A stretch of 64,000 nucleotides of DNA from Mya arenaria (taxonomy: Eukaryota; Mollusca; Bivalvia; Myida; Myidae): assembly GCF_026914265.1 (NCBI RefSeq), contig NC_069125.1, positions 7,522,117 through 7,586,116 on the forward strand, in the 5' to 3' direction. Under the pieces are notes generated by a model. It was given only the letters and a program-made list of their open reading frames with translations, made no database searches and had not been told where the DNA came from. Shown one piece after another: positions 1 to 64,000 of the stretch (position 1 is the stretch's first letter; the number at the start of each line of letters is the position of its first letter). A program made the translations under genes and the position numbers.

Positions 1-157
1 AATTTGATGTATGAAAGTAGTCGATATTAATGATTTGCTGAACATATGTCATTTGATCGTTCAGTTATAATCGTCTTTTCATATGAATAACGTGTTTGCT
101 AATAGAATAAGTTTAAAACAGTTTTCATTTCTGAAGGTAAATAATAAAAACACACTG

Positions 158-210
158 TTTCGGTAATGACTCAATGTTGCGGTAATGACGTCACTAGTTG
201 CGGTAATGAC
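158..210 (+). repeat. Left cluster of CGGTAATGAC motifs
   Basis: Three copies of CGGTAATGAC at 161-170, 180-189 and 201-210, spaced about 20 bp apart (roughly two helical turns). They lie downstream of the minus-strand transposase-like gene. Confidence 0.8.
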
Positions 211-821
211 AAACTAGATTTGTATACAACTCATTTTATTAGAATGACGTATTCTTGATAATAATGCATTATAAGGACGTCCATATTCATGTTATAAGTT
301 TATACATTTCTTATCTATATAAACAATCCCATAAAGGTTGGTTTTGATACCAATCAACACGCACACACATAACTCGTAAATGGTACATCTAACAATATTT
401 CATTAACAAGAGCGCCGCAAAACGCCAACGCCTGTCCATTTATTTAAGTCGAAACAGACATAACTAAATCATTTTTAAAGTCTTAGTTACGCCTTTGCTG
501 AACACATGCAAATGGTCTCCTATAACGTGTATTCCAAGTTCCATTTTGATATCGTAATTGTATTAATTATGGCTGTCGGTTTAAGATTTTGCATGAGGAC
601 GAGCTACCGCCGCCGAGAGTATCAAAATTCCTCGAAAAAAAAACAGATGGGGAAAATCAGTTAAATCATCTATAACAATAACGATTTGCCCCTCTAGCTC
701 TACATGCAGTATATACAATAAAGTAAGTCATTGTGTGACAAATATTGCATTAAAACAATCAAAACATGAATAGAACAGCAAATTAATAACTAGTTTACAG
801 TTCAACCAATGGGATAACACG
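211..821. other. Non-coding stretch inside the transposon
   Basis: AT-rich sequence between the left motif cluster and the last exon of the transposase-like gene. I see no exon, RNA gene or further repeat here. Confidence 0.4.
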
Positions 822-3800
822 TTATAAAGCCTTCTTTCCCGCTTCATCAAGCCCCATTTTCTCGAGGATGCGTTTCCACATACAAGAGTCAATGTGGCGG
901 TGTCGCTTTGTGACCAATGCCGGTTCCTCTTCAAGTAGGGTTATAAGCTTTTCATTGCCGTACCACAGGCGGTCTTCGACGAGTGGCCAAAAGAAACGAT
1001 TAGGACCTATTCTACACATGGCCGTGACCTCTACTGTGTCTTCGTCGACATCCATAATGAGGCCTGGATATGGAAGCCCCTCATAATCAACCACACAGTA
1101 GGAACCAATCAGCGAATCACTCAATACTAGTGGCCGGAACGGATCGTTCGTACTCTATAATGAATTTAATATACATGATATACATTTTCAAGCCATACAA
1201 GAAAACGATAGCCATATAAATCACCGTTAGGATATCGTTGTTTGCCTGTAATGGTTTTACACATTGAAACTGCAGATGAAACAGCATCAACATTGCGAGA
1301 ATAATTGGTTCAAAATCGTAAAATAGTCTGAACTGTTAAGACATATAACTTTACATGTATGCATATTATGTTAAATGTATTTTGCAGCGTTAAAATATAC
1401 ATTCGTTTAGCCGATGTAAAGCGTTGATATATTAAGCTACACTACAAATTATAATCAAACCTGGATGAAATCGTCGGCAACAACATCGGCAGAACTGCCA
1501 CCGCTGGAGCCCCCAGGATTCTCCTGAAATTGATATTCACTAAATTATTACTTGATTATTTCTTTCATTTTATATATATCGTAACAAACTTTAGGGTAAA
1601 ATGTGTGACACTTACATGAGACACGTTCTTGCTCATACAAGTCAGAACTGGCGAGTAGCATTCGCAGTCTTTGAAGCAGAAGCAGCTCAGTGGTCTGGAA
1701 CTTATCAGCCCTCTATTGACAACCGTAGCCTGTGGAAAGTAATGTGCAGCATAGTAATGACAGTATATTTTTGCCAATTTAAGTCGATTTATTACTTAAG
1801 GTATCCGACGCGCAAATTACGTTGTTCTTTTGTTTGGCCATTGTCCGTAATGTTAACTTTTTATGCATGGTGATCCCATATCATTATTTATGTATACATG
1901 TAGATAAACCTTTATCATTTCATGTACCTGGTGCATTTTCATAGTTTCAGGCACTGCTGGTATTGTCACATTGGCGATTTGCCTTTCGTAGTTTGCCACT
2001 GCCTCTTCCTTTATCTCGAACATTAGTATCGATGTAGTATCTTTCAGGCCATCTATAAGGTCCGCAGCGCACATGACGTCCATTCCTTTACTATTGACGA
2101 GCTGGTCAGCATGGCGTTTAATTGTTGCCCCTACGCCGTCAGGGGCCCCCCTACCGTGACCAGCTTCTAGAAAGTTCCACGTGCTATATTTAAATCCCAT
2201 GTCGATTATTTCAGTCGAAAAAAGAAAGAAGTTCGACCTAGATCGATACTGAGTGGTTGGGCCATCGCTTACGAAATGCACAGAGTCAACTGACGATTTT
2301 GTTTTCATGTGTTGTAACACTGGATTCAAATGTGCCCATATGGCAGGTGGGGAATGTTTCAGGCAGTCTGATATAGTACTAAAGGCTGTTGCAGTCCCTT
2401 GCAAATATGCGACGCCTGTATGGATCGATATCTGGCGCTGTGACGCCCCAAAATGCATTGACTGTATTTCTTTCCCATATTTGCAATTGAAATTCTCCGA
2501 AAAATCTACGTGTATTATCATGCTTTTTTCATTTAATGTTTGCCGTAGCTGTCTAATTTCTCTGTACTGGTGCGTTATATTAAAGATATGACGGGCTATT
2601 CGATTCAAATCTTTCGTAAATTCCTGTACTAACGTTTCGATTGTCCCTTGTTGATTGGATTTCACTGTAACAGATTGTTTTTTCACTTCAATATTACCCG
2701 CTTCTCTGACCTTTTCCTTTTGTATGGTAACATTTTTCCATTCTTTCCAACTAACTTGCCTTCCACTTTCCAAATTGGTTGCAACCGTTATTTCTTTGCA
2801 TGCCTGACATTCTCTATACATGCATTCTTTTATGCCCTTGTTGCAAACAATTTCTAAAATCAATTCGTCAACACATCGACTTTTAATGATTTTTTTCTGA
2901 GAATAATCTATTTATTTTGTAATTTGTGTTTTCGTGTATTTTGCAAAGACAAGTTTCTCTATCCTTCTCTGTTGCTTTAAGCACCCAGAATGGTTTCAGT
3001 TTACAGAATAGGCTATAGGAAACCTTGCTTTTTTGTTCGCATAGAAATTTTGAATGGAGATTTTTTAAGGTATCATTTAAAAGTCGTATTTGTTTCTTAT
3101 CGCCCGACCGACTGATTGTAGACTTTTTTCCCGCCTTAACTCGCGAATTGTCGTCTCTGTCTAAGAAATTTACAACCATGATTTTCAAAAGAGACGGTCG
3201 TTTAGACGGTCGTTTAGACGGTCGTTTCTTGGTTTTTGTTTTGCTATTAGAGGATATTCCAAATATTTGCTTCTCATACTTGTTTAGTCTGTACTTTTTC
3301 AAAATAGACTTTTTCAGAGCGGCTCCCCTTATTTGTCTTTTCTCCTGCTTAGTTTTGGCGTCTTTATATGATTCCTGAATGTTTCTTACCGTTATAAGGC
3401 GAAGTGTTAAATGTTTTCTCAACTCTTTACTTTCCATTGTTATTTTAACCCTTCTTTCAAGTTCTGTTTCATTTGGTTGTTTTAAGCGATAGGCTCGTTT
3501 ACGGTACTTTTCTTTTAGCCGTCTTTCATGGTCTAAATCTACTTTCAACCTAAATATCTCCCTATATGCTCTAGCCCTATCCCGCCTAGTTACCTTTCAA
3601 CCTTTCTGTTTTCTTGTAATTTGGTCGGCGTCGTTGACTATTTGTATTGGCTCAGGAGTTTGAGGGGGGCTCAGGGTATTTTCAATGTGTCCTAAAATCA
3701 TTTTGTCTCTAATGCGTTTATTTTGGGTGTTTTTCTTCCAGTTGCGCCTAGTTTTCCTTTTCTCCCTCGCATTCATATCTTTTACAGATTTAATATGGCC

Positions 3801-4664
3801 GCTTTCTTTTCTTTTTAAGTAGCGCTCTTTTTCTTTTTCTTTATATTGTTGATGCAAGTTAGGATTTTCCCGTTGTCTCTTCCTCCAGAGCGCAGACCTT
3901 TCTCCGCTTGTCATACCCATGATTTAATTGAAGCAGGTATAAACTTCTTTTGTCTTTTAAATTTGAAATGGAGTCGCGCAAATCACAGATATGTTTCGAA
4001 TAAATGATGAATTCTTCGTTGTGTTTTGTTTTCAACAAATGGTACAGAATGCGCTCAGTTTTACCAATATTTATGTCTAAAGCATTGAGTTTTATCTTTA
4101 AACCTACAAATAAAATAATATCATTATAGATCTACATGCTAATGCAATTTTTATTCATCAGTTTTGTTTATATTACAAAACAATGTATTAAACTCAAATT
4201 ATACGCTGCGTAACGTTGACAAAGTTTAAATTGTTTTCGATTTTATCGAATGCAAAATTAAGTAACACACTTGAAGAATATATCGCGTGGTCTATTTATT
4301 AAGTAATATCACAATGTTTGCCTACAATCCACGAAAAAAAAACATTATTAAATGGCTTGGTCTACCAATATTGTCATTACCGAAACATCTGTGTCATTAC
4401 CGAAACAAAATATCCGTTTCGGTAATGACTGTTTCGGTAATGACATGTTGTAAATATATTGCGCGGTAAACATCCGGATTTAACATTGACAACTTTTATT
4501 TTGCGTTATGATAAAGTTGAACACTATCTTAGTGTTAACGATTTGTTTAAAAAAATGCTAGTTAAACGTAATGTCATAAACCAATGTATTCGGTAATGAC
4601 AGACAAAAAATGTACGTTTTAAAAACAAAAACTTACCACTGAGCTGAGTATCGACATCGGCCAT
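822..4664 (-). pseudogene. Spliced transposase-like gene, putative DDE/RNase H fold, frame-broken
   Basis: Coding segments on the minus strand are: 4637-4664 (start MADVDTQLS, donor GTAAGT); an exon from 4103 that continues a coiled-coil-like stretch; a basic N-terminal ORF at 3597-3920; 2883-3548; 1928 to about 2890; 1461-1523; and 822-1154. The last three exons join in phase 0 at good GT/AG sites. The core shows HVDFSEN, VSDGPTTQY and FLEAGHGRGAPDGVG, whose D, D and E are in the order of a DDE catalytic triad. The last exon has a compact domain around SYCVVDYEGLPYPG and NRFFWPLVEDRLWY that resembles the C-termini of uncharacterised metazoan transposon proteins I recall. The frame changes between 3597 and 3548 and again near 2885, so the copy is probably dead. 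The superfamily is not recognised; the DDE assignment is inference. Confidence 0.65.
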
Positions 4665-4781
4665 ATCGATCCGGTTTAAATTTTCGCGCCTTTTAAACTA
4701 TCTGATGACGTAAGCGCGTTACTGCTACGAAGCGTCATATATCGACTAATTGGATTTTAATAAGGCTGTTGCGGTAATGAC
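4373..4781. repeat. Right cluster of CGGTAATGAC motifs in both orientations
   Basis: Inverted copies at 4373-4382 and 4393-4402 and direct copies at 4420-4429, 4435-4444, 4591-4600 and 4772-4781. The tight group at 4373-4444 is an imperfect palindrome. It lies in the first intron of the minus-strand gene, whose first exon is 4637-4664, so the sites could also affect its transcription. Confidence 0.8.
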
Positions 4782-5214
4782 AAATGTTTGGGACAACCCT
4801 TTTAATTTATTTTTATCATAGAAAACAGTGTTATTGAGTTAATTAAGCATGTCTTGATTTAAATATAAGGTATTTTTAATTAATCAGATAAAAAATGATT
4901 TAGTTCAGGAACATCTTTGTTCTTTTTTTCAAATTCAAACATTACGCTTTAAACAATGGGACATACATTTTCTTATGATTTTCCTGAAGGTGGCAAGTGA
5001 AAATAAATTTTTAAGAAGCCTAAGCCAAATATAAGAGACGTACATATAGATTGATTGTATTTTATAATGGCTCAAATTATACAGAAGGTCAGAAGATAGT
5101 AAAACAAATGTAAAAACGCCGTATCATTTAGAAGAAAATTTTATGGGACTTGAAAATCTCTTAAAATATAGAATTACCTGGCTCCATTTTGTGTTTTTTG
5201 GATCATATAGCCTG

Positions 5215-5345
5215 CACAGACAGAATGTAACCCTGGTTTGGGCTACCCTAGTTCTTTAACGACCAACAGTGTATAGCACTGCCACGCGCGACCCCATTTG
5301 ACGTCTCTCCCTGAAGAGCCTACGACCCCTGGATTAAAGGTATCA
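5215..5345 (-). repeat. Decayed tRNA-derived SINE, minus strand
   Basis: The reverse complement contains GTTAAAGAACTAGGG followed by CAGGGTTACATTCTGTCTG. The same 3' motif pair occurs on the plus strand at 32700-32755. Upstream in the same orientation is TCCAGGGGTCGTAGG, matching the anticodon-arm to B-box region of the SINE head at 31880. The copy is short and diverged. Confidence 0.55.
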
Positions 5346-5447
5346 TGTCTACTCGGCCCATTTACCTTTTCGGCCTGTTCCAAATCGGCCTGAAATGCCT
5401 ACAGTCCAGCTGAGCACAGTATATGTTACAGAGAGCCAGTAAGCAGA

Positions 5448-5514
5448 ATGTTGAGCATCATGATGACGGTTTTGTTAGCACTACGCTCCATACATTTATA
5501 TCCTGTGCGAAGAG
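5448..5514 (+). CDS. Candidate orphan signal-peptide exon
   Basis: An ATG opens 22 codons (MLSIMMTVLLALRSIHLYPV...) with a hydrophobic core, followed at once by a consensus donor AGAG|GTGAGT, leaving phase 1. This is the usual form of a first exon for a secreted protein; the Kazal gene and both lectins in this window also end exon 1 in phase 1. No phase-matched second exon was found, so this may be chance or a relic. Confidence 0.22.
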
Positions 5515-5990
5515 GTGAGTAATCGGCGCGTGTTAAGTATATAGTATCATTTGAATTATAATACTTAAAAAAACTACTATATTGCACGAAATGCTATTTC
5601 GGTTCACTGAGGTATCAGCGGTGATCATTCAGGTACCACTACCGACAACATTGACGAATCGATGCGGCCTTCATGCGTTAAACACACAGTCAATGAAGTG
5701 TACGTACATGCATATCATAAGAGATGAGGTTAGTTTAGTTAAATAAAGTATAGTTTTATCCATTTGTTCTGGAGTAGGATTTAGTGTCGTACGCATGTTC
5801 AATCAGTAGAACGAAATATGCATATTTATTGTTACCGATACCAGACTGCCATGATGATTCAATAGTGCCAATCGCCGAGTCCACAATTTTAACCATTGAC
5901 GTCAGTACCTTTACTGACGAAACCTCATCTTAATCGTATTTCTCTTTCTTTCTGAGTCCATTTTGTCTCTTGAAGAAACAACATCTCTGT

Positions 5991-6176
5991 TAAAGATGCA
6001 CTCTTACTCACAAATAAGATTTACCACAATTAATATAATTGTTCTAATATACCCAAAAGGATGAATAAAAGTCGAAAACAATGGTTTTCATGAAAGATGC
6101 AGAGTTTAATTTGAAAGAAAGGTGCAGAAAACACCGTATTTCTACCTAATCAGACAATAGTAGATCACAGTAGATA
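5991..6176 (+). mobile_element. MITE family A, 5' part only
   Basis: Starts TAAAGATGCACTCTTACTC and matches the full copy at 50101-50476 through GATTTACCACAATTAATAT and GAGTTTAATTTGAAAGAAA. The right half is missing; a different repeat begins at about 6177. Confidence 0.6.
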
Positions 6177-6730
6177 TGACCTAGTGACCTAGTTTTTGAA
6201 CCATATGACACACTTTTAAATCGCAGTCGAAATTTAAAAGAACATTCTGACCATGTTTGAACTTAATTAGACCAGTCACCACCATAAAATAGTTTCGAAC
6301 AAGATTTTTGAAAGATCAACATTGTGACCTAATTTTCGATCATATGTGACCCAGTTTAAAATAAGTCCAAGATTTCATCAAGGAAAACATTCTAATTAAG
6401 TTTTATGAATATTTGACCATGTATAATGTCTCAAGTATGTTCCTTTCTTTAAGATTTTTCTAAGATTTGACCTACTGACCTAGTTTTTGACCCACTTTTT
6501 AAGTGGTCTATATTTCATCAAGAGGTACATCATGACCAATTTTGAACATAACTTGACCAATCATTACCATGATATGGTTCTGGAAAAGATTTTTTAAAGA
6601 TTTGACCTAGTGACCTAATTTATGATCATGTGTGACCCTGTTTTATCTACGACCAAGAGTTCATCAAGGAAAATATTCTGATTAAGTTTCATGAATATTT
6701 GAACATGTATAATGCCTCTAGTATGTTCCA
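6177..6730 (+). repeat. Degenerate tandem repeat with TGACCTAGTGACCTAGTTTT
   Basis: About four diverged units of roughly 145 bp each carry TGACCTAGTGACCTA (6177, 6330, 6470, 6605), then ATCAAGGAAAA-type and ATGAATATTTGA-type blocks. No coding potential is seen. Confidence 0.6.
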
Positions 6731-6794
6731 AAAATTTATCCACTTCATCTATAAACGTTCAAGAGTATTTTAAAAACAAATTGATAATTGTAAG

Positions 6795-6948
6795 GGGTCA
6801 CGGACATTACGTCCACTCTATCCGTACAAATAACATCATAAATCATGGTCCGTTTCTGAAGATGGTCCGTAATGTTCCTAAATCTGATCCGTAATGTCCC
6901 TAAATCTGGTCCGTAATGTCTGGTCCGTAATGTCCATGGTCCATCTTT
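6795..6948. repeat. Cluster of GGTCCGTAATGTC motifs
   Basis: One inverted GGACATTACG (near 6801) and at least four direct CCGTAATGT(C/T) copies between 6865 and 6945, in a 150-bp block with poor inverted ends. The core differs by two bases from the CGGTAATGAC motif of the first transposon. It may be a small non-autonomous relative or one end of a related element. Confidence 0.5.
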
Positions 6949-8170
6949 TCACCGCAGACAAAGCTGAATCACTATCATCTAAATATTACCTACAGTAAAT
7001 GTATATATAGTAATTCAAGAACTCATCTGAGTATTACATGACTACAGTTGTCTACTGTTATCTTATTTCGCGTGAATGAACATTATTTTCGTAGTTTTGT
7101 TTAGAAATCTAAATTTCGCTGAAATAAGGTGAGAATAACGGTTTCCGGACAATTCGGCACCAAACGAATTCGGCATACATACCTTTTCGGCACTAAGTTA
7201 ATTCGGCACCACCAATTCGGCACCATCCGACTGGATACCAAGATAATTCGGCACCGTTTTGTTTTAATTTTTGCTCATGTATTTAAGCATTAAGGGTTAA
7301 AATGTTTTTCAAGAAAATAATTATTCCCCGAAATATTTATAGAGCAACTTTTTTTTTACTTTTTTTCAATTCTTATTTTTGAATTCATTTTCATTGATAT
7401 ACCGTACCGTTTTCAAAATTTTAAGTACTGGTACAAATATTTTAAAAGCATTCAAATCCGTTTTTGTTTTTGTTTTTTTTGTTATACTGAATTCAAAAGG
7501 AATGTTCGAGATAACAAACAATATACGTGACATAATAAAAATGTTAACATTACAACTTTATGATGAAACGTTCGTTGTTAAAAAAAACAAAAACAAAAAC
7601 CAACATATGAAAGTATTTTGCAAAAATAAAAATAAGATGCTATGGTATAATACAAAATTTAATATGATTTTTATAAAAATGAACTCGTTAAAGTCGATTT
7701 TAAACGTAAATTCATTTACACGAAAATGAATATAATTATTATTTAAACTTAAATCATTTTATTGACAAATTGCTTTCTTATTCCATATGCATAGAATACT
7801 TAAATCGAATATCTCCATGAACTACTAAAACATTATGAAAATAAACAGACGACTTTAAATTTATTACAGAGTTATTTGTTGTGTGATGAGATTATTATCT
7901 ATGAAAACACATGTCATAGTGTGTCGGCATGTGTCTCGTTAATTAACCCTATCCGTTCAATCCCTGGTGTGAAAATTAATAATAATCTTTAACATACCAT
8001 TGTTTATTGATAACCATATGTTTTAATTGAGTACAGGGAGGTCGCGTGGCATTTTTCTGAATTATATTACTGTGCGTATATACTTAGTCAGACTGATTTT
8101 CATTTATAGTTGTAGAATTTTTCTATTTAACTGTTAACGTTCCGATTGATAATCTGTATTGGATTTAACA

Positions 8171-8281
8171 ATGATCGACGATTTGTGCATAAAGTGTCGC
8201 CGTCTTGTGAAGCTTAGGCAAAAGGAATGGACTTGTATATCATGTGGAAAAAAAACACACAACATGAACAGTGCCTTGAAG
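8171..8281 (+). CDS. Small zinc-ribbon-like exon inside the 7.1-10.6 kb element
   Basis: The ORF begins MIDDLCIKCRRLVKLRQKEW and has two CxxC pairs (CIKC, CISC) followed by a His, then a donor AAG|GTAAAA at 8282. A phase-0 acceptor (CTACAG) at 8487 opens a 60-residue continuation ending at 8670. The Cys-pair pattern suggests a zinc-binding N-terminal domain, as often seen in transposon proteins. The family is not recognised and the joining of the two parts is inference. Confidence 0.3.
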
Positions 8282-9788
8282 GTAAAATCTTCCTTTTTAT
8301 ATGTTAAATGAAACTCTCTTTTTTCAATTATTATATTGTTGCAAAAATGGGTATTTTGTTAGTATAATAAGTGATTGTTTTAGTTTACGTACTTATTATT
8401 CATGTGTTTTCTTTTCTGCATAAACACATGTTATACTTAATATAGACTACATAAAAATAATTATGTTTTATCTGTTTTAAACTACAGATGGAGCTGAGAC
8501 ATGTTCGTTTGGGAGCTGAGACATGTTCGTTTGTGTGCGGGCCAAGCGAAGAAAATATTCCGGAAAGGGAATCATGTAAATTGCCGACGATAACGCATAG
8601 AGAGCGCATTCCGTCGTCTTCGGAAAAAGGCAATAACCCCCAAAATTTGAGATTCTCTGTGAATACATAGACGACCAGTGGATGGCCAACTCTTGCTGGA
8701 CTGTGCGCGAGTAGTCTTGCTATCGTCAGTCTGTCAGGACAAACAATGACTGCGAAGGTAAGCAAAAATCTAAATCCCAACTTGTTAAATAAAGCATTAT
8801 ATTCTAGTAGCATTATCGTTCAGCTGCACCGACTTAACATTATGTGCAACTATAATGAACAATTGTAGAGCCATAGCATAACATTAAGATAAAACAAACT
8901 ACCGATCGCGTGCAATAAATTTTGTTTATAAATAGTTTTATACCAATATATACAATTTAAGGATGGCACAGTAAAGCGGGTCGCAGTAATTTGCAGTTTT
9001 ACGTTCTTGTGCCATTGCTGCAGCGTGAGGCCGAGACTGTTGGACGACATATACAGCTTCAGCCTTTCTTTAGTCAATACGGGCAATGTATCGACCCATT
9101 TGAAAATGCACAGCGGAGTATCACTCTTTATGTACTAACAAAAATCAAAGTACATTATAATTGTCACAAGACAAAAGTTATATATTAAATAATTTGTTTT
9201 AAAATAAGAAAATATGCATTCATTTCGAATACTACAAAATAAAGCAATTAAGTATACCTCCTAGATTTTAAACAGTCAAATGTTCGCTGACATCTGTTCT
9301 AATTCTCTAAAAATCTAAATGGAGAAAATAGGCTTAACATTGTTTCATGTTTTTACCCATTCATTTCAGATCCATTTGGTGTTACGTTTTAGCTTCTCGA
9401 AGAAACTTACGCCTCGATGGAAGATCAGCTCAAGATTTTTGCAAACTTTCATGTATATTCAATTATTAACTAAAAATTGTATTTGCAAATGATAATTTTA
9501 GAATTGCCTTTAAATTTTGAATTAAATTTTTGACAATGAACGTGTCTTGTAATTATTACTTACCCACAGCGCACGCGTTTTACTAACTTTAATTATTGTT
9601 CAAAAAAATAAGAAGTAAAATATCCCCCAATAAACAAATGTATGCGTATGCTATTAAAATAAGAACCGCTGAAATAAATTTAGATGTAAAGAAAGATATA
9701 GAAAACACAACAAAATACACTGCATAACAAAAAAACCCCAGATGTTCATAATCTTGGGCCATCTGTTATTACTGAAAAAAAAACGATA

Positions 9789-10419
9789 CTGGGTGAGTAC
9801 CTAAATCAGAACAGTACCTAAATATGGAACACCCATCATAAAAGTGTTTTTCTGATTGAGATCAGTTTATTTACGATTTAATCAATAAAGACGTTTGTCT
9901 TAGATATATATTCCAAAGAACACGATCCTCCGGTAAGTATTTCAAATACTGCTAACATTTGAAGTTTTTCATGTTCGAATGTCAATACATAGCACGCGGG
10001 GAAAAGAAGACTTCATGCTTGCCACAATCAACGCATACTGGTACAGCCTGTATTTTACTGAAATCATCAAATTTTACTGACAAAAATGACAAAAATAACA
10101 AGCTGGAAATAACAAAAATTATTAATTTACTTAAACAAACCATGGAGCAATAATTTTAAAAGAATACATAAACATAAATAACGAAATAAAACTGTTCCAT
10201 ATTTAGGTACTCCAAGGACGAAATTGGCAGTCCTTAAATATGCGGTTAATAAAGTACTTTTCATGCAGATTGGTAGTATCTTAAAAAATGCCATTTATAT
10301 CAACCAATTATTCTTGAATCCTAGTATGCTGATGGAAAATTGTGTAGTTGTGGTGCAAGTCTAACTTAAAATATTTAAAAAATAGGGCCGAAAGTGTTCC
10401 GATTTAGGTATTCACCCAG
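9789..10419. mobile_element. TA-flanked MITE nested in the 8-bp TSD element
   Basis: Ends CTGGGTGAGTACCTAAATC and GATTTAGGTATTCACCCAG are inverted repeats bordered by TA on both sides (9787-9788, 10420-10421), as for Tc1/mariner-type elements. Inner copies of CCTAAATATGGAAC also occur near both ends (9820, 10195 inverted). About 630 bp with no convincing ORF, hence non-autonomous. Confidence 0.75.
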
Positions 10420-10643
10420 TACATGATACTCATATTGGATGATCGAATGTTTTTTGAAAGGAAGATTAATTGAAATAAACGAACCATATAACGAATGAGA
10501 ACAGTTGAGTTAAAGATAATTTGAATTATGTGCCGAATTGACTATGCTTTATGGTGCCGAGTTGACGGGGTGCCGAATGTGTTGGTGCCAAATTGACTAT
10601 GCCGAATTCGTTTGGTGCCGAATTGTGCAGTTACCAGAATAAC

Positions 10644-12180
<1,537 letters not shown>

Positions 12181-12578
12181 AATAAAAAATATTTACAAAT
12201 GATAAACTCTGTAAAAATAAGTAAGTACTGAGTACGGTATTATATGTTTTGCTTTTTCAGGACTGGTGTTTGTTGGATTTTTCATGTTAGCATTAATTGA
12301 AGATTAACTTGTGCAAACCACCTTCCTATCATTTTCTTTTTGAAAAAAAGAAGGTTTAATTGATAAAAAACAACATCAGTACACAAACAAAAGGATGATG
12401 AAATACTATAAAGATTTACCAAGAAGCAAATTAATGACTTAAGGTGATATTGATTTGTCATCATATCATGATGAAAGACTAACATTCAAGTATTGAAGAA
12501 TATAAGAGAGTTTAAGATTTGGAAGTACTGTTATATGTATCTGAATGTTGTGAAATACATGGTTATAAAAGTGGCAAG

Positions 12579-15500
12579 ATGCAAACCATTAGAGCATTAT
12601 CTGTGATAAAACATACAAATGTCCTTAGAACATTTTGTCGAAATGCAACAACAGGGGCGGAACGAAAGCGCCTCATAATTCTAGGGACAGGTTGGGGAAG
12701 CTTTAGCGTGCTTAAACAGGTCGACAAATCCAAGTACGACGTCATCGTGGTCAGCCCAAGGAACCATTTTTTGTTCACACCTCTTCTATGTAGCACCACT
12801 GTTGGAACTTTGGAGTTTAGGTACGTTTAACCTGTTTTATTTTCTTTGATGATAATTACTTTTATAATTATAAATTGGTTGCAAAAAAGATAATCAATTG
12901 TTTTGAATGAAAATCATGATACTCAAGACATTTTGTTTGTTTTTTCTTAAAAAATGTTTTCAATGCATTTTAAAAAAAAATGACATAACTGGTAATATTC
13001 CACTTTATATATAATCATATAGAAGTAAACAAGAAGCTTACAAAACGCCTTAAAATTTAAATATTAAAGTATCGTGCAGAGTCAGTGCTTGAAGGTTTGG
13101 CCTGAAAACAACATTTTGCACCGACCAAACCATTTACACACAGTAGTCAATTGGTATTTTTTTTAAAAACTGAACTTTTTAAGTTTGTTTTAATATGTAA
13201 TTTAAAACCCTTAAGGCTTCTTACAGAAGATTACTTTACTACCATTTTCCAATGATGAAAATAATGTAAAGAATAATTAAATAATAAGCCTACCTACCCT
13301 ACCAGTAGTACCTGTTTTTGAAAAGGATGTAACTCTAATCAAACCTTTTTTTTGGGCTTATATTAAATCGGTGAATTTTGAATTCAGACATTTGTATGTA
13401 CCTTGTAAGTTCGAAATTTCAGATCCATAGTAGAACCAGTGAGAAATACTGTGTTCCGACAGACGGACCATTTTCACCTGTCTCGAGCGACCGGCATAGA
13501 CTTCATCAACAGAGTCCTGCATGTGGAAAGTGTACTGAAGTCTGGAGCAAAATATGATCTCATGTACGACAAACTGGTGATCGGCGTGGGATCACTGAGT
13601 AACACATTTAACACCCCTGGAGTCAAAGAGAATGCATTTTTTCTAAAGGTAATGTTTTGTTTGGCATTTTTAATGATTTAATTGCTATAATTTCTGTCAT
13701 TTTTGCAAGTGAAATTATGTTAAAGCATATTTAGACAAAATCAGTATATTTCATTTTTGACAATACATTTAGCTTAAAACCAATCCAATGACTTCTAATG
13801 ACATGTTATTTCTCCCAAATTAAATGGTAATGAAAATTAAGCAAATTATCAATGGGCTTTTAGTAACTAAATGACTATTGATTTAGTGGGTATATCAGTG
13901 CATACGTTCCATTTGTCGCTTGTTTGGGGGAAAATGATAAGATAGGGCTACAATAAATGTTGATATTGCCCAGAATTTCTCAGAGCTAAATAACCTGGGA
14001 AGCCCCCCCCCCCCCCCCCCATATATATATATTATATGTATGGCTTATTTAATATTATACAGATTTTAACTGTTTTCAGGAAGTGGCTGATGCAAGGAGA
14101 ATCCGTAACAAGATCCTTAGCAACTTTGAGCTAGCCACACAGCCCTCTGTTACCCCTGAGGAGAGTGAGAGACTACTGCACATTGTCATAGTGGGAGGGG
14201 GGCCCACAGGGGTCGAGTTTGGGGCTGAAGTGTATGACTTTGTACAACAGGTAAACACTGACAATCACAGACAACTCTTCTTGATATTCCAAATACATGT
14301 ACATTCATCCATAATCAAATTTTTATGTGAATGCCTTACTTAAAGGTACAAACACAAAATTTCTTCATTACAAGGCTTGTGAAAGTTTCAGGAGTTATAG
14401 TTATATATTATGTACAGGTTTTCATTCACTTATTAAATTGATGTTTAGCACCAACTCCTAACATCAGTGCTTCAGCCAGGATTTGAAAAGGGCAGGGTGC
14501 TAGGTTAAAAAGGGCACTTTCAATGAGCCTTGATCAAGCACTTGCAAGGGCCAATGTTGAATTCTTATTGTGTATTTGTTGTAATTACTTTCAATCCTAA
14601 TAGTTAGTTATGAATACCTTTATAGCTGTTTTCTTTAATTTAGTGTCAAAACTATTTATATTTATCATTTTCATACTTATTTCTGAAAACTGACCCTGTC
14701 AAACAAAAGGGCACAGCAGGGTGAAGTAAAGGGCAGCAGGGTGCTGGAAAAGGGCAGCGGGGTGCCCCACCCTGCTATTTAGGCCTAGCTGGAGCACTGC
14801 AACATATTGCATGTCCCCTGACCTACCTGGCTGGGCAGTAACTTTTAGATTAAGATTACTTATTTAGATAATACAAACCTGCTTTTTGTGTACCAGTATA
14901 TCAAAATTGCTGAAAGGTTTAGTTACCAATTATTTGCTTCCTAAACGTAAGAAAACAGCCCTACTTTTTGGCCTTAAAAATCCCTACTGTTTGCCCTTTA
15001 AAATTTTTTCTACCTTTTGCCCTGAAAACCCGTATTTTTTCCGTTTAACATTCCATTTTCGCTACTTTTTATTCCTTAAATCTCTACTTTTTCGAAAACA
15101 TGCTCCTGCTTTTTGCCCTTATTTTTCAAATAAATGCTCATCTTTCTCCTACTATTTTGTTGGTCACTTGAAAGCCTGTATAATATATTGTTGCTTGCAT
15201 AATGTCTCACGACACTCATCATTTTAAGAAAACCTCTTTCTATTTCAGGACGTTTCTCGCTTGTTTAAAGCCAAAAAAGACGGAGTCTGTGTAACACTCA
15301 TAGAATCCAATGAAATTCTCAGCTCGTTCGATGCTCGCCTCAGAAAGTATGCAGAAAAGAAAATACAGGGCAGGAAAGGCTTCACCTTGAAAAGGGACTT
15401 TGTAACAGGTGAAATATACATGTGTTTTCTCGGTGCTCTGGTGTATTTTAACACAGTGGCTTGATTTTTGGAAATGAAATGTTATTATTGACAATAGATG

Positions 15501-18500
15501 TGTTGTGACCATGCTCAATGTCATTGTTCATAATTTTCTATTGTAAAATTAACCGGGATAATGACTATTTTGTGGATGGAATAATGAACATGGTCACAAC
15601 ACATTTATTTTAAATAATAACATTTAATGTCCAAAAATCAAGCCACTGTATTTTACCAGTTGATGAAAACAATTTAAAAATAGATTATTCACATACATGC
15701 CATATCCCCCTTGCAGGGGGAGAATCTGAAAATGTTCATGTATCATACTTAAATGTCTATTAAAATCAATTGTTTTCCTTGGTCAAAGTTACTAACAGGG
15801 AGTTAAGCACAAATAACAGTAGGATTACAGTGTTATTTTTAACTTAAAATGGAGCAAAATCTCTCAAAATGTACAACAATTCTTTTGTAATTCAAATTCT
15901 TCAAAACCAGGAATTTTAAGGTAGTTCTGCTTTGTTAGATTTATCTTTTCAAAAGTAAATCAATGATTTAGCTTCTTGTTGTTATTTTCACAAAAAGGTG
16001 CCCCCAAAAACCTAGATTGAGCACCGATTCAGTTTTGTCACAAAATTAATTTGTTTTCACTGAGTGATGTAAAAGTTATTTTAACTTTGGAGTTTGCAAC
16101 ATATATGAATGTATGGACTTGTATATGATGTATATTACTTTAATGATCAAAACACAAAAAGCGAATGATAAAAAAGTATTAGAGATATTTTGGCGCTTTT
16201 TTAAACAGGAAGCTGTGGCCACGTAGCGATTAATTAAAAACTAACATCTGTAAACTTAAATATTTTTTATCCGTTTATCTATCAAAAAAAAAGTTTTTAC
16301 ATCAACCTATATTGTGCACCTTCAAGAAAACAATCTAAAATGGTTAAAGATGTTGTTGTGTTTTCCAGCTGTGCACGAGGATCATGTGCATCTTAAGAGT
16401 GGAGAGAAGATTCCATGTGGTCTGGTGGTCTGGAGCACAGGGCTGGCTCCTAGGGACTTTGTCAGAGAGATGGACATACCCAAGAACGAGAGAGGGCAGG
16501 TAGGCGGAACTGTTTGATTGTCTGTTTTCGTCTTCAAGGAAATGTTCAAGGCATTGTCTTGCTTATGGAGTTATGGTCTGTGGTGTTTTGTAGTTTTGCT
16601 GACGTTGTAATGTTGGCCATGACTTAAGATGCATAGAACATTTAAAGGGTAATTGTTTGATTCAGTGTAAGGTCTCTATTTCGTTGAGTGAACACCAAAA
16701 GCATCATGTACTTTTGGTGTTCTTGAACTGAAAATTATTGCAATCAAGTTTTTTTTGGGCCTTTTTGGGGCAAAAATTTGTATAATTCCCCTTTTTGCCA
16801 AATAACACTATTTTATCAAAGGGCTCTGCCGCTATTCCCTTAGAAGTGAAAAAAAAAACACTGCTATCTTACATGGACACTTAAACAAAACAAAAATTGT
16901 CTTAGTATATGCCTGATACTGATATAAAGCGATAGTTTATTGCAGTTTTTCATAAGAACACATTCAATTGTATATGAACCTAACCTTTTTTTGGAAATCT
17001 TGCAATTGAAATTGTGTCCCAGCACTGTGCATGCTAAAGTTTACCGTAATACTAAACTGTGAGCAGGCGAAACAGTGAAATATCAAATTGATATCTCTAT
17101 TAATCACTGAAACATATAAATTAAATAATAAACAAACTTTACATATGTTTGCTCTGAAATTAGTCACATCACACACACACATTACAGAAGTGTGAGGCAA
17201 GTCCCATAACTACTTGAATGTTTCGGGTTTGCCCCATGATGAACTGAGTAAAACCGACAAGGATTATGTTGGCCTACATTGTTTGCTGTGTTCTTTAAAA
17301 CTGTCACACATACACAACATCATGTTATATTCTTACAGATCTTGACGGACCGAAACCTGAGAGTGCTAGGAGATCCCAGTGGAAACGCTTTTGCTATCGG
17401 AGACTGCGCTGACATCAAAGACCTCACTCTACCTTGTACAGCACAGGTATACGACATAATTGATTTATTAAGATCGATACCAAATATATAATATTATATA
17501 TATATATATATATAAACAAAATTGTTAGATTAAGCTTGTCTGCTTTCGAAGAAAGAAGTCTTAAGTTGTCATTGCCTTGCTGTCACTGGTTGTCATGTTA
17601 GCTATATCTTAAATGTATTTTTCTGACGGATTTGGTGCAGAAGTTCTGTCCCCAAACCAAATGCTAAACCATATATCTTTTTACCCTTATTTATTCATAA
17701 ATATCAAAATAAAATTGCCATTTTTATGTTTTTAAATAAAACATAAATCTATTTTATAAATACCAAAAAATTGAACCCCAAACCACCCCCCAAATCATTT
17801 TGTATGGAAAAGTTGTTGTATGCTTAAAGAAAAACTGTAACATACTTTAATCTTAAAGATGCACTCTTACTCCCAAATAAGATTTACCACAATTAATACA
17901 GTGGAAACTCACTAAACCGGACAAGGTCCGGACTGGGCAAAATTTCCGGTTTAGTGAGGATTCCGGTTTAGTGAGGATTTGATGAACGGAGTAAGTTTAC
18001 TCAAAATATTAACTGAGTTAACCTTTAAAGGGAAGTTGATGTTTAGACAGAGGTTGAGACATGATTAAAGCACATGCAAAAGTGATAAACATAATTAAAC
18101 ATTTCTGCGTTGTTATAATCATCTTTTTTTTTCAAGTCTTAAAATCAAAGTCAAGTTTGACTTTGACTTGACTAGTTCTTTATTTTCTGCAACAAACAAA
18201 TTAATGTTTCAATCAATTTTCTTTTCACAAGTTTGATTATCGTTTGATTATCGCGCGGCAGTCAATGTACAGTGCAATCATCATTGTCGATTATCGAGTT
18301 ATAACAACATCACAGGTGCAATATTTAACGACGCACCGGCTGTCAAATTAAAGTGACACATGATTCGCGAATTCCTAATACACAAATCATTTTGACATGT
18401 TTGAAAAAAATATACATCCGGTTTTGTGAGGTAAAATTACGTTGACAACTAACAAATTTTCTCGATTTTTGTCCGGTATCCGGAATTCCGAGGTTCTGGT

Positions 18501-21500
18501 TTTGTAGGGTTTATTTTACATTAAAAGTAGAAGGGGAATACCGGGACTCTGAAAAAAGTCTGGTATCCCGAAGATTCCGGTTTTGTGGAGATCTGGTTTA
18601 GTGAGTTTCCATTGTAGAATTGTTTAGATATATATTTCAAAAAAGATCAATATTAATGTCAAAATGAATGGTTCTTATGAAGGATACCGAGTTTCATTTG
18701 AAAGAAAGGTTCACAAAACACGGTATTTCTACCTTATGAGACGATGGTAAATCACAGGAAATCTTTTAGCACTCACCAATCATTTAATATTTTTGTGTTT
18801 TCAGCTATTAAATACACTGTTACAATCTTGTATCAGTAATAAATATTTTACATAAATGCATTATTTAGTAAGTAGTTAAAGGTTTATCGCTCAAAATTGA
18901 TGTTTGTAATACATGTTTATGGATTGCTTTTGAATAAGAGTGTCACTTAGTTTAACCATCTATTTTTTAAAGCATTTTAAAAATTATTTGAGTTGAATGA
19001 GTACAAATTGTATCTTTTCTTTAATTCAAACTGTTTTATTCAAAGTAGAAAGATGCTTATTGTATATTCTACAATTAAAATTTGGAAGCATAATTTTTCA
19101 AAATTGAATACACTTGGAAAGCATACAGTTCAAAATTTGACACTTATGAACATTTTTAATTTTGAGGTTGCTTCTGAAATGTGGCCACTAGGTCCTGTTT
19201 CAATAAAGAGCTTACTGGTATACTTACTTGTTATTTCTTATGCCCCCGAAGGTGGGCATATTAAAATCGCACCGTCCGTCTGTCCGTGTGTCCGATAACT
19301 CGTGTCCGGGCTGTAACTTTCCCTTGTATGGACAGATTTAAAATAACTTGCCACATGTGTTCCACATACCAAGACGACGTGTCGGGTGCAAGACCAGTGT
19401 CCCTACCTCTAAGGTCAAGGTCACACTTAATGTTTATTCACAATGGAGTGCTGCATATAAGGACATAGAGTATAGGTTGGCGTGTCCGGGCTGTAACTTT
19501 CCCTTTTATGGACAGATTTTAAAATAACTTGCCATATGTGTTCCTCATACCAAGACGATGTGTCCCGTGCAAGACCCATGTTCCTACCTCTAAGGTCAAG
19601 GTCACACTTATGTGTTTATTCACAATGGAATGCTGCATATAAGGACATAGAGTATAGGTTGGCGTGTCCGGGCTGTAACTTTCCCTTGTATGGACAGATT
19701 TTAAAATTACTTGCCACATGTGTTCCACATACCAAGACGATGTGTCCCGTGCAAGACCCGTGTCCCTACCTCTAGGTCAAGGTCACATTTAGTGTTTATT
19801 CACAATGGTGTAAAATAACTTGCCACATGTGTTCCACATACCAAGACGACGTGTCGCGTGCAAGAGCTGTGTCCCTACCTCTAAGTTCAAGGTCACATTT
19901 AGGTGTTTATTCACAATGGAGTGCTGCATATAAGGACATAGAGTATAGGTTGGCGTGTCCGGGCTGTAACTTTCCCTTGTATGGACAGATTTTAAAATTA
20001 CTTGCCACATGTGAGCCACATACCAAGACGACATGTCGCGTGCAAGACCCGTGTCCCTAACTTTAAGGTCAAGGTCACACTTATGTGTTTATTCACAATG
20101 GAGTGCTGCATATAAAGACATATAGTATAGGTTGTGGTGTCCTGGCTGTACCTTTTCCTTTTATGGACAGATTTTAAAATAACTTGCCACATGTGTTCCT
20201 CATACCAAGACGATGTGTCGCGTGCAAGACCCATGTCCCTACCTCTAAGGTCAAGGTCACACTTAGGTGTTTATTCACAATGGAATGCTGCATATATAAG
20301 GACATAGAGTATAAGTTGTCGTGTCCGGGCTGTAACTTTCTCTTGTATGGACAGATTTTAAAATGACTCGCCACATGTGTTCAACGTACCAAGACGACGT
20401 GTCGCGTGCAAGACCCGTGTTCCTACCTCTAAGTTCAAGGTCACACTTAGTGTTTATTTACAATGGAATGCTGCATATATGGACACAGAGTATAGTGTCG
20501 TGTCCAGGCTGTAACTTTCTCTTGTATGGACAGATTTTAAAATAACTTGCCACATGCGTTTGACATACTAACACGACGTGTCGGGTGCAAGACCCATGTC
20601 CCTACCTCTAAGGTGAAAGATACTCTGAGTGTTTATTCACAAAGGAATGCTGAATATAAGGACATAACAGTGTAGGTTGTCAAGTATGGGTGGTATTTTT
20701 TGATACTCAGAGGCAATTTAAAATAACTTGCCATATGTATTTGACACGTAAAGGCAAGATCAACTTTTCATGTACTGGCCTTGTTCATAGGTCATTGTCA
20801 CATTCGGGGGCATTCGTAACATACTGTGACAGCTCTTGTTTTTATTTATTTAAAAGTGAACTGATCTTGAACCAGTATTAAAAAATAAAAACAAAGTTGA
20901 GGAAGTTTGTGACATTTATACAGAACTGATTTAAAATTCTAAAATTACAAAATAATTAATTAAATCCTTTATTGAAATTTGTGCCCAGTACTGATTTCAG
21001 TTTCATTCAGGAAGAATTCAGAGAAAATGGAAACAAAGGTTTATTTTGCAATCTGCACAATATTTCCAAACTTTAAGATTCAAAAAGTCTAAATAATATT
21101 TCGGCATCTAAATATTTCAAAACAGGTAAACAATTTAAAAAGAAAAAAAAAATCAGAAATATTTATAATTTTAATCTCATCAAATCTCTTGAGAAAAAAA
21201 CAACCATTCTCTTGTATGTTTGGTAAATATTATTCACTACTATAATGAAGATTTTATTAGTTTTCGGTAAAAGGTTTGACACTTATTAGTAGGACGAATT
21301 AACGTCAATGCCAAGTTATATTACTCTAGTGGGATACATAGGGGATATTATGACAGTATCACGTCGAGTTTGGTGTCAACACCAAGCCGTTGAGACTGTG
21401 TTACTGAAAGAAAGTGTTATTGAAGAATAAGTTGATATTGTAAAAAACATTCATTTAGACATCATGTAAAAAGTAGCACTCAACACATGCTACCATGAGG

Positions 21501-24136
21501 ATACTGGTTTGAATAACGACTGAAGTGTGATACGGATTTCTCAATATAGCTTTGTGTAATTTTCAGTGTTAATCATTTAATTATTGAATTGCATGTATAG
21601 GATATTGATAAGCATATTATAAAAGATAATATGTAATAGTTGTATCATTTAGAAACATTCAACTTTGTGTGATAAATGTATGTTTTCATTTACCAAATAT
21701 ATGTACTTTTTCCTCCTAGGCCGCCTTAAGACAGGGAGAGTACTTTACATGGCAGCTCAGTACGGGCTTCACAGATAAGTTACTATTGGTCATGTGATGG
21801 ATGTATTCTTTTCTCCCTCCAGGTTGCCGAGAGACAGGCGGAGTACCTTATATGGCAGCTTAGTACAGGCTCTACAGATGAGTTCCTATTGGTCATGTGA
21901 TAGATGTATTCTTTACTCCCTTCAGGTTGCCGAGAGACAGAGAGAGTACCTTATATGGCAGCTTAGTACAGGCTCTACAGATAAGCTCCTATTGGTCATG
22001 TGATAGATGTATTCTTTACTCCCTTCAGGTTGCCGAGAGACAGAGAGAGTACCTTACATGGCAGCTTAGTACGGGCTCTACAGATGAGCTCCTATTGGTC
22101 ATGTGATAGATGTATTCTTTTCTCCCTTCAGGTTGCCGAGAGACAGAGAGAGTACCTTACATGGCAGCTTAGTACGGGCTCTACAGATGAGCTCCTATTG
22201 GTCATGTGATAGATGTATTCTTTACTCCCTTCAGGTTGCCGAGAGACAGAGAGAGTACCTTACATGGCAGCTTAGTACAGGCTCTACAGATGAGCTCCTA
22301 TTGGTCATGTGATAGATGTATTCTTTACTCCCTTCAGGTTGCCGAGAGACAGAGAGAGTACCTTACATGGCAGCTTAGTACGGGCTCTACAGATGAGCTC
22401 CTATTGATAATGTGATAGATGTATTCTTTTCTCCCTTCAGGTTGCCGAGAGACAGAGAGAGTACCTTACATGGCAGCTTAGTACGGGCTCTACAGATGAG
22501 CTCCTATTGGTCATGTGATAGATGTATTCTTTTCTCCCTTCAGGTTGCCGAGAGACAGAGAGAGTACCTTACATGGCAGCTTAGTACGGGCTCTACAGAT
22601 GAGCTCCTATTGGTCATGTGATAGATGTATTCTTTTCTCCCTTCAGGTTGCCGAGAGACAGAGAGAGTACCTTACATGGCAGCTTAGTACAAGCTCTACA
22701 GATGAGCTCCTATTGATCATGTGATAGATGTATTCTTTTCTCCCTTCAGGTTGCTGAGAGACAGAGAGAGTACCTTACATGGCAGCTTAGTACGGGCTCT
22801 ATAGATGAGCTCCTATTGGTCATGTGATAGATGTATTCTTTTCTCCCTTCAGGTTGCTGAGTGACTTGGACAGTACCTTACATGGCAGCTCAGTACAGGC
22901 TTAACAGATGAGTTCCTATTGATAATGTGATAGATGTATTCTTTTCTCCCTTCAGGTTGCTGAGAGACAGAGAGAGTACCTTACATGGCAGCTTAGTACA
23001 GGCTCTACAGATGAGTTCCTTTTTGTCATGTGATAGATGTATTCTTTTCTCCCTTCAGGTTGCTGAGAGACAGAGAGAGTACCTTACATGGCAGCTTAGT
23101 ATGGGCTCTATAGATGAGCTCCTATTGGTCATGTGATATTATTTTCTCCGTTCAGGTTGCCAAGAGACAGGGAGAGTACCTTATATGGCAGCTCAGTATG
23201 GGCTCTACAGATGAGTTCCTATTGATCATGTGATAGATGTATTCTTTTCTCCCTCCAGGTTGCCCAGCGACAGGGAGAATACCTTACATGGCAGCTCAGT
23301 ACGGACTTTGCAGAGGAGTTCCTATTGGTCATGTGATAGATGTATTCTTTTCTCCCTTCAGGTTGCCGAGAGACAGGGAAAATACCTAGCACAGCATCTT
23401 AATACCGGTTCTACCAACAAGTTCTCGTTCACCAGTGCTGGCATGCTGGCTTACATCGGAGGGTACGATGGACTTACTGATGTACCCCAGACAAAACTGC
23501 GAGGTATGGCAGTAATATGGATTGTTCAGAGTTTTTTAGACTGTACCCTTAACCTGATTCGCTGTTTAAGTATAGTATTCAGTTGTGGAAAACACACATT
23601 ATGAAAGGTTAGTTGTGGTAGTTCTTTTTTTCAGGCCACACTTAAAGGTTCATTTGTAAATCTTTGGAGTTATCAAAAGTAAATCGTTTTAATTCCCTTA
23701 AAATGTATTAACAGTTATTTGAAATAAGTTCTATATATAAATGATAAAAATAACAGTCAGCAACAAATTTGTAACTGGGACCTGGATAGCTGATGTAAGA
23801 ATTTCGAATATTTCAACAATTGTACTTACCGGTATTAGGTTGTAGAATTGTAAATGGTTTTACAATGAAAACTTAGTGTTAAAATAAATTTGTTAACTAT
23901 CAGACTTGAATAGGAATCTTCAAATTTACTGGACATTGTTTATTATTTTTATAATTCAAATTGCGGTTTGTGGATAATTGTATGATTTTAAAATTTCCTT
24001 TTCAGGATTCCCCTCTTGGTTTCTATGGCGATCTGCCTACCTGACAAAGTTAGGAAGTTGGAGACTTCGTATGCAGGTGCCCCTCGACTGGACTAAGACT
24101 CTACTATTTGGCAGGGATGTCTCACGATTTGAATAG
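12579..24136 (+). CDS. Type II (alternative, rotenone-insensitive) NADH dehydrogenase
   Basis: Mitochondrial flavoprotein that passes electrons from NADH to ubiquinone without proton pumping, in the inner membrane. Exons: 12579-12820, 13423-13648, 14080-14250, 15249-15408, 16369-16499, 17339-17446, 23362-23503, 24006-24136. All have GT/AG borders and matching phases and give 436 residues. The N-terminus is basic and Ser/Thr-rich, as a mitochondrial presequence. FAD-binding GTGWGS is at 36-41, followed by [12 protein letters not shown]; the NADH-binding fold [12 protein letters not shown] is at about 195-206; [13 protein letters not shown] and AIGDCAD (329-335) close the FAD site; the C-terminus [12 protein letters not shown]...FGRDVSRFE is the family's membrane-binding tail. 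No EF-hand insert is seen. Vertebrates lack the enzyme; several invertebrate phyla keep it. Intron 6 (5.9 kb) carries the exon-7 decoy array and TCAAGGTCA sites described separately. The ATG at 12579 is chosen because the frame upstream lacks another ATG. Confidence 0.95.
14460..14800. repeat. Intron 3 repeat with AGGGCA(C/G) motifs
   Basis: GGGTGC and AAAGGGCA words recur many times (14490-14515, 14705-14770), first as GGGCAGGGTGCTAGG and again as GGGCAGCAGGGTGCTGG. It looks like a decayed dispersed repeat; the family is unknown. Confidence 0.4.
14940..15180 (+). repeat. Dispersed repeat rich in CCCTACTTTTTG
   Basis: Short, irregular repeats of CTACTTTTTGCCCTT end in GGTCACTTGAAAGCCTG. The same combination occurs in the GDAP1-like gene at 32170-32640, ending GGCCACTTGAAAGCCTGAC. 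Confidence 0.55.
15454..15648. mobile_element. 195-bp palindromic MITE in intron 4
   Basis: Ends CAGTGGCTTGATTTTTGGA and TCCAAAAATCAAGCCACTG are exact inverted repeats, and the pairing continues inward through GTTGTGACCATG / CATGGTCACAAC. Flanks TATTTTAACA (15444-15453) and TATTTTACCA (15649-15658) match at 9 of 10 bases, a plausible target duplication of 9-10 bp (Mutator-like size). Confidence 0.75.
17476..17512. repeat. (TA)n microsatellite
   Basis: AT/TA dinucleotide run within intron 6, just after exon 6. Confidence 0.8.
17852..18949 (+). mobile_element. MITE family A split by a pogo-like element
   Basis: Left end CTTAAAGATGCACTCTTACT at 17852 and right end GAATAAGAGTGTCACTTAG at 18949 are inverted repeats of family A. 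The copy is interrupted at a TA by the element at 17899-18614. Removing the insert restores ACAATTAATAGAATTGTT, which matches uninterrupted copies (for example 6028-6045). Confidence 0.8.
17899..18614. mobile_element. 716-bp pogo/Tigger-like non-autonomous element
   Basis: Terminal inverted repeats CAGTGGAAACTCACTAAACC and GGTTTAGTGAGTTTCCATTG (one mismatch) are flanked by TA on both sides. The words CCGGTTTAGTGAGGATT and CCGGTTTTGTG recur inside both ends. The CAGT...ACTG-type ends with TA duplications are the hallmark of the pogo branch of Tc1/mariner. No transposase ORF is seen. Confidence 0.85.
19240..20835 (+). repeat. Tandem array (unit about 180 bp) with TCAAGGTCA in most units
   Basis: About nine diverged units carry GTGTCCGGGCTGTAACTTTC, TATGGACAGATTTTAAAA, ACCAAGACGACGTGTCG, CCCTACCTCTAAGGTCAAGG and GTTTATTCACAATGGA. 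The array opens with TATGCCCCCGAAGGTGGGCA, a start I associate with a common mollusc dispersed repeat. TCAAGGTCA is intact at 19415, 19596, 19777, 19887, 20069, 20251 and 20435; the last two units are degraded. Small ORFs in the array are by-products. Confidence 0.85.
21720..23361 (+). repeat. 103-bp tandem array copying the acceptor and 5' half of NADH dehydrogenase exon 7
   Basis: Sixteen units precede the real exon 7. Acceptor-side starts are 21720, 21823, 21926, 22029, 22132, 22235, 22338, 22441, 22544, 22647, 22750, 22853, 22956, 23059, 23156 and 23259; the real exon at 23362 is again exactly 103 bp on. Each unit keeps a pyrimidine tract and AG (mostly TTCTCCCTTCAG) followed by an exon-like stretch reading [16 protein letters not shown], against the real [16 protein letters not shown]. 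The unit frame ends in TGA after LLLVM. Most units carry a GT after codon 23 (CTATTG|GTCATG), but it is changed in several (near 22405, 22711, 22917, 23219). Confidence 0.93.
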
Positions 24137-24195
24137 ATGGCCTTATAGTGGGTGTTCATTCATTATGTGTAGTGGTATCAAAGTTATGAAAGAAT

Positions 24196-24615
24196 CCAGG
24201 CCCCAATATCACGAAAATACTCAAGTCAAATCTCAATCTCGGTCTCAACTCCTTTTTATCAAATTACAGCATCATATGATTCAAAATTGTAAATGTCTGC
24301 AGCCTTTTTAAAGTCGCATTCTCACATTCATTATGTTGATTAAAAAATTTGGTTGATATTTTATACAAAAAAAAATTGAGCAAAAATTGTACTTGAGTCC
24401 CATTTATTATTTTTGAGTTTTACTCAAGTACATTTTGTGCTATAGATTTTTTTTTTAGAATATTGAGCAATCATGTTAATCAACATAATGCATGTGAGAA
24501 TGTGCTTTAAAAGATAGTAAAGCATTAGTAATTTTCGATAATGTCATACTGTAATGTGGAAAAATGAGATGAGATTGAGATTTGACTTAAGTATTTTCTT
24601 GATATTGGGGCCTGG
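24196..24615. mobile_element. 420-bp MITE with long inverted repeats, 3' of the NADH dehydrogenase gene
   Basis: The left arm CCAGGCCCCAATATCACGAA with AAATACTCAAGTCAAATCTC pairs with the right arm GAGATTTGACTTAAGTATTT and CTTGATATTGGGGCCTGG. It begins 60 bp after the stop codon and so probably lies in the 3' UTR. Confidence 0.75.
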
Positions 24616-25639
24616 TGCCTCAACTTTTTGTCTTACCTCACAAATGTTGACCTTAAAAAAATATACTGGCTACCCTTTTTATGTACATAAAACCAAACAG
24701 CCAGTGGCATATACTTGTTTTAACAGATTTTTTGGATTCAAGCTCTTAAATTATTTATATTTCAGTAGCTTTACTAATTTTAAATGCTTTTCAGCAAAAT
24801 ACAGAATATTTTATCACATTTTCAAATAATTATTGACAATAATTCTCTAATTTGAACTAATGATTGCTTTATCATTGTCCCAAGCATTTTGTTAAAATTT
24901 CATACAAAATTAAATCTTGCAATATCTGACCCTATGAAATGTGAACGAGTCCCTGTACGATAAAGATGTGATTGTGCAGAGATGTATGACTGACGGAGAC
25001 CATTTGCTGACTGCTTAAGTGCTAACTTGAAAATTGTGCCATTAAAATATATTGTTTGTATTCTGAAATTTCGATTTCATTTTTGGATAAAATCAGATTA
25101 TATTTTTATGTGTCGAGACATTCTTATTTTTCACTTGAATTTTATATGGAAACAACATATTCAAACATTCTTTTTCATTTTATTTAAAAATGAATATTTG
25201 TTATAAATGTTTTTATGTCACCAGATTTAATTTATATGTTAACTAATTTTAAGAATTTCTGTCTCTCATTTAGATGGCTGGGATGATTTTTTTAAATATA
25301 TTTATTAACTTTGTTAAGTTTTGTTTCCATGTACATGTACGTTGTAATGTTTGTTTGGTCTATATACATCCACCTCAGGCTAATTAAAATTCTGTTCTAA
25401 ACATCGAGTTCTTATCTGAATGGTGTCATAGGTAAATAAATAGTGTGCTGTGTTTTCGTCAAGAAGTTAGTACAGTAGTAGTAAACTCTGGCTCCTTATT
25501 GACTATTATCAGATCAAAATTTGTATTTTCTATACAGGGTTTTTTGTCATGTTTAATTTACATCAAAGGATAATGAAATAAAACAATAAAAATTAATGCT
25601 TGTCAAATGTCATAAACTTACATATCCGTTGACTGCACT
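24616..25639. other. Intergenic AT-rich stretch
   Basis: No exon, RNA gene or repeat recognised. It may hold the distal 3' UTR of the dehydrogenase gene. Confidence 0.35.
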
Positions 25640-26330
25640 AATACGTATACCCCCGCTTCAGAACATAGGGTCTATATAGGAATCACGAGCATTGTCACGT
25701 CTGTTCGTCCGTCCGTCCCGTTTTTGTCCGGTCCATATTTCTCATTCATGGTCAGATTTAAGATTATTTAGCAGACCATCAGAATGTGCCGCGCGCAGTA
25801 TCTGTGTCCCTACCTTCAAGGTCAAGGTCCACAGCAACCTTTAGAACGTGGTATATTTTGCTTTATAACCCTCACTGATAATCTTGTCCCGTCCATGTCT
25901 TTGTCAAACAATATCGGATTTTAAAATTATTTGGCAGAAATGAGCACCATAGTATGAGGACGTGTCGTGCACAAGACCCGTGTCCCTTCCTTCGAGGTCA
26001 AGATTACATCAACCTTCTGAACTTAGTATGTTTCGCTTTATAAGCCTTACTGATATTATTTTGAGTCCTGTCCATATGTTTGTCGTGCAATGACGGATTT
26101 TAAAATAATTTGGCAGAAGTGACCACCATATTATGAGGAGGTGTGGTGTACATGACCCGTGTCCCTTCCTTCGAGGTCAAGGTCACAGCAACCTTAATAT
26201 GTTTTGCTATAAAAGTCGTACTGATGATAGTTTGCATCCGGTCCTTTTCCATGCCAGATTTTAAAATTATTTGGCATTCCGAAACTCGAGTGTGCAAGGA
26301 TATTTGCTACATTCTATAATAGCTCTAGTT
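25640..26330 (+). repeat. Second, diverged copy of the AGGTCAAGGTCA repeat family
   Basis: Opens near TACCCCCGCTTCAGAACATA and GTCCGTCCGTCCCG, then three units of about 180 bp with AGATTTTAAAATTATTTGGC, GACCCGTGTCCCTTCCTTCG and GAGGTCAAGG. It shares layout and words with the intron array at 19240-20835. TCAAGGTCA-type sites remain near 25816 and 26177. Confidence 0.7.
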
Positions 26331-28017
26331 TCTTATAGAATAAGTCTTCTCGTACCTTCAACGCCTTTGGAATAACTGTGACGACTCCGGCATGAGTATT
26401 TCGCTCTTTATACTTAAGTTTAACAATAAATTTGGACGGCAGAATCGCTGCGGATCTCCATCAGCGTTTCTAATGTCTTTGTCCTACTCGGCCATATTAA
26501 ACCCTATTTCGGTCCCTGAGCGCGTGCGTTCCGTCTCGCAGACACTAACTAGTAATAGTTACTGCACTTACAACCCGAATTACTGAAATTATACACGAGC
26601 GCGTGATTTACAACACGAGGGTAGTGGATGGCGGAAGTGGTTTGTACCCTGTTGTCAAGGACAACGTTCAATAACCAGCGTGCGATATAAGTGAAAAGCG
26701 TTTTAATTCATGCACACGCACAAGTTATTGAACAGTCAAGTGAGAAAAAGAAAACGCTCAAACATTGTGCAGTCTTGTTTGAAGGCATTAGGATTAAAGT
26801 CCAATATATACATTGGTGAGACACACGGCCACACTACAACACAAATATTAAGATAAGATTAAACATTGAGCGTACGACCTTCATGGACCTTGGAACGCCA
26901 GTGATTTGTGTTTAGTAATCTTGGGGTATACCGGAAATCTAAAATGATTAAAATTAATGCTTCTGCTTAGTTAGTTTCAAAGTCCATGCATACCCATTCA
27001 CTGCACTATTTCTTTGATAAAGAATAAAATATATCAATACGTTTACTACTCTTGGGTGTCACAATAAACAGCAACGACAAATCCATTTGATCAGTCGAAA
27101 AATTAGCGTCGAGTGGGTTTATTTATTTATTCAAAGGCTTAAACTTTTTATGACATTCGTCTTTTCAAAAATGCACGGACGGTCGGTGTTTGCTGTGCTA
27201 TTTTTTAGACAGCGGGCGTTGGCGTTAAATTGTCCTGCATTTGGACTTCGAACGAGCATGAGTTTTTTTTCGGCATGTGAAAGATGCGTGCACGTTTTTC
27301 ATACGACACCGAGGTCGCTAAAAGGCGTTTTCTTTCAAAACAATCTTTTCGGACATGTTCGACCTTGATGTCAACTATTTCATCAAATGCAATCGTCAGC
27401 ATAGTTTCATCAGAAAGTTCACGTGCCAACTTTCTTCGTTAAAAATACATTTCAATAATGGACCAGCTTGCCCATTTGAACAGGTCTGCATTAGGCGACT
27501 ATAAATTAATTGCTAGATTTTCATCCCCGCCCGCCCTCTCCTTTTCCGCCCGCCCCCTCCTTTTCCGCCCCCCCCCCCACCCCCATAAATTTGAAATTTT
27601 AAGTAATAGTAGATGGAAAATAGCAGTGGAGTTCCGAATGGTATGAAAGGATTTGTATCGTTCATGTTTTGGTTTGTCTAGAAATAAATGTATATGGTCC
27701 CTTATGCAATACGAAAGCGCGTGAACGCATATTCAACGGTTAAACAGCCATATAAGAAAAAAGTCACCCCGCCTCTTTTAAAACAGATTGGGATGAAAAT
27801 CTAGCTAATAATTTATATTGGCCTTATATCTGTACCCTGGTAGTTTAAATATTTAACCGTGTACACTTTAATATAGATTGAAGGACAAACGGTGGAGCGA
27901 TATAAATTGTGATCTCTTAACGCACATTAGTTATAAGCTTAGCATTTTAGTTTCGGTCATAAAGTAGAACATACAGTCTGTCCAGTTTGGTCACTGCATT
28001 GTCAGTTTGTTTTCAAT
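26331..28017. other. Intergenic stretch upstream of the GDAP1-like gene
   Basis: Short ORFs at 26392-26586 and 27087-27368 have no recognisable domain. A C-rich low-complexity tract (CCGCCCGCCCCCTCCTTTTC type) lies at 27525-27585. The region must hold the promoter of the GDAP1-like gene, but no core motif is clear. Confidence 0.4.
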
Positions 28018-31000
28018 ATGGCTGACGTATCGTTGTATTATTTTCCCGGATCTTACTATTCTCTAAAGGTAAAACAGCTTTATTTCATAATATTGAACAC
28101 GAACTTTTTGGTATAAATATATATGACTTTAAATGTTACTGCGATTTGTCGGAGACGGATTAATTCAAAGTTGAAATGTTATCTTAAGCAACATTTTTTA
28201 TCGTGTCTTTGGAAAAATATAAAAACAAAAGGAAGCACACAACCGTGATTAAGTATTTAAAATTTGAAACATACATTATAATTGCATATTGAAGGCGTTT
28301 TTCTGAAAGTTCTCAAAAATTATAATATAAAAAATGTGAAAAACAAATAGTGAAAAATATTTTTTTTATAAATACGCATTTTGTACTGTATATTTATAGT
28401 ATAATATACAGTTAAATGCCTATTTATAAAAATAATATTTTTCAATATTTTTTTTTACATTTTTTGGTATCATTTTTAGTTTGGAATTATAAGATTTTTT
28501 TTATTTAAAAAAATGATTGAGTATGAAAATACGGTGCCAGTGGTCCTATCGAAACAATTGTACATTTTTTAACACTGAACCTTTATCATTCAAAGTCATA
28601 GATTTGACTGTTTTTAGCCCATTTTAATTAGAGCATACATTTTTTATCAATGACACACTCAATTCAGTATAAAATAGCTTTTAGATTTTGATTTTTATGG
28701 AATATAATTATCACAAGTGAGCGTAGCGTGCGCCGTGCATTTTTGAACACATGAGCCATGTGAGCGATGATACTATGGGCACAGCTTGCGTTAAATTTAT
28801 CATGGTCAAACCTCTGATGAATCAGATTGGCGTCGTGATATGTTCCATTAAATTCAAAATTTGAACGATAACAAATTTGCAGTTTTGCCTATTTGATCAC
28901 GTACACAATTGTGTTTGCTCATGTAGACCACATACAGGAAAAATCACTGACTTATCTTCACCTGGCACAGTGATTACGAAGTCTTAAATCTGCACTCTCA
29001 CAGATATACCGTTTTTACAACTTTTTTTTATTTTTATACACGAGCCGGCTCAAAAAAAGACAAAAAGATCAATACAATGAATAGTTTGCTGTGTTTATTT
29101 TTCATTTTAAAGCTGCACTCTGACAGACCTACCATGTTTACACTTTTTTTGTTATTTGTCATCGAAAAAGCAAATTTTTGCGTAAATATCTGCAAACCAA
29201 TGATTAAGGTTTGCTGACAAAAGATCAGATCGCAGATTTTTCATATTTCCGTTCGAAAATTTATGTTTTATGGCTTAAACCGTTACTTACTGTTTAAGAA
29301 AAATGCATAACACATTATTTTTTGAACTTAAATATAAAACTCTACGATCTAATGTTTTGTCAGCAGTCTTATATAACTGGTTTCCATGCATTTTCGCAAA
29401 AACTGGCTCGTTCCAAGACAAAAAATTTAAAAAAGTTGTCAAAACGTTCAATCTGTGAGAGTGAAGCTTTAAGTCTGAGTTCAGACTGGCTTAAGACTCA
29501 AAACGGCAAAACTTCATTTCATTGTGATTTTTTTTCTATCAAAGCATTGATTGTAAAATTAGCTGAAATATATTGCTTTTTGAATATTTTACTATTATTT
29601 ACTTATTGTTTGTAAAAGAAATGGTAGAAATTATTGATTTTTGTTCCTTCATAAAAATGCTCTTCTGAGTCTGAGTCTAGACTTGAACTTGAAACAGTTC
29701 GTAATCATGGCCCCAGGCGTCTTGTGAGAAATATTTTTTTTCAAATTAAATCCTTAATACAGCGATTTCATTTTGCGAACAATGAAGGGCAAACTGTCAA
29801 TTGTTTTATTGTTCATATTAGACTAATTATATCTTAAAGATGCACTATTTTATTTACTCCCAGATAAGATATACTACAATAAATAATATTGTTTTAATAT
29901 TTAAAAAATGATGAATAAACGTCGAATACAATTGTTCTTATGAAGGACACCGAGTTTGATTTAAAAGAAATGAGCATAAAACACAGTATTTCTACCTTGT
30001 GAGACTATATGATTTTGAACAATAGTGTCACTTTAAGTAAATGCTAGTTGCACTATCTTTCAGGCAGTTCTAGCGCTGTACGAAAAAGACGTAGAGTTTA
30101 AAGACAAGTATGTGAACATCCACGCTGGCGAACAAAATGAAGAATGGTACCTTCGAATCAACCCGAACGGGATGGTTCCGGTTTTACAAATTGGAGACAA
30201 GTATTACAGTGAATCGGAGCACATCATAGATGTCGTGGACCACACGTTTAGTTCAGGTAGAAATGGGTGATGGTCCGTTTTGGAAACCCTTCAAATGCAA
30301 CAGTCTTAAAGTTTGATTAGCTCGTCTGTGTTTCAAAGGAAAAGTCAAGTTATGTTTTGTGATACTCTTGCCGTCGCCGTCTAAATTCATAACTAAAACC
30401 TGTTAAAACTCTCACTTCGAAACTTAGTACACATACTGTTGGAACAACACGCACATAGGTAGCAAGGCCGACAACTCTGGTTTAAATAAAGTTTGGCTTA
30501 GTCCCCTTTTTGGTTAAAATAATAAAACAGACGAGTATTGACATCCATGTGTGGTGCTCTAGTTTTTAGAATTACAGCAATGTATATGAATTTGTAAACT
30601 GAATACCAGTGGATTGATTTGTTTTTATTTACGGAAAACACAAGAAAAGAGCAAATATCGCTATACAATGTATGTAATTGCAATTAAACTTGATCGATTT
30701 ACAGCCAATTCAGGTGCGCAGCTGACTGTCCGCTGTTGCGTAATAATTTTGACAGGTCACAGTTTTTGTCATACCAAAAACCCCAAATTTGAAATAAACA
30801 ACCGAAATGGGGTATGGGGAGAAGGGGTTAATATGATGTCCGGCATCGATCTGCGTAATCCCAAATTGACCCTAGCTACGCGCCCGCAATTACATGGAAA
30901 CCCTACCCATTTCGGCTAAAAAACTCGTTGCCAGAAGAAACGCGGTCGTGTATCTCTTCAATAAAATGTAAACTAGAGGGAAACAATTTATGCCATAAAT

Positions 31001-33257
31001 TTAATGCCACATCCTCTTTAGGTCCAACACTTGTACCGGATGTGGAGACTGGGCTTGGAGCTGAGGTCAAACGATTTCGGGAGCTCCTGGATTCCGTCCC
31101 AGTGGATGTAATCACCTTTGGACTGCTTGCCAACCCTCAGCTTCGCACCACAGAGATGAAAATGCCAGCAGCATTTAAGAAGCTTACAACACCTGCAAAT
31201 ATCGGTAAGCTTGTGGAAACTAACTATACTATTTATATCAACGTTTCACCGTCATACGTTTTTTTTAAAATGCCATATTTTAATCTAATTTATCATGGAC
31301 GTCCTTTTTTCGAAGACCATCAAGTCTTTGTCGGCAGTGTTGTCCTTGTACAATAACTTAGCTGAAATGCCGTATCTTTGTTTCTGTAAAGCATTATGTG
31401 TATACGTGGCCTATCTTGTAGGCTGTAAAACGTTCGAGTTATACTAATTATTTTAATGTTTTTATAAGTATGGTATAAACGTATATTAAATAAATCGCAC
31501 GAAAATAAGACAACAGATGTTTAAATCATATAGAAAACACGCTATACCATGATTAACCTTATTATGCCGGATTTTGAATAAGAACATGCCATAACTATTT
31601 TTCAGCGAAGAATTTTGCAGCATCAATTGAAAAGTACAAGAAACAATTACAGACATGCCCAAGCGATCTTAAACAAAATATTGAGATGAAGCTTCAAAGG
31701 ATTACCGAAAGGAGGGACAAAGTTATGAACACGCTCAAAGTGCAAGCCACCTTGGACGACTTGGAGAGTGTATTTAACCAACTGGCTGACAGGTTGAAGA
31801 AATCAGCGGCAGGTAATTCATTTAATGACGTGTGTTAGTACATTTGTACTGAGTGTGTGGACTGACTGTGGTTGTGGCGGATCCGTGGTCTAGTGGTAAC
31901 ACACTTGACTGTCAATCCAGGGGTCGGAGGCACAGTGATTTGGAGGGAATGAGCTGAATTTTGACCTTTACAAAATTTTGTGACATTTTACCTAAAATAA
32001 CCTAAAATAAATATTTTTTCTTTAGATTCATCAAGGTATTAGTGACCTTTGATGAATCTGAAGAAAAAAATAATATTTTAGGTTATTTTAGGCAAAATGT
32101 AACAAAATTCAGCTCATTCCCTCCAAATCACTGTGGTCAGAGGTTCAATTCGGAAGCCAGGTTTTCAAGTGGGCCCTTATTTTCCTACTTTTCCCTACTT
32201 TTTTGGTTTGGCTCCTACCTTTCCCTACTTTTCTTGAAAAAGCGCTACTGTCCCTACTTTTTTGTAAAAATAGTTCGAGAAATAATAGAACAGTTTTAAC
32301 TTAATGCGTTGATTGAAATTATCTAAATCTACATTTTAATAAGAAGCCATTTCTAGTATATTTGTAGGATTAGTTTGATGCAGTAAGTCTTCAGTGCTGC
32401 TAGAGGGGTTCTATTATGAGAATGAGTGGTGCATGTTGACAAGTCAGAGACACCAATTTCAGGTTCATCTGCTCAGCATGTGGCTGAATCCCTCTTGGAA
32501 CACTGGTTTCTAAGCAAAGATAACTACATGTACATTACAGTTGATGAATAGGCTTAATAATGATTTATTTGCATCCAAAAAGGAATTTTGAAAAAAAAAC
32601 ACGCTACTTTTTGTTATTGGCCACTTGAAAGCCTGACTTCCCCGCCGCACCATGAAAACATACTAATCCTCTCCCGGAAGGGAGTTGCTATACAATGGTG
32701 CACGTTAAAGAACCAGAGTAACTTTAACCAGGGTTACATTCTGTCTGGGCCTAATATGACTTACTATCTAATCGTAGCACTCGCCGAATGGGCCTTGCCC
32801 GAGTGCGAGTATACACTAACTCAAAAGAGCTGTGAAAAAGTAAGCAATTTAAGTAGTCCAACTGATTTATGGTTGTTGCTTTTGAAGTTTTCAACTTTAT
32901 TTTTCAGAGTGTTCTGAAGGGGAAGATGTATGGCTTTGTGGTGCGAGGTTTACCGCGGCGGACATCACAGCAGCGATGCTTATGTTTCGACTCGAGATGG
33001 TCGGAGTTCTTTCGCGTTTTGCATCACCAAGCGGGCGACAAGAGGTGCTCAGTTACTACACAAGACTTTCTGCGAGACCAACAGTTAAAAGAACCTATGC
33101 CCTAGTAGAGAAATCGAAGTCTGTGTATATGATGTATGCCGTGAAAAAGTATGGGAAAATTGCGTTGAAGATTGGACTTGTGGTTGGTTTAGTTGGTCTT
33201 GGATACCTTGGTGTTCGCGAGTACAGCAGAGCATATAAAGGCATAAAAAATGCTTAA
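28018..33257 (+). CDS. GDAP1-like GST-fold protein with C-terminal membrane anchor
   Basis: Resembles ganglioside-induced differentiation-associated protein 1, a tail-anchored outer mitochondrial (and peroxisomal) membrane protein that affects mitochondrial fission in vertebrates. Exons: 28018-28068, 30064-30256, 31022-31204, 31606-31812, 32908-33257; phases match and the product has 327 residues (human GDAP1 358, from memory). The N-terminal thioredoxin-like domain starts MADVSLYYFPGSYYSLK and contains WYLRINPNGMVPVLQIG and the SE.HIIDVV helix, matching the glutathione-site segment of GSTs. The middle helical insert (GAEVKRFRELLDSVPVD, then a Lys/Gln-rich helix in exon 4) is characteristic of GDAP1. 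The GST C-terminal core appears as DVWLCGARFTAADITAAML, and the end has a hydrophobic helix (IGLVVGLVGLGYLGV) followed by a basic tail. Whether it binds glutathione is not decidable here. Confidence 0.92.
29107..29472. mobile_element. MITE family D in intron 1 of the GDAP1-like gene
   Basis: Ends TTAAAGCTGCACTCTGACAG and CTGTGAGAGTGAAGCTTTAA are inverted repeats with TTAA at both borders. The family recurs at 49397-49759; a fragment of it (TGCACTCTCACAGATATACC) also lies at 28990. Confidence 0.75.
29833..30046 (+). mobile_element. MITE family A, internally deleted
   Basis: Begins CTTAAAGATGCACTATTTTA and ends AATAGTGTCACTTTAAG. About 160 bp of the interior is missing relative to the copy at 50101-50476. 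It ends 17 bp before the acceptor of exon 2. Confidence 0.7.
31876..32165 (+). repeat. tRNA-derived SINE head interrupted by a foldback element
   Basis: CCGTGGTCTAGTGGTAACAC (A-box like) and TTGACTGTCAATCCAGGGGT form a tRNA-like 5' part. The B-box like AGAGGTTCAATTCGG follows only after the insert at 31931-32135. The related SINE 3' end (GTTAAAGAACCAGAG and CAGGGTTACATTCTGTCTGG) lies at 32700-32750, separated by the CTACTTTT repeat. Confidence 0.7.
31931..32135. mobile_element. 205-bp foldback MITE inserted in the SINE
   Basis: CACAGTGATTTGGAGGGAAT at the left end is exactly inverted at the right end, and pairing continues inward (AGCTGAATTTTG / CAAAATTCAGCT, then CCTAAAATAA / TTATTTTAGG). 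Flanks GTCGGAGG (31923-31930) and GTCAGAGG (32136-32143) match at 7 of 8 bases, consistent with an 8-bp hAT-type duplication. Confidence 0.8.
32170..32760 (+). repeat. CTACTTTT-rich repeat and SINE 3' domain in intron 4
   Basis: Irregular TTTCCCTACTTTT repeats at 32185-32265 end with GGCCACTTGAAAGCCTGAC at 32620, as in intron 3 of the NADH dehydrogenase gene. The block at 32660-32760 (CTCCCGGAAGGGAGTTGCTA, GTTAAAGAACCAGAG) is the 3' portion of the SINE family. Confidence 0.6.
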
Positions 33258-33455
33258 TTGGCGATGACTTTTAGGAGGTTTTTATGCTAAAATAACTGAA
33301 TAAAAAATAGTACTTGCATCTTGCGTCGTACATACTATTCTGTATATTTATGTCACTCTTTATGAGGTTTATATTTCTTATTTTCTTCAATAATGATTAT
33401 TTATAGATACTGGAGTAAGTGTGAGTTTAAAGCCATGTTAACTAGTTCAAAACCA

Positions 33456-33868
33456 CAGTAAAACTCGTGTTCCAGTTAACTTGTGTCCCAGTAAACTTGT
33501 GTCCCAGTAAACTCTTGTCCCAGTAAACTCGTCTCGTGTACCAATAAATTCGTGTTCCAGTAAACTCGTGTTCCAATAAACTCGTGTTCCAGTAAACTCT
33601 GTCCCAGTAAACTCGTGATACATTTAATATGTGTCCCAGTAAACTCGTGTTCCAGTAAACGCGTGTTCCAATTAACTCGTGTCCCAGTAAACTCGTGTCC
33701 CAGTAAACTCGTGTTCCAGTAAACTCGTGTTCCAGTAAACTCGTGTCCCAGTTAATTCGTGTTCCAGTAAACTCGTGTTTCAGTAAACTCGTGTTCCAGT
33801 AAACTCGTGTCCCAGTAACTCATGTCCAAGTAAACTCGTGTCCCAGTAAACTCGTGTTCAAGTAAACG
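33456..33868 (+). repeat. 16-bp minisatellite, unit CAGTAAACTCGTGTCC/TT
   Basis: About 25 units of 16 bp, mostly CAGTAAACTCGTGTYC, begin 200 bp after the GDAP1-like stop codon. Units with one or two substitutions and a few shortened ones are mixed throughout. Confidence 0.9.
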
Positions 33869-34328
33869 CGTGTTTCACTGACCGTTCCAATGCAGTAATC
33901 CGATCATTTATTAATAAAGCTATTTCGATGCTTGTTTGGTCAGCTTGTGGTGTTTGTACGTGTGTTTGTTTCTCTCGTTGTCGCCGTTTCTGACCCTTGC
34001 ACTGTGCCTTTAGACAGAGGTTATATTTGAAGTTCTTACAACTGCGTTTGTCCCTTTCATTTTCTTTTTTTTTTAATATTGAAATAGTATTCATAACATT
34101 TATAATAAGATCAGTGACACTCGTTCTGTCGTGATCAAATACATGTAGTAAAATAACCCTGAATACATTTTGTTACATTTATTTGGATGAAAGAGTTTAT
34201 GTAATATCCAGCAAACAATTGCTTACAAGAGTCGAGTATATTTCACCTATTCAATTGAATAAGTCTGCTCTTTTTCAATGATGAAACATGATCTAAATAA
34301 AATAGCCCATTAAAATTATTATTAACTT
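33869..34328. other. Gap between minisatellite and MITE B
   Basis: No feature recognised; a short minus-strand ORF at 33858-34094 has no domain and is basic by composition. Confidence 0.35.
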
Positions 34329-34814
34329 TAAAGGGACTAGACACCCAGATGGTCCAAACATCGGCAAATACATTATTTCCAAAACAAAACAAGCCTCGAA
34401 TTGTCAATACGAGCTAGAATGAAGGCGATGATACATCATTTAACATGATTACACGAATATTTTGTCGCGGTCTGAGCTGAGTTAACACGTTTTAACATAG
34501 CGCATAATGGTTTCCCATTTCATAGTGTTTATTTTTAGCATGTGGAAGTCACTTGATTTGTACATATAGTATATATATTATACATATACCGACGCTGTTT
34601 TTAAATTAACCTCGATTTACGTGATAGAAAACCCCCAAGTAAATTTCGAATTTGAGAAAAACACCCGCAAAAGCTGCGAAAGATACACGTGTCATAAGCG
34701 ATGTGATACACCAATAAGTCAGATTCACACCGTTGTACACACCGATATCAATTTTATGTAAGTTTTTTTTTCTTTTTGTCTTGCATTCGTAGCATCTGGT
34801 GTCTAGTCCCTTTA
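34329..34814. mobile_element. MITE family B
   Basis: Ends TTAAAGGGACTAGACACCCA and GTGTCTAGTCCCTTTAA are inverted repeats; the inner right end also carries CATCTGG opposite CCAGATG. The related copy at 52030-52532 shares TTAAAGGGACTGTAC. Confidence 0.75.
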
Positions 34815-34902
34815 ATGTGAGCCTTTGAACAAAACATTAGTAAAACGCCTGTTGAGGCTGCGAATGCACGTTGCTCATTGATCGTTAATTGTACAGCGAA
34901 TA

Positions 34903-37900
34903 TCATTTGAGGGAGCAATATTCCAGGTCCTTTTCTAATAAAGTTGGATTTGCACACATGGCTTTTGAGAACATGCACCTGCAAAATAAATGATGTGTTA
35001 TACCATTTAGTGTTATATTGGATTTTAAAGGTTTCTTTTGCGTGATAACAGAACAAGAGTTTATTTCAGTTCCATCTAAAGTCACAACAAATAAAGTATA
35101 GTAAAAAAGAATGTATTTTTCTACTTAGTATGTATGTTTGAATAATTATGGGTTCTGCAAATATTTATTGAATAAATTATTACATTTATAAAAAGTCCTC
35201 ATCTTCGTGTTAATTAATTAATCACTATTTTACATTGATATACTGTAGCGGTATATAAATACACATAAACTGTTGAAGTAGGATTACCTCTTTGAATAAA
35301 AACGGCTATCTGACCCACAGACGATGTTGACGTCGCTGTTACAGTGCATAGCTTGTATTTTCTGGCAAAATGTCTTGAAGTTCTCATTTGTTTGCAAGGC
35401 TTGTGTGGAAGTAGATTGTAATAATGACGAGAGTGTACTGTGCCTTGATGTTGCCGTCTGCATGAAATGACAGAGAGATAACATGTTATCAAAATACTTA
35501 CTATTATTTTATTTCTCAATGCTGTTTACGGAAACATAATCGAAAAAGTACTCCCCGGAAGATTTACCTTAATTAATATAATGGTTTTAATATTCCAAAA
35601 AGGATGAATAAATGTCGAAAACAATGGTTCTTTTGAAGGATATCGAGTTTAATTTGAAAGACATGAGCATAAAAACAATATTTCTACCTTATGAAACTAT
35701 AGTAGATCACAGTAAATCTTTTAGCATTCACCAATCATTTAATATTTTTGCGCTTTCTGCTATTAAATACACGGTTACAATCTTGTTATCAGTAATTAAT
35801 ATTTTCCATTGGTGCATTATTTAGTAAGAAGTTAAAGGTTTATCAGTCGAAGTTGATGTTTGTTATACATGTGTATGTATCGATTTTGAATAAGAGTGTC
35901 ACTTTAAGTTAAGAAATGACGTGAGTAGTTTTATGAATACCGACCCAGGGGGTATAACCATAAAGCATCTTAAGTCATTTCCGAACGCAAGTCGATTTCT
36001 TAAAAAAATAAATATTTTTTTAATAAAGTCAATGAAAATAATTAAGGTATTTTGAAAATTCTTTTTTATGTCGTATGACTAATGAGATACTAAAATAAGG
36101 AAAATGACTTAGTTAATAAATGACCGAAGAAGTTTTATGAATACCGCCCTAGTTAATGAAACACGCGTGTAATAACACAGAAACTTAAATATAATACAAA
36201 ATGATAATACCCAAAGGTAACATTTCAGCTTGTGATCTAGAGTTATAACATGAATAAAACTATTTAGCCAGATTGTATTACTTCGTTTCTTTACATGTGA
36301 GCTTTAAAGGGACTCGCTCATGTTTTTGTAGACTGCACTATTTTGTATCATGAAATAAAGTGTGGCAAATCATTAGGAGTGTTAAAACTAAGATAGCAAA
36401 AGCTGGAATCCTTCAGCAAATAATGTTGATATCTGCTCAATTATCGTCTTTTAAGTCCACAATTTTAAATAGTGTTAATAACATAACAAACTTTTTTTGG
36501 TCCAGAAACATGAGCGAGTACCTTTCAATAAACCAATAGAAACATTCTTACCACGCCTTTAGTTGGAGCAACAAAAGGATGCCCTGACATTGTTCCGGTA
36601 CAAGGCCCGTTACAATTCAGGCTGAAATAATGAATACAACAGGGTTACTTCATGTGTATGAAGTACAGTCAAACTATGTCTGTAAAGGAGATAAAATGTT
36701 AGAGGGGTACAATGTTAAAAGGATACAATGTTAGAAGGATACAATGAAAATTACATGGACAAGCCTATCAGCGCAAACGTTTTGACCATGATCCCGTTTG
36801 AAAGCAAGTTAATCAAGGCGCATCGATTCATAATGAAGAAGCCTATCACTCGGTATCAGCCAAAATGTTTCGAACAGTATCCTGTCTGTTTGAAGGGACG
36901 TTGATCAGGGCATATCGATTTGTACTGGGCAAAGTCTCCATCACAAAACAACCCAAACGTGTCCAGTCACGTGTTCGCCTTACCTGTATTCGCAGACGTA
37001 TTTTGTTGGTCTGTTGCAAATGACGTCAGCAAGTTGGAAGTCATGCCATTTCCCGTCACCATGAAACTGATCCAAGACAGCGCAGTCTTCCGTTCCGTCG
37101 TGGCTATAGTGATCCGGCTCCCCTGGTGCCCACATGTCGAACTGAATGTGTAAAAACATACATTACCTACATCTTTGAAGTATTAATTTATAAACATTGT
37201 ATATTGTAAATATAAAGCTTTATTTTAATATTCAAATGAAACATACAACCTAGCAGGACTGTTGTTTCGAATACCAAAAACAACAACAACAACAACAGCT
37301 AATTTGTTAGAAAACGCCAATATATTTTATGTATGTTTATGTAATGTGCTCTTTGAGCACTCTTAATGTCTTTTCAGTTTTCACACAAAGATTTATGTGT
37401 TTCAGTTCGTGTTGCAACTTTTGATAAATGGATCGATTGTTCTGAACGTTTTTAAAATGAGCAACGTTTTTAACTTTAAAATATACAAAATAAAACAAGT
37501 ACAGCTGAATCATTGGTTTCAAATCTTGTTAGAAATACTGCAGATCAAAAATGTACCCTTAACACTTCCAGAAAAGAAAATATATGAAAGATAACAACGA
37601 TGATGTTAACAACGGCTATCTTAAACGCTAAATATTATATACCGCTGAAGTCCTTGTGAATACAGAATGGCTTGTTGCCCATTCCCAAACGTTTTTCTCG
37701 CGTTTGTCCGACAGTCCCACCCACACGCTACTTCCTGTTTAAAATACAAATAAGAAACTATTTTATTTAACATATTTCTTCATGCATACAGACACCAAAA
37801 ACAACATTGAAACACATTTAGCAAACTTATACACGCTTTCAATTATACCGTGTTTGAAATTATCTGCCCTTTCATGACGTCACAACAGCGCTATTTATGC

Positions 37901-40090
37901 GAGTTGCTCAAATTTTAGCGTAGAAATGCCATATAAGGTACAGAACAAGTTTGAATTTTAAGGTATATTTATTCATTCATGTAAACACGTATCTCGTATT
38001 ATTCAACCATCGAAGCCGCATTTTGTATCTTATTAACGGTTTTTCACATATTTTCGCGACTATAGAAGCTTCAAAATTCCAAAGCTCACAGGCATGGTCA
38101 TACAGATAATATTAGCATGGGAATGACCTGTTGTCTTTATTTTAAAGAAGTAAATACATTCTACACAGTTGTTCTTTTAAACACGAACGAAACGAGACCA
38201 TTTCTATGATTATATTTATCATGCATTATTATATTTATGAGAAGAAATTAACGTGAACTACCTGGATCAGCGTTTCTTGCTAGTGCCCGGATGTTCTCGA
38301 ATTCTTCGGGGGTTTCAATTTCCGCCAGAAAGGCACCAAGAATCCGACAAGACATCTGTAAATTTAGATAAAGCACTTGTGGAAAGTGTAGATGGAGAAA
38401 TGTAGGAGGTAAGATTTTGAGGTGGGCGGGAAATGGTGAATTTAAGCAACACTATAACATACTATTGTAAATTAACTTAGCATTTCAATGTACTCAAGAC
38501 GTCAATGCTACTCCTCAAACCACCAAGTTTATTTCGAATCAAGTGCAGCAGCTATGCTCTGTCAATCGACGTAACACTGACTGATGCCGTCATCGCCGAT
38601 TTGGCGTATTATTTTATGTATCACGTGATACTTTCTACTGGATAGGCGGGCTCATTATCCCGTGAAGCATCCACATATGGACATATTTCTTTGGTTTACT
38701 TCAACTGGCCAATTTAATAATTGCTTTAAATTACGCTCACAATAACTGCGCGGAGACCAACGAAACTCTTTGAAAATTTAAACTGACTTCTCGAAAGCAC
38801 CGTTGAGGTGCGAACTTATAAAGCCTTCGGAGCAAGATGGCAATGCGACCTTGCTTTGTTTAACTGATGGGCATGCACGTTTTGCCAAGTTTGTTTGCAA
38901 ACATTAGTACCACCAATGTCATTTAACCTGAAGTTTCTTTATACCATAGAAAAAACTTCAAAGGGATAGTACCTAGTGATTGAATAATACATACCACTGC
39001 GTTTGTCCAGGGTTCAAGATCGTGACTGAAGAAATAGCAAGAACCATTACCACCATCGAGGAAACCAGATGGGCATAATAAAGCTGCAAAGGAAAAAAGA
39101 GGAAACTGAAAATATAGGCGCCATATACGTGTGGCAATGCATGTCGGGCGTTGTATTTTAAGTATGGCTCAATTTCACGAATGTACTTTTGTAAGAGTAA
39201 GACGCCAATTGCCTGCAATTATTTTAGGGATTTACAAATTGAACCATCAGGGGTTCCAATTATTACTTTAATCGGTCTTACCAAATACATGCTTGAAGTC
39301 TGATCGTTTGATGGTATGAAATAAGCGGGAATGATTCAGTTCAGCTGTTTTAACATTCATAACCACACACAGCCTTTTAATTTATGACTACTGGTACACT
39401 GTATAAAACAGCCTCCGAAACGACGAACGTTAGTCGCTGACAATCGGAACTCCTCGGCCGTTTTCCATAAAAACACCGCCAGATGTATATGGACAGTTGA
39501 CAATGTCAGAGTTATTACATTTAACTACGCTGCAAGTAAGTTGCGTAGTAATTCAAATTGAATATGCAAATATACACTTCACTGGGAATCAATTTCGTTA
39601 AAACTTATTTATTTTTACAACGAATATGAAATAAGCGATTGCAATTTAGTTCAATCACTTAGCACGAGAGTGTGGTCTTGTGGGGGAAACCGGAGAACCC
39701 GGAGAAAACCCACTTGTCCGGCTTGGTGACCACCAACCAAACTCTCAGGCGCCCAGGCCAGGAATCGAACCCGGGTCGCCTAGGTGAGAAGCGAGTGAAC
39801 TAACCACTGCGCTAACGGGACATCCGAATCACTAAGTACTTAGTAAAACAACTATCATGTTAAAATACTACAATTAATCAATATTATGATTTTTAATTTA
39901 ACGAACGACTACCACCGATGTACCGGCATACATCCGAGATTGTTTTTGATGGAAAATGACCGAGAAATTCCAATTGGGTCGCCGATACAATAAGAACAGG
40001 TCTACAAGATGAGTTTAAGAACTTACTTGTTTTTGTAAGTGGAATTGCGATGAAAAACACCACACTCGTTGATCCAATGTGAATATTCAT
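34903..40090 (-). CDS. Secreted C-type lectin fused to a C-terminal Kazal domain
   Basis: Exons (minus order): 40027-40090, 38995-39083, 38262-38355, 37643-37734, 36984-37141, 36552-36621, 35288-35457, 34903-34978. All borders are GT/AG, all phases agree, and the product has 270 residues. Exon 1 encodes a signal peptide (MNIHIGSTSVVFFIAIPL). Exons 2-5 encode one C-type lectin domain: CPSGFLDGGNGSCYFFS, LGAFLAEIETPEEFENI, SVWVGLSD, WEW, FDMWAPGEPD, EDCAVL, KWHDF and CNRPTKYVCEY. EPD and WHD occupy the places of the calcium/sugar motifs EPN and WND. Exon 6 is a short Cys/Pro linker. Exon 7 is a Ser/Thr-rich spacer leading into a Kazal domain (CQKIQAMHCNSDVNIVCGSD), which exon 8 completes (CMFSKAMC...LEYC) for six cysteines. 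A lectin plus a protease-inhibitor-type domain suggests a secreted defence protein; ligand and protease are unknown. That exons 6-8 belong to the lectin transcript rests on phase and order. Confidence 0.85.
35565..35907 (+). mobile_element. MITE family A, left end missing
   Basis: Matches the copy at 50101-50476 from GATTTACC onward and ends TGAATAAGAGTGTCACTTTA. It lies in intron 6 of the lectin-Kazal gene. Confidence 0.7.
35908..36160. mobile_element. MITE fragment with TTTTATGAATACCGACCC ends
   Basis: TTTTATGAATACCGACCCAG at about 35930 and GAAGTTTTATGAATACCGCC at about 36130 surround CTTAAGTCATTT-type and AATGACTTAG-type words. Similar blocks occur at 41863-42076 and 50785-50850. Confidence 0.5.
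36303..36527. mobile_element. MITE family C (225 bp)
   Basis: Ends TTAAAGGGACTCGCTCATGT and ACATGAGCGAGTACCTTT are inverted repeats. A longer relative lies at 42873-43308. Confidence 0.7.
39665..39822 (-). repeat. tRNA-derived SINE, minus strand
   Basis: The reverse complement starts TGTCCCGTTAGCGCAGTGGT (A-box like), then CCCGGGTTCGATTCCTGGCC (B-box), then a GC-rich body ending GGTTTCCCCCACAAGACC. It is nearly identical to the copy at 54815-55012. It lies in intron 1 of the lectin-Kazal gene. Confidence 0.8.
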
Positions 40091-41419
40091 TGTTCTTGCT
40101 GCTCTCGGAAACTAACAACAAAATATTGAGGCTCTACTGGTTTGCTCTAGGTAAGCCGACGTCTTATATATGTTCAATCACTTGATGTAAAGCAAATGCT
40201 ACAGTCATGATACTTGCATATAGCTGAACCATCAGCTCATATCGTGTTGTATTACCGAACACTTGGTATTTGGAGAGATTATTTTCCTATTTTCAATGTT
40301 TACAGGTTTTGATCAGATTCGCCTGTCAGACCAATATCACGCCTCAATCGCGTTTTTACTGCCCCGGTCACTTTCAAGTTCATACTGTCACCAAACATGA
40401 GAAAAGACGGTGATGACTTGACCTTTTTGCACCGGACGTTTGAGGGGTCTCAACGTAGCGGCGTTATCGTTTGAATTGCATCCCTCCGTCAGAACCGAAT
40501 TTATTTGGTATTTTTTATAAAATGTTGGCAGGCGGTTTCGGTCACCCCACCCGAAAAAAAAAACATTTTGTAGTCCAAGATGGTGCATTTTGTGTGCGTA
40601 TTTTGTTACCTTTTTTCTTTCTCCTGTATTGAAATAAAACTTGGACGATCTTAGGACCTCAGATCTTTAACGCCGAGTGCGTCACCCCCCCCCCCCCTCC
40701 CCCTCCTCGGATCCGCTAGTGCAGTGTTTTTATTCAAGCCATTAAGCTACGATAAGAACTAAATAAAGGAGTTTAAATACAAATAGGGCCTTGCAGAACG
40801 AAAAACAAAACAAAACAAAACACAAAACGGTACTGTCATCGAACTGAATGTTCAAATGCATGCAATTTTCATCTAAAGTAGAGATATGAAGGACTATATT
40901 GAAAAGACATCCACGCTTCACGACTGTAGTTGATAGATGTCATGAAAATATCAGGCGCACAGCGATAAGGTATGGCGATCGTACCATTCGATCAATTCTG
41001 GCGTCCTTTATTGAGGTCGCAATTATTGTATTCCTTCCAAGATGAACGTGTTTTCGTCATTTGAAGGGCATATATATTGATAATGTGTGGGTACGCGTAA
41101 TGAAAGGTTAACCCAGGCATAGTTGTTTTATATCTGTATGTGATAAAGAGACAGTTTTCATCTCTTGCTTTATAATGTGATAAGTGGTTGGTGTTTGCAA
41201 AATGTATCAATAGCAGCTGTAAGTCGATAAGGGTGAAACACTCCATTTAGGAACGCCGGACTCGGGCTCATTTTGGCGTTTGCGATTTCACGCATAATTA
41301 AACTACATTCGCATTCCAATACATAAATGTGGTAATAGTACAAACGTATACATATTTTTTTATAATTGTTTGGCTAAAGAGAAGAGATAATACTCGATTT
41401 CTACGAATCAAACGTCAAA
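40091..41419. other. Upstream region of the lectin-Kazal gene
   Basis: No gene recognised. It contains a C-homopolymer run at 40686-40710 and an (AAAAC)n stretch near 40800-40830. The promoter of the minus-strand gene should lie just above 40090, but no clear TATA box is seen. Confidence 0.35.
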
Positions 41420-41858
41420 TCCGACTACGACCTCGACGTCAGTTCCGTCCACGACCCCGACGTCAGTCCGTCTATGAGCACTAGCACGACATCAGTTCCG
41501 ACTACGACCCCGACGTCAATTCCGTCTACGACCCTGACGTTACTTCCGTCTACGAACACGGCGTCAGTTTCGTCTACGACCCCGATGTCAGTTCAGACTT
41601 CGACCCCGACGTCAGTTCCGTCTACGAGCACGACGAGAGACGAGGACGGTGTCAGTTCCGTCTACGAGCACGGCGTCAGTTCCGTCTACGAGCACGACGT
41701 CAGTTCCGTCTACGACCCGACGTCAGTTCCGTCTACGACCCCGTCGTCAGTTCCGTCTACGAACCCGGCGCCAGTTCCGTCTACGACCCCGACGTCAGTT
41801 CTGTCTACGAGCACGGCGTCGGTTCCGTCTACGACCCCGACGTCATCTCCGATCATGG
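41420..41858. repeat. 24-bp minisatellite, unit TCCGTCTACGACCCCGACGTCAGT
   Basis: About 18 units of 24 bp. Since 24 is a multiple of three and the unit lacks stops in several frames, the array opens long reading frames (for example STTPTSVP repeats at 41474-41881 on the plus strand). No signal peptide, splice site or flanking domain supports translation. Each unit contains the palindrome GACGTC within CGACGTCAG. Confidence 0.85.
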
Positions 41859-41862
41859 TCGG

Positions 41863-42076
41863 TATTCATAAATCATCTTAAGGCATGTCCTAACCTTAGT
41901 TGTTTTCCTTCGTTAAGTTTGTCACTGGACATATGGAATCGTAACTTAATGATAGCTTGAATACTTTTTTTATTAATATTATGTGATTTACATACTTTAA
42001 ACGGAAAAAATATTGAAGTACTTCCCGTTAAATTTAACTTAAGTTAAGAAATGACTTAGTTTAAGTTGTTTTTGAA
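41863..42076. mobile_element. MITE with GGTATTCATAAATCATCTTA ends
   Basis: GGTATTCATAAATCATCTTA at the left pairs imperfectly with TTAAGTTGTTTTTGAATATC at the right, and inner AAGGCATGTCCTAACCTTAG-type words pair with TTAAGTTAAGAAATGACTTA. Confidence 0.5.
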
Positions 42077-42872
42077 TATCGGTCCAAGTGTAAACAAAAT
42101 TAAGCAATCAAATGTTGACAATTGCCGTTAAGATAATAGCAGTTTGTTTGCATTTTGTTTAAATCCCAACTCCAATGTAAGTCTTTTTCTTAATATAAAT
42201 GGTATTTGTATTGTAAACATGCATTGTAGCTAGGTAAAAAAATATAGTATAAGGGAGGCAACCTCTATTCTTGGAGTGCAGTTGGTCATTTGGTATTTAT
42301 CTACCTTTGTCACTTTTTATTTGCGAAGGCATACATGTCATTTTACTTTTTATAAGCTTAGATGTTTCACTATTTAATAAACTTTTGTATAGTTCCTCAC
42401 GCTCAGATTGCCCGTTCTTAATCATTATGATCTTACTTCGTGTCATCTTACTATTACATATGAACATAATTATGTTGGTTTGGAAACAGCTGGTAGCAGG
42501 CATGGCAAACGAATAGTCACAAAAAGCGAACGAGTGTTCGGTTCCATAAATTGGTATATTCAAAGTTAATATTATGTTTGTATTAGGTTTTATTAGGTTT
42601 TATTTTTTATGTCATTTGTCATATGTGCGTGTGTGTTGTGGATTTGACTGTCACTGAACACGATTAAGTCGGTTTATAAGATGATAGACTGTTTAAGATG
42701 TAAAACAATTTAACTAATTATAAACTGCATTATCATTCAACATTATCTCCAGGTTGTTAGCCTATATGAGGTTCACAGTTTATTGACGTTGAATCGGTAC
42801 AAACTGAATCCATTTATAGCGCAAACAATTATCGTCTGTCTTCGCTACTTAACTGCTGAATGGTAATCACAC
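42077..42872. other. Gap with no recognised feature
   Basis: AT-rich sequence; short ORFs at 42271-42516 on both strands overlap and have no domain. Confidence 0.3.
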
Positions 42873-43308
42873 TGAAAGGGATTCGCTCATGTTTGGGCAG
42901 CAATTAATTTTTCCCGGCCGAAAACACTTATAATATCACTATTTTCTTTTATTCCGAAATTACAGAGAACAAAAAACACACTAAAATAAAAAAAATCTTT
43001 GGGACCGAACCAACGCTAGAACAGTCAATGAACATTTAGAAAAATGGCAACTATACCACACACCCACAAGGATAAATACACGAACTTCAGGATAACTGAA
43101 GATTTAAGCCTCTTGTTGAAGAGGGTATTTTTAGAAAAAACCCTCAAGCTTAGAACTTCATAGACAATATTTGAGCATTTATCAACATTTGTTGAAGGGC
43201 TCCAGCCGTCACTATCTAAGTTTTAACACTCCTATAGATAATGATTTGCCATACTGTATTTCATCATACGAAAAAGTGCATTTAAAAAATTTGAGCGGGT
43301 CCCTTTAA
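42873..43308. mobile_element. MITE family C, long copy
   Basis: Left GAAAGGGATTCGCTCATGTT pairs with right TTGAGCGGGTCCCTTTAA. It shares ends with the copy at 36303-36527 but has a longer interior. Confidence 0.65.
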
Positions 43309-43546
43309 TCCAGCCCGCCAATGATTTGTAGTATTCCTCTTTAATCACGAATTAAATACGTAGTAACACAATTTTTGTTTGAATTCGCATAATTATCATG
43401 CATTTCGCAGGACCAAAAACACAAATAATGGTGTGATAGCCCCCTGCTACCATGTGCCGACGTTTTTAAACCAGGTGAGCATTTAAAATAGATGATTAAA
43501 TGCAGCCAATTGTATTAAAACTGATTTATTCTTTGGTTTAGTCAAT

Positions 43547-43710
43547 GTGAGCTGAAACGTTTATTGATTGGTCAATATTTAACAAATAATTACTATGAGC
43601 CAATCAAATTATTTAAATGTGCAAACAAGTGAGCTGAAACGTTTATTGATTGGTCAATATTTAACAAATAATTACTATGAACCAATCAAATTATTTAAAT
43701 GTGCAAACTA
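43547..43710 (+). repeat. Two-copy 82-bp tandem duplication
   Basis: GTGAGCTGAAACGTTTATTG starts at 43547 and again at 43629; the two copies are almost identical over 82 bp (GAGCC against GAACC differs), so the duplication is recent. Confidence 0.85.
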
Positions 43711-43929
43711 GCCAAAAGAAAACCTTTGGATTGAACGTATATCCAGATCTGTACAACTGCTTGCAGCTGTTCAGCGTAACTTTTTGAAACCATGTCCAAC
43801 TGGTGACATGCACCTTTTAAAATGTTGAATGAAACAGAAAATGTTATGACAAAAATATGGCTAATGGAATGATTTGAATCATACATGTTTATTGCTTTAG
43901 CGTTTAACAACGAACTGGTGGTAAACTTG

Positions 43930-46900
43930 TTACCCCACAACGACAGCCTGAGTCAGCTTCCTGTAAAATAAAAAAAAATGGCTGAATAGTTATCAAAGAA
44001 ACGGATTCTCCAGTAAAATTGATAAAACCATGTTTAGTATCAATTCTGTTCTTAAAACATTCTAAGAGGGGGAAGCTTCGAACGCAAATTGTACTTCAAA
44101 TTTATAAAAATAGCATTTTCGGTTAAGTTAAAACTTTAAAATAAATGTAATGACTTGTGCGACATGATTGTTATACCCTAGCACAACCGACTAAGTGCTT
44201 TCCTATTTCAAGAACCAATAATAATCATTCAATACTTCCGAATGATCAGAAAACTACACTGTCGACTAAGTACAGGGGTAATGTAACCTTTTCCGTTTAA
44301 AATTTGTAAGTCTTAACTTTTGGAAAGGGCTCAGATATTTCAATTAGTTACTATTGGAACGTGCGACTTCAACAAACACCAACAAATCCCTTCAGAGAAA
44401 AACATGCTCGAACCTGACATTGTCCGCTGTTTATATACAGTAAACTATCAATCCACACAGAGTCCAGGCTTTGCTAATTAGCATATAACCAACGAAATAA
44501 ACATACGTACTATGAACGTACTTCCGTCTATAACGGAATGTTATACTATGAACGCACATCCGCCGCCTACAGTGGACCGTTACATTATTATGAACGCACA
44601 TCCGCCGCCTACAGCGGACCGTTACACTAAAAATTTATAGACATGTATATTACACTCATTCGATACGCACATAGCAAGCCCAACATTTGCGTTAGGTGTT
44701 ATGTTCTAAGCTTAAATATGTGAACATTAAATCTAATACCTAATACGTATGATAGTTTGCACGTAAAATATCTTACTTATGTTCACAGACATATAGCTCC
44801 TCCCTACTACACTGCACGTCAGCGAGCTGAAAGTCATGTGACTTGCCGTCGCCATGGAAATAGTCAAGTAGGGCACAATCTTCGGTCCCATCCTTACTGT
44901 AATGGTCGGGCTCACCCGGGGACCACATGTCGAACTGTTATGGTGAAATTTTCAAATCATGGCTTGGCTTTTAAATTAACGGATTTGCATTTTCACATTA
45001 ATCACAAGAAGTAACGTATAAATACTATACAATTAAGCCACACCAAATTAATAACTTGTTCGTCGGATTTCCCGCACCCATTTCTTCAGAAAAGCAAAAC
45101 AAATATTTTATGTTTTTATCACTTGCGCCCGCACCATCTAAAAATAGATAAAAAAAAATTACGAGCGCTAATTTGTTTAGTAGAATGTAGCCCTTTCCCT
45201 TATAACCGTGTTTTTCGATCGTAGCAATTATCAAAGCACCGGCTAGTATCAATCATGCAGCCGCTCTAATTAGAGTCAATGAACGATATAGACCCGGATA
45301 CAAGCGTCTAGATGATCGAGACTAAATTGGCAACATGAAACCATTATTAAAAAAAATGTTCTTATGATTGATATACATGTTTTCACATGCTCAATACACT
45401 GTAAATCAAAAATATCATTATTCCTGAAACTTTTATACCTAAAGTATCTATTATTGCTTGATTTATCATTTAGAGTAGAGATTAAAGCATAAGCCGCTGC
45501 CCTATAGTTGAAAGGTCATTTTGGAAGAACTGTCATGGCGGACGGTGCAATTTTTAGAGTTTGTTTTTCAAGTGAAGCGATTTTTCTTAGGAATAACTTG
45601 ACCCCCCCCCCCCTTTTTATTGGCTTAAAATGTAATTTAAAGCTTGTACTTTAAGAATATATATCATAGCCTGCATTCGCTCGAAATGCCTTTAAATGTT
45701 GTCTAAAAATTATAATTTTACATTGAATTATATAGGGAATAACAATGGTGGTGTGTAACCTAAAAGGGACCAAACTGCTTTGTTTAAAAAGTGTCATTTT
45801 TGGTAAGAAATGTATTGCATTTCACTATTTCTGGCAAATTTTCACAATTAAATGCATTTATCTTGTCCGGTTGATCAAAATATGCTATTTCCTGGTTTTC
45901 ACAACTTTCGCCTATTTTTTTTTTTAAAAATAAGTCGTTTGCAATCTTACGAGCGCTGAAAATGTCAAAATTTGGTGAAAATTCGATTTCGAGAACTTGA
46001 AATGTTTGCAAAGATGTGTAGAACTGCCCCATTTGATGCTTAGAATGCCATATGGGTCAAGGTTCAGTTGAAAAACCTCAAAGAATGGCATTTTGGGCCA
46101 AAACGCCTTAGAGAATACAGCAGCACAGGCACTTGGGTGACAGGCAGTGAAACTGGAAAACCTGACACAGACTATCAGATTGAGCTAGCTTTTGGTGTAT
46201 TTATGTATGAAGGACTAATCGAAAGTGTTTTTCATAAAAAATGCAGGGACGGGTTTAGTATTTCACTTCCTGATTCTTGAAAATTACGTGAACAAATGAC
46301 AATTCTACCACCATTTAAAGTTTGATTAAATTTTGGACAAATGTGTTTGTTTTAATTTGGCTTCCGCTTAAAGTAAACGTATATATACTGGGCAAAAAGT
46401 GCTGAATTTCATCGTGAATGACAGTGATTATCCAAAGTTTGAATTTGGTTCGGACATGTTTGACGGGAATACGGATGACCGTTACCTTGAAAAGACAGTT
46501 TCCAATTGGTCATCTATACCTTCTACACCTGTCCAGGTAAAAACTTCAGGTGTGTATTTTAACTTCTTTGTTGTTAGCAAATATGATGTATTTTTTGTAT
46601 TATTTGTTGTCTTCAAATATATACATTTAATGATTTATGCATGTTTGTTTTTATTTTGCTACAGATCAGATAGTGTTTATTTTATTCATGGCTTATTGAA
46701 CATGTATTCAAAATAAACCATCTCTCTCTATTTAATTCATATGCAATGCATGTACAGTAATAGAAAAATAAAGTTTGGCCAAAAAACGAGCACCACTTTT
46801 CTTGTGTTATCATCAAACTGTTTCAGTAATGCAAACTACATTATACTACAATGGACATTTATGTATAATATTGCTTATTAAAATTTCAGATTCCTCCGAT

Positions 46901-49900
46901 GCAGCAGATCATGAAACTCCTTCTTGTGGTGGAGGCCTTGGTCGCCGATGAGTCAATGTTCGTGGACAGTAGGATGACGCTAAAAATTAACTTGACTGAC
47001 AGTCCTATGTGCTTCATGCAATCCCATGAGTTTTACCATTCACAAAAAAACATCAAACAAGTCGGATTGTGTATATTTTGTAAATATTAGTCAAAAAGAA
47101 TTTTAAAAAATATGGTGTCAGACTGTATGATTGGAAAAAGGTATTCATCACACTTTTTGTTGCGAGTAATTGTTTGTAGATTTTTTAGATGTTCATGTGT
47201 ATATTTAAACTATATATGGAAATCATTCAAGTGTTAAATATTTATGCTGATTGTTTTTTTGTCAATGAAAAAATATTGCATAATATTCTTGTATTTTCTT
47301 GAAATATTTTTTTGCTATATAAAAAATTGACACAATCAGTATTTGCTATACAAAAAAAGTGAAAGTGTCTTTTGTATTTTTATTTATATTATACTTGTCT
47401 AAATTTGAACAAAATATCCAAAAAATTAAGGAAAATCTGTAAGTTTAAAACAGATAGGCGTTAAATTCTGAGAAAGCCTAAAATCAATCTGGCGGTGGCT
47501 GGAATTTTCTGTGACATATTTGGTGCTGAAATGGTTTACAATACGGTCTATGATTTTTGTATATTCTCTTCCAGAACTAAGATGGCTACCAATGCCAATC
47601 GTGTAGTCATTGCAAGAGTGATAGCTGTAGTTTATATTTGATTGCAAATGCCTATATTTATTTTGTGAGTTATTTTTCAAGTCACCTTGTCTAGTGATTT
47701 CCATGGCATGAGATATGACAATGTATTTTAATAGATAATTATTTTTAACTAAGTTTTCCTAAGGAAAAGTGGAAAACCTAGTTAATAGATTTGGATATGC
47801 CATTGGGCAGACAGGTGGCTGTGACCATTGGCGCTTGTGTCTAGGCTTTAACTTAGCCATGCATAGGGTATTTTGAAAAAAAATAATTAAAAAGGTTTAA
47901 AAAACTGGAAAACTGTGGTTTTGAGTTCTCTCATTTATTAAATATTTTAAAGAAATACATTTGCTTGATCTCAAATAGCATTTGTTTGATCTCAAAACTA
48001 ATATTTGTATATAATTATCTTGTAGTGTTATAATTATTTCACTGGATGTTATCCTTGTACTGTTTACAATATCATTGTTTAGTTAAAAAGTGAATAAAAT
48101 TTGAGCAAAAGTGAGTTTAATGACTATATATATTTGTTCGCTCTTCGCTCGCTCCTCTTTTTTGCTAAATGCAAAACAAATATTTTTTATTATTATTTCG
48201 CTCGCTCGCCCCATTATTTTGGGAAAAAATCCGATGAACAAGTTATCAATTTGGTGTGGCCTTATTGACAAGTAAGCAGTTGAATATGAACTGGTGTTCA
48301 CTGGCAGAAATTCAAATCGACCGCGACGCAGCTGAAGTAAATATGGCTTCCTTAAAGTGAATTTCAGATCGTAGGCAATGGTGCACTAATCAACAAGTGT
48401 TTTATTCTAAGGCAATTTAATTGTAAGATGCCATCTCTTCCAGTCTCGTGTTTTGTCCCATTTGCTTAAAATATGTTGTATATGCTAGCTTCGTAGACAT
48501 CTTGTTTAACTTATTTTAAACAGACTGTAAATAAAACATACTTGGTACAAAGGTAATGCATGCAAGTATGTTTTGAAAAGGTAACTACTGCATTTTGAAA
48601 AAAATAATCTCGAAACCTAACTTCATACTGTAGTTTTTTTGTACATTAATTAGTTTTAGATAAAGAATACAAACAGCCCACCTCGGCTGCCTGAGGGTCG
48701 TAGATTGTGTGGCTGGTGGCCCATTCCCAAATCTTGTCCTGTCGTTTGTCGGAGAGCGCAACCCATACACTGGCTTGCGATGCTGGAATGTTGTTTGAAT
48801 ATTAACATTGTGTCACATAAGTACTTGTTTTACAATTTAATGTTCAACTGTTTATAAAGGGTTCATATTCAGGTTTCAAGTCCATGCAAATATATAAATA
48901 TCACAAGTGTTAGCATTTTTATTTTGGATATGCGCACATGCTAAACGTTAGTAAATAAATTTTACCTAATAAAGACAGTTTTTAAGTAAAACATGGAGGT
49001 TATTATCGTTTATTTACATTACATTGTGTTATTTCATCTTTATGAAAGGATAGAGAAGAAAATACTGCATTTAAAAGGTTCGTGCGATGTATCTATAGCA
49101 CCAGTATGCCTAACCAAAGGTTGGTGTCGCATTCATGGCGTCAACTTTAAATAAAGATGTCTTCGTATTAACATACTTCTATTGAGCAAAAGGCTGCGGA
49201 TGTTATCAAATTCTGCCTGAGTTTCTATTTCGACCAGGTATCCTTCGAGGATCTGACATGATATCTAAAAGAGAAAAACAACAGCAACAATGTAGTGGAA
49301 ACAGACGTTTGAAAGGGGTTCTGAAACAAGGGTCAACGATATTATTAAATGATTTCTTGTTGTTGAAATTCAAAATCTATAATAAATTATTTAACCTTAA
49401 AGCTGCACTCTCACAGATTGAACGTTTTGACAACTTTGTTTTATTTTTTGTCTTGGAACGAGCATTTTTTGCGTAAATATCTGCACACCAGTGATAAAAG
49501 ACTGATGACAAAATATCAGATCGCAGATTTCATATTTCCACTCCAAATTTGATGTTTTATGAGTTTTTCTTAAACCGTTACTAAAGGTTTAAGCCATAAC
49601 TTAAATTTGGAATGGAAGTAGGAAAATCTGCGATCTGATCTTTTGTCAACAGTCTTTCGTCACTGGTTTGCAGATATTTTCGCAAATATTGGCTAATTCC
49701 AAGACAAAAAATAAAAAAAAGGTTTGAAAACCGGTAAATCTGGGGGAGTGCAGCTTTAAATGTTTGTTAGATAGGCCTCAATCTTGAAACGTAAAGGTTC
49801 CAAGTGACATTAGATAAAGAAACAGGTAGATCCCTCTTACCTCTCAATATACATTTGCTAATGATTTTACGATAAAGAAAGGGGCCAGCCAGGGGTTGCT

Positions 49901-52900
49901 TTATTAAAGGATTTTACTTTAATTATTCTAAGCCTGTGTAAATGTCACAAATGGTAATACATCGATGTTTTTATTTACTAACTTCGAATTCATTTTCTCG
50001 AAACCTCTTAAGCTTAACTGGCTTAAGTAACTTATTTCAAGAAGCCAACATAATACTTAAATTTATTTTCTATTAATGAAACATTCTTTATTGTGATTAT
50101 CTTAAAGTGACACTCTTACTCCCAAATATGATTTACCACACTTAATAATATTGTTTTAATATTCCAAAAAGGATGAATAAATGTAAAAAATATGGTTCTC
50201 ATGAAGGATATTGAGTTTAATTTGAAATAAATGAGAATAAAACACAGTATTTCTACCTTATGAGACTATAGTAAACCATAGTCAATCTTTTAGCACTCAC
50301 CAATCATTTACTATTTTTGCGCTTTCTGCTATTAAATTCACGATTACAATTTTATTATCAGTAGTAAATATTTTCCATAACTGCATTATTTAGTAAGTAG
50401 TTTAAGATTTATCAGTCAAAGTGTATGTGTGTTATACAAGTGTATGTTTTAATTTTGAATAAGAGTGTCACTTTAAACATAATTTCTATTTAAATTCTTA
50501 AATCTCTAAAAAAATAACATGAATTATATGGAAACAAAAATACTGAGATAAGCTTAATCCTGTTATAGGGGACATAAGAAGTTTCGAGAAATTGGGGCCT
50601 GGGGCGTAGCTAGGGCCTAAACAAATTGTAGGCCGGATGATTCATGTGAGTTTTGGGACGTTTATTATGCACACACTCAATTATACTTGCAATGATTACA
50701 ATAAAACCAAGTTATACACTCTGCACTCTGCAATAATGTATTTGGTAAATTCTTTATTTTTATTTCATACAATTAATAAGATAATAGAATTAGGAAAGCA
50801 ACTTAAGTTAGGAAATGACTTAAGAAGTTTTATGAATACCAATCCAGGCCTACAAGGCCTATATATAGCTACGCCACTGAATATGACCAATCGAGTTACA
50901 GGGCCTATATGTAGATACGCCACTGAATATGACCAATCGAGTTACAAGGCCTATATGTAGTTACGCCACTGCATATGCTCAATCGAGTTACAAGGCCTAT
51001 ATGTAGCTACGCCACTGACTATGACTAATCGAGTTACAAGGCCTATATGTAGCTACGTCACTGACTATGACTAATCGAGTTATATGTAGCTACGTCACTG
51101 AATCTGACCAATCGAGTTACAAGGCCTATATGTAGCTACGTCACTGACTATGACTAATCGAGTTAAAAGGCCTATATGTAGCTACGTCACTGACTATGAC
51201 CAATCGAGTTATATGTAGCTACGCCACTGAATATGACCAATCGAGGCACAAGGCCAATTTGTAGCTACGTCACTGAATATGACCAATCGAGTTACAAAGC
51301 CTATATGTAGCTACGCCGCTGAATATGACCAATCGAGTTACATGGCCTATATGAAGCTACGCCACTGATTATATGACCAATCGAGTTACAAGGCCTATAT
51401 GTAGCTCCGCCACTGAATATGACCAATCGAGTTACAAGGCCTATATGTAGCTACGTCACTGAATATGACCAATCGAGTTTCAAGGCCTATATGTAGCTAC
51501 GTCACTGAATATGACCAATCGAGTTACAAGGCCTATATGAAGCTACGCCACTGAATATTACCAATCGAGTTACAAGGCCTATATGAAGCTACGCCACTGA
51601 ATATTACCAATCGAGTTACAAGGCCTATATGTAGCTACGTCATTAAATATGACCAATCGAGTTACAAGGCCTACATGTAGCTACATCACTGAATATGACT
51701 TCTAAATCGAGTAAAATCTTGATTGAAACGACCCTGAGCAATAGTATGCACTATCTCTGACTATGTTATCATACACACCATAGCCTCCGTCCATGTGACC
51801 TCATCATGGCTGACAAAATAGCATGACCCTTGACCCCCGTCAATGTACGCTCTCGGACATTCAGATCCTGAAATAAAGTGTCCACATGCGGTGGCAATTA
51901 TGGTGTACCTTAAGGCAAAGGTCACTAGATACCAGAACGTTATACTTACACGATGCGCCGCTGATTGTTAAGAACGTTGTAAATGTTAACAACGCGATCA
52001 TAAACGGCATCGTTGTTAATTTTTAAACGTTAAAGGGACTGTACTCCGTATGATGAAATAGCGAAAAAAAAAGACAAACTTGTCGGAAACTGACATAATC
52101 TTTGTATGGATGTGTACAATGCATTGAAACTTTCTATCTAAAGTACCACATAGTTTACAATTAATGTCTTTTTCGCTGTGTTTTCGTATTTTTCCATTAA
52201 AAAAAGATTACTGGGTATGTCTACCTAGTAGATATCATTTCTTATGCGTGATTGGCTAGTCGATGTTATCACGTGATATTACCGAGTTAGGTGTATAGTT
52301 TAATTATATCATCCATTTAGAGTAAGCCTTTATAGCTCAGTTGATACGACGCTGGACCGCAATTTTGGTGACACCGGTTCGAGCACGGTCTTCGACACAT
52401 TTTTTTTTAATTTTGGTATTTATTTTTACAATTATCATATCAACGAGTAAAACATTTTATTAAATAATTGTCCTGAGATTCGTTACAGAAAAACACTTTT
52501 TCTGGTGCCAATCTGGTGTACAGTCCCTTTAAATACTTGATGGTTTGCTCACATATTAAAATATAAACAAGTATAGATACAACGGTTGTCTAAAACCTAG
52601 TCAGAAATACAGCATATCACAAGTGCATCCATTCAACTTCCAGGGCGGTTATCGAATTTGAAAGTTAACATTGAGGACGTTAACAGCGTTGTTAACCTTA
52701 AAACTTTCTAAACAACCGGCCCTAATGCACCAGTCACTTGTAACCCCCAGGTCCGGGGGTATACCGTGGAAAGCCTGGGAAATGGGCCGTGTTTTTACTT
52801 TCCAGGTGGCCCCGCAGCGCCGGGTGAATGCTGTGGTTTTGTCTTCGCGCCAAATATAGCAGGGAATGGGCCTTACTTACTGTCTCTGGGGTGCGGGGGC

Positions 52901-53391
52901 ATTTTGCGGGGGTTTTACCAGCAGTTCGTTCCCGCAGGGTGGGAATTTTGCCCGGGCTTGGCTGGACCAAAAGTCAAAGTCCCCGCTATTCCTCGGACCT
53001 GGCGGGGGGGGGGGCGTGGTTACAAAGCACCTGTTCATTATTTTAATATTGCTTCCCTTGAGCGGAGCCGTGGATCTTGTCAACCCGAGAAAACTAATTG
53101 GCATTGACGAAACGGTAGAAGGTTAACCCAGTATCGCATCGTACTATGACGTCAGCGGGTGACAATGCGCTGAGGTATGGTAAACACATACATGTATACA
53201 CAACGTAAACACGATCTTTGTACATGTGATCATCCTGACAAGGTAGTCAATGCCAATAACAATTGAAGTTTAGTTATGTTCATCTATGGCAATATTGTGA
53301 ATTATTATATAAATGGAAACATAATACGATGCACAAAACTCCTACCTTCAGATGAAACCAGAAGAATACTCAATAACAAAAAGAAACACAT
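43930..53391 (-). CDS. Secreted single-domain C-type lectin
   Basis: Exons (minus order): 53346-53391, 51779-51867, 49177-49264, 48682-48782, 44777-44934, 43930-43960. Borders are GT/AG, phases agree, and the product has 170 residues. Exon 1 is a signal peptide (MCFFLLLSILLVSSEG). The lectin domain shows CPRAYIDGGQGSCYFVSHDE, CQILEGYLVEIETQAEFDNI, SVWVALSD, IWEWATSH, FDMWSPGEPD, EDCALLDYF, KSHDF and LYVCEH, followed by the tail KKLTQAVVVG. Exons 2 (89 bp) and 5 (158 bp) have exactly the same length and phase as in the lectin-Kazal gene, so the two are tandem duplicates. The usual WND/WHD tryptophan is Ser here (KSHD), so calcium or sugar binding may differ. The gene spans 9.5 kb because introns hold a 3.2-kb transposon, MITEs and a 46-bp minisatellite. 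Confidence 0.85.
44510..44632 (+). repeat. Three-unit tandem repeat (TATGAACGCACATCCGCCGC)
   Basis: Units at about 44512, 44546 and 44587 read TATGAACG(C/T)AC.TCCG..., each followed by a CGGACCGTTACA-type end. Intron 5 of the second lectin gene. Confidence 0.65.
45036..48262. mobile_element. 3.2-kb TA-flanked TIR element in lectin intron 4
   Basis: Left AGCCACACCAAATTAATAAC with TTGTTCGTCGGATTT pairs with right AAATCCGATGAACAAGTTAT and CAATTTGGTGTGGCCT. Both borders are TA (45034-45035, 48263-48264). The interior holds spliced-looking coding remnants at about 46035-47088 and a C-run at 45602. Confidence 0.75.
46035..47088 (+). pseudogene. Unrecognised coding remnants inside the 45-48.3 kb element
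   Basis: Three stretches have protein-like composition: 46068-46280 (KEWHFGPKRLREYSSTG, DYQIELAFGVFMYEGLIES, stop at 46278-46280); 46380-46536 (VLNFIVNDSDYPKFEFGSDM, YLEKTVSNWSSIPSTPVQ, then a donor CAG|GTAAAA); and 46890-47088 after an acceptor TTTCAG (IPPMQQIMKLLLVVEALVAD). The last two join in frame. I do not recognise the family; it does not look like a standard DDE transposase. It is placed on the strand opposite to the host lectin gene. It may be the element's own gene or captured cargo. Confidence 0.35.
49397..49759. mobile_element. MITE family D in lectin intron 2
   Basis: Ends TTAAAGCTGCACTCTCACAG and GGGGGAGTGCAGCTTTAA with TTAA at both borders. The arms pair for over 100 bp (ATATCAGATCGCAGATTT / AAATCTGCGATCTGAT). 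Confidence 0.8.
50101..50476 (+). mobile_element. MITE family A, full copy (376 bp)
   Basis: Ends CTTAAAGTGACACTCTTACT and GAATAAGAGTGTCACTTTAA are inverted repeats. This is the most complete copy in the window and was used as reference for those at 5991, 17852, 29833 and 35565. Confidence 0.85.
50848..51706 (+). repeat. 46-bp minisatellite in lectin intron 2
   Basis: About 18 units of GGCCTATATGTAGCTACGCC, ACTGAATATGACCAATCGAG and TTACAA. Some units lack the GGCC-containing 15-bp part. The array ends 72 bp before the donor of exon 2. Confidence 0.9.
52030..52532. mobile_element. MITE family B with an internal tRNA-like segment
   Basis: Ends TTAAAGGGACTGTACTCCG and GGTGTACAGTCCCTTTAA are inverted repeats. 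The tRNA-like block at 52328-52400 lies in the interior. Confidence 0.75.
52328..52400 (+). repeat. tRNA-like sequence (SINE head or tRNA relic)
   Basis: CCTTTATAGCTCAGTTGATA matches a tRNA D-arm/A-box and CCGGTTCGAGCACGG matches a T-arm/B-box at tRNA-like spacing. The acceptor ends do not pair well (GCCTTTA against TTCGACA), so it is not called a functional tRNA gene. Confidence 0.5.
52739..53028. mobile_element. GC-rich MITE-like block
   Basis: About 290 bp with much higher GC than its surroundings. The left end TTGTAACCCCCAGGTCCGGG is matched in inverse at the right end by CGGACCTGGC, a G-run and GTGGTTACAA. ORFs through it on both strands reflect its composition. It lies in intron 1 of the second lectin gene. 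Confidence 0.6.
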
Positions 53392-53936
53392 TCTGTCAGA
53401 CAAATGGAAATCTAATTAATTAGGTCAGGATAAGAATGGAATAGAAAGGCTCTGATTGTTAAAGATAATGTAGGTTAAAAGAAACCTGTATTTAGATCGC
53501 AAGGGCTGCTATTTAGTAATACCTTTATTTCAATCGATATTTTGCATGCACATATTGCATGACAATTAAATTTCTAGACTGTATTTTTTTTTTTTTTTTT
53601 TTGAATGATCGTAGTTTACAATTTGTTCTTATATCTGAACATAATAACTAGGGACGGCATTGAATTTGCAGATACGACTAAACTCCATTCGTTTTAAATT
53701 TACAACGATTGTGAACTTGATAAGCTTAGTCACTTTCGTTGGCACGATTTTACGCGATCGTGTTGTCTTGTAATGGCGGGGGACACCGCAGTGCCCGGAT
53801 TAACTTGCACCGGCTTGGTGTCCATGACCAAGTTATGTATATTTCTAACTGGCCTTCCCATACGCGGACTAAAATTGATAAGAACACCTAAAATTAGTAG
53901 CAGATTGTCACACCGCAGACGATTCTTGTAGGAATA
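53392..53936. promoter_or_regulatory. Shared intergenic region between head-to-head lectin and Kazal genes
   Basis: 545 bp separate the two start codons on opposite strands. It includes the poly-T run and a decayed SINE-like block at 53715-53830 (GGCACGATTTTACGCGATCG, CACCGGCTTGGTGTCCATGA). No clear TATA box was found; a bidirectional promoter is inferred from the arrangement alone. Confidence 0.35.
53583..53602. repeat. Poly-T run
   Basis: About 20 T in a row between the divergent lectin and Kazal first exons. Confidence 0.8.
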
Positions 53937-56900
53937 ATGTGTGCAAAATCTGTTCTCGTTTGTTTAGTGTTCGTTGTGGGTATTTATCATTTCATCATCT
54001 TTTTAAATTTATAGATGCGTAGTGAATAGCAAATTTAAAGTCATATAGTTTACACATATTTTTTTCAACATATATCAAACATCACATTGTAATACAATCT
54101 GATGTTTTGATATTATACAGTCGAAACTCGCTATGTCGAACTCTGTTATTTCGATATGCTGGTTATGTCAATTTTTTTTCCGAACATATTAGGTTAAGTT
54201 TTTATTTCGATTATATCCAATATTCGTTATCTCGAAGTATTTTCTGAGGTCCAAATGACTTCGACATAGCGAAGCTTTACTGTATGTCGGAACAGATAAA
54301 AAGGAAACCAGCTTATATGTTTCTCTGAAATCGATTAAAACTCACTTAAGAATAACTTTTAATTATATTTTTTGCATTTATGTAAAGTTTGTCTCTCGAC
54401 GTTTGGAGTATATATTTACTGGGCATTCAGCTGTGTTAATTTACAATAAAAGAACGACACAAAATACACGAAGAAAGCATAAGTTCTTTTTCTAGGTTTG
54501 TGTTAAAAATATAAACTATTTATCAAGAATGAATTTTAATATACTTGATCATATACCGACCATACATTTGTTAATTTAAATGGTGTGCTCTTGGCATACG
54601 GCAAACAAACAATACGGATTCGAAAACTCCAATCCATGAGCCGATTGTTCAGAGCTTTGTTAAAAGTTAACAACCTGATTAACGACATCTTTGTTAACTT
54701 TTAAACGCGAACTATTTGATGATGTGCTTTAGTTTAAACATATTTATTTTACAACGATTGTGAAACAAGTTATTACAACATTATATTAATCACTCTCGTT
54801 GACACGATTTTACGCGAGAGTGTGGTCTTGTGTTGTGGGGGAAATCGGAGAACCCGGAGAAAACCCACTTGTCCGGCTTGGTGACCACAAACCAAACTCA
54901 CATGCGCCCAAGCCGGGAATCGAACCCGGGTCGCCTAGGTGAGAAGCGAGTGCGCTAACCACAGCGCTAACCACTGCGCTAACCACTGCGCTAACCACTG
55001 CGCTAACCGGATAACCTGATGATGTGCTCACAAAACTAAACAAACAATAAGTACAGCTAAAACAGTTGTATCAAATATTGTTAGAAATACAGCAGAATTA
55101 ATGTGTGTTCATTCATTCCAGAGCAGAATATATTTGAATGTTAACAACGATAACTTTAATATCGTTGTTAACTTTAACAAAGTTCTGAACAATCGGCAGA
55201 ATGTTTGACCATAAGTATGATAATACAATCTACTATTGCTGTTCATCAAATGCCCGCAGAAGTCAACGCCAAGTAAAGCAATAACAGTGTGTGTAAACCA
55301 CGTGATAAATTGCGCCATAAATGCTACGTCGGAAGGCATTATTTTGCTTTGAATGAAGACTTTGAAGTTTAAACACAGATAACTTCTCTACTTCTTCACC
55401 ATTTTAAATGAAACGTAGCACAGTCTACGCCGCTTACGGAGCCCCGCCTTCAGTCATTTACCAGAGTTTGATTGAGAGTTTAGATTCTTATAACATTTCG
55501 ACAAACCTTTTCACAATACGGCCGTCTGACGGAGCACTGTCAAAACATCATTTGTCGAAGTGTTTGATAAAACTAATAATCTTATCAAACTTCGGTAATA
55601 AAACGAAGGCGGGGGTCTTTAAGCGGCATATACTGTCTTTTATTTTATTTAAACTGCTGTAGTAAATAAAAGGTTATCTTTGATTTAAGTCTTCATTTTA
55701 AGCAAAATGTTGCCATCCGACGTAGCTTACATGACATAATTTATCACTTGGTATACACACACTGAATAATGGTTGCTAACGAGACGTGTGTGTACATATG
55801 GTCGCTTCCATATATTCAATGATTACAGTGGCCAATGTTAAGCATGTCGATGATTGGAGCGAGGAAACCAGGTGTCCACTGGTACACATCGCTAAAGAAA
55901 ATATGCCAATTTAAATTGAAACGAACAATTGCGACACGTGATGGTTACCGTGTATTGAATGATTACAGTGGCCAACGCCAAGCACGGCGATGATGGATGT
56001 GAGGGAGTCAGTTGTCCGATTGTAGACAGTGCCATCGAAAACCTGGAGATGCAATACAGGTATTGTCCGTATAGTGGGGCTGGCTAGAATTTCGATAAAG
56101 TTTCATTTTCGCGTTTGTTTTGTAGAACAAAATCGAGGTGTGCCATAGCCTTACTATACTCCTTGTTGACTGCAGAAACGCACGAGCGTTGACGCTCTAG
56201 AGAGATGCGATAGTTAAATTGAAGAAAATATGGAAATTGTACTTTATTAATAAATACAACTTCAATGATCTTTTTTTTACAATGCTTGCCCTCCTTGGCA
56301 TCTGTTTGTTGAAGAACTACATGTACTGCAAATAAAATAAACGTTTTATGTTTCGGAGCATTGACTGATCGTGGCTTTCGTCCGATTGCATCGAGTTATT
56401 CTAAATCACGTGCACCATCTATAGCTTGTTGATCGACTTCGCACATCCAAGAAACTGAGATGCCGGCATCAGCAATTAGCCGTATACTTGAATCTTGTTG
56501 AACTAGGTTCAGAAGGGGCAGTCTTATTCCCCATTAAAAGAATCCATACAGTTCGATTGATATACAGTAAAACCTTTCTATTCAGGCCACCTATGGGACT
56601 TTGAGAAAATCGTCTTAACAGCGGGGTGGTCTCATTATTGAGTTTGTGCTGATTAGGTTTGTGAATGGTCAAGTGGTGGAATTCAGTAGATTTCTCCTAT
56701 GTATATGTACATGTTTAACTGGGTATTGGTAGTATGGGGGTAAAGTGAATACTATATAACATATAGTTAAATAACAGTATAAACAGTTGTATCATAGCCA
56801 GTCACACTTAAGATACATGCTGCTGTAATTTTCGACGCAGCATTCATTTCTCAGGCTAGGTTTGTTCAGCCGTGGCGTCACACTTAAGATACATGCTGCT

Positions 56901-59900
56901 GTAATTGTTGATGAAGCATTCATTTCTCAGGCTAGGTTTGTTCAGCCGTGGCGTCACACTTAAGATACATGCTGCTGTAATTGTCGACGCAGCATTCATT
57001 TCTCAGGCTAGGTTTGTTCAGCCGTGGCGTCACACTTAAGATACATGCTGCTGTAATTGTCGACGCAGCATTCATTTCTCAGGCTAGGTTTGTTCAGCCG
57101 TGGCGTCACACTTAAGATACATGCTGCTGTAATTGTTGATGCAGCATTCATTTCTCAGGCTAGGTTTGTTCAGCCGTGGCGTCACACTTAAGATACATGC
57201 TGCTGTAATTGTTGATGCAGCATTCATTTCTCAGGCTAGGTTTGTTCAGCCGTGGCGTCACACTTAAGATGCATGCTGCTGTAATTGTTGATGAAGCATT
57301 CATTTCTCAGGCTAGGTTTGTTCAGCCGTGGCGTCACACTTAAGATACATGCTGCTGTAATTGTCGACGCAGCATTCATTTCTCAGGCTAGGTTTGTTCA
57401 GCCGTGGCGTCACACTTAAGATGCATGCTGCTGTAATTGTTGATGAAGCATTCATTTCTCAGGCTAGGTTTGTTCAGCCGTGGCGTCACACTTAAGATAC
57501 ATGCTGCTGTAATTGTTGATGAAGCATTCATTTCTCAGGCTAGGTTTGTTCAGCCGTGGCGTCACACTTAAGATACATGCTGCTGTAATTGTTGATGCAG
57601 CATTCATTTCTCAGGCTAGGTTTGTTCAGCCGTGGCGTCACACTTAAGATACATGCTGCTGTAATTGTTGATGCAGCATTCATTTCTCAGGCTAGGTTTG
57701 TTCAGCCGTGGCGTCACACTTAAGATACATGCTGCTGTAATTCATTTCTCAGGCTAGGTTTGTTCAGCCGTGGCGTCACGCTTAATTATTAAATTACCCG
57801 AGTAAAACGGCAAACCATACTTTACTTGGTTATAGCTCATGGTTTTCAAAATAAACTTACTCCAGCGGATTTATATTATCGTTTAAGTCGTAATGCATGA
57901 AATATGACCTGTACACACATTTCAGCGACCAGCTGTGCCGCGCCATTAACGAAATAAGGTGTGGTCAGCATCACATAGTTGGTGACGAGCAGATTTGTGG
58001 AACAAACGGACATACGTACCCTGATCAGTAAGTCAGAAGATATGAATGGTTGTTTTAGCCGTTTAAACATGTCACCTATTTAGAAAACTAAGTTGGTTGA
58101 TTTCATGTTATGTCTGAAATACCAAAAACACAATAACTGTGACATAATTTGTGTTGGATTAAAACGATAAAACCAAGCGTTTGTAAGAACTTTAAAATAT
58201 TTTAAGGGCAAAAGCAATACACGTTGAAAATAATGAGAAAAACACAAAATATTTCGCAAACCTTGAGAAAAAACATGCAGAGAAAAAAACAGTGTATAAA
58301 TTAAAGGTAAACAATGAAATAGTCACAGGCGTAACAAATACACTAAAAGAAGAAGTCAAATTTTATAAACAACTATATAAAAAAGACACAACCTTAGATG
58401 AGAATATCAGAGACTTATTTCTTAACGATAATAATAACAAACTTTCCGAAACTAACAGCAACTCCTGCGAAGGCTTACTTACAATATATGAATGTGGAAA
58501 TGCACTAAAAGACATGAAAAATAATAAAAGCCCCGGTTCGGATGGTCTCACAGCAGAATTCTATTAGATTTTTTGGAACGATATTCAGAAAGTTTTAATA
58601 GACTCTTTAAATTACTCCTTCAGAAATGGTCATTTAACACCACTTCAAAAACAAGGTATAATCTCTCTTATTCCAAAACGAGATAAAGACTTAGAAAACC
58701 TTTCAAACTGGAGACCAATCAGCTTATTAAACACTGAGTATAAGATAGCAACGAAGGCAATTTCGAACAGAATAAAAAAAGTTTTACCTGAACTTATTGA
58801 TAACGAACAAACGGGCTTTATCAAAGGCAGATATATTGGTGAAAACGTTCGTCTAATAGTTGAGGTCATGCAATACCTTGAAGAGAATAATATGCCCGGA
58901 CTCCTGTTTTTCGCCGACTTTCAAAAAGCCTTTGACAGCGTAGACCACTCTTTTGTATTAGACAGTTTGAAAACTTTAAATTTTGGCTCGGATATAATAC
59001 AATGGACAAAACTCTTCTACAACGATATACAAAGCATAATAACGAACAATGGTCATTTGTCTGAAACATTCCAAATTGAAAAAGGGGTAAGACAAGGATG
59101 TCCACTCATCGATTTTATTTATTATCTGCTTACAAATACTGTCTAGCAATATAAAACAAGATACCAATATTAGGGGAATCAAAGTTATTAATACGGAAAT
59201 CAAACAATCGCTTTTTGCTGATGATGCAACTTACTTTATTGATGGTTCTGAGAAATCTTTCGAATCCTTGATCAAATCATTAGAGTCCTTTTCTAAATGC
59301 TCTGGCCTAAACCTCAACATTAATAAATGTATAATCCTAAGAGTGGGAACGTTAAAGAATACTACAATTAAATTATGTCAATCTAAATCCTTTATATGGA
59401 CTTCAGAATATGCGACAGCGTTAGGCATCACATTCTACAATAACAAGCAACAAACAATCGACACAAATATCAACAAAAAGCTAAACGAACTACATAAGAC
59501 ATTAAAACAATGGAAACATCGAAAACTAACTTTGTTGGGTAAAGTAACAGTTGTAAAAACGTATGCGCTACCAAAGATAATATATCCATTTACCGTGCTG
59601 GCGAATCCAAGCAAACCCGTTATTGAAAATGTTAAAAGGGCTAACTTCAAATTTATATGGGATGGGAAGCCAGACAAAATAAAAAGACAAATACTGTATC
59701 AAAATTACGAATATGGAGGATTAAAACTAACAAACATTGAACATTTTCTTGACTCAATAAAAGCGTTATGGGTTAAACGATACTTGGATGATAATAATAA
59801 AAGCCAATGGAAAATCTTCTTTAAAAATAAACTGAAAGCACATGGCAACCAACTAATATTTGAATGTGAAATGGATAAATATTTCATTGATAAAGTGTCA

Positions 59901-62900
59901 GGACAATGTGCATTTCTGAACAATGTGCTTGAAGCATGGAGCAAAATAAAACAAGTTTACGATCTAAATAAAATAAAAATAGCCAAAACAGTTATATGGA
60001 ATAACAAAAACGTCCAAAACCTAGGAAACACACTTTTCTACAAACATTGGTATGAAAAGGGTATAAAACTTTTTGAACACATTTTCGATTATAGAACCAA
60101 TAATTTTTATGTTTTTAATGAAATTGAATATCTATACGGCATAGTAAACACCGATTTCATAAGATATCAGACCCTCATTAAATCTATTTCTGCAGAAACG
60201 AAACAACAGCTGATAAAAGATGGAATTAACCACATAAACGGCACGTCGCTTCGAGAAAAAATGGTAGAATCTAGGCAAAGAAATAATATCCTGTACTTAA
60301 TATTGAACAAAGCAACAATTTCATCGCCAGCTTCAGAATTAAAATGGAATGAAGCCCTGGAAGAAAACATTGAGTGGAAAAAAATATACTGTAATATATA
60401 CATATCTACAATAGATACTACGTTACGTAGCTTTTACTACAAATTTCTTTTAAGGACAATACCAACCAACAAACTGCTTTTTAAATTGAAACTTGTCGAT
60501 TGTAGCTTATGTACATTCTGTAACTCGGGTATTGAATCTATTGAACATTTATACTGGGAATGTTACAAGACACAACAATTATGGAATAAATTAAACAACT
60601 TCATAGCTTCAACAACAATTAACATAATTATAGGTAAACGCGAAGCTTTATTGGGAACAGTGACAAAAAACAAATACAACAACATATGCAACTTTCTTAT
60701 TATTCTTATGAAATTTTATATACATTCAACCAAGTATAATAAAAGAACACTATCCTTTGATGCATACTTGACGTATTTGAGATTAAGGATTAAAATAGAA
60801 GAACAAATTGCGTTGAACAATGACAAACTTGAAACCCACAACAAAAAATGGGAAGTACTTAAACATACAATATCATTTAACAATAAAAAGACACAATTAG
60901 CCATACAAAGAACTCTTAGACTTAAAAAAAACAACAACAACATTAATGGAATCTAATACAGGGGACACCGATCGTATAAACATGATACGATCGGGTGTGT
61001 ATGAAATGTGTATGTGTGCGTGCGTGTGTGCGTGTGTGGGAGCGAGTGTTTGTGCGTGTGCATGTGTGAGAGCATTATTGTTTCTGAATATATGTATTTC
61101 CTATCAACATAAATAGATATGTTGTATATGTTGAGAATTTAAAACTGTACTGATATATGTATCTATGTGAAAAATAAATGAGAGAAAAAAAAAAAAGAAC
61201 TTTAAAATGAGTATACTAGACTCCCTCTCCCTCCCTCCCCCACTCCCCTCCCCTCCCCTTAATAACTGACGCTGATCGGTGCCGTTCTTGTGGGATGGGT
61301 ATTATATAAAATAAAATCCGACTTTTTAAGACTCCAGTTTGAAGTTAGGGAGCTCTCATTTAGATTTAATTACGTTAGCGTTACTCACTATTCTATTCTT
61401 GATTTCATCATAATCTAAAAGTTTCAAGTTAGCCTTTAAAACACAAAACAGCTCAGTATTCTAGTTGTTATTATGGTCATCATTTTTGACGATGATTACG
61501 TTACTTAGCAACGACGGCATTTTGTTATTGTGATAACATCATTTTTGACGATGATTACGTTACTTAGCAACGACAGCATTTTGTTATTGCGATGACATAA
61601 TTTTTGACGATGATTACGTTACTTAGCAACGACAGCATTTTGTTATTGTGATGACATCATTTTTGACGTTGAGTACGTTACGTAGCAACGACGGCATTTT
61701 GTAATTGTGATGTCATCATTTCTTTACGTTGAGTACGTTACGTAGCAACTACGGCATTTTGTTATCGTGATGTCATCATTTCCGACCTTGGGTACGTAAC
61801 GTAGTAATGACGCCATTTTTTATTGTGATGTCGTCATTGTTGACGTTGTGTACGTTACGCAGTAACGACATCATACTTTAATGTGGCCCTTGTTATGATT
61901 TTTGACGTTGTGTACGTTACGTTAAGTAGCAAAGACGCCATTTTGTTATTGATTTGTCCAAATAAACATAAAATGAAACCGGCTACAAAATAATTACTAG
62001 TTCTGTGCGTTACGTAGTATAGCGCAGAATTTTTGTCTTAACATTTTGGCGCGCAAATATTAGTGCGCGGTTTAATCGGGTGTAAAAGTCAGGTGACCAA
62101 TGGCTATTGGTCGGCGGTTTAGGCGGGATAATGGTCGTGGCGATTAGTTCTATGCTCGACAGCGATCTGAACGGTCAACTTTTCAGGCAATCAGGTTCAA
62201 GTTTATGTTGTTTTACAATATTATCGCCGGCAAAGGTGTTTGTTATTTGTAAAAGAAGTGTTCAGACTAGCATAAACCCATGTTATATTGTATATAAATA
62301 TGAATGTGATCCTTTTCAAGCGGAGAAAATTCTACTTTTGTCATAAATAGATAATGCTCTTGATGTGGCGAGACAATTGAGTATACAGTTTGAACATTTG
62401 CAATAACAGACTTTCTGAACGGTATGAAATAAGATCTATTGTTATAACATAATTATAACCTTTAATATTATTATGCACAGAAACAAATTGGTATGACGTG
62501 ATATATGAAACATGTTTAATTCCGGACTAACGTGTCGGTTCAAGGTTTAATATATTCTAAAGTGGTGTTCTAAGTAAATCCAAAGCCGTCCACGCTTCAA
62601 CTATTTAATGGAGTGAAGATATCGATATCAAGAGTAGTATAATATGACGTACTCTGAAAATGCAGAAATAACAATCTTAAGCATAATATAAAGAATTAAT
62701 ACATAGAAAATCACATATATTATCCATAGAAATAAGTTAATGACTAGGTCCTAACAACTATTCAACTCAATTGAATAGTTTAGCTGAGACAATCTAGTGG
62801 CCGTGATCATTGCTAAAATACACAGAAAACTATAAAACACATAAAACACAAGACTAACACAGCAGCAACACATTTTACATCCCGATTATGGATCAAGTAT

Positions 62901-63286
62901 TCTGTCTTTAACTTTAACTCTGCTCTCTTCATCACCCACACTGTGCCCGTGTATGTCTGTCTGGATGTAAACATAAGGTGATTAGTGCCATGAATACACA
63001 ATATACATTTATATGCCGCCATGTTGAATTGTAAAACAATGTCAGCACTGAAGAGGAAGACAATTTCCGCTTCTGTCTACTTAATACTGAGAAATACTCA
63101 ACCCGTTGTCTTTCATTCAGCTGCCACTACGCAAAGGCTCGGTGTAACCACCAGAGACGTCCGGATGAATATCCGCGTGTAGAGATCGCCAACCACGGCG
63201 CATGCGCAGACACCACCACTCTTGCAGTTGACACGATGACATCAGCAATGCCAATTGTCACCGCATCACCGATGCCCGATGCTCAG
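53937..63286 (+). CDS. Secreted Kazal-domain protein (3' end uncertain)
   Basis: Exons: 53937-53979 (signal peptide MCAKSVLVCLVFVV), 55969-56059, 57926-58027 and 63121-63286. Junction codons match in phases 1, 2 and 2. The mature protein begins near KHGDDGCEGVSC, followed by a Kazal domain with six cysteines: LCRAINEIRCG, QICGTNGHTYPD, HCHYAKARCNH and VEIANHGAC. CGTNGHTY is the family's signature. A Thr-rich tail (ADTTTLAVDTMTSAMP) follows. Exon 4 either ends at CAG|GTTATT (63286) with more exons beyond, or reads on to a stop at 63370. The intron inside the Kazal domain is in phase 2, at the same place as in the lectin-Kazal gene. Kazal proteins usually inhibit serine proteases outside the cell; target not predictable. 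The first exon lies 546 bp from the first exon of the second lectin gene, head to head, so they may share a promoter region. Confidence 0.8.
54118..54282. mobile_element. 165-bp pogo-like MITE
   Basis: Ends CAGTCGAAACTCGCTATGTC and GACATAGCGAAGCTTTACTG are inverted repeats flanked by TA (54116-54117, 54283-54284). Inner words TTTCGATAT and TATCTCGAA are repeated. Kazal gene intron 1. Confidence 0.85.
54641..55196. mobile_element. TIR element containing a SINE
   Basis: Ends CCGATTGTTCAGAGCTTTGT and ACAAAGTTCTGAACAATCGG are near-perfect inverted repeats, continuing into TTAAAAGTTAACAAC / GTTGTTAACTTTAA. The SINE at 54815-55012 sits inside. Confidence 0.75.
54815..55012 (-). repeat. tRNA-derived SINE with tandemly repeated A-box, minus strand
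   Basis: Same family as 39665-39822 (GGTTCGATTCCCGGC B-box in reverse). At its 5' end the 13-mer TTAGCGCAGTGGT is repeated about five times (54955-55012), giving several A-box-like segments in a row. Confidence 0.8.
55285..55764. mobile_element. 480-bp MITE with TIRs over 100 bp
   Basis: The left arm starts CAGTGTGTGTAAACCACGTG and runs through GCTACGTCGGAAGGCATTAT. The right arm is its inverse, ending CACTTGGTATACACACACTG. The ORF at 55408-55662 lies inside and is not supported. Kazal gene intron 1. Confidence 0.8.
55829..55909 (+). pseudogene. Decayed duplicate of Kazal-gene exon 2
   Basis: After the same acceptor context (CAATGATTACAG) as the real exon at 55969, this stretch reads ANVKHVDDWSEETRCP, against ANAKHGDDGCEGVSCP. 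It runs into TAA after 27 codons and lacks a donor. It lies exactly 140 bp upstream of the real exon; the preceding 15 bp are also shared. Confidence 0.65.
56567..56670. mobile_element. Pogo-like element end (fragment)
   Basis: TACAGTAAAACCTTTCTATT followed by CAGGCCACCTATGGGACT resembles the left end of pogo/Tigger MITEs. No matching right end was found. Kazal gene intron 2. Confidence 0.35.
56801..57785 (+). repeat. 76-bp minisatellite with an internal hairpin
   Basis: Twelve full units and one shortened unit start at 56801 and repeat every 76 bp (GTCACACTTAAGATACATGC ... GGCTAGGTTTGTTCAGCCGT). Most units contain ATGCTGC, a 13-base loop and GCAGCAT, a 7-bp stem. Units are almost identical, so expansion is recent. 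It lies in intron 2 of the Kazal gene and ends 140 bp before exon 3. Confidence 0.93.
57926..58027 (+). other. Kazal exon 3 (first half of the Kazal domain)
   Basis: Acceptor CACATTTCAG and donor ATCA|GTAAGT border 102 bp coding DQLCRAINEIRCG to GTNGHTYPD. Listed separately because the neighbouring array and LINE make this exon easy to miss. Confidence 0.85.
59268..60956 (+). CDS. LINE ORF2, C-terminal part
   Basis: Open frame of the LINE after the FADD motif: thumb/connection region, then the C-terminal CxxC...H...C segment and a Lys/Asn-rich end. Not a host gene; the copy lacks its 5' half and cannot move on its own. Confidence 0.85.
   Translation: MIKSLESFSKCSGLNLNINKCIILRVGTLKNTTIKLCQSKSFIWTSEYATALGITFYNNKQQTIDTNINKKLNELHKTLKQWKHRKLTLLGKVTVVKTYALPKIIYPFTVLANPSKPVIENVKRANFKFIWDGKPDKIKRQILYQNYEYGGLKLTNIEHFLDSIKALWVKRYLDDNNKSQWKIFFKNKLKAHGNQLIFECEMDKYFIDKVSGQCAFLNNVLEAWSKIKQVYDLNKIKIAKTVIWNNKNVQNLGNTLFYKHWYEKGIKLFEHIFDYRTNNFYVFNEIEYLYGIVNTDFIRYQTLIKSISAETKQQLIKDGINHINGTSLREKMVESRQRNNILYLILNKATISSPASELKWNEALEENIEWKKIYCNIYISTIDTTLRSFYYKFLLRTIPTNKLLFKLKLVDCSLCTFCNSGIESIEHLYWECYKTQQLWNKLNNFIASTTINIIIGKREALLGTVTKNKYNNICNFLIILMKFYIHSTKYNKRTLSFDAYLTYLRLRIKIEEQIALNNDKLETHNKKWEVLKHTISFNNKKTQLAIQRTLRLKKNNNNINGI
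60957..61194 (+). other. LINE 3' UTR with hairpin and GT-rich tract
   Basis: ACACCGATCGTAT and ATACGATCGGGTGT form a 12-14-bp stem just after the ORF stop, followed by a TGTGCGTG-rich tract and the A-tail. A 3' UTR stem is common in LINEs recognised by structure and may be the RT's template signal (inference). Confidence 0.6.
61480..61945 (+). repeat. Degenerating tandem repeat, unit about 59 bp
   Basis: Eight units contain GATTACGTTACTTAGCAACG, CGGCATTTTGTTATTGTGAT and GACATCATTTTTGACG. Early units are nearly identical; later ones drift (AGTAATGACGCC, AAGTAGCAAAGACGCC). Many units carry TGACG and TTACGTA words. Confidence 0.8.
62040..62130. promoter_or_regulatory. E2F/CCAAT-like block in Kazal intron 3
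   Basis: TTTGGCGCGCAAA at 62045-62057 contains overlapping E2F-type sites on both strands. Forty bases on, CCAATGGCTATTGG (62097-62110) is an inverted pair of CCAAT boxes, followed by GGCGGTTTAGGCGGG. This is promoter-like in otherwise AT-rich intron sequence, but no gene was recognised after it. Confidence 0.3.
62350..63120. other. Intron stretch with no recognised feature
   Basis: AT-rich intron sequence before Kazal exon 4; short ORFs on both strands have no domain. Confidence 0.35.
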
Positions 63287-63424
63287 GTTATTTGCTCATT
63301 ACCTACTAGTGATTCCATCCTATGTCCATGTAATACGTTTTATAGGTTAGCTATCTTCGGTTGCATATAGATGAAACGTGTGATTTGTTTATCTGGCCCC
63401 TGGCCAAGACTTACAAACTCATTC

Positions 63425-63545
63425 TCATGACTTATTTTTTCGTTCACACGACTTTATTATCTTTAAGTCGTGGCCACGACATACTTATTTGTGGGAACAA
63501 TATTGTAAGTCGTGACAACGACATAACTAAGTCGTGGCCACTTTA
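63425..63545. repeat. AAGTCGTGGCCACGAC-type repeat
   Basis: AAGTCGTGGCCACGACATA at about 63463, AAGTCGTGACAACGACATAA at about 63508 and AAGTCGTGGCCAC at about 63529: three variants of a short palindrome-rich word. Confidence 0.6.
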
Positions 63546-64000
63546 TAATATATATGTGGTATCTTTCGGTACTGGTACCCAGCTAGTAGATTAGTCCAAG
63601 GGAGATAACCGGGAACCAGGACCTGGAAAGATAGGAGACGAATCCGAGGCATGAGGTCAGGAGCATGCTTGCTGTAGTTGAAGGTAAAACGCCAATTTCT
63701 AAGACGAATATACGGGTTATGCAGATACCTTAAGGAGAGGTAATTGCCCTAAATGAGCTATGCTAATTGGTATATTAAAGTAAGTTGAAAAATACCACAT
63801 ATATGCTAAGATGGTAGGATGAGTAGTATAGGTGTCCGCCTCGTACTCAAGAGGTGGGTTCTAAGTTCACCAAAAGGCACGGTTTGATTATTTTACCATA
63901 AAGGATACCAGTTTTGGTTTCTTTCAAGAAGACGGACTCGAGCATTTTACAAATAACTTGTTGACAGTGTTGCACCTAACATCACTGCCAACGAAAAGTC
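63546..64000. other. Right edge of the window; weak tRNA-like block
   Basis: GAGTAGTATAGGTGTCCGCC and GGTGGGTTCTAAGTTCACC at 63820-63875 loosely resemble the A- and B-boxes of a tRNA-derived SINE. Nothing else recognised. Confidence 0.25.

Follow-up and report, generated by a model that had tools for sequence, protein, structure and literature searches.

The NDH-2 gene and the array ahead of its seventh exon

The window, that is the whole 64,000-nt stretch of DNA that was analysed, carries on its forward strand a gene of eight exons. Joined together, the exons form a single open frame, the start codon being our choice, and all seven introns have GT-AG ends. Its predicted product of 436 aa identifies it as encoding a type II NADH dehydrogenase (NDH-2). 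The pyridine nucleotide oxidoreductase fold and the C-terminal NDH2 domain are both present in this product: Pfam assigns Pyr_redox_2 (PF07992) to residues 31-352 (4.7e-41) and NDH2_C (PF22366) to residues 373-431 (1.3e-14). The best PDB match is 5jwa, a type II NADH:ubiquinone oxidoreductase (E 3.4e-66) that we take to come from Plasmodium, and the other top chains are rotenone-insensitive NADH-ubiquinone oxidoreductases, presumably those of yeast Ndi1. The first-pass annotation had spoken of a mitochondrial dehydrogenase gene. The Pfam and PDB matches bear out the enzyme; the mitochondrial location is putative and taken from family membership, as is the NADH:quinone activity of the product. 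The end of exon 6 (17446) and the limits of exon 7 proposed there agree with the gene model. A protein search of the genome (1,216,080,610 bases, 18 contigs; best candidates scored) found no second NDH-2 copy: each of its 8 matches (E up to 10) is an exon of this locus. The features discussed below are as follows.

12579-24136, + strand: NDH-2 gene, a 436-residue frame without internal stop
12579-12820, 13423-13648, 14080-14250 and 15249-15408, + strand: NDH-2 coding exons 1-4
16369-16499, 17339-17446, 23362-23503 and 24006-24136, + strand: NDH-2 coding exons 5-8
17447-23361, + strand: intron 6, 5915 nt, of which the final 1642 nt are the array
21720-23361, + strand: mirage-type minisatellite; 16 units, all of 103 bp except unit 14 with 97 bp
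22029-22646, + strand: homogenised core of the array, units 4-9, with 0 to 2 differences from the consensus
22853-22955, + strand: unit 12, diverged within the array, with 13 differences and an in-frame TGA at codon 4
23362-23503, + strand: true exon 7 of 142 nt, starting in phase 0, donor GAG/GTATGG after 23503

The array closes intron 6, which compares with a length of 502 nt for intron 7. Each unit was taken to run from just past one AG through the next, so that unit k is opened by the acceptor in the tail of unit k-1. Splitting at AG places 16 decoy acceptors between 21720 and 23259 and the true acceptor at 23362; the spacing is 103 apart from one of 97, and exon 7 abuts unit 16 without a gap. 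Tandem Repeats Finder delimits the array at 21729-23387 (period 103, 16.2 copies, 93% matches, score 2758). Both approaches confirm the initial proposal that 16 tandem copies of an acceptor and part of an exon stand ahead of the true exon 7, and the 103-bp unit length given with it holds everywhere except in unit 14.

The units had been described as resembling exon 7 over about 69 nt. The resemblance is genuine: the unit consensus and exon 7 are identical at 51 of 75 bases, against a mean of 18.6 and a maximum of 34 in 5000 shuffles, and bases 19-75 of the consensus still match at 34 of 57 positions (best shuffle, 28). The homologous stretch is nevertheless shorter than stated. It covers ~62 nt, at which point (~+62) the resemblance drops to chance; there follow ~13 nt of junction unlike exon 7 and a 28-nt intron tail carrying a stop codon, the polypyrimidine tract and the AG. 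The AG is kept in all 16 decoys, as had been noted, and the AGGT core is found in 15 of them and at exon 7, that is at 16 of the 17 boundaries. The exception is unit 1, with AGGC; its acceptor reads CTAG/GCCGCC and not CAG/GTTGCC.

No continuation of the array was found in the three 103-base blocks above unit 1, which match the consensus at 32, 32 and 24 of 103 positions. A weak 20-base likeness to the intron tail (score 25) lies at ~21668-21687, upstream of unit 1. When the whole array was compared as DNA with the genome (best candidates scored), it matched only this locus and no other copy was found. A search with a 19-base boundary pattern, allowing up to 2 mismatches, gave 28 matches in the genome, 16 of them at the array or exon 7 (14 exact, one with 1 mismatch and one with 2). 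The 12 matches elsewhere all have 2 mismatches and none lie at 103-base spacing; the reversed pattern, used as a control, gave 5 matches.

Unit divergence and the history of the array

Pairwise identity between units averages 0.918, with a minimum of 0.804. Differences from the consensus number 0-7 in units 2-11 and 5 in both units 13 and 14, and reach 15, 13, 8 and 10 in units 1, 12, 15 and 16. The low counts are those of the core, units 4-9; the high ones fall at the edges (15, 8 and 10) and, internally, in unit 12. The earlier description of the acceptor units as near-identical suits the mean but is too strong for units 1, 12, 15 and 16. Exon 7 itself differs from the consensus at 24 of the 75 exon-like bases, while the 28 bases preceding it and its first 15 bases equal the consensus exactly. 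Since exon 7 has diverged except in this stretch, the founding duplication appears to be old, and a later homogenisation seems to have taken in the real acceptor, leaving the rest of exon 7 apart. A segment comprising the intron 6 3' end and the opening ~60 bases of exon 7 would have been duplicated in tandem some time ago, and unequal exchange, to judge from the divergence of the units, would then have expanded the array to 16 units and partly homogenised it. The true exon 7 acceptor would effectively be the final member of the array.

Clear coding constraint was not found on the decoys, in which the variable columns number 10, 9 and 14 at the three codon positions (minor cells 26, 15 and 27). 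The early stop in unit 12 was counted alongside these figures against such constraint. The acceptor tail is less variable than the rest of the unit. By tests that treat related units as independent, and in which changes shared by descent are counted repeatedly, 5 of 28 tail columns and 33 of the 75 other columns vary (Fisher p 0.021); when the final 20 columns are set against the remainder, the figures are 4 of 20 and 34 of 83 (Fisher p 0.12; permutation 0.064). The same tests applied to numbers of changes give 9 in the tail and 68 in the rest (p 0.0013), or 8 and 48 without CpG-type columns (p 0.017). In the four most diverged units (1, 12, 15 and 16), a set chosen after inspection of the table, 3 changes fall in the tail and 43 outside it (p 0.0007), or 3 and 34 without CpG-type columns (p 0.0053), whereas the remaining 12 units show no effect (6 and 25, p 0.42). 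These counts hint, through a weak statistical signal, at selection on the decoy acceptors.

Arrays as such are common in this genome. In a sample of 200 kb (20 stretches of 10 kb, of 60 drawn, containing 1342 N, from the first 31 Mb of contigs C1-C16), we found 10 loci with a period of at least 40 and at least 5 copies, or ~50 per Mb. In none of 22 array rows with a period of at least 20 and at least 5 copies, where one locus may be represented by several rows, does the unit contain an acceptor above 4.3; one row offers no AG to score. Its acceptors thus set the array at exon 7 apart, which an origin from a real acceptor would lead one to expect. Because arrays are so numerous, some should begin on splice sites by chance; a rough guess, made from the seven acceptors in 64 kb, would put such arrays at hundreds in the genome.

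Splice-site strength and the predicted fate of decoy splicing

Splice sites were scored with simple frequency matrices, neither MaxEnt nor trained on clam, whose absolute values mean little, since the exon 2 acceptor scores -4.4 despite its clear frame. By this measure the decoy acceptors are strong: they score 6.3-10.4, compared to 9.7 for the true acceptor and -4.4 to 5.8 for the six other native ones. A score of 9.69 or more is attained by 11 of the window's 3242 + strand AGs, every one belonging to the array or to exon 7, and by 2 of its 3172 - strand AGs. The donors within the array present a different picture. The best donor of unit 1 scores 0.25 and those of the other 15 units at most -0.74, while the 7 native donors range from 0.82 to 6.24. 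Because the unit donors are weaker than the native ones, no unit looks definable as an exon alone. Measured to the donor at 23503, the true acceptor yields an exon of 142 nt, decoy 16 one of 245 nt and decoy 15 one of 348 nt, and from decoys 1-14 the exon would measure 445-1784 nt. The splicing machinery had been thought to have to pass 16 equivalent acceptors before reaching the correct one. This view is not supported, as all decoys except the last two are more than ~350 nt away from the exon 7 donor and the unit donors are sub-native.

Predicted from the donor and acceptor scores that were computed, the outcome would be that the spliceosome mostly chooses the true acceptor, which is nearest, at normal exon length, to the good donor at 23503. 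An excerpt of PMC9225289 reports that long flanking introns (exon definition) significantly reduce the preference for the upstream 3' splice site, and concludes that the sites nearest across the exon are favoured in long-intron settings. In view of this report, the donor distances, the weak unit donors and the length of intron 6, we expect mainly correct splicing, with some leakage to the last decoys. Strict silence is not expected: the same excerpt states that between competing 3' sites at least 20 nt apart the upstream one is still preferred overall, so the decoys need not be silent. Leakage into decoys 15-16 would be the likeliest error and would create an NMD substrate.

Translation from exon 6 into a decoy adds 25 residues before a stop in 15 of the 16 cases, in keeping with the ~25 residues first announced; unit 12 departs from this, its TGA coming after 3 residues. 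Exons 1-6 encode 346 residues, and the predicted decoy product would thus have 371 residues (349 for unit 12). The 371-residue product lacks NDH2_C, so that the removal of the C-terminal tail, also claimed at the outset, is borne out, and the 349-residue one lacks it as well. Under the NMD rule, a stop has to lie more than 50-55 nt before a junction. All 16 decoy stops sit 167-1706 nt upstream of the next junction, and by this rule NMD is to be expected; leakage would, from the stop positions, likelier lead to NMD than to a truncated enzyme.

Known mirages and the competing readings

The closest known structures, as far as excerpts of the papers describe them, are the mirages of amphioxus (Adh3, BflGb6, BflGb9, TnC and PGBD5), which are minisatellite-like tandem duplications of an intron/exon boundary. 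The name was coined for Adh3, a locus that showed somatic instability (PMC3087553), and similar repeats are carried by lancelet PGBD5 and TnC (PMC3902484). In BflGb6 the unit consists, as here, of the 3' end of an intron and the 5' part of the following exon; its units are 81-100% identical, and two haplotypes hold 6 and 3 of them (PMC3087553). Further shared traits are splice signals kept in many units (in our array AG in 16 of 16 and AGGT in 15 of 16) and an authentic exon that adjoins the copies, as exon 7 follows unit 16. In amphioxus the units are homogenised, with boundary units left aside; units 4-9 and units 1, 15 and 16 of our array would agree with this pattern, but the internal unit 12 does not. 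RT-PCR suggests regular splicing of BflGb6 (PMC3087553), and the Adh and TnC mirages are said not to yield aberrant mRNAs (PMC3902484). According to one proposal, new introns may arise by way of mirages (PMC3087553). The array described here differs in phylum (mollusc) and in gene, in having 16 units of 103 bp where BflGb6 has units of 150-160 bp, and in that the AG is present in all units and one diverged unit is internal. The likeness is anatomical and drawn from sequence; the reports on splicing and instability come from amphioxus. Among the matches listed for open-licence PubMed Central papers, no mirage outside cephalochordates was found, and none for molluscs. Minisatellite expansion within genes is also a feature of internal tandem repeats in human paralogues, according to an excerpt of PMC2812944.

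We consider it likely that the array is a mirage-type minisatellite whose real acceptor is mostly used by exon definition, and that it is tolerated, not used. The array, its units and their homology to the exon are all demonstrated in the sequence. Several observations count against this reading. The scores of the decoy acceptors extend to either side of that of the true acceptor, and 15 of the 16 decoys continue as AG/GT; the acceptor part varies less than the exon-like part, a difference not foreseen under plain neutrality; and unit 12 has diverged inside the array, so that divergence is not confined to the edges. The acceptors might instead be selected and used, unit number setting how far exon 6 splicing is diverted to NMD or into a self-correcting ladder of AG/GT sites that ends at exon 7, but we regard use of this kind as unlikely. 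If it were true, an intronic minisatellite varying in length would serve as a heritable control of a mitochondrial NADH dehydrogenase. As a rheostat, the decoys would capture exon 6 splicing in proportion to their number and lower NDH-2 output through NMD. A strong acceptor in every unit, 16 stops placed well before the next junction, and an acceptor part that varies less, above all in the post hoc set of four diverged units, speak for such a device. However, amphioxus mirages are reported, in the excerpts cited, to be regularly spliced; the variability test counts kin units as independent and loses strength (p 0.06-0.12) once confined to the final 20 columns; and the remaining 12 units are flat. 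We regard a rheostat as unlikely. It is less probable still that decoy splicing rebuilds a CAG/GTTGC donor which is then spliced onward to exon 7, giving the same mRNA. Dual-specific AGGT sites are indeed documented in human, with a tandem array in UBC, in an excerpt of PMC10809524, and AGGT stands at 16 of the 17 boundaries here. The rebuilt donor, however, would score -0.92 to -1.67, compared to 0.82 for the weakest native donor, and the GT is accounted for by the coding need for Gln-Val at the exon 6/7 joint. The evenly spaced AGGT motifs of the UBC repeat are similar to ours, but the UBC units are coding, 228 nt long and removable in frame, whereas those of the array are intronic, measure 103 or 97 nt (103 not being a multiple of 3) and have in-frame stops in 16 of 16; any donor role at these scores is putative. 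The same excerpt notes that dual-specific sites match the consensus more weakly than single-use sites. Onward splicing of this type would amount to dual-specific or recursive splicing, in which a wrong choice is repaired.

Tandem arrays are generally error-prone in assembly, and the unit number might itself be a product of haplotype mixing, collapse or expansion. The BflGb6 mirage, for one, appeared misassembled in a draft genome, as an excerpt of PMC3087553 relates. Such an origin of the count is nonetheless very improbable here: private changes occupy fixed places in units 1, 12 and 16, unit 14 carries a deletion, and 1.6 kb is a small distance for long reads such as the PacBio reads behind the likely source assembly (PMC10663159, from an excerpt). 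Finally, the decoy tracts could pair with the purine-rich exon-like part of their own units and leave the true acceptor open, a folding model to which we give hardly any credence. In its favour, the tract is paired in the fold of a single unit (-31.0 kcal/mol, z -1.65), most shuffles of the exon 7 segment fold better than the segment itself (z +1.68), and decoys are on average costlier to open than the true acceptor in 4 of 5 fixed contexts. However, the order is reversed in the context -60..+100, and when the whole region is folded locally, the accessibility of the true acceptor ranks 10, 6, 8 and 10 of 17 under four settings. RNA structure as the cause of decoy silence was rejected as context-dependent and not robust in local folding.

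The structure is real and striking; the first-pass annotation had it right but for details. It is best filed as a long member of the mirage class, with regulatory use as the lesser reading. What is new is a long example in a bivalve; the surprise is moderate, since both the class and its seeming lack of harm have been published before. Mirages, known from lancelets, would to judge from this array also exist in another animal phylum, here in a minisatellite-rich genome. If it is spliced correctly, it would constitute a natural competition experiment in which 17 acceptors with nearly equal tract and AG stand in one transcript. As these acceptors differ chiefly in their distance from the donor and in the sequence downstream, they would set exon definition against proximity or first-come rules.

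Exon 7 and the repeats of intron 6

Within the main array in intron 6 of the NDH-2 gene (21720-23361, 16 units), unit positions 76-103, which correspond to the intron tail, are less variable among units than the exon-like part. This lower variability comes mostly from the diverged units (1, 12, 15 and 16). Exon 7 itself (23362-23503) contains an additional GT at 23463 (AGG|GTACGA). Its donor score is 2.4, compared to 0.8 for the native exon 6 donor, with both values taken from the same simple matrix, which is not clam-trained.

The same intron carries a second tandem array:
19301-20681, units of ~182 bp

By eye, its consensus, when reverse-complemented, resembles a 180-bp array located at 8818-9725 of L029, a sequence stretch outside the window. 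Because of this likeness, the 19301-20681 array may be a member of a dispersed satellite family.

Possible neighbouring genes and transposon-like ORFs

The following coding-like features were recorded:
1853-3548 (-), long ORFs resembling, by eye, transposon and LINE-type reverse transcriptase pieces
58292-60956 (+), long ORFs of the same by-eye likeness
11536-12180, same strand as NDH-2, cytidine/tRNA-adenosine deaminase-like ORF (dCMP_cyt_deam_1, 6.9e-22)
within 30037-33257, a piece matching the N-terminal domain of glutathione S-transferase (GST_N_3, 5.1e-12)

A Pfam search with the ORF at 1853-2863, one of those in 1853-3548, gave no match. The deaminase-like ORF precedes the NDH-2 start by ~400 bp. 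Downstream of the GST_N_3 piece is a piece with a hydrophobic tail and without a Pfam match; judged by eye only, 30037-33257 looks GDAP1-like.

Other minisatellites

Further arrays were found at:
33456-33874, 16 bp x 25.9
41412-41881, 24 bp, 18.2 copies
50851-51699, 46 bp x 18.8
56801-57742, 76 bp x 12.4
61478-61869, 59 bp x 6.6

The 24-bp array overlaps a 135-codon open frame whose translation is Ser/Thr/Pro-rich and mucin-like. Minisatellites are abundant in this region.
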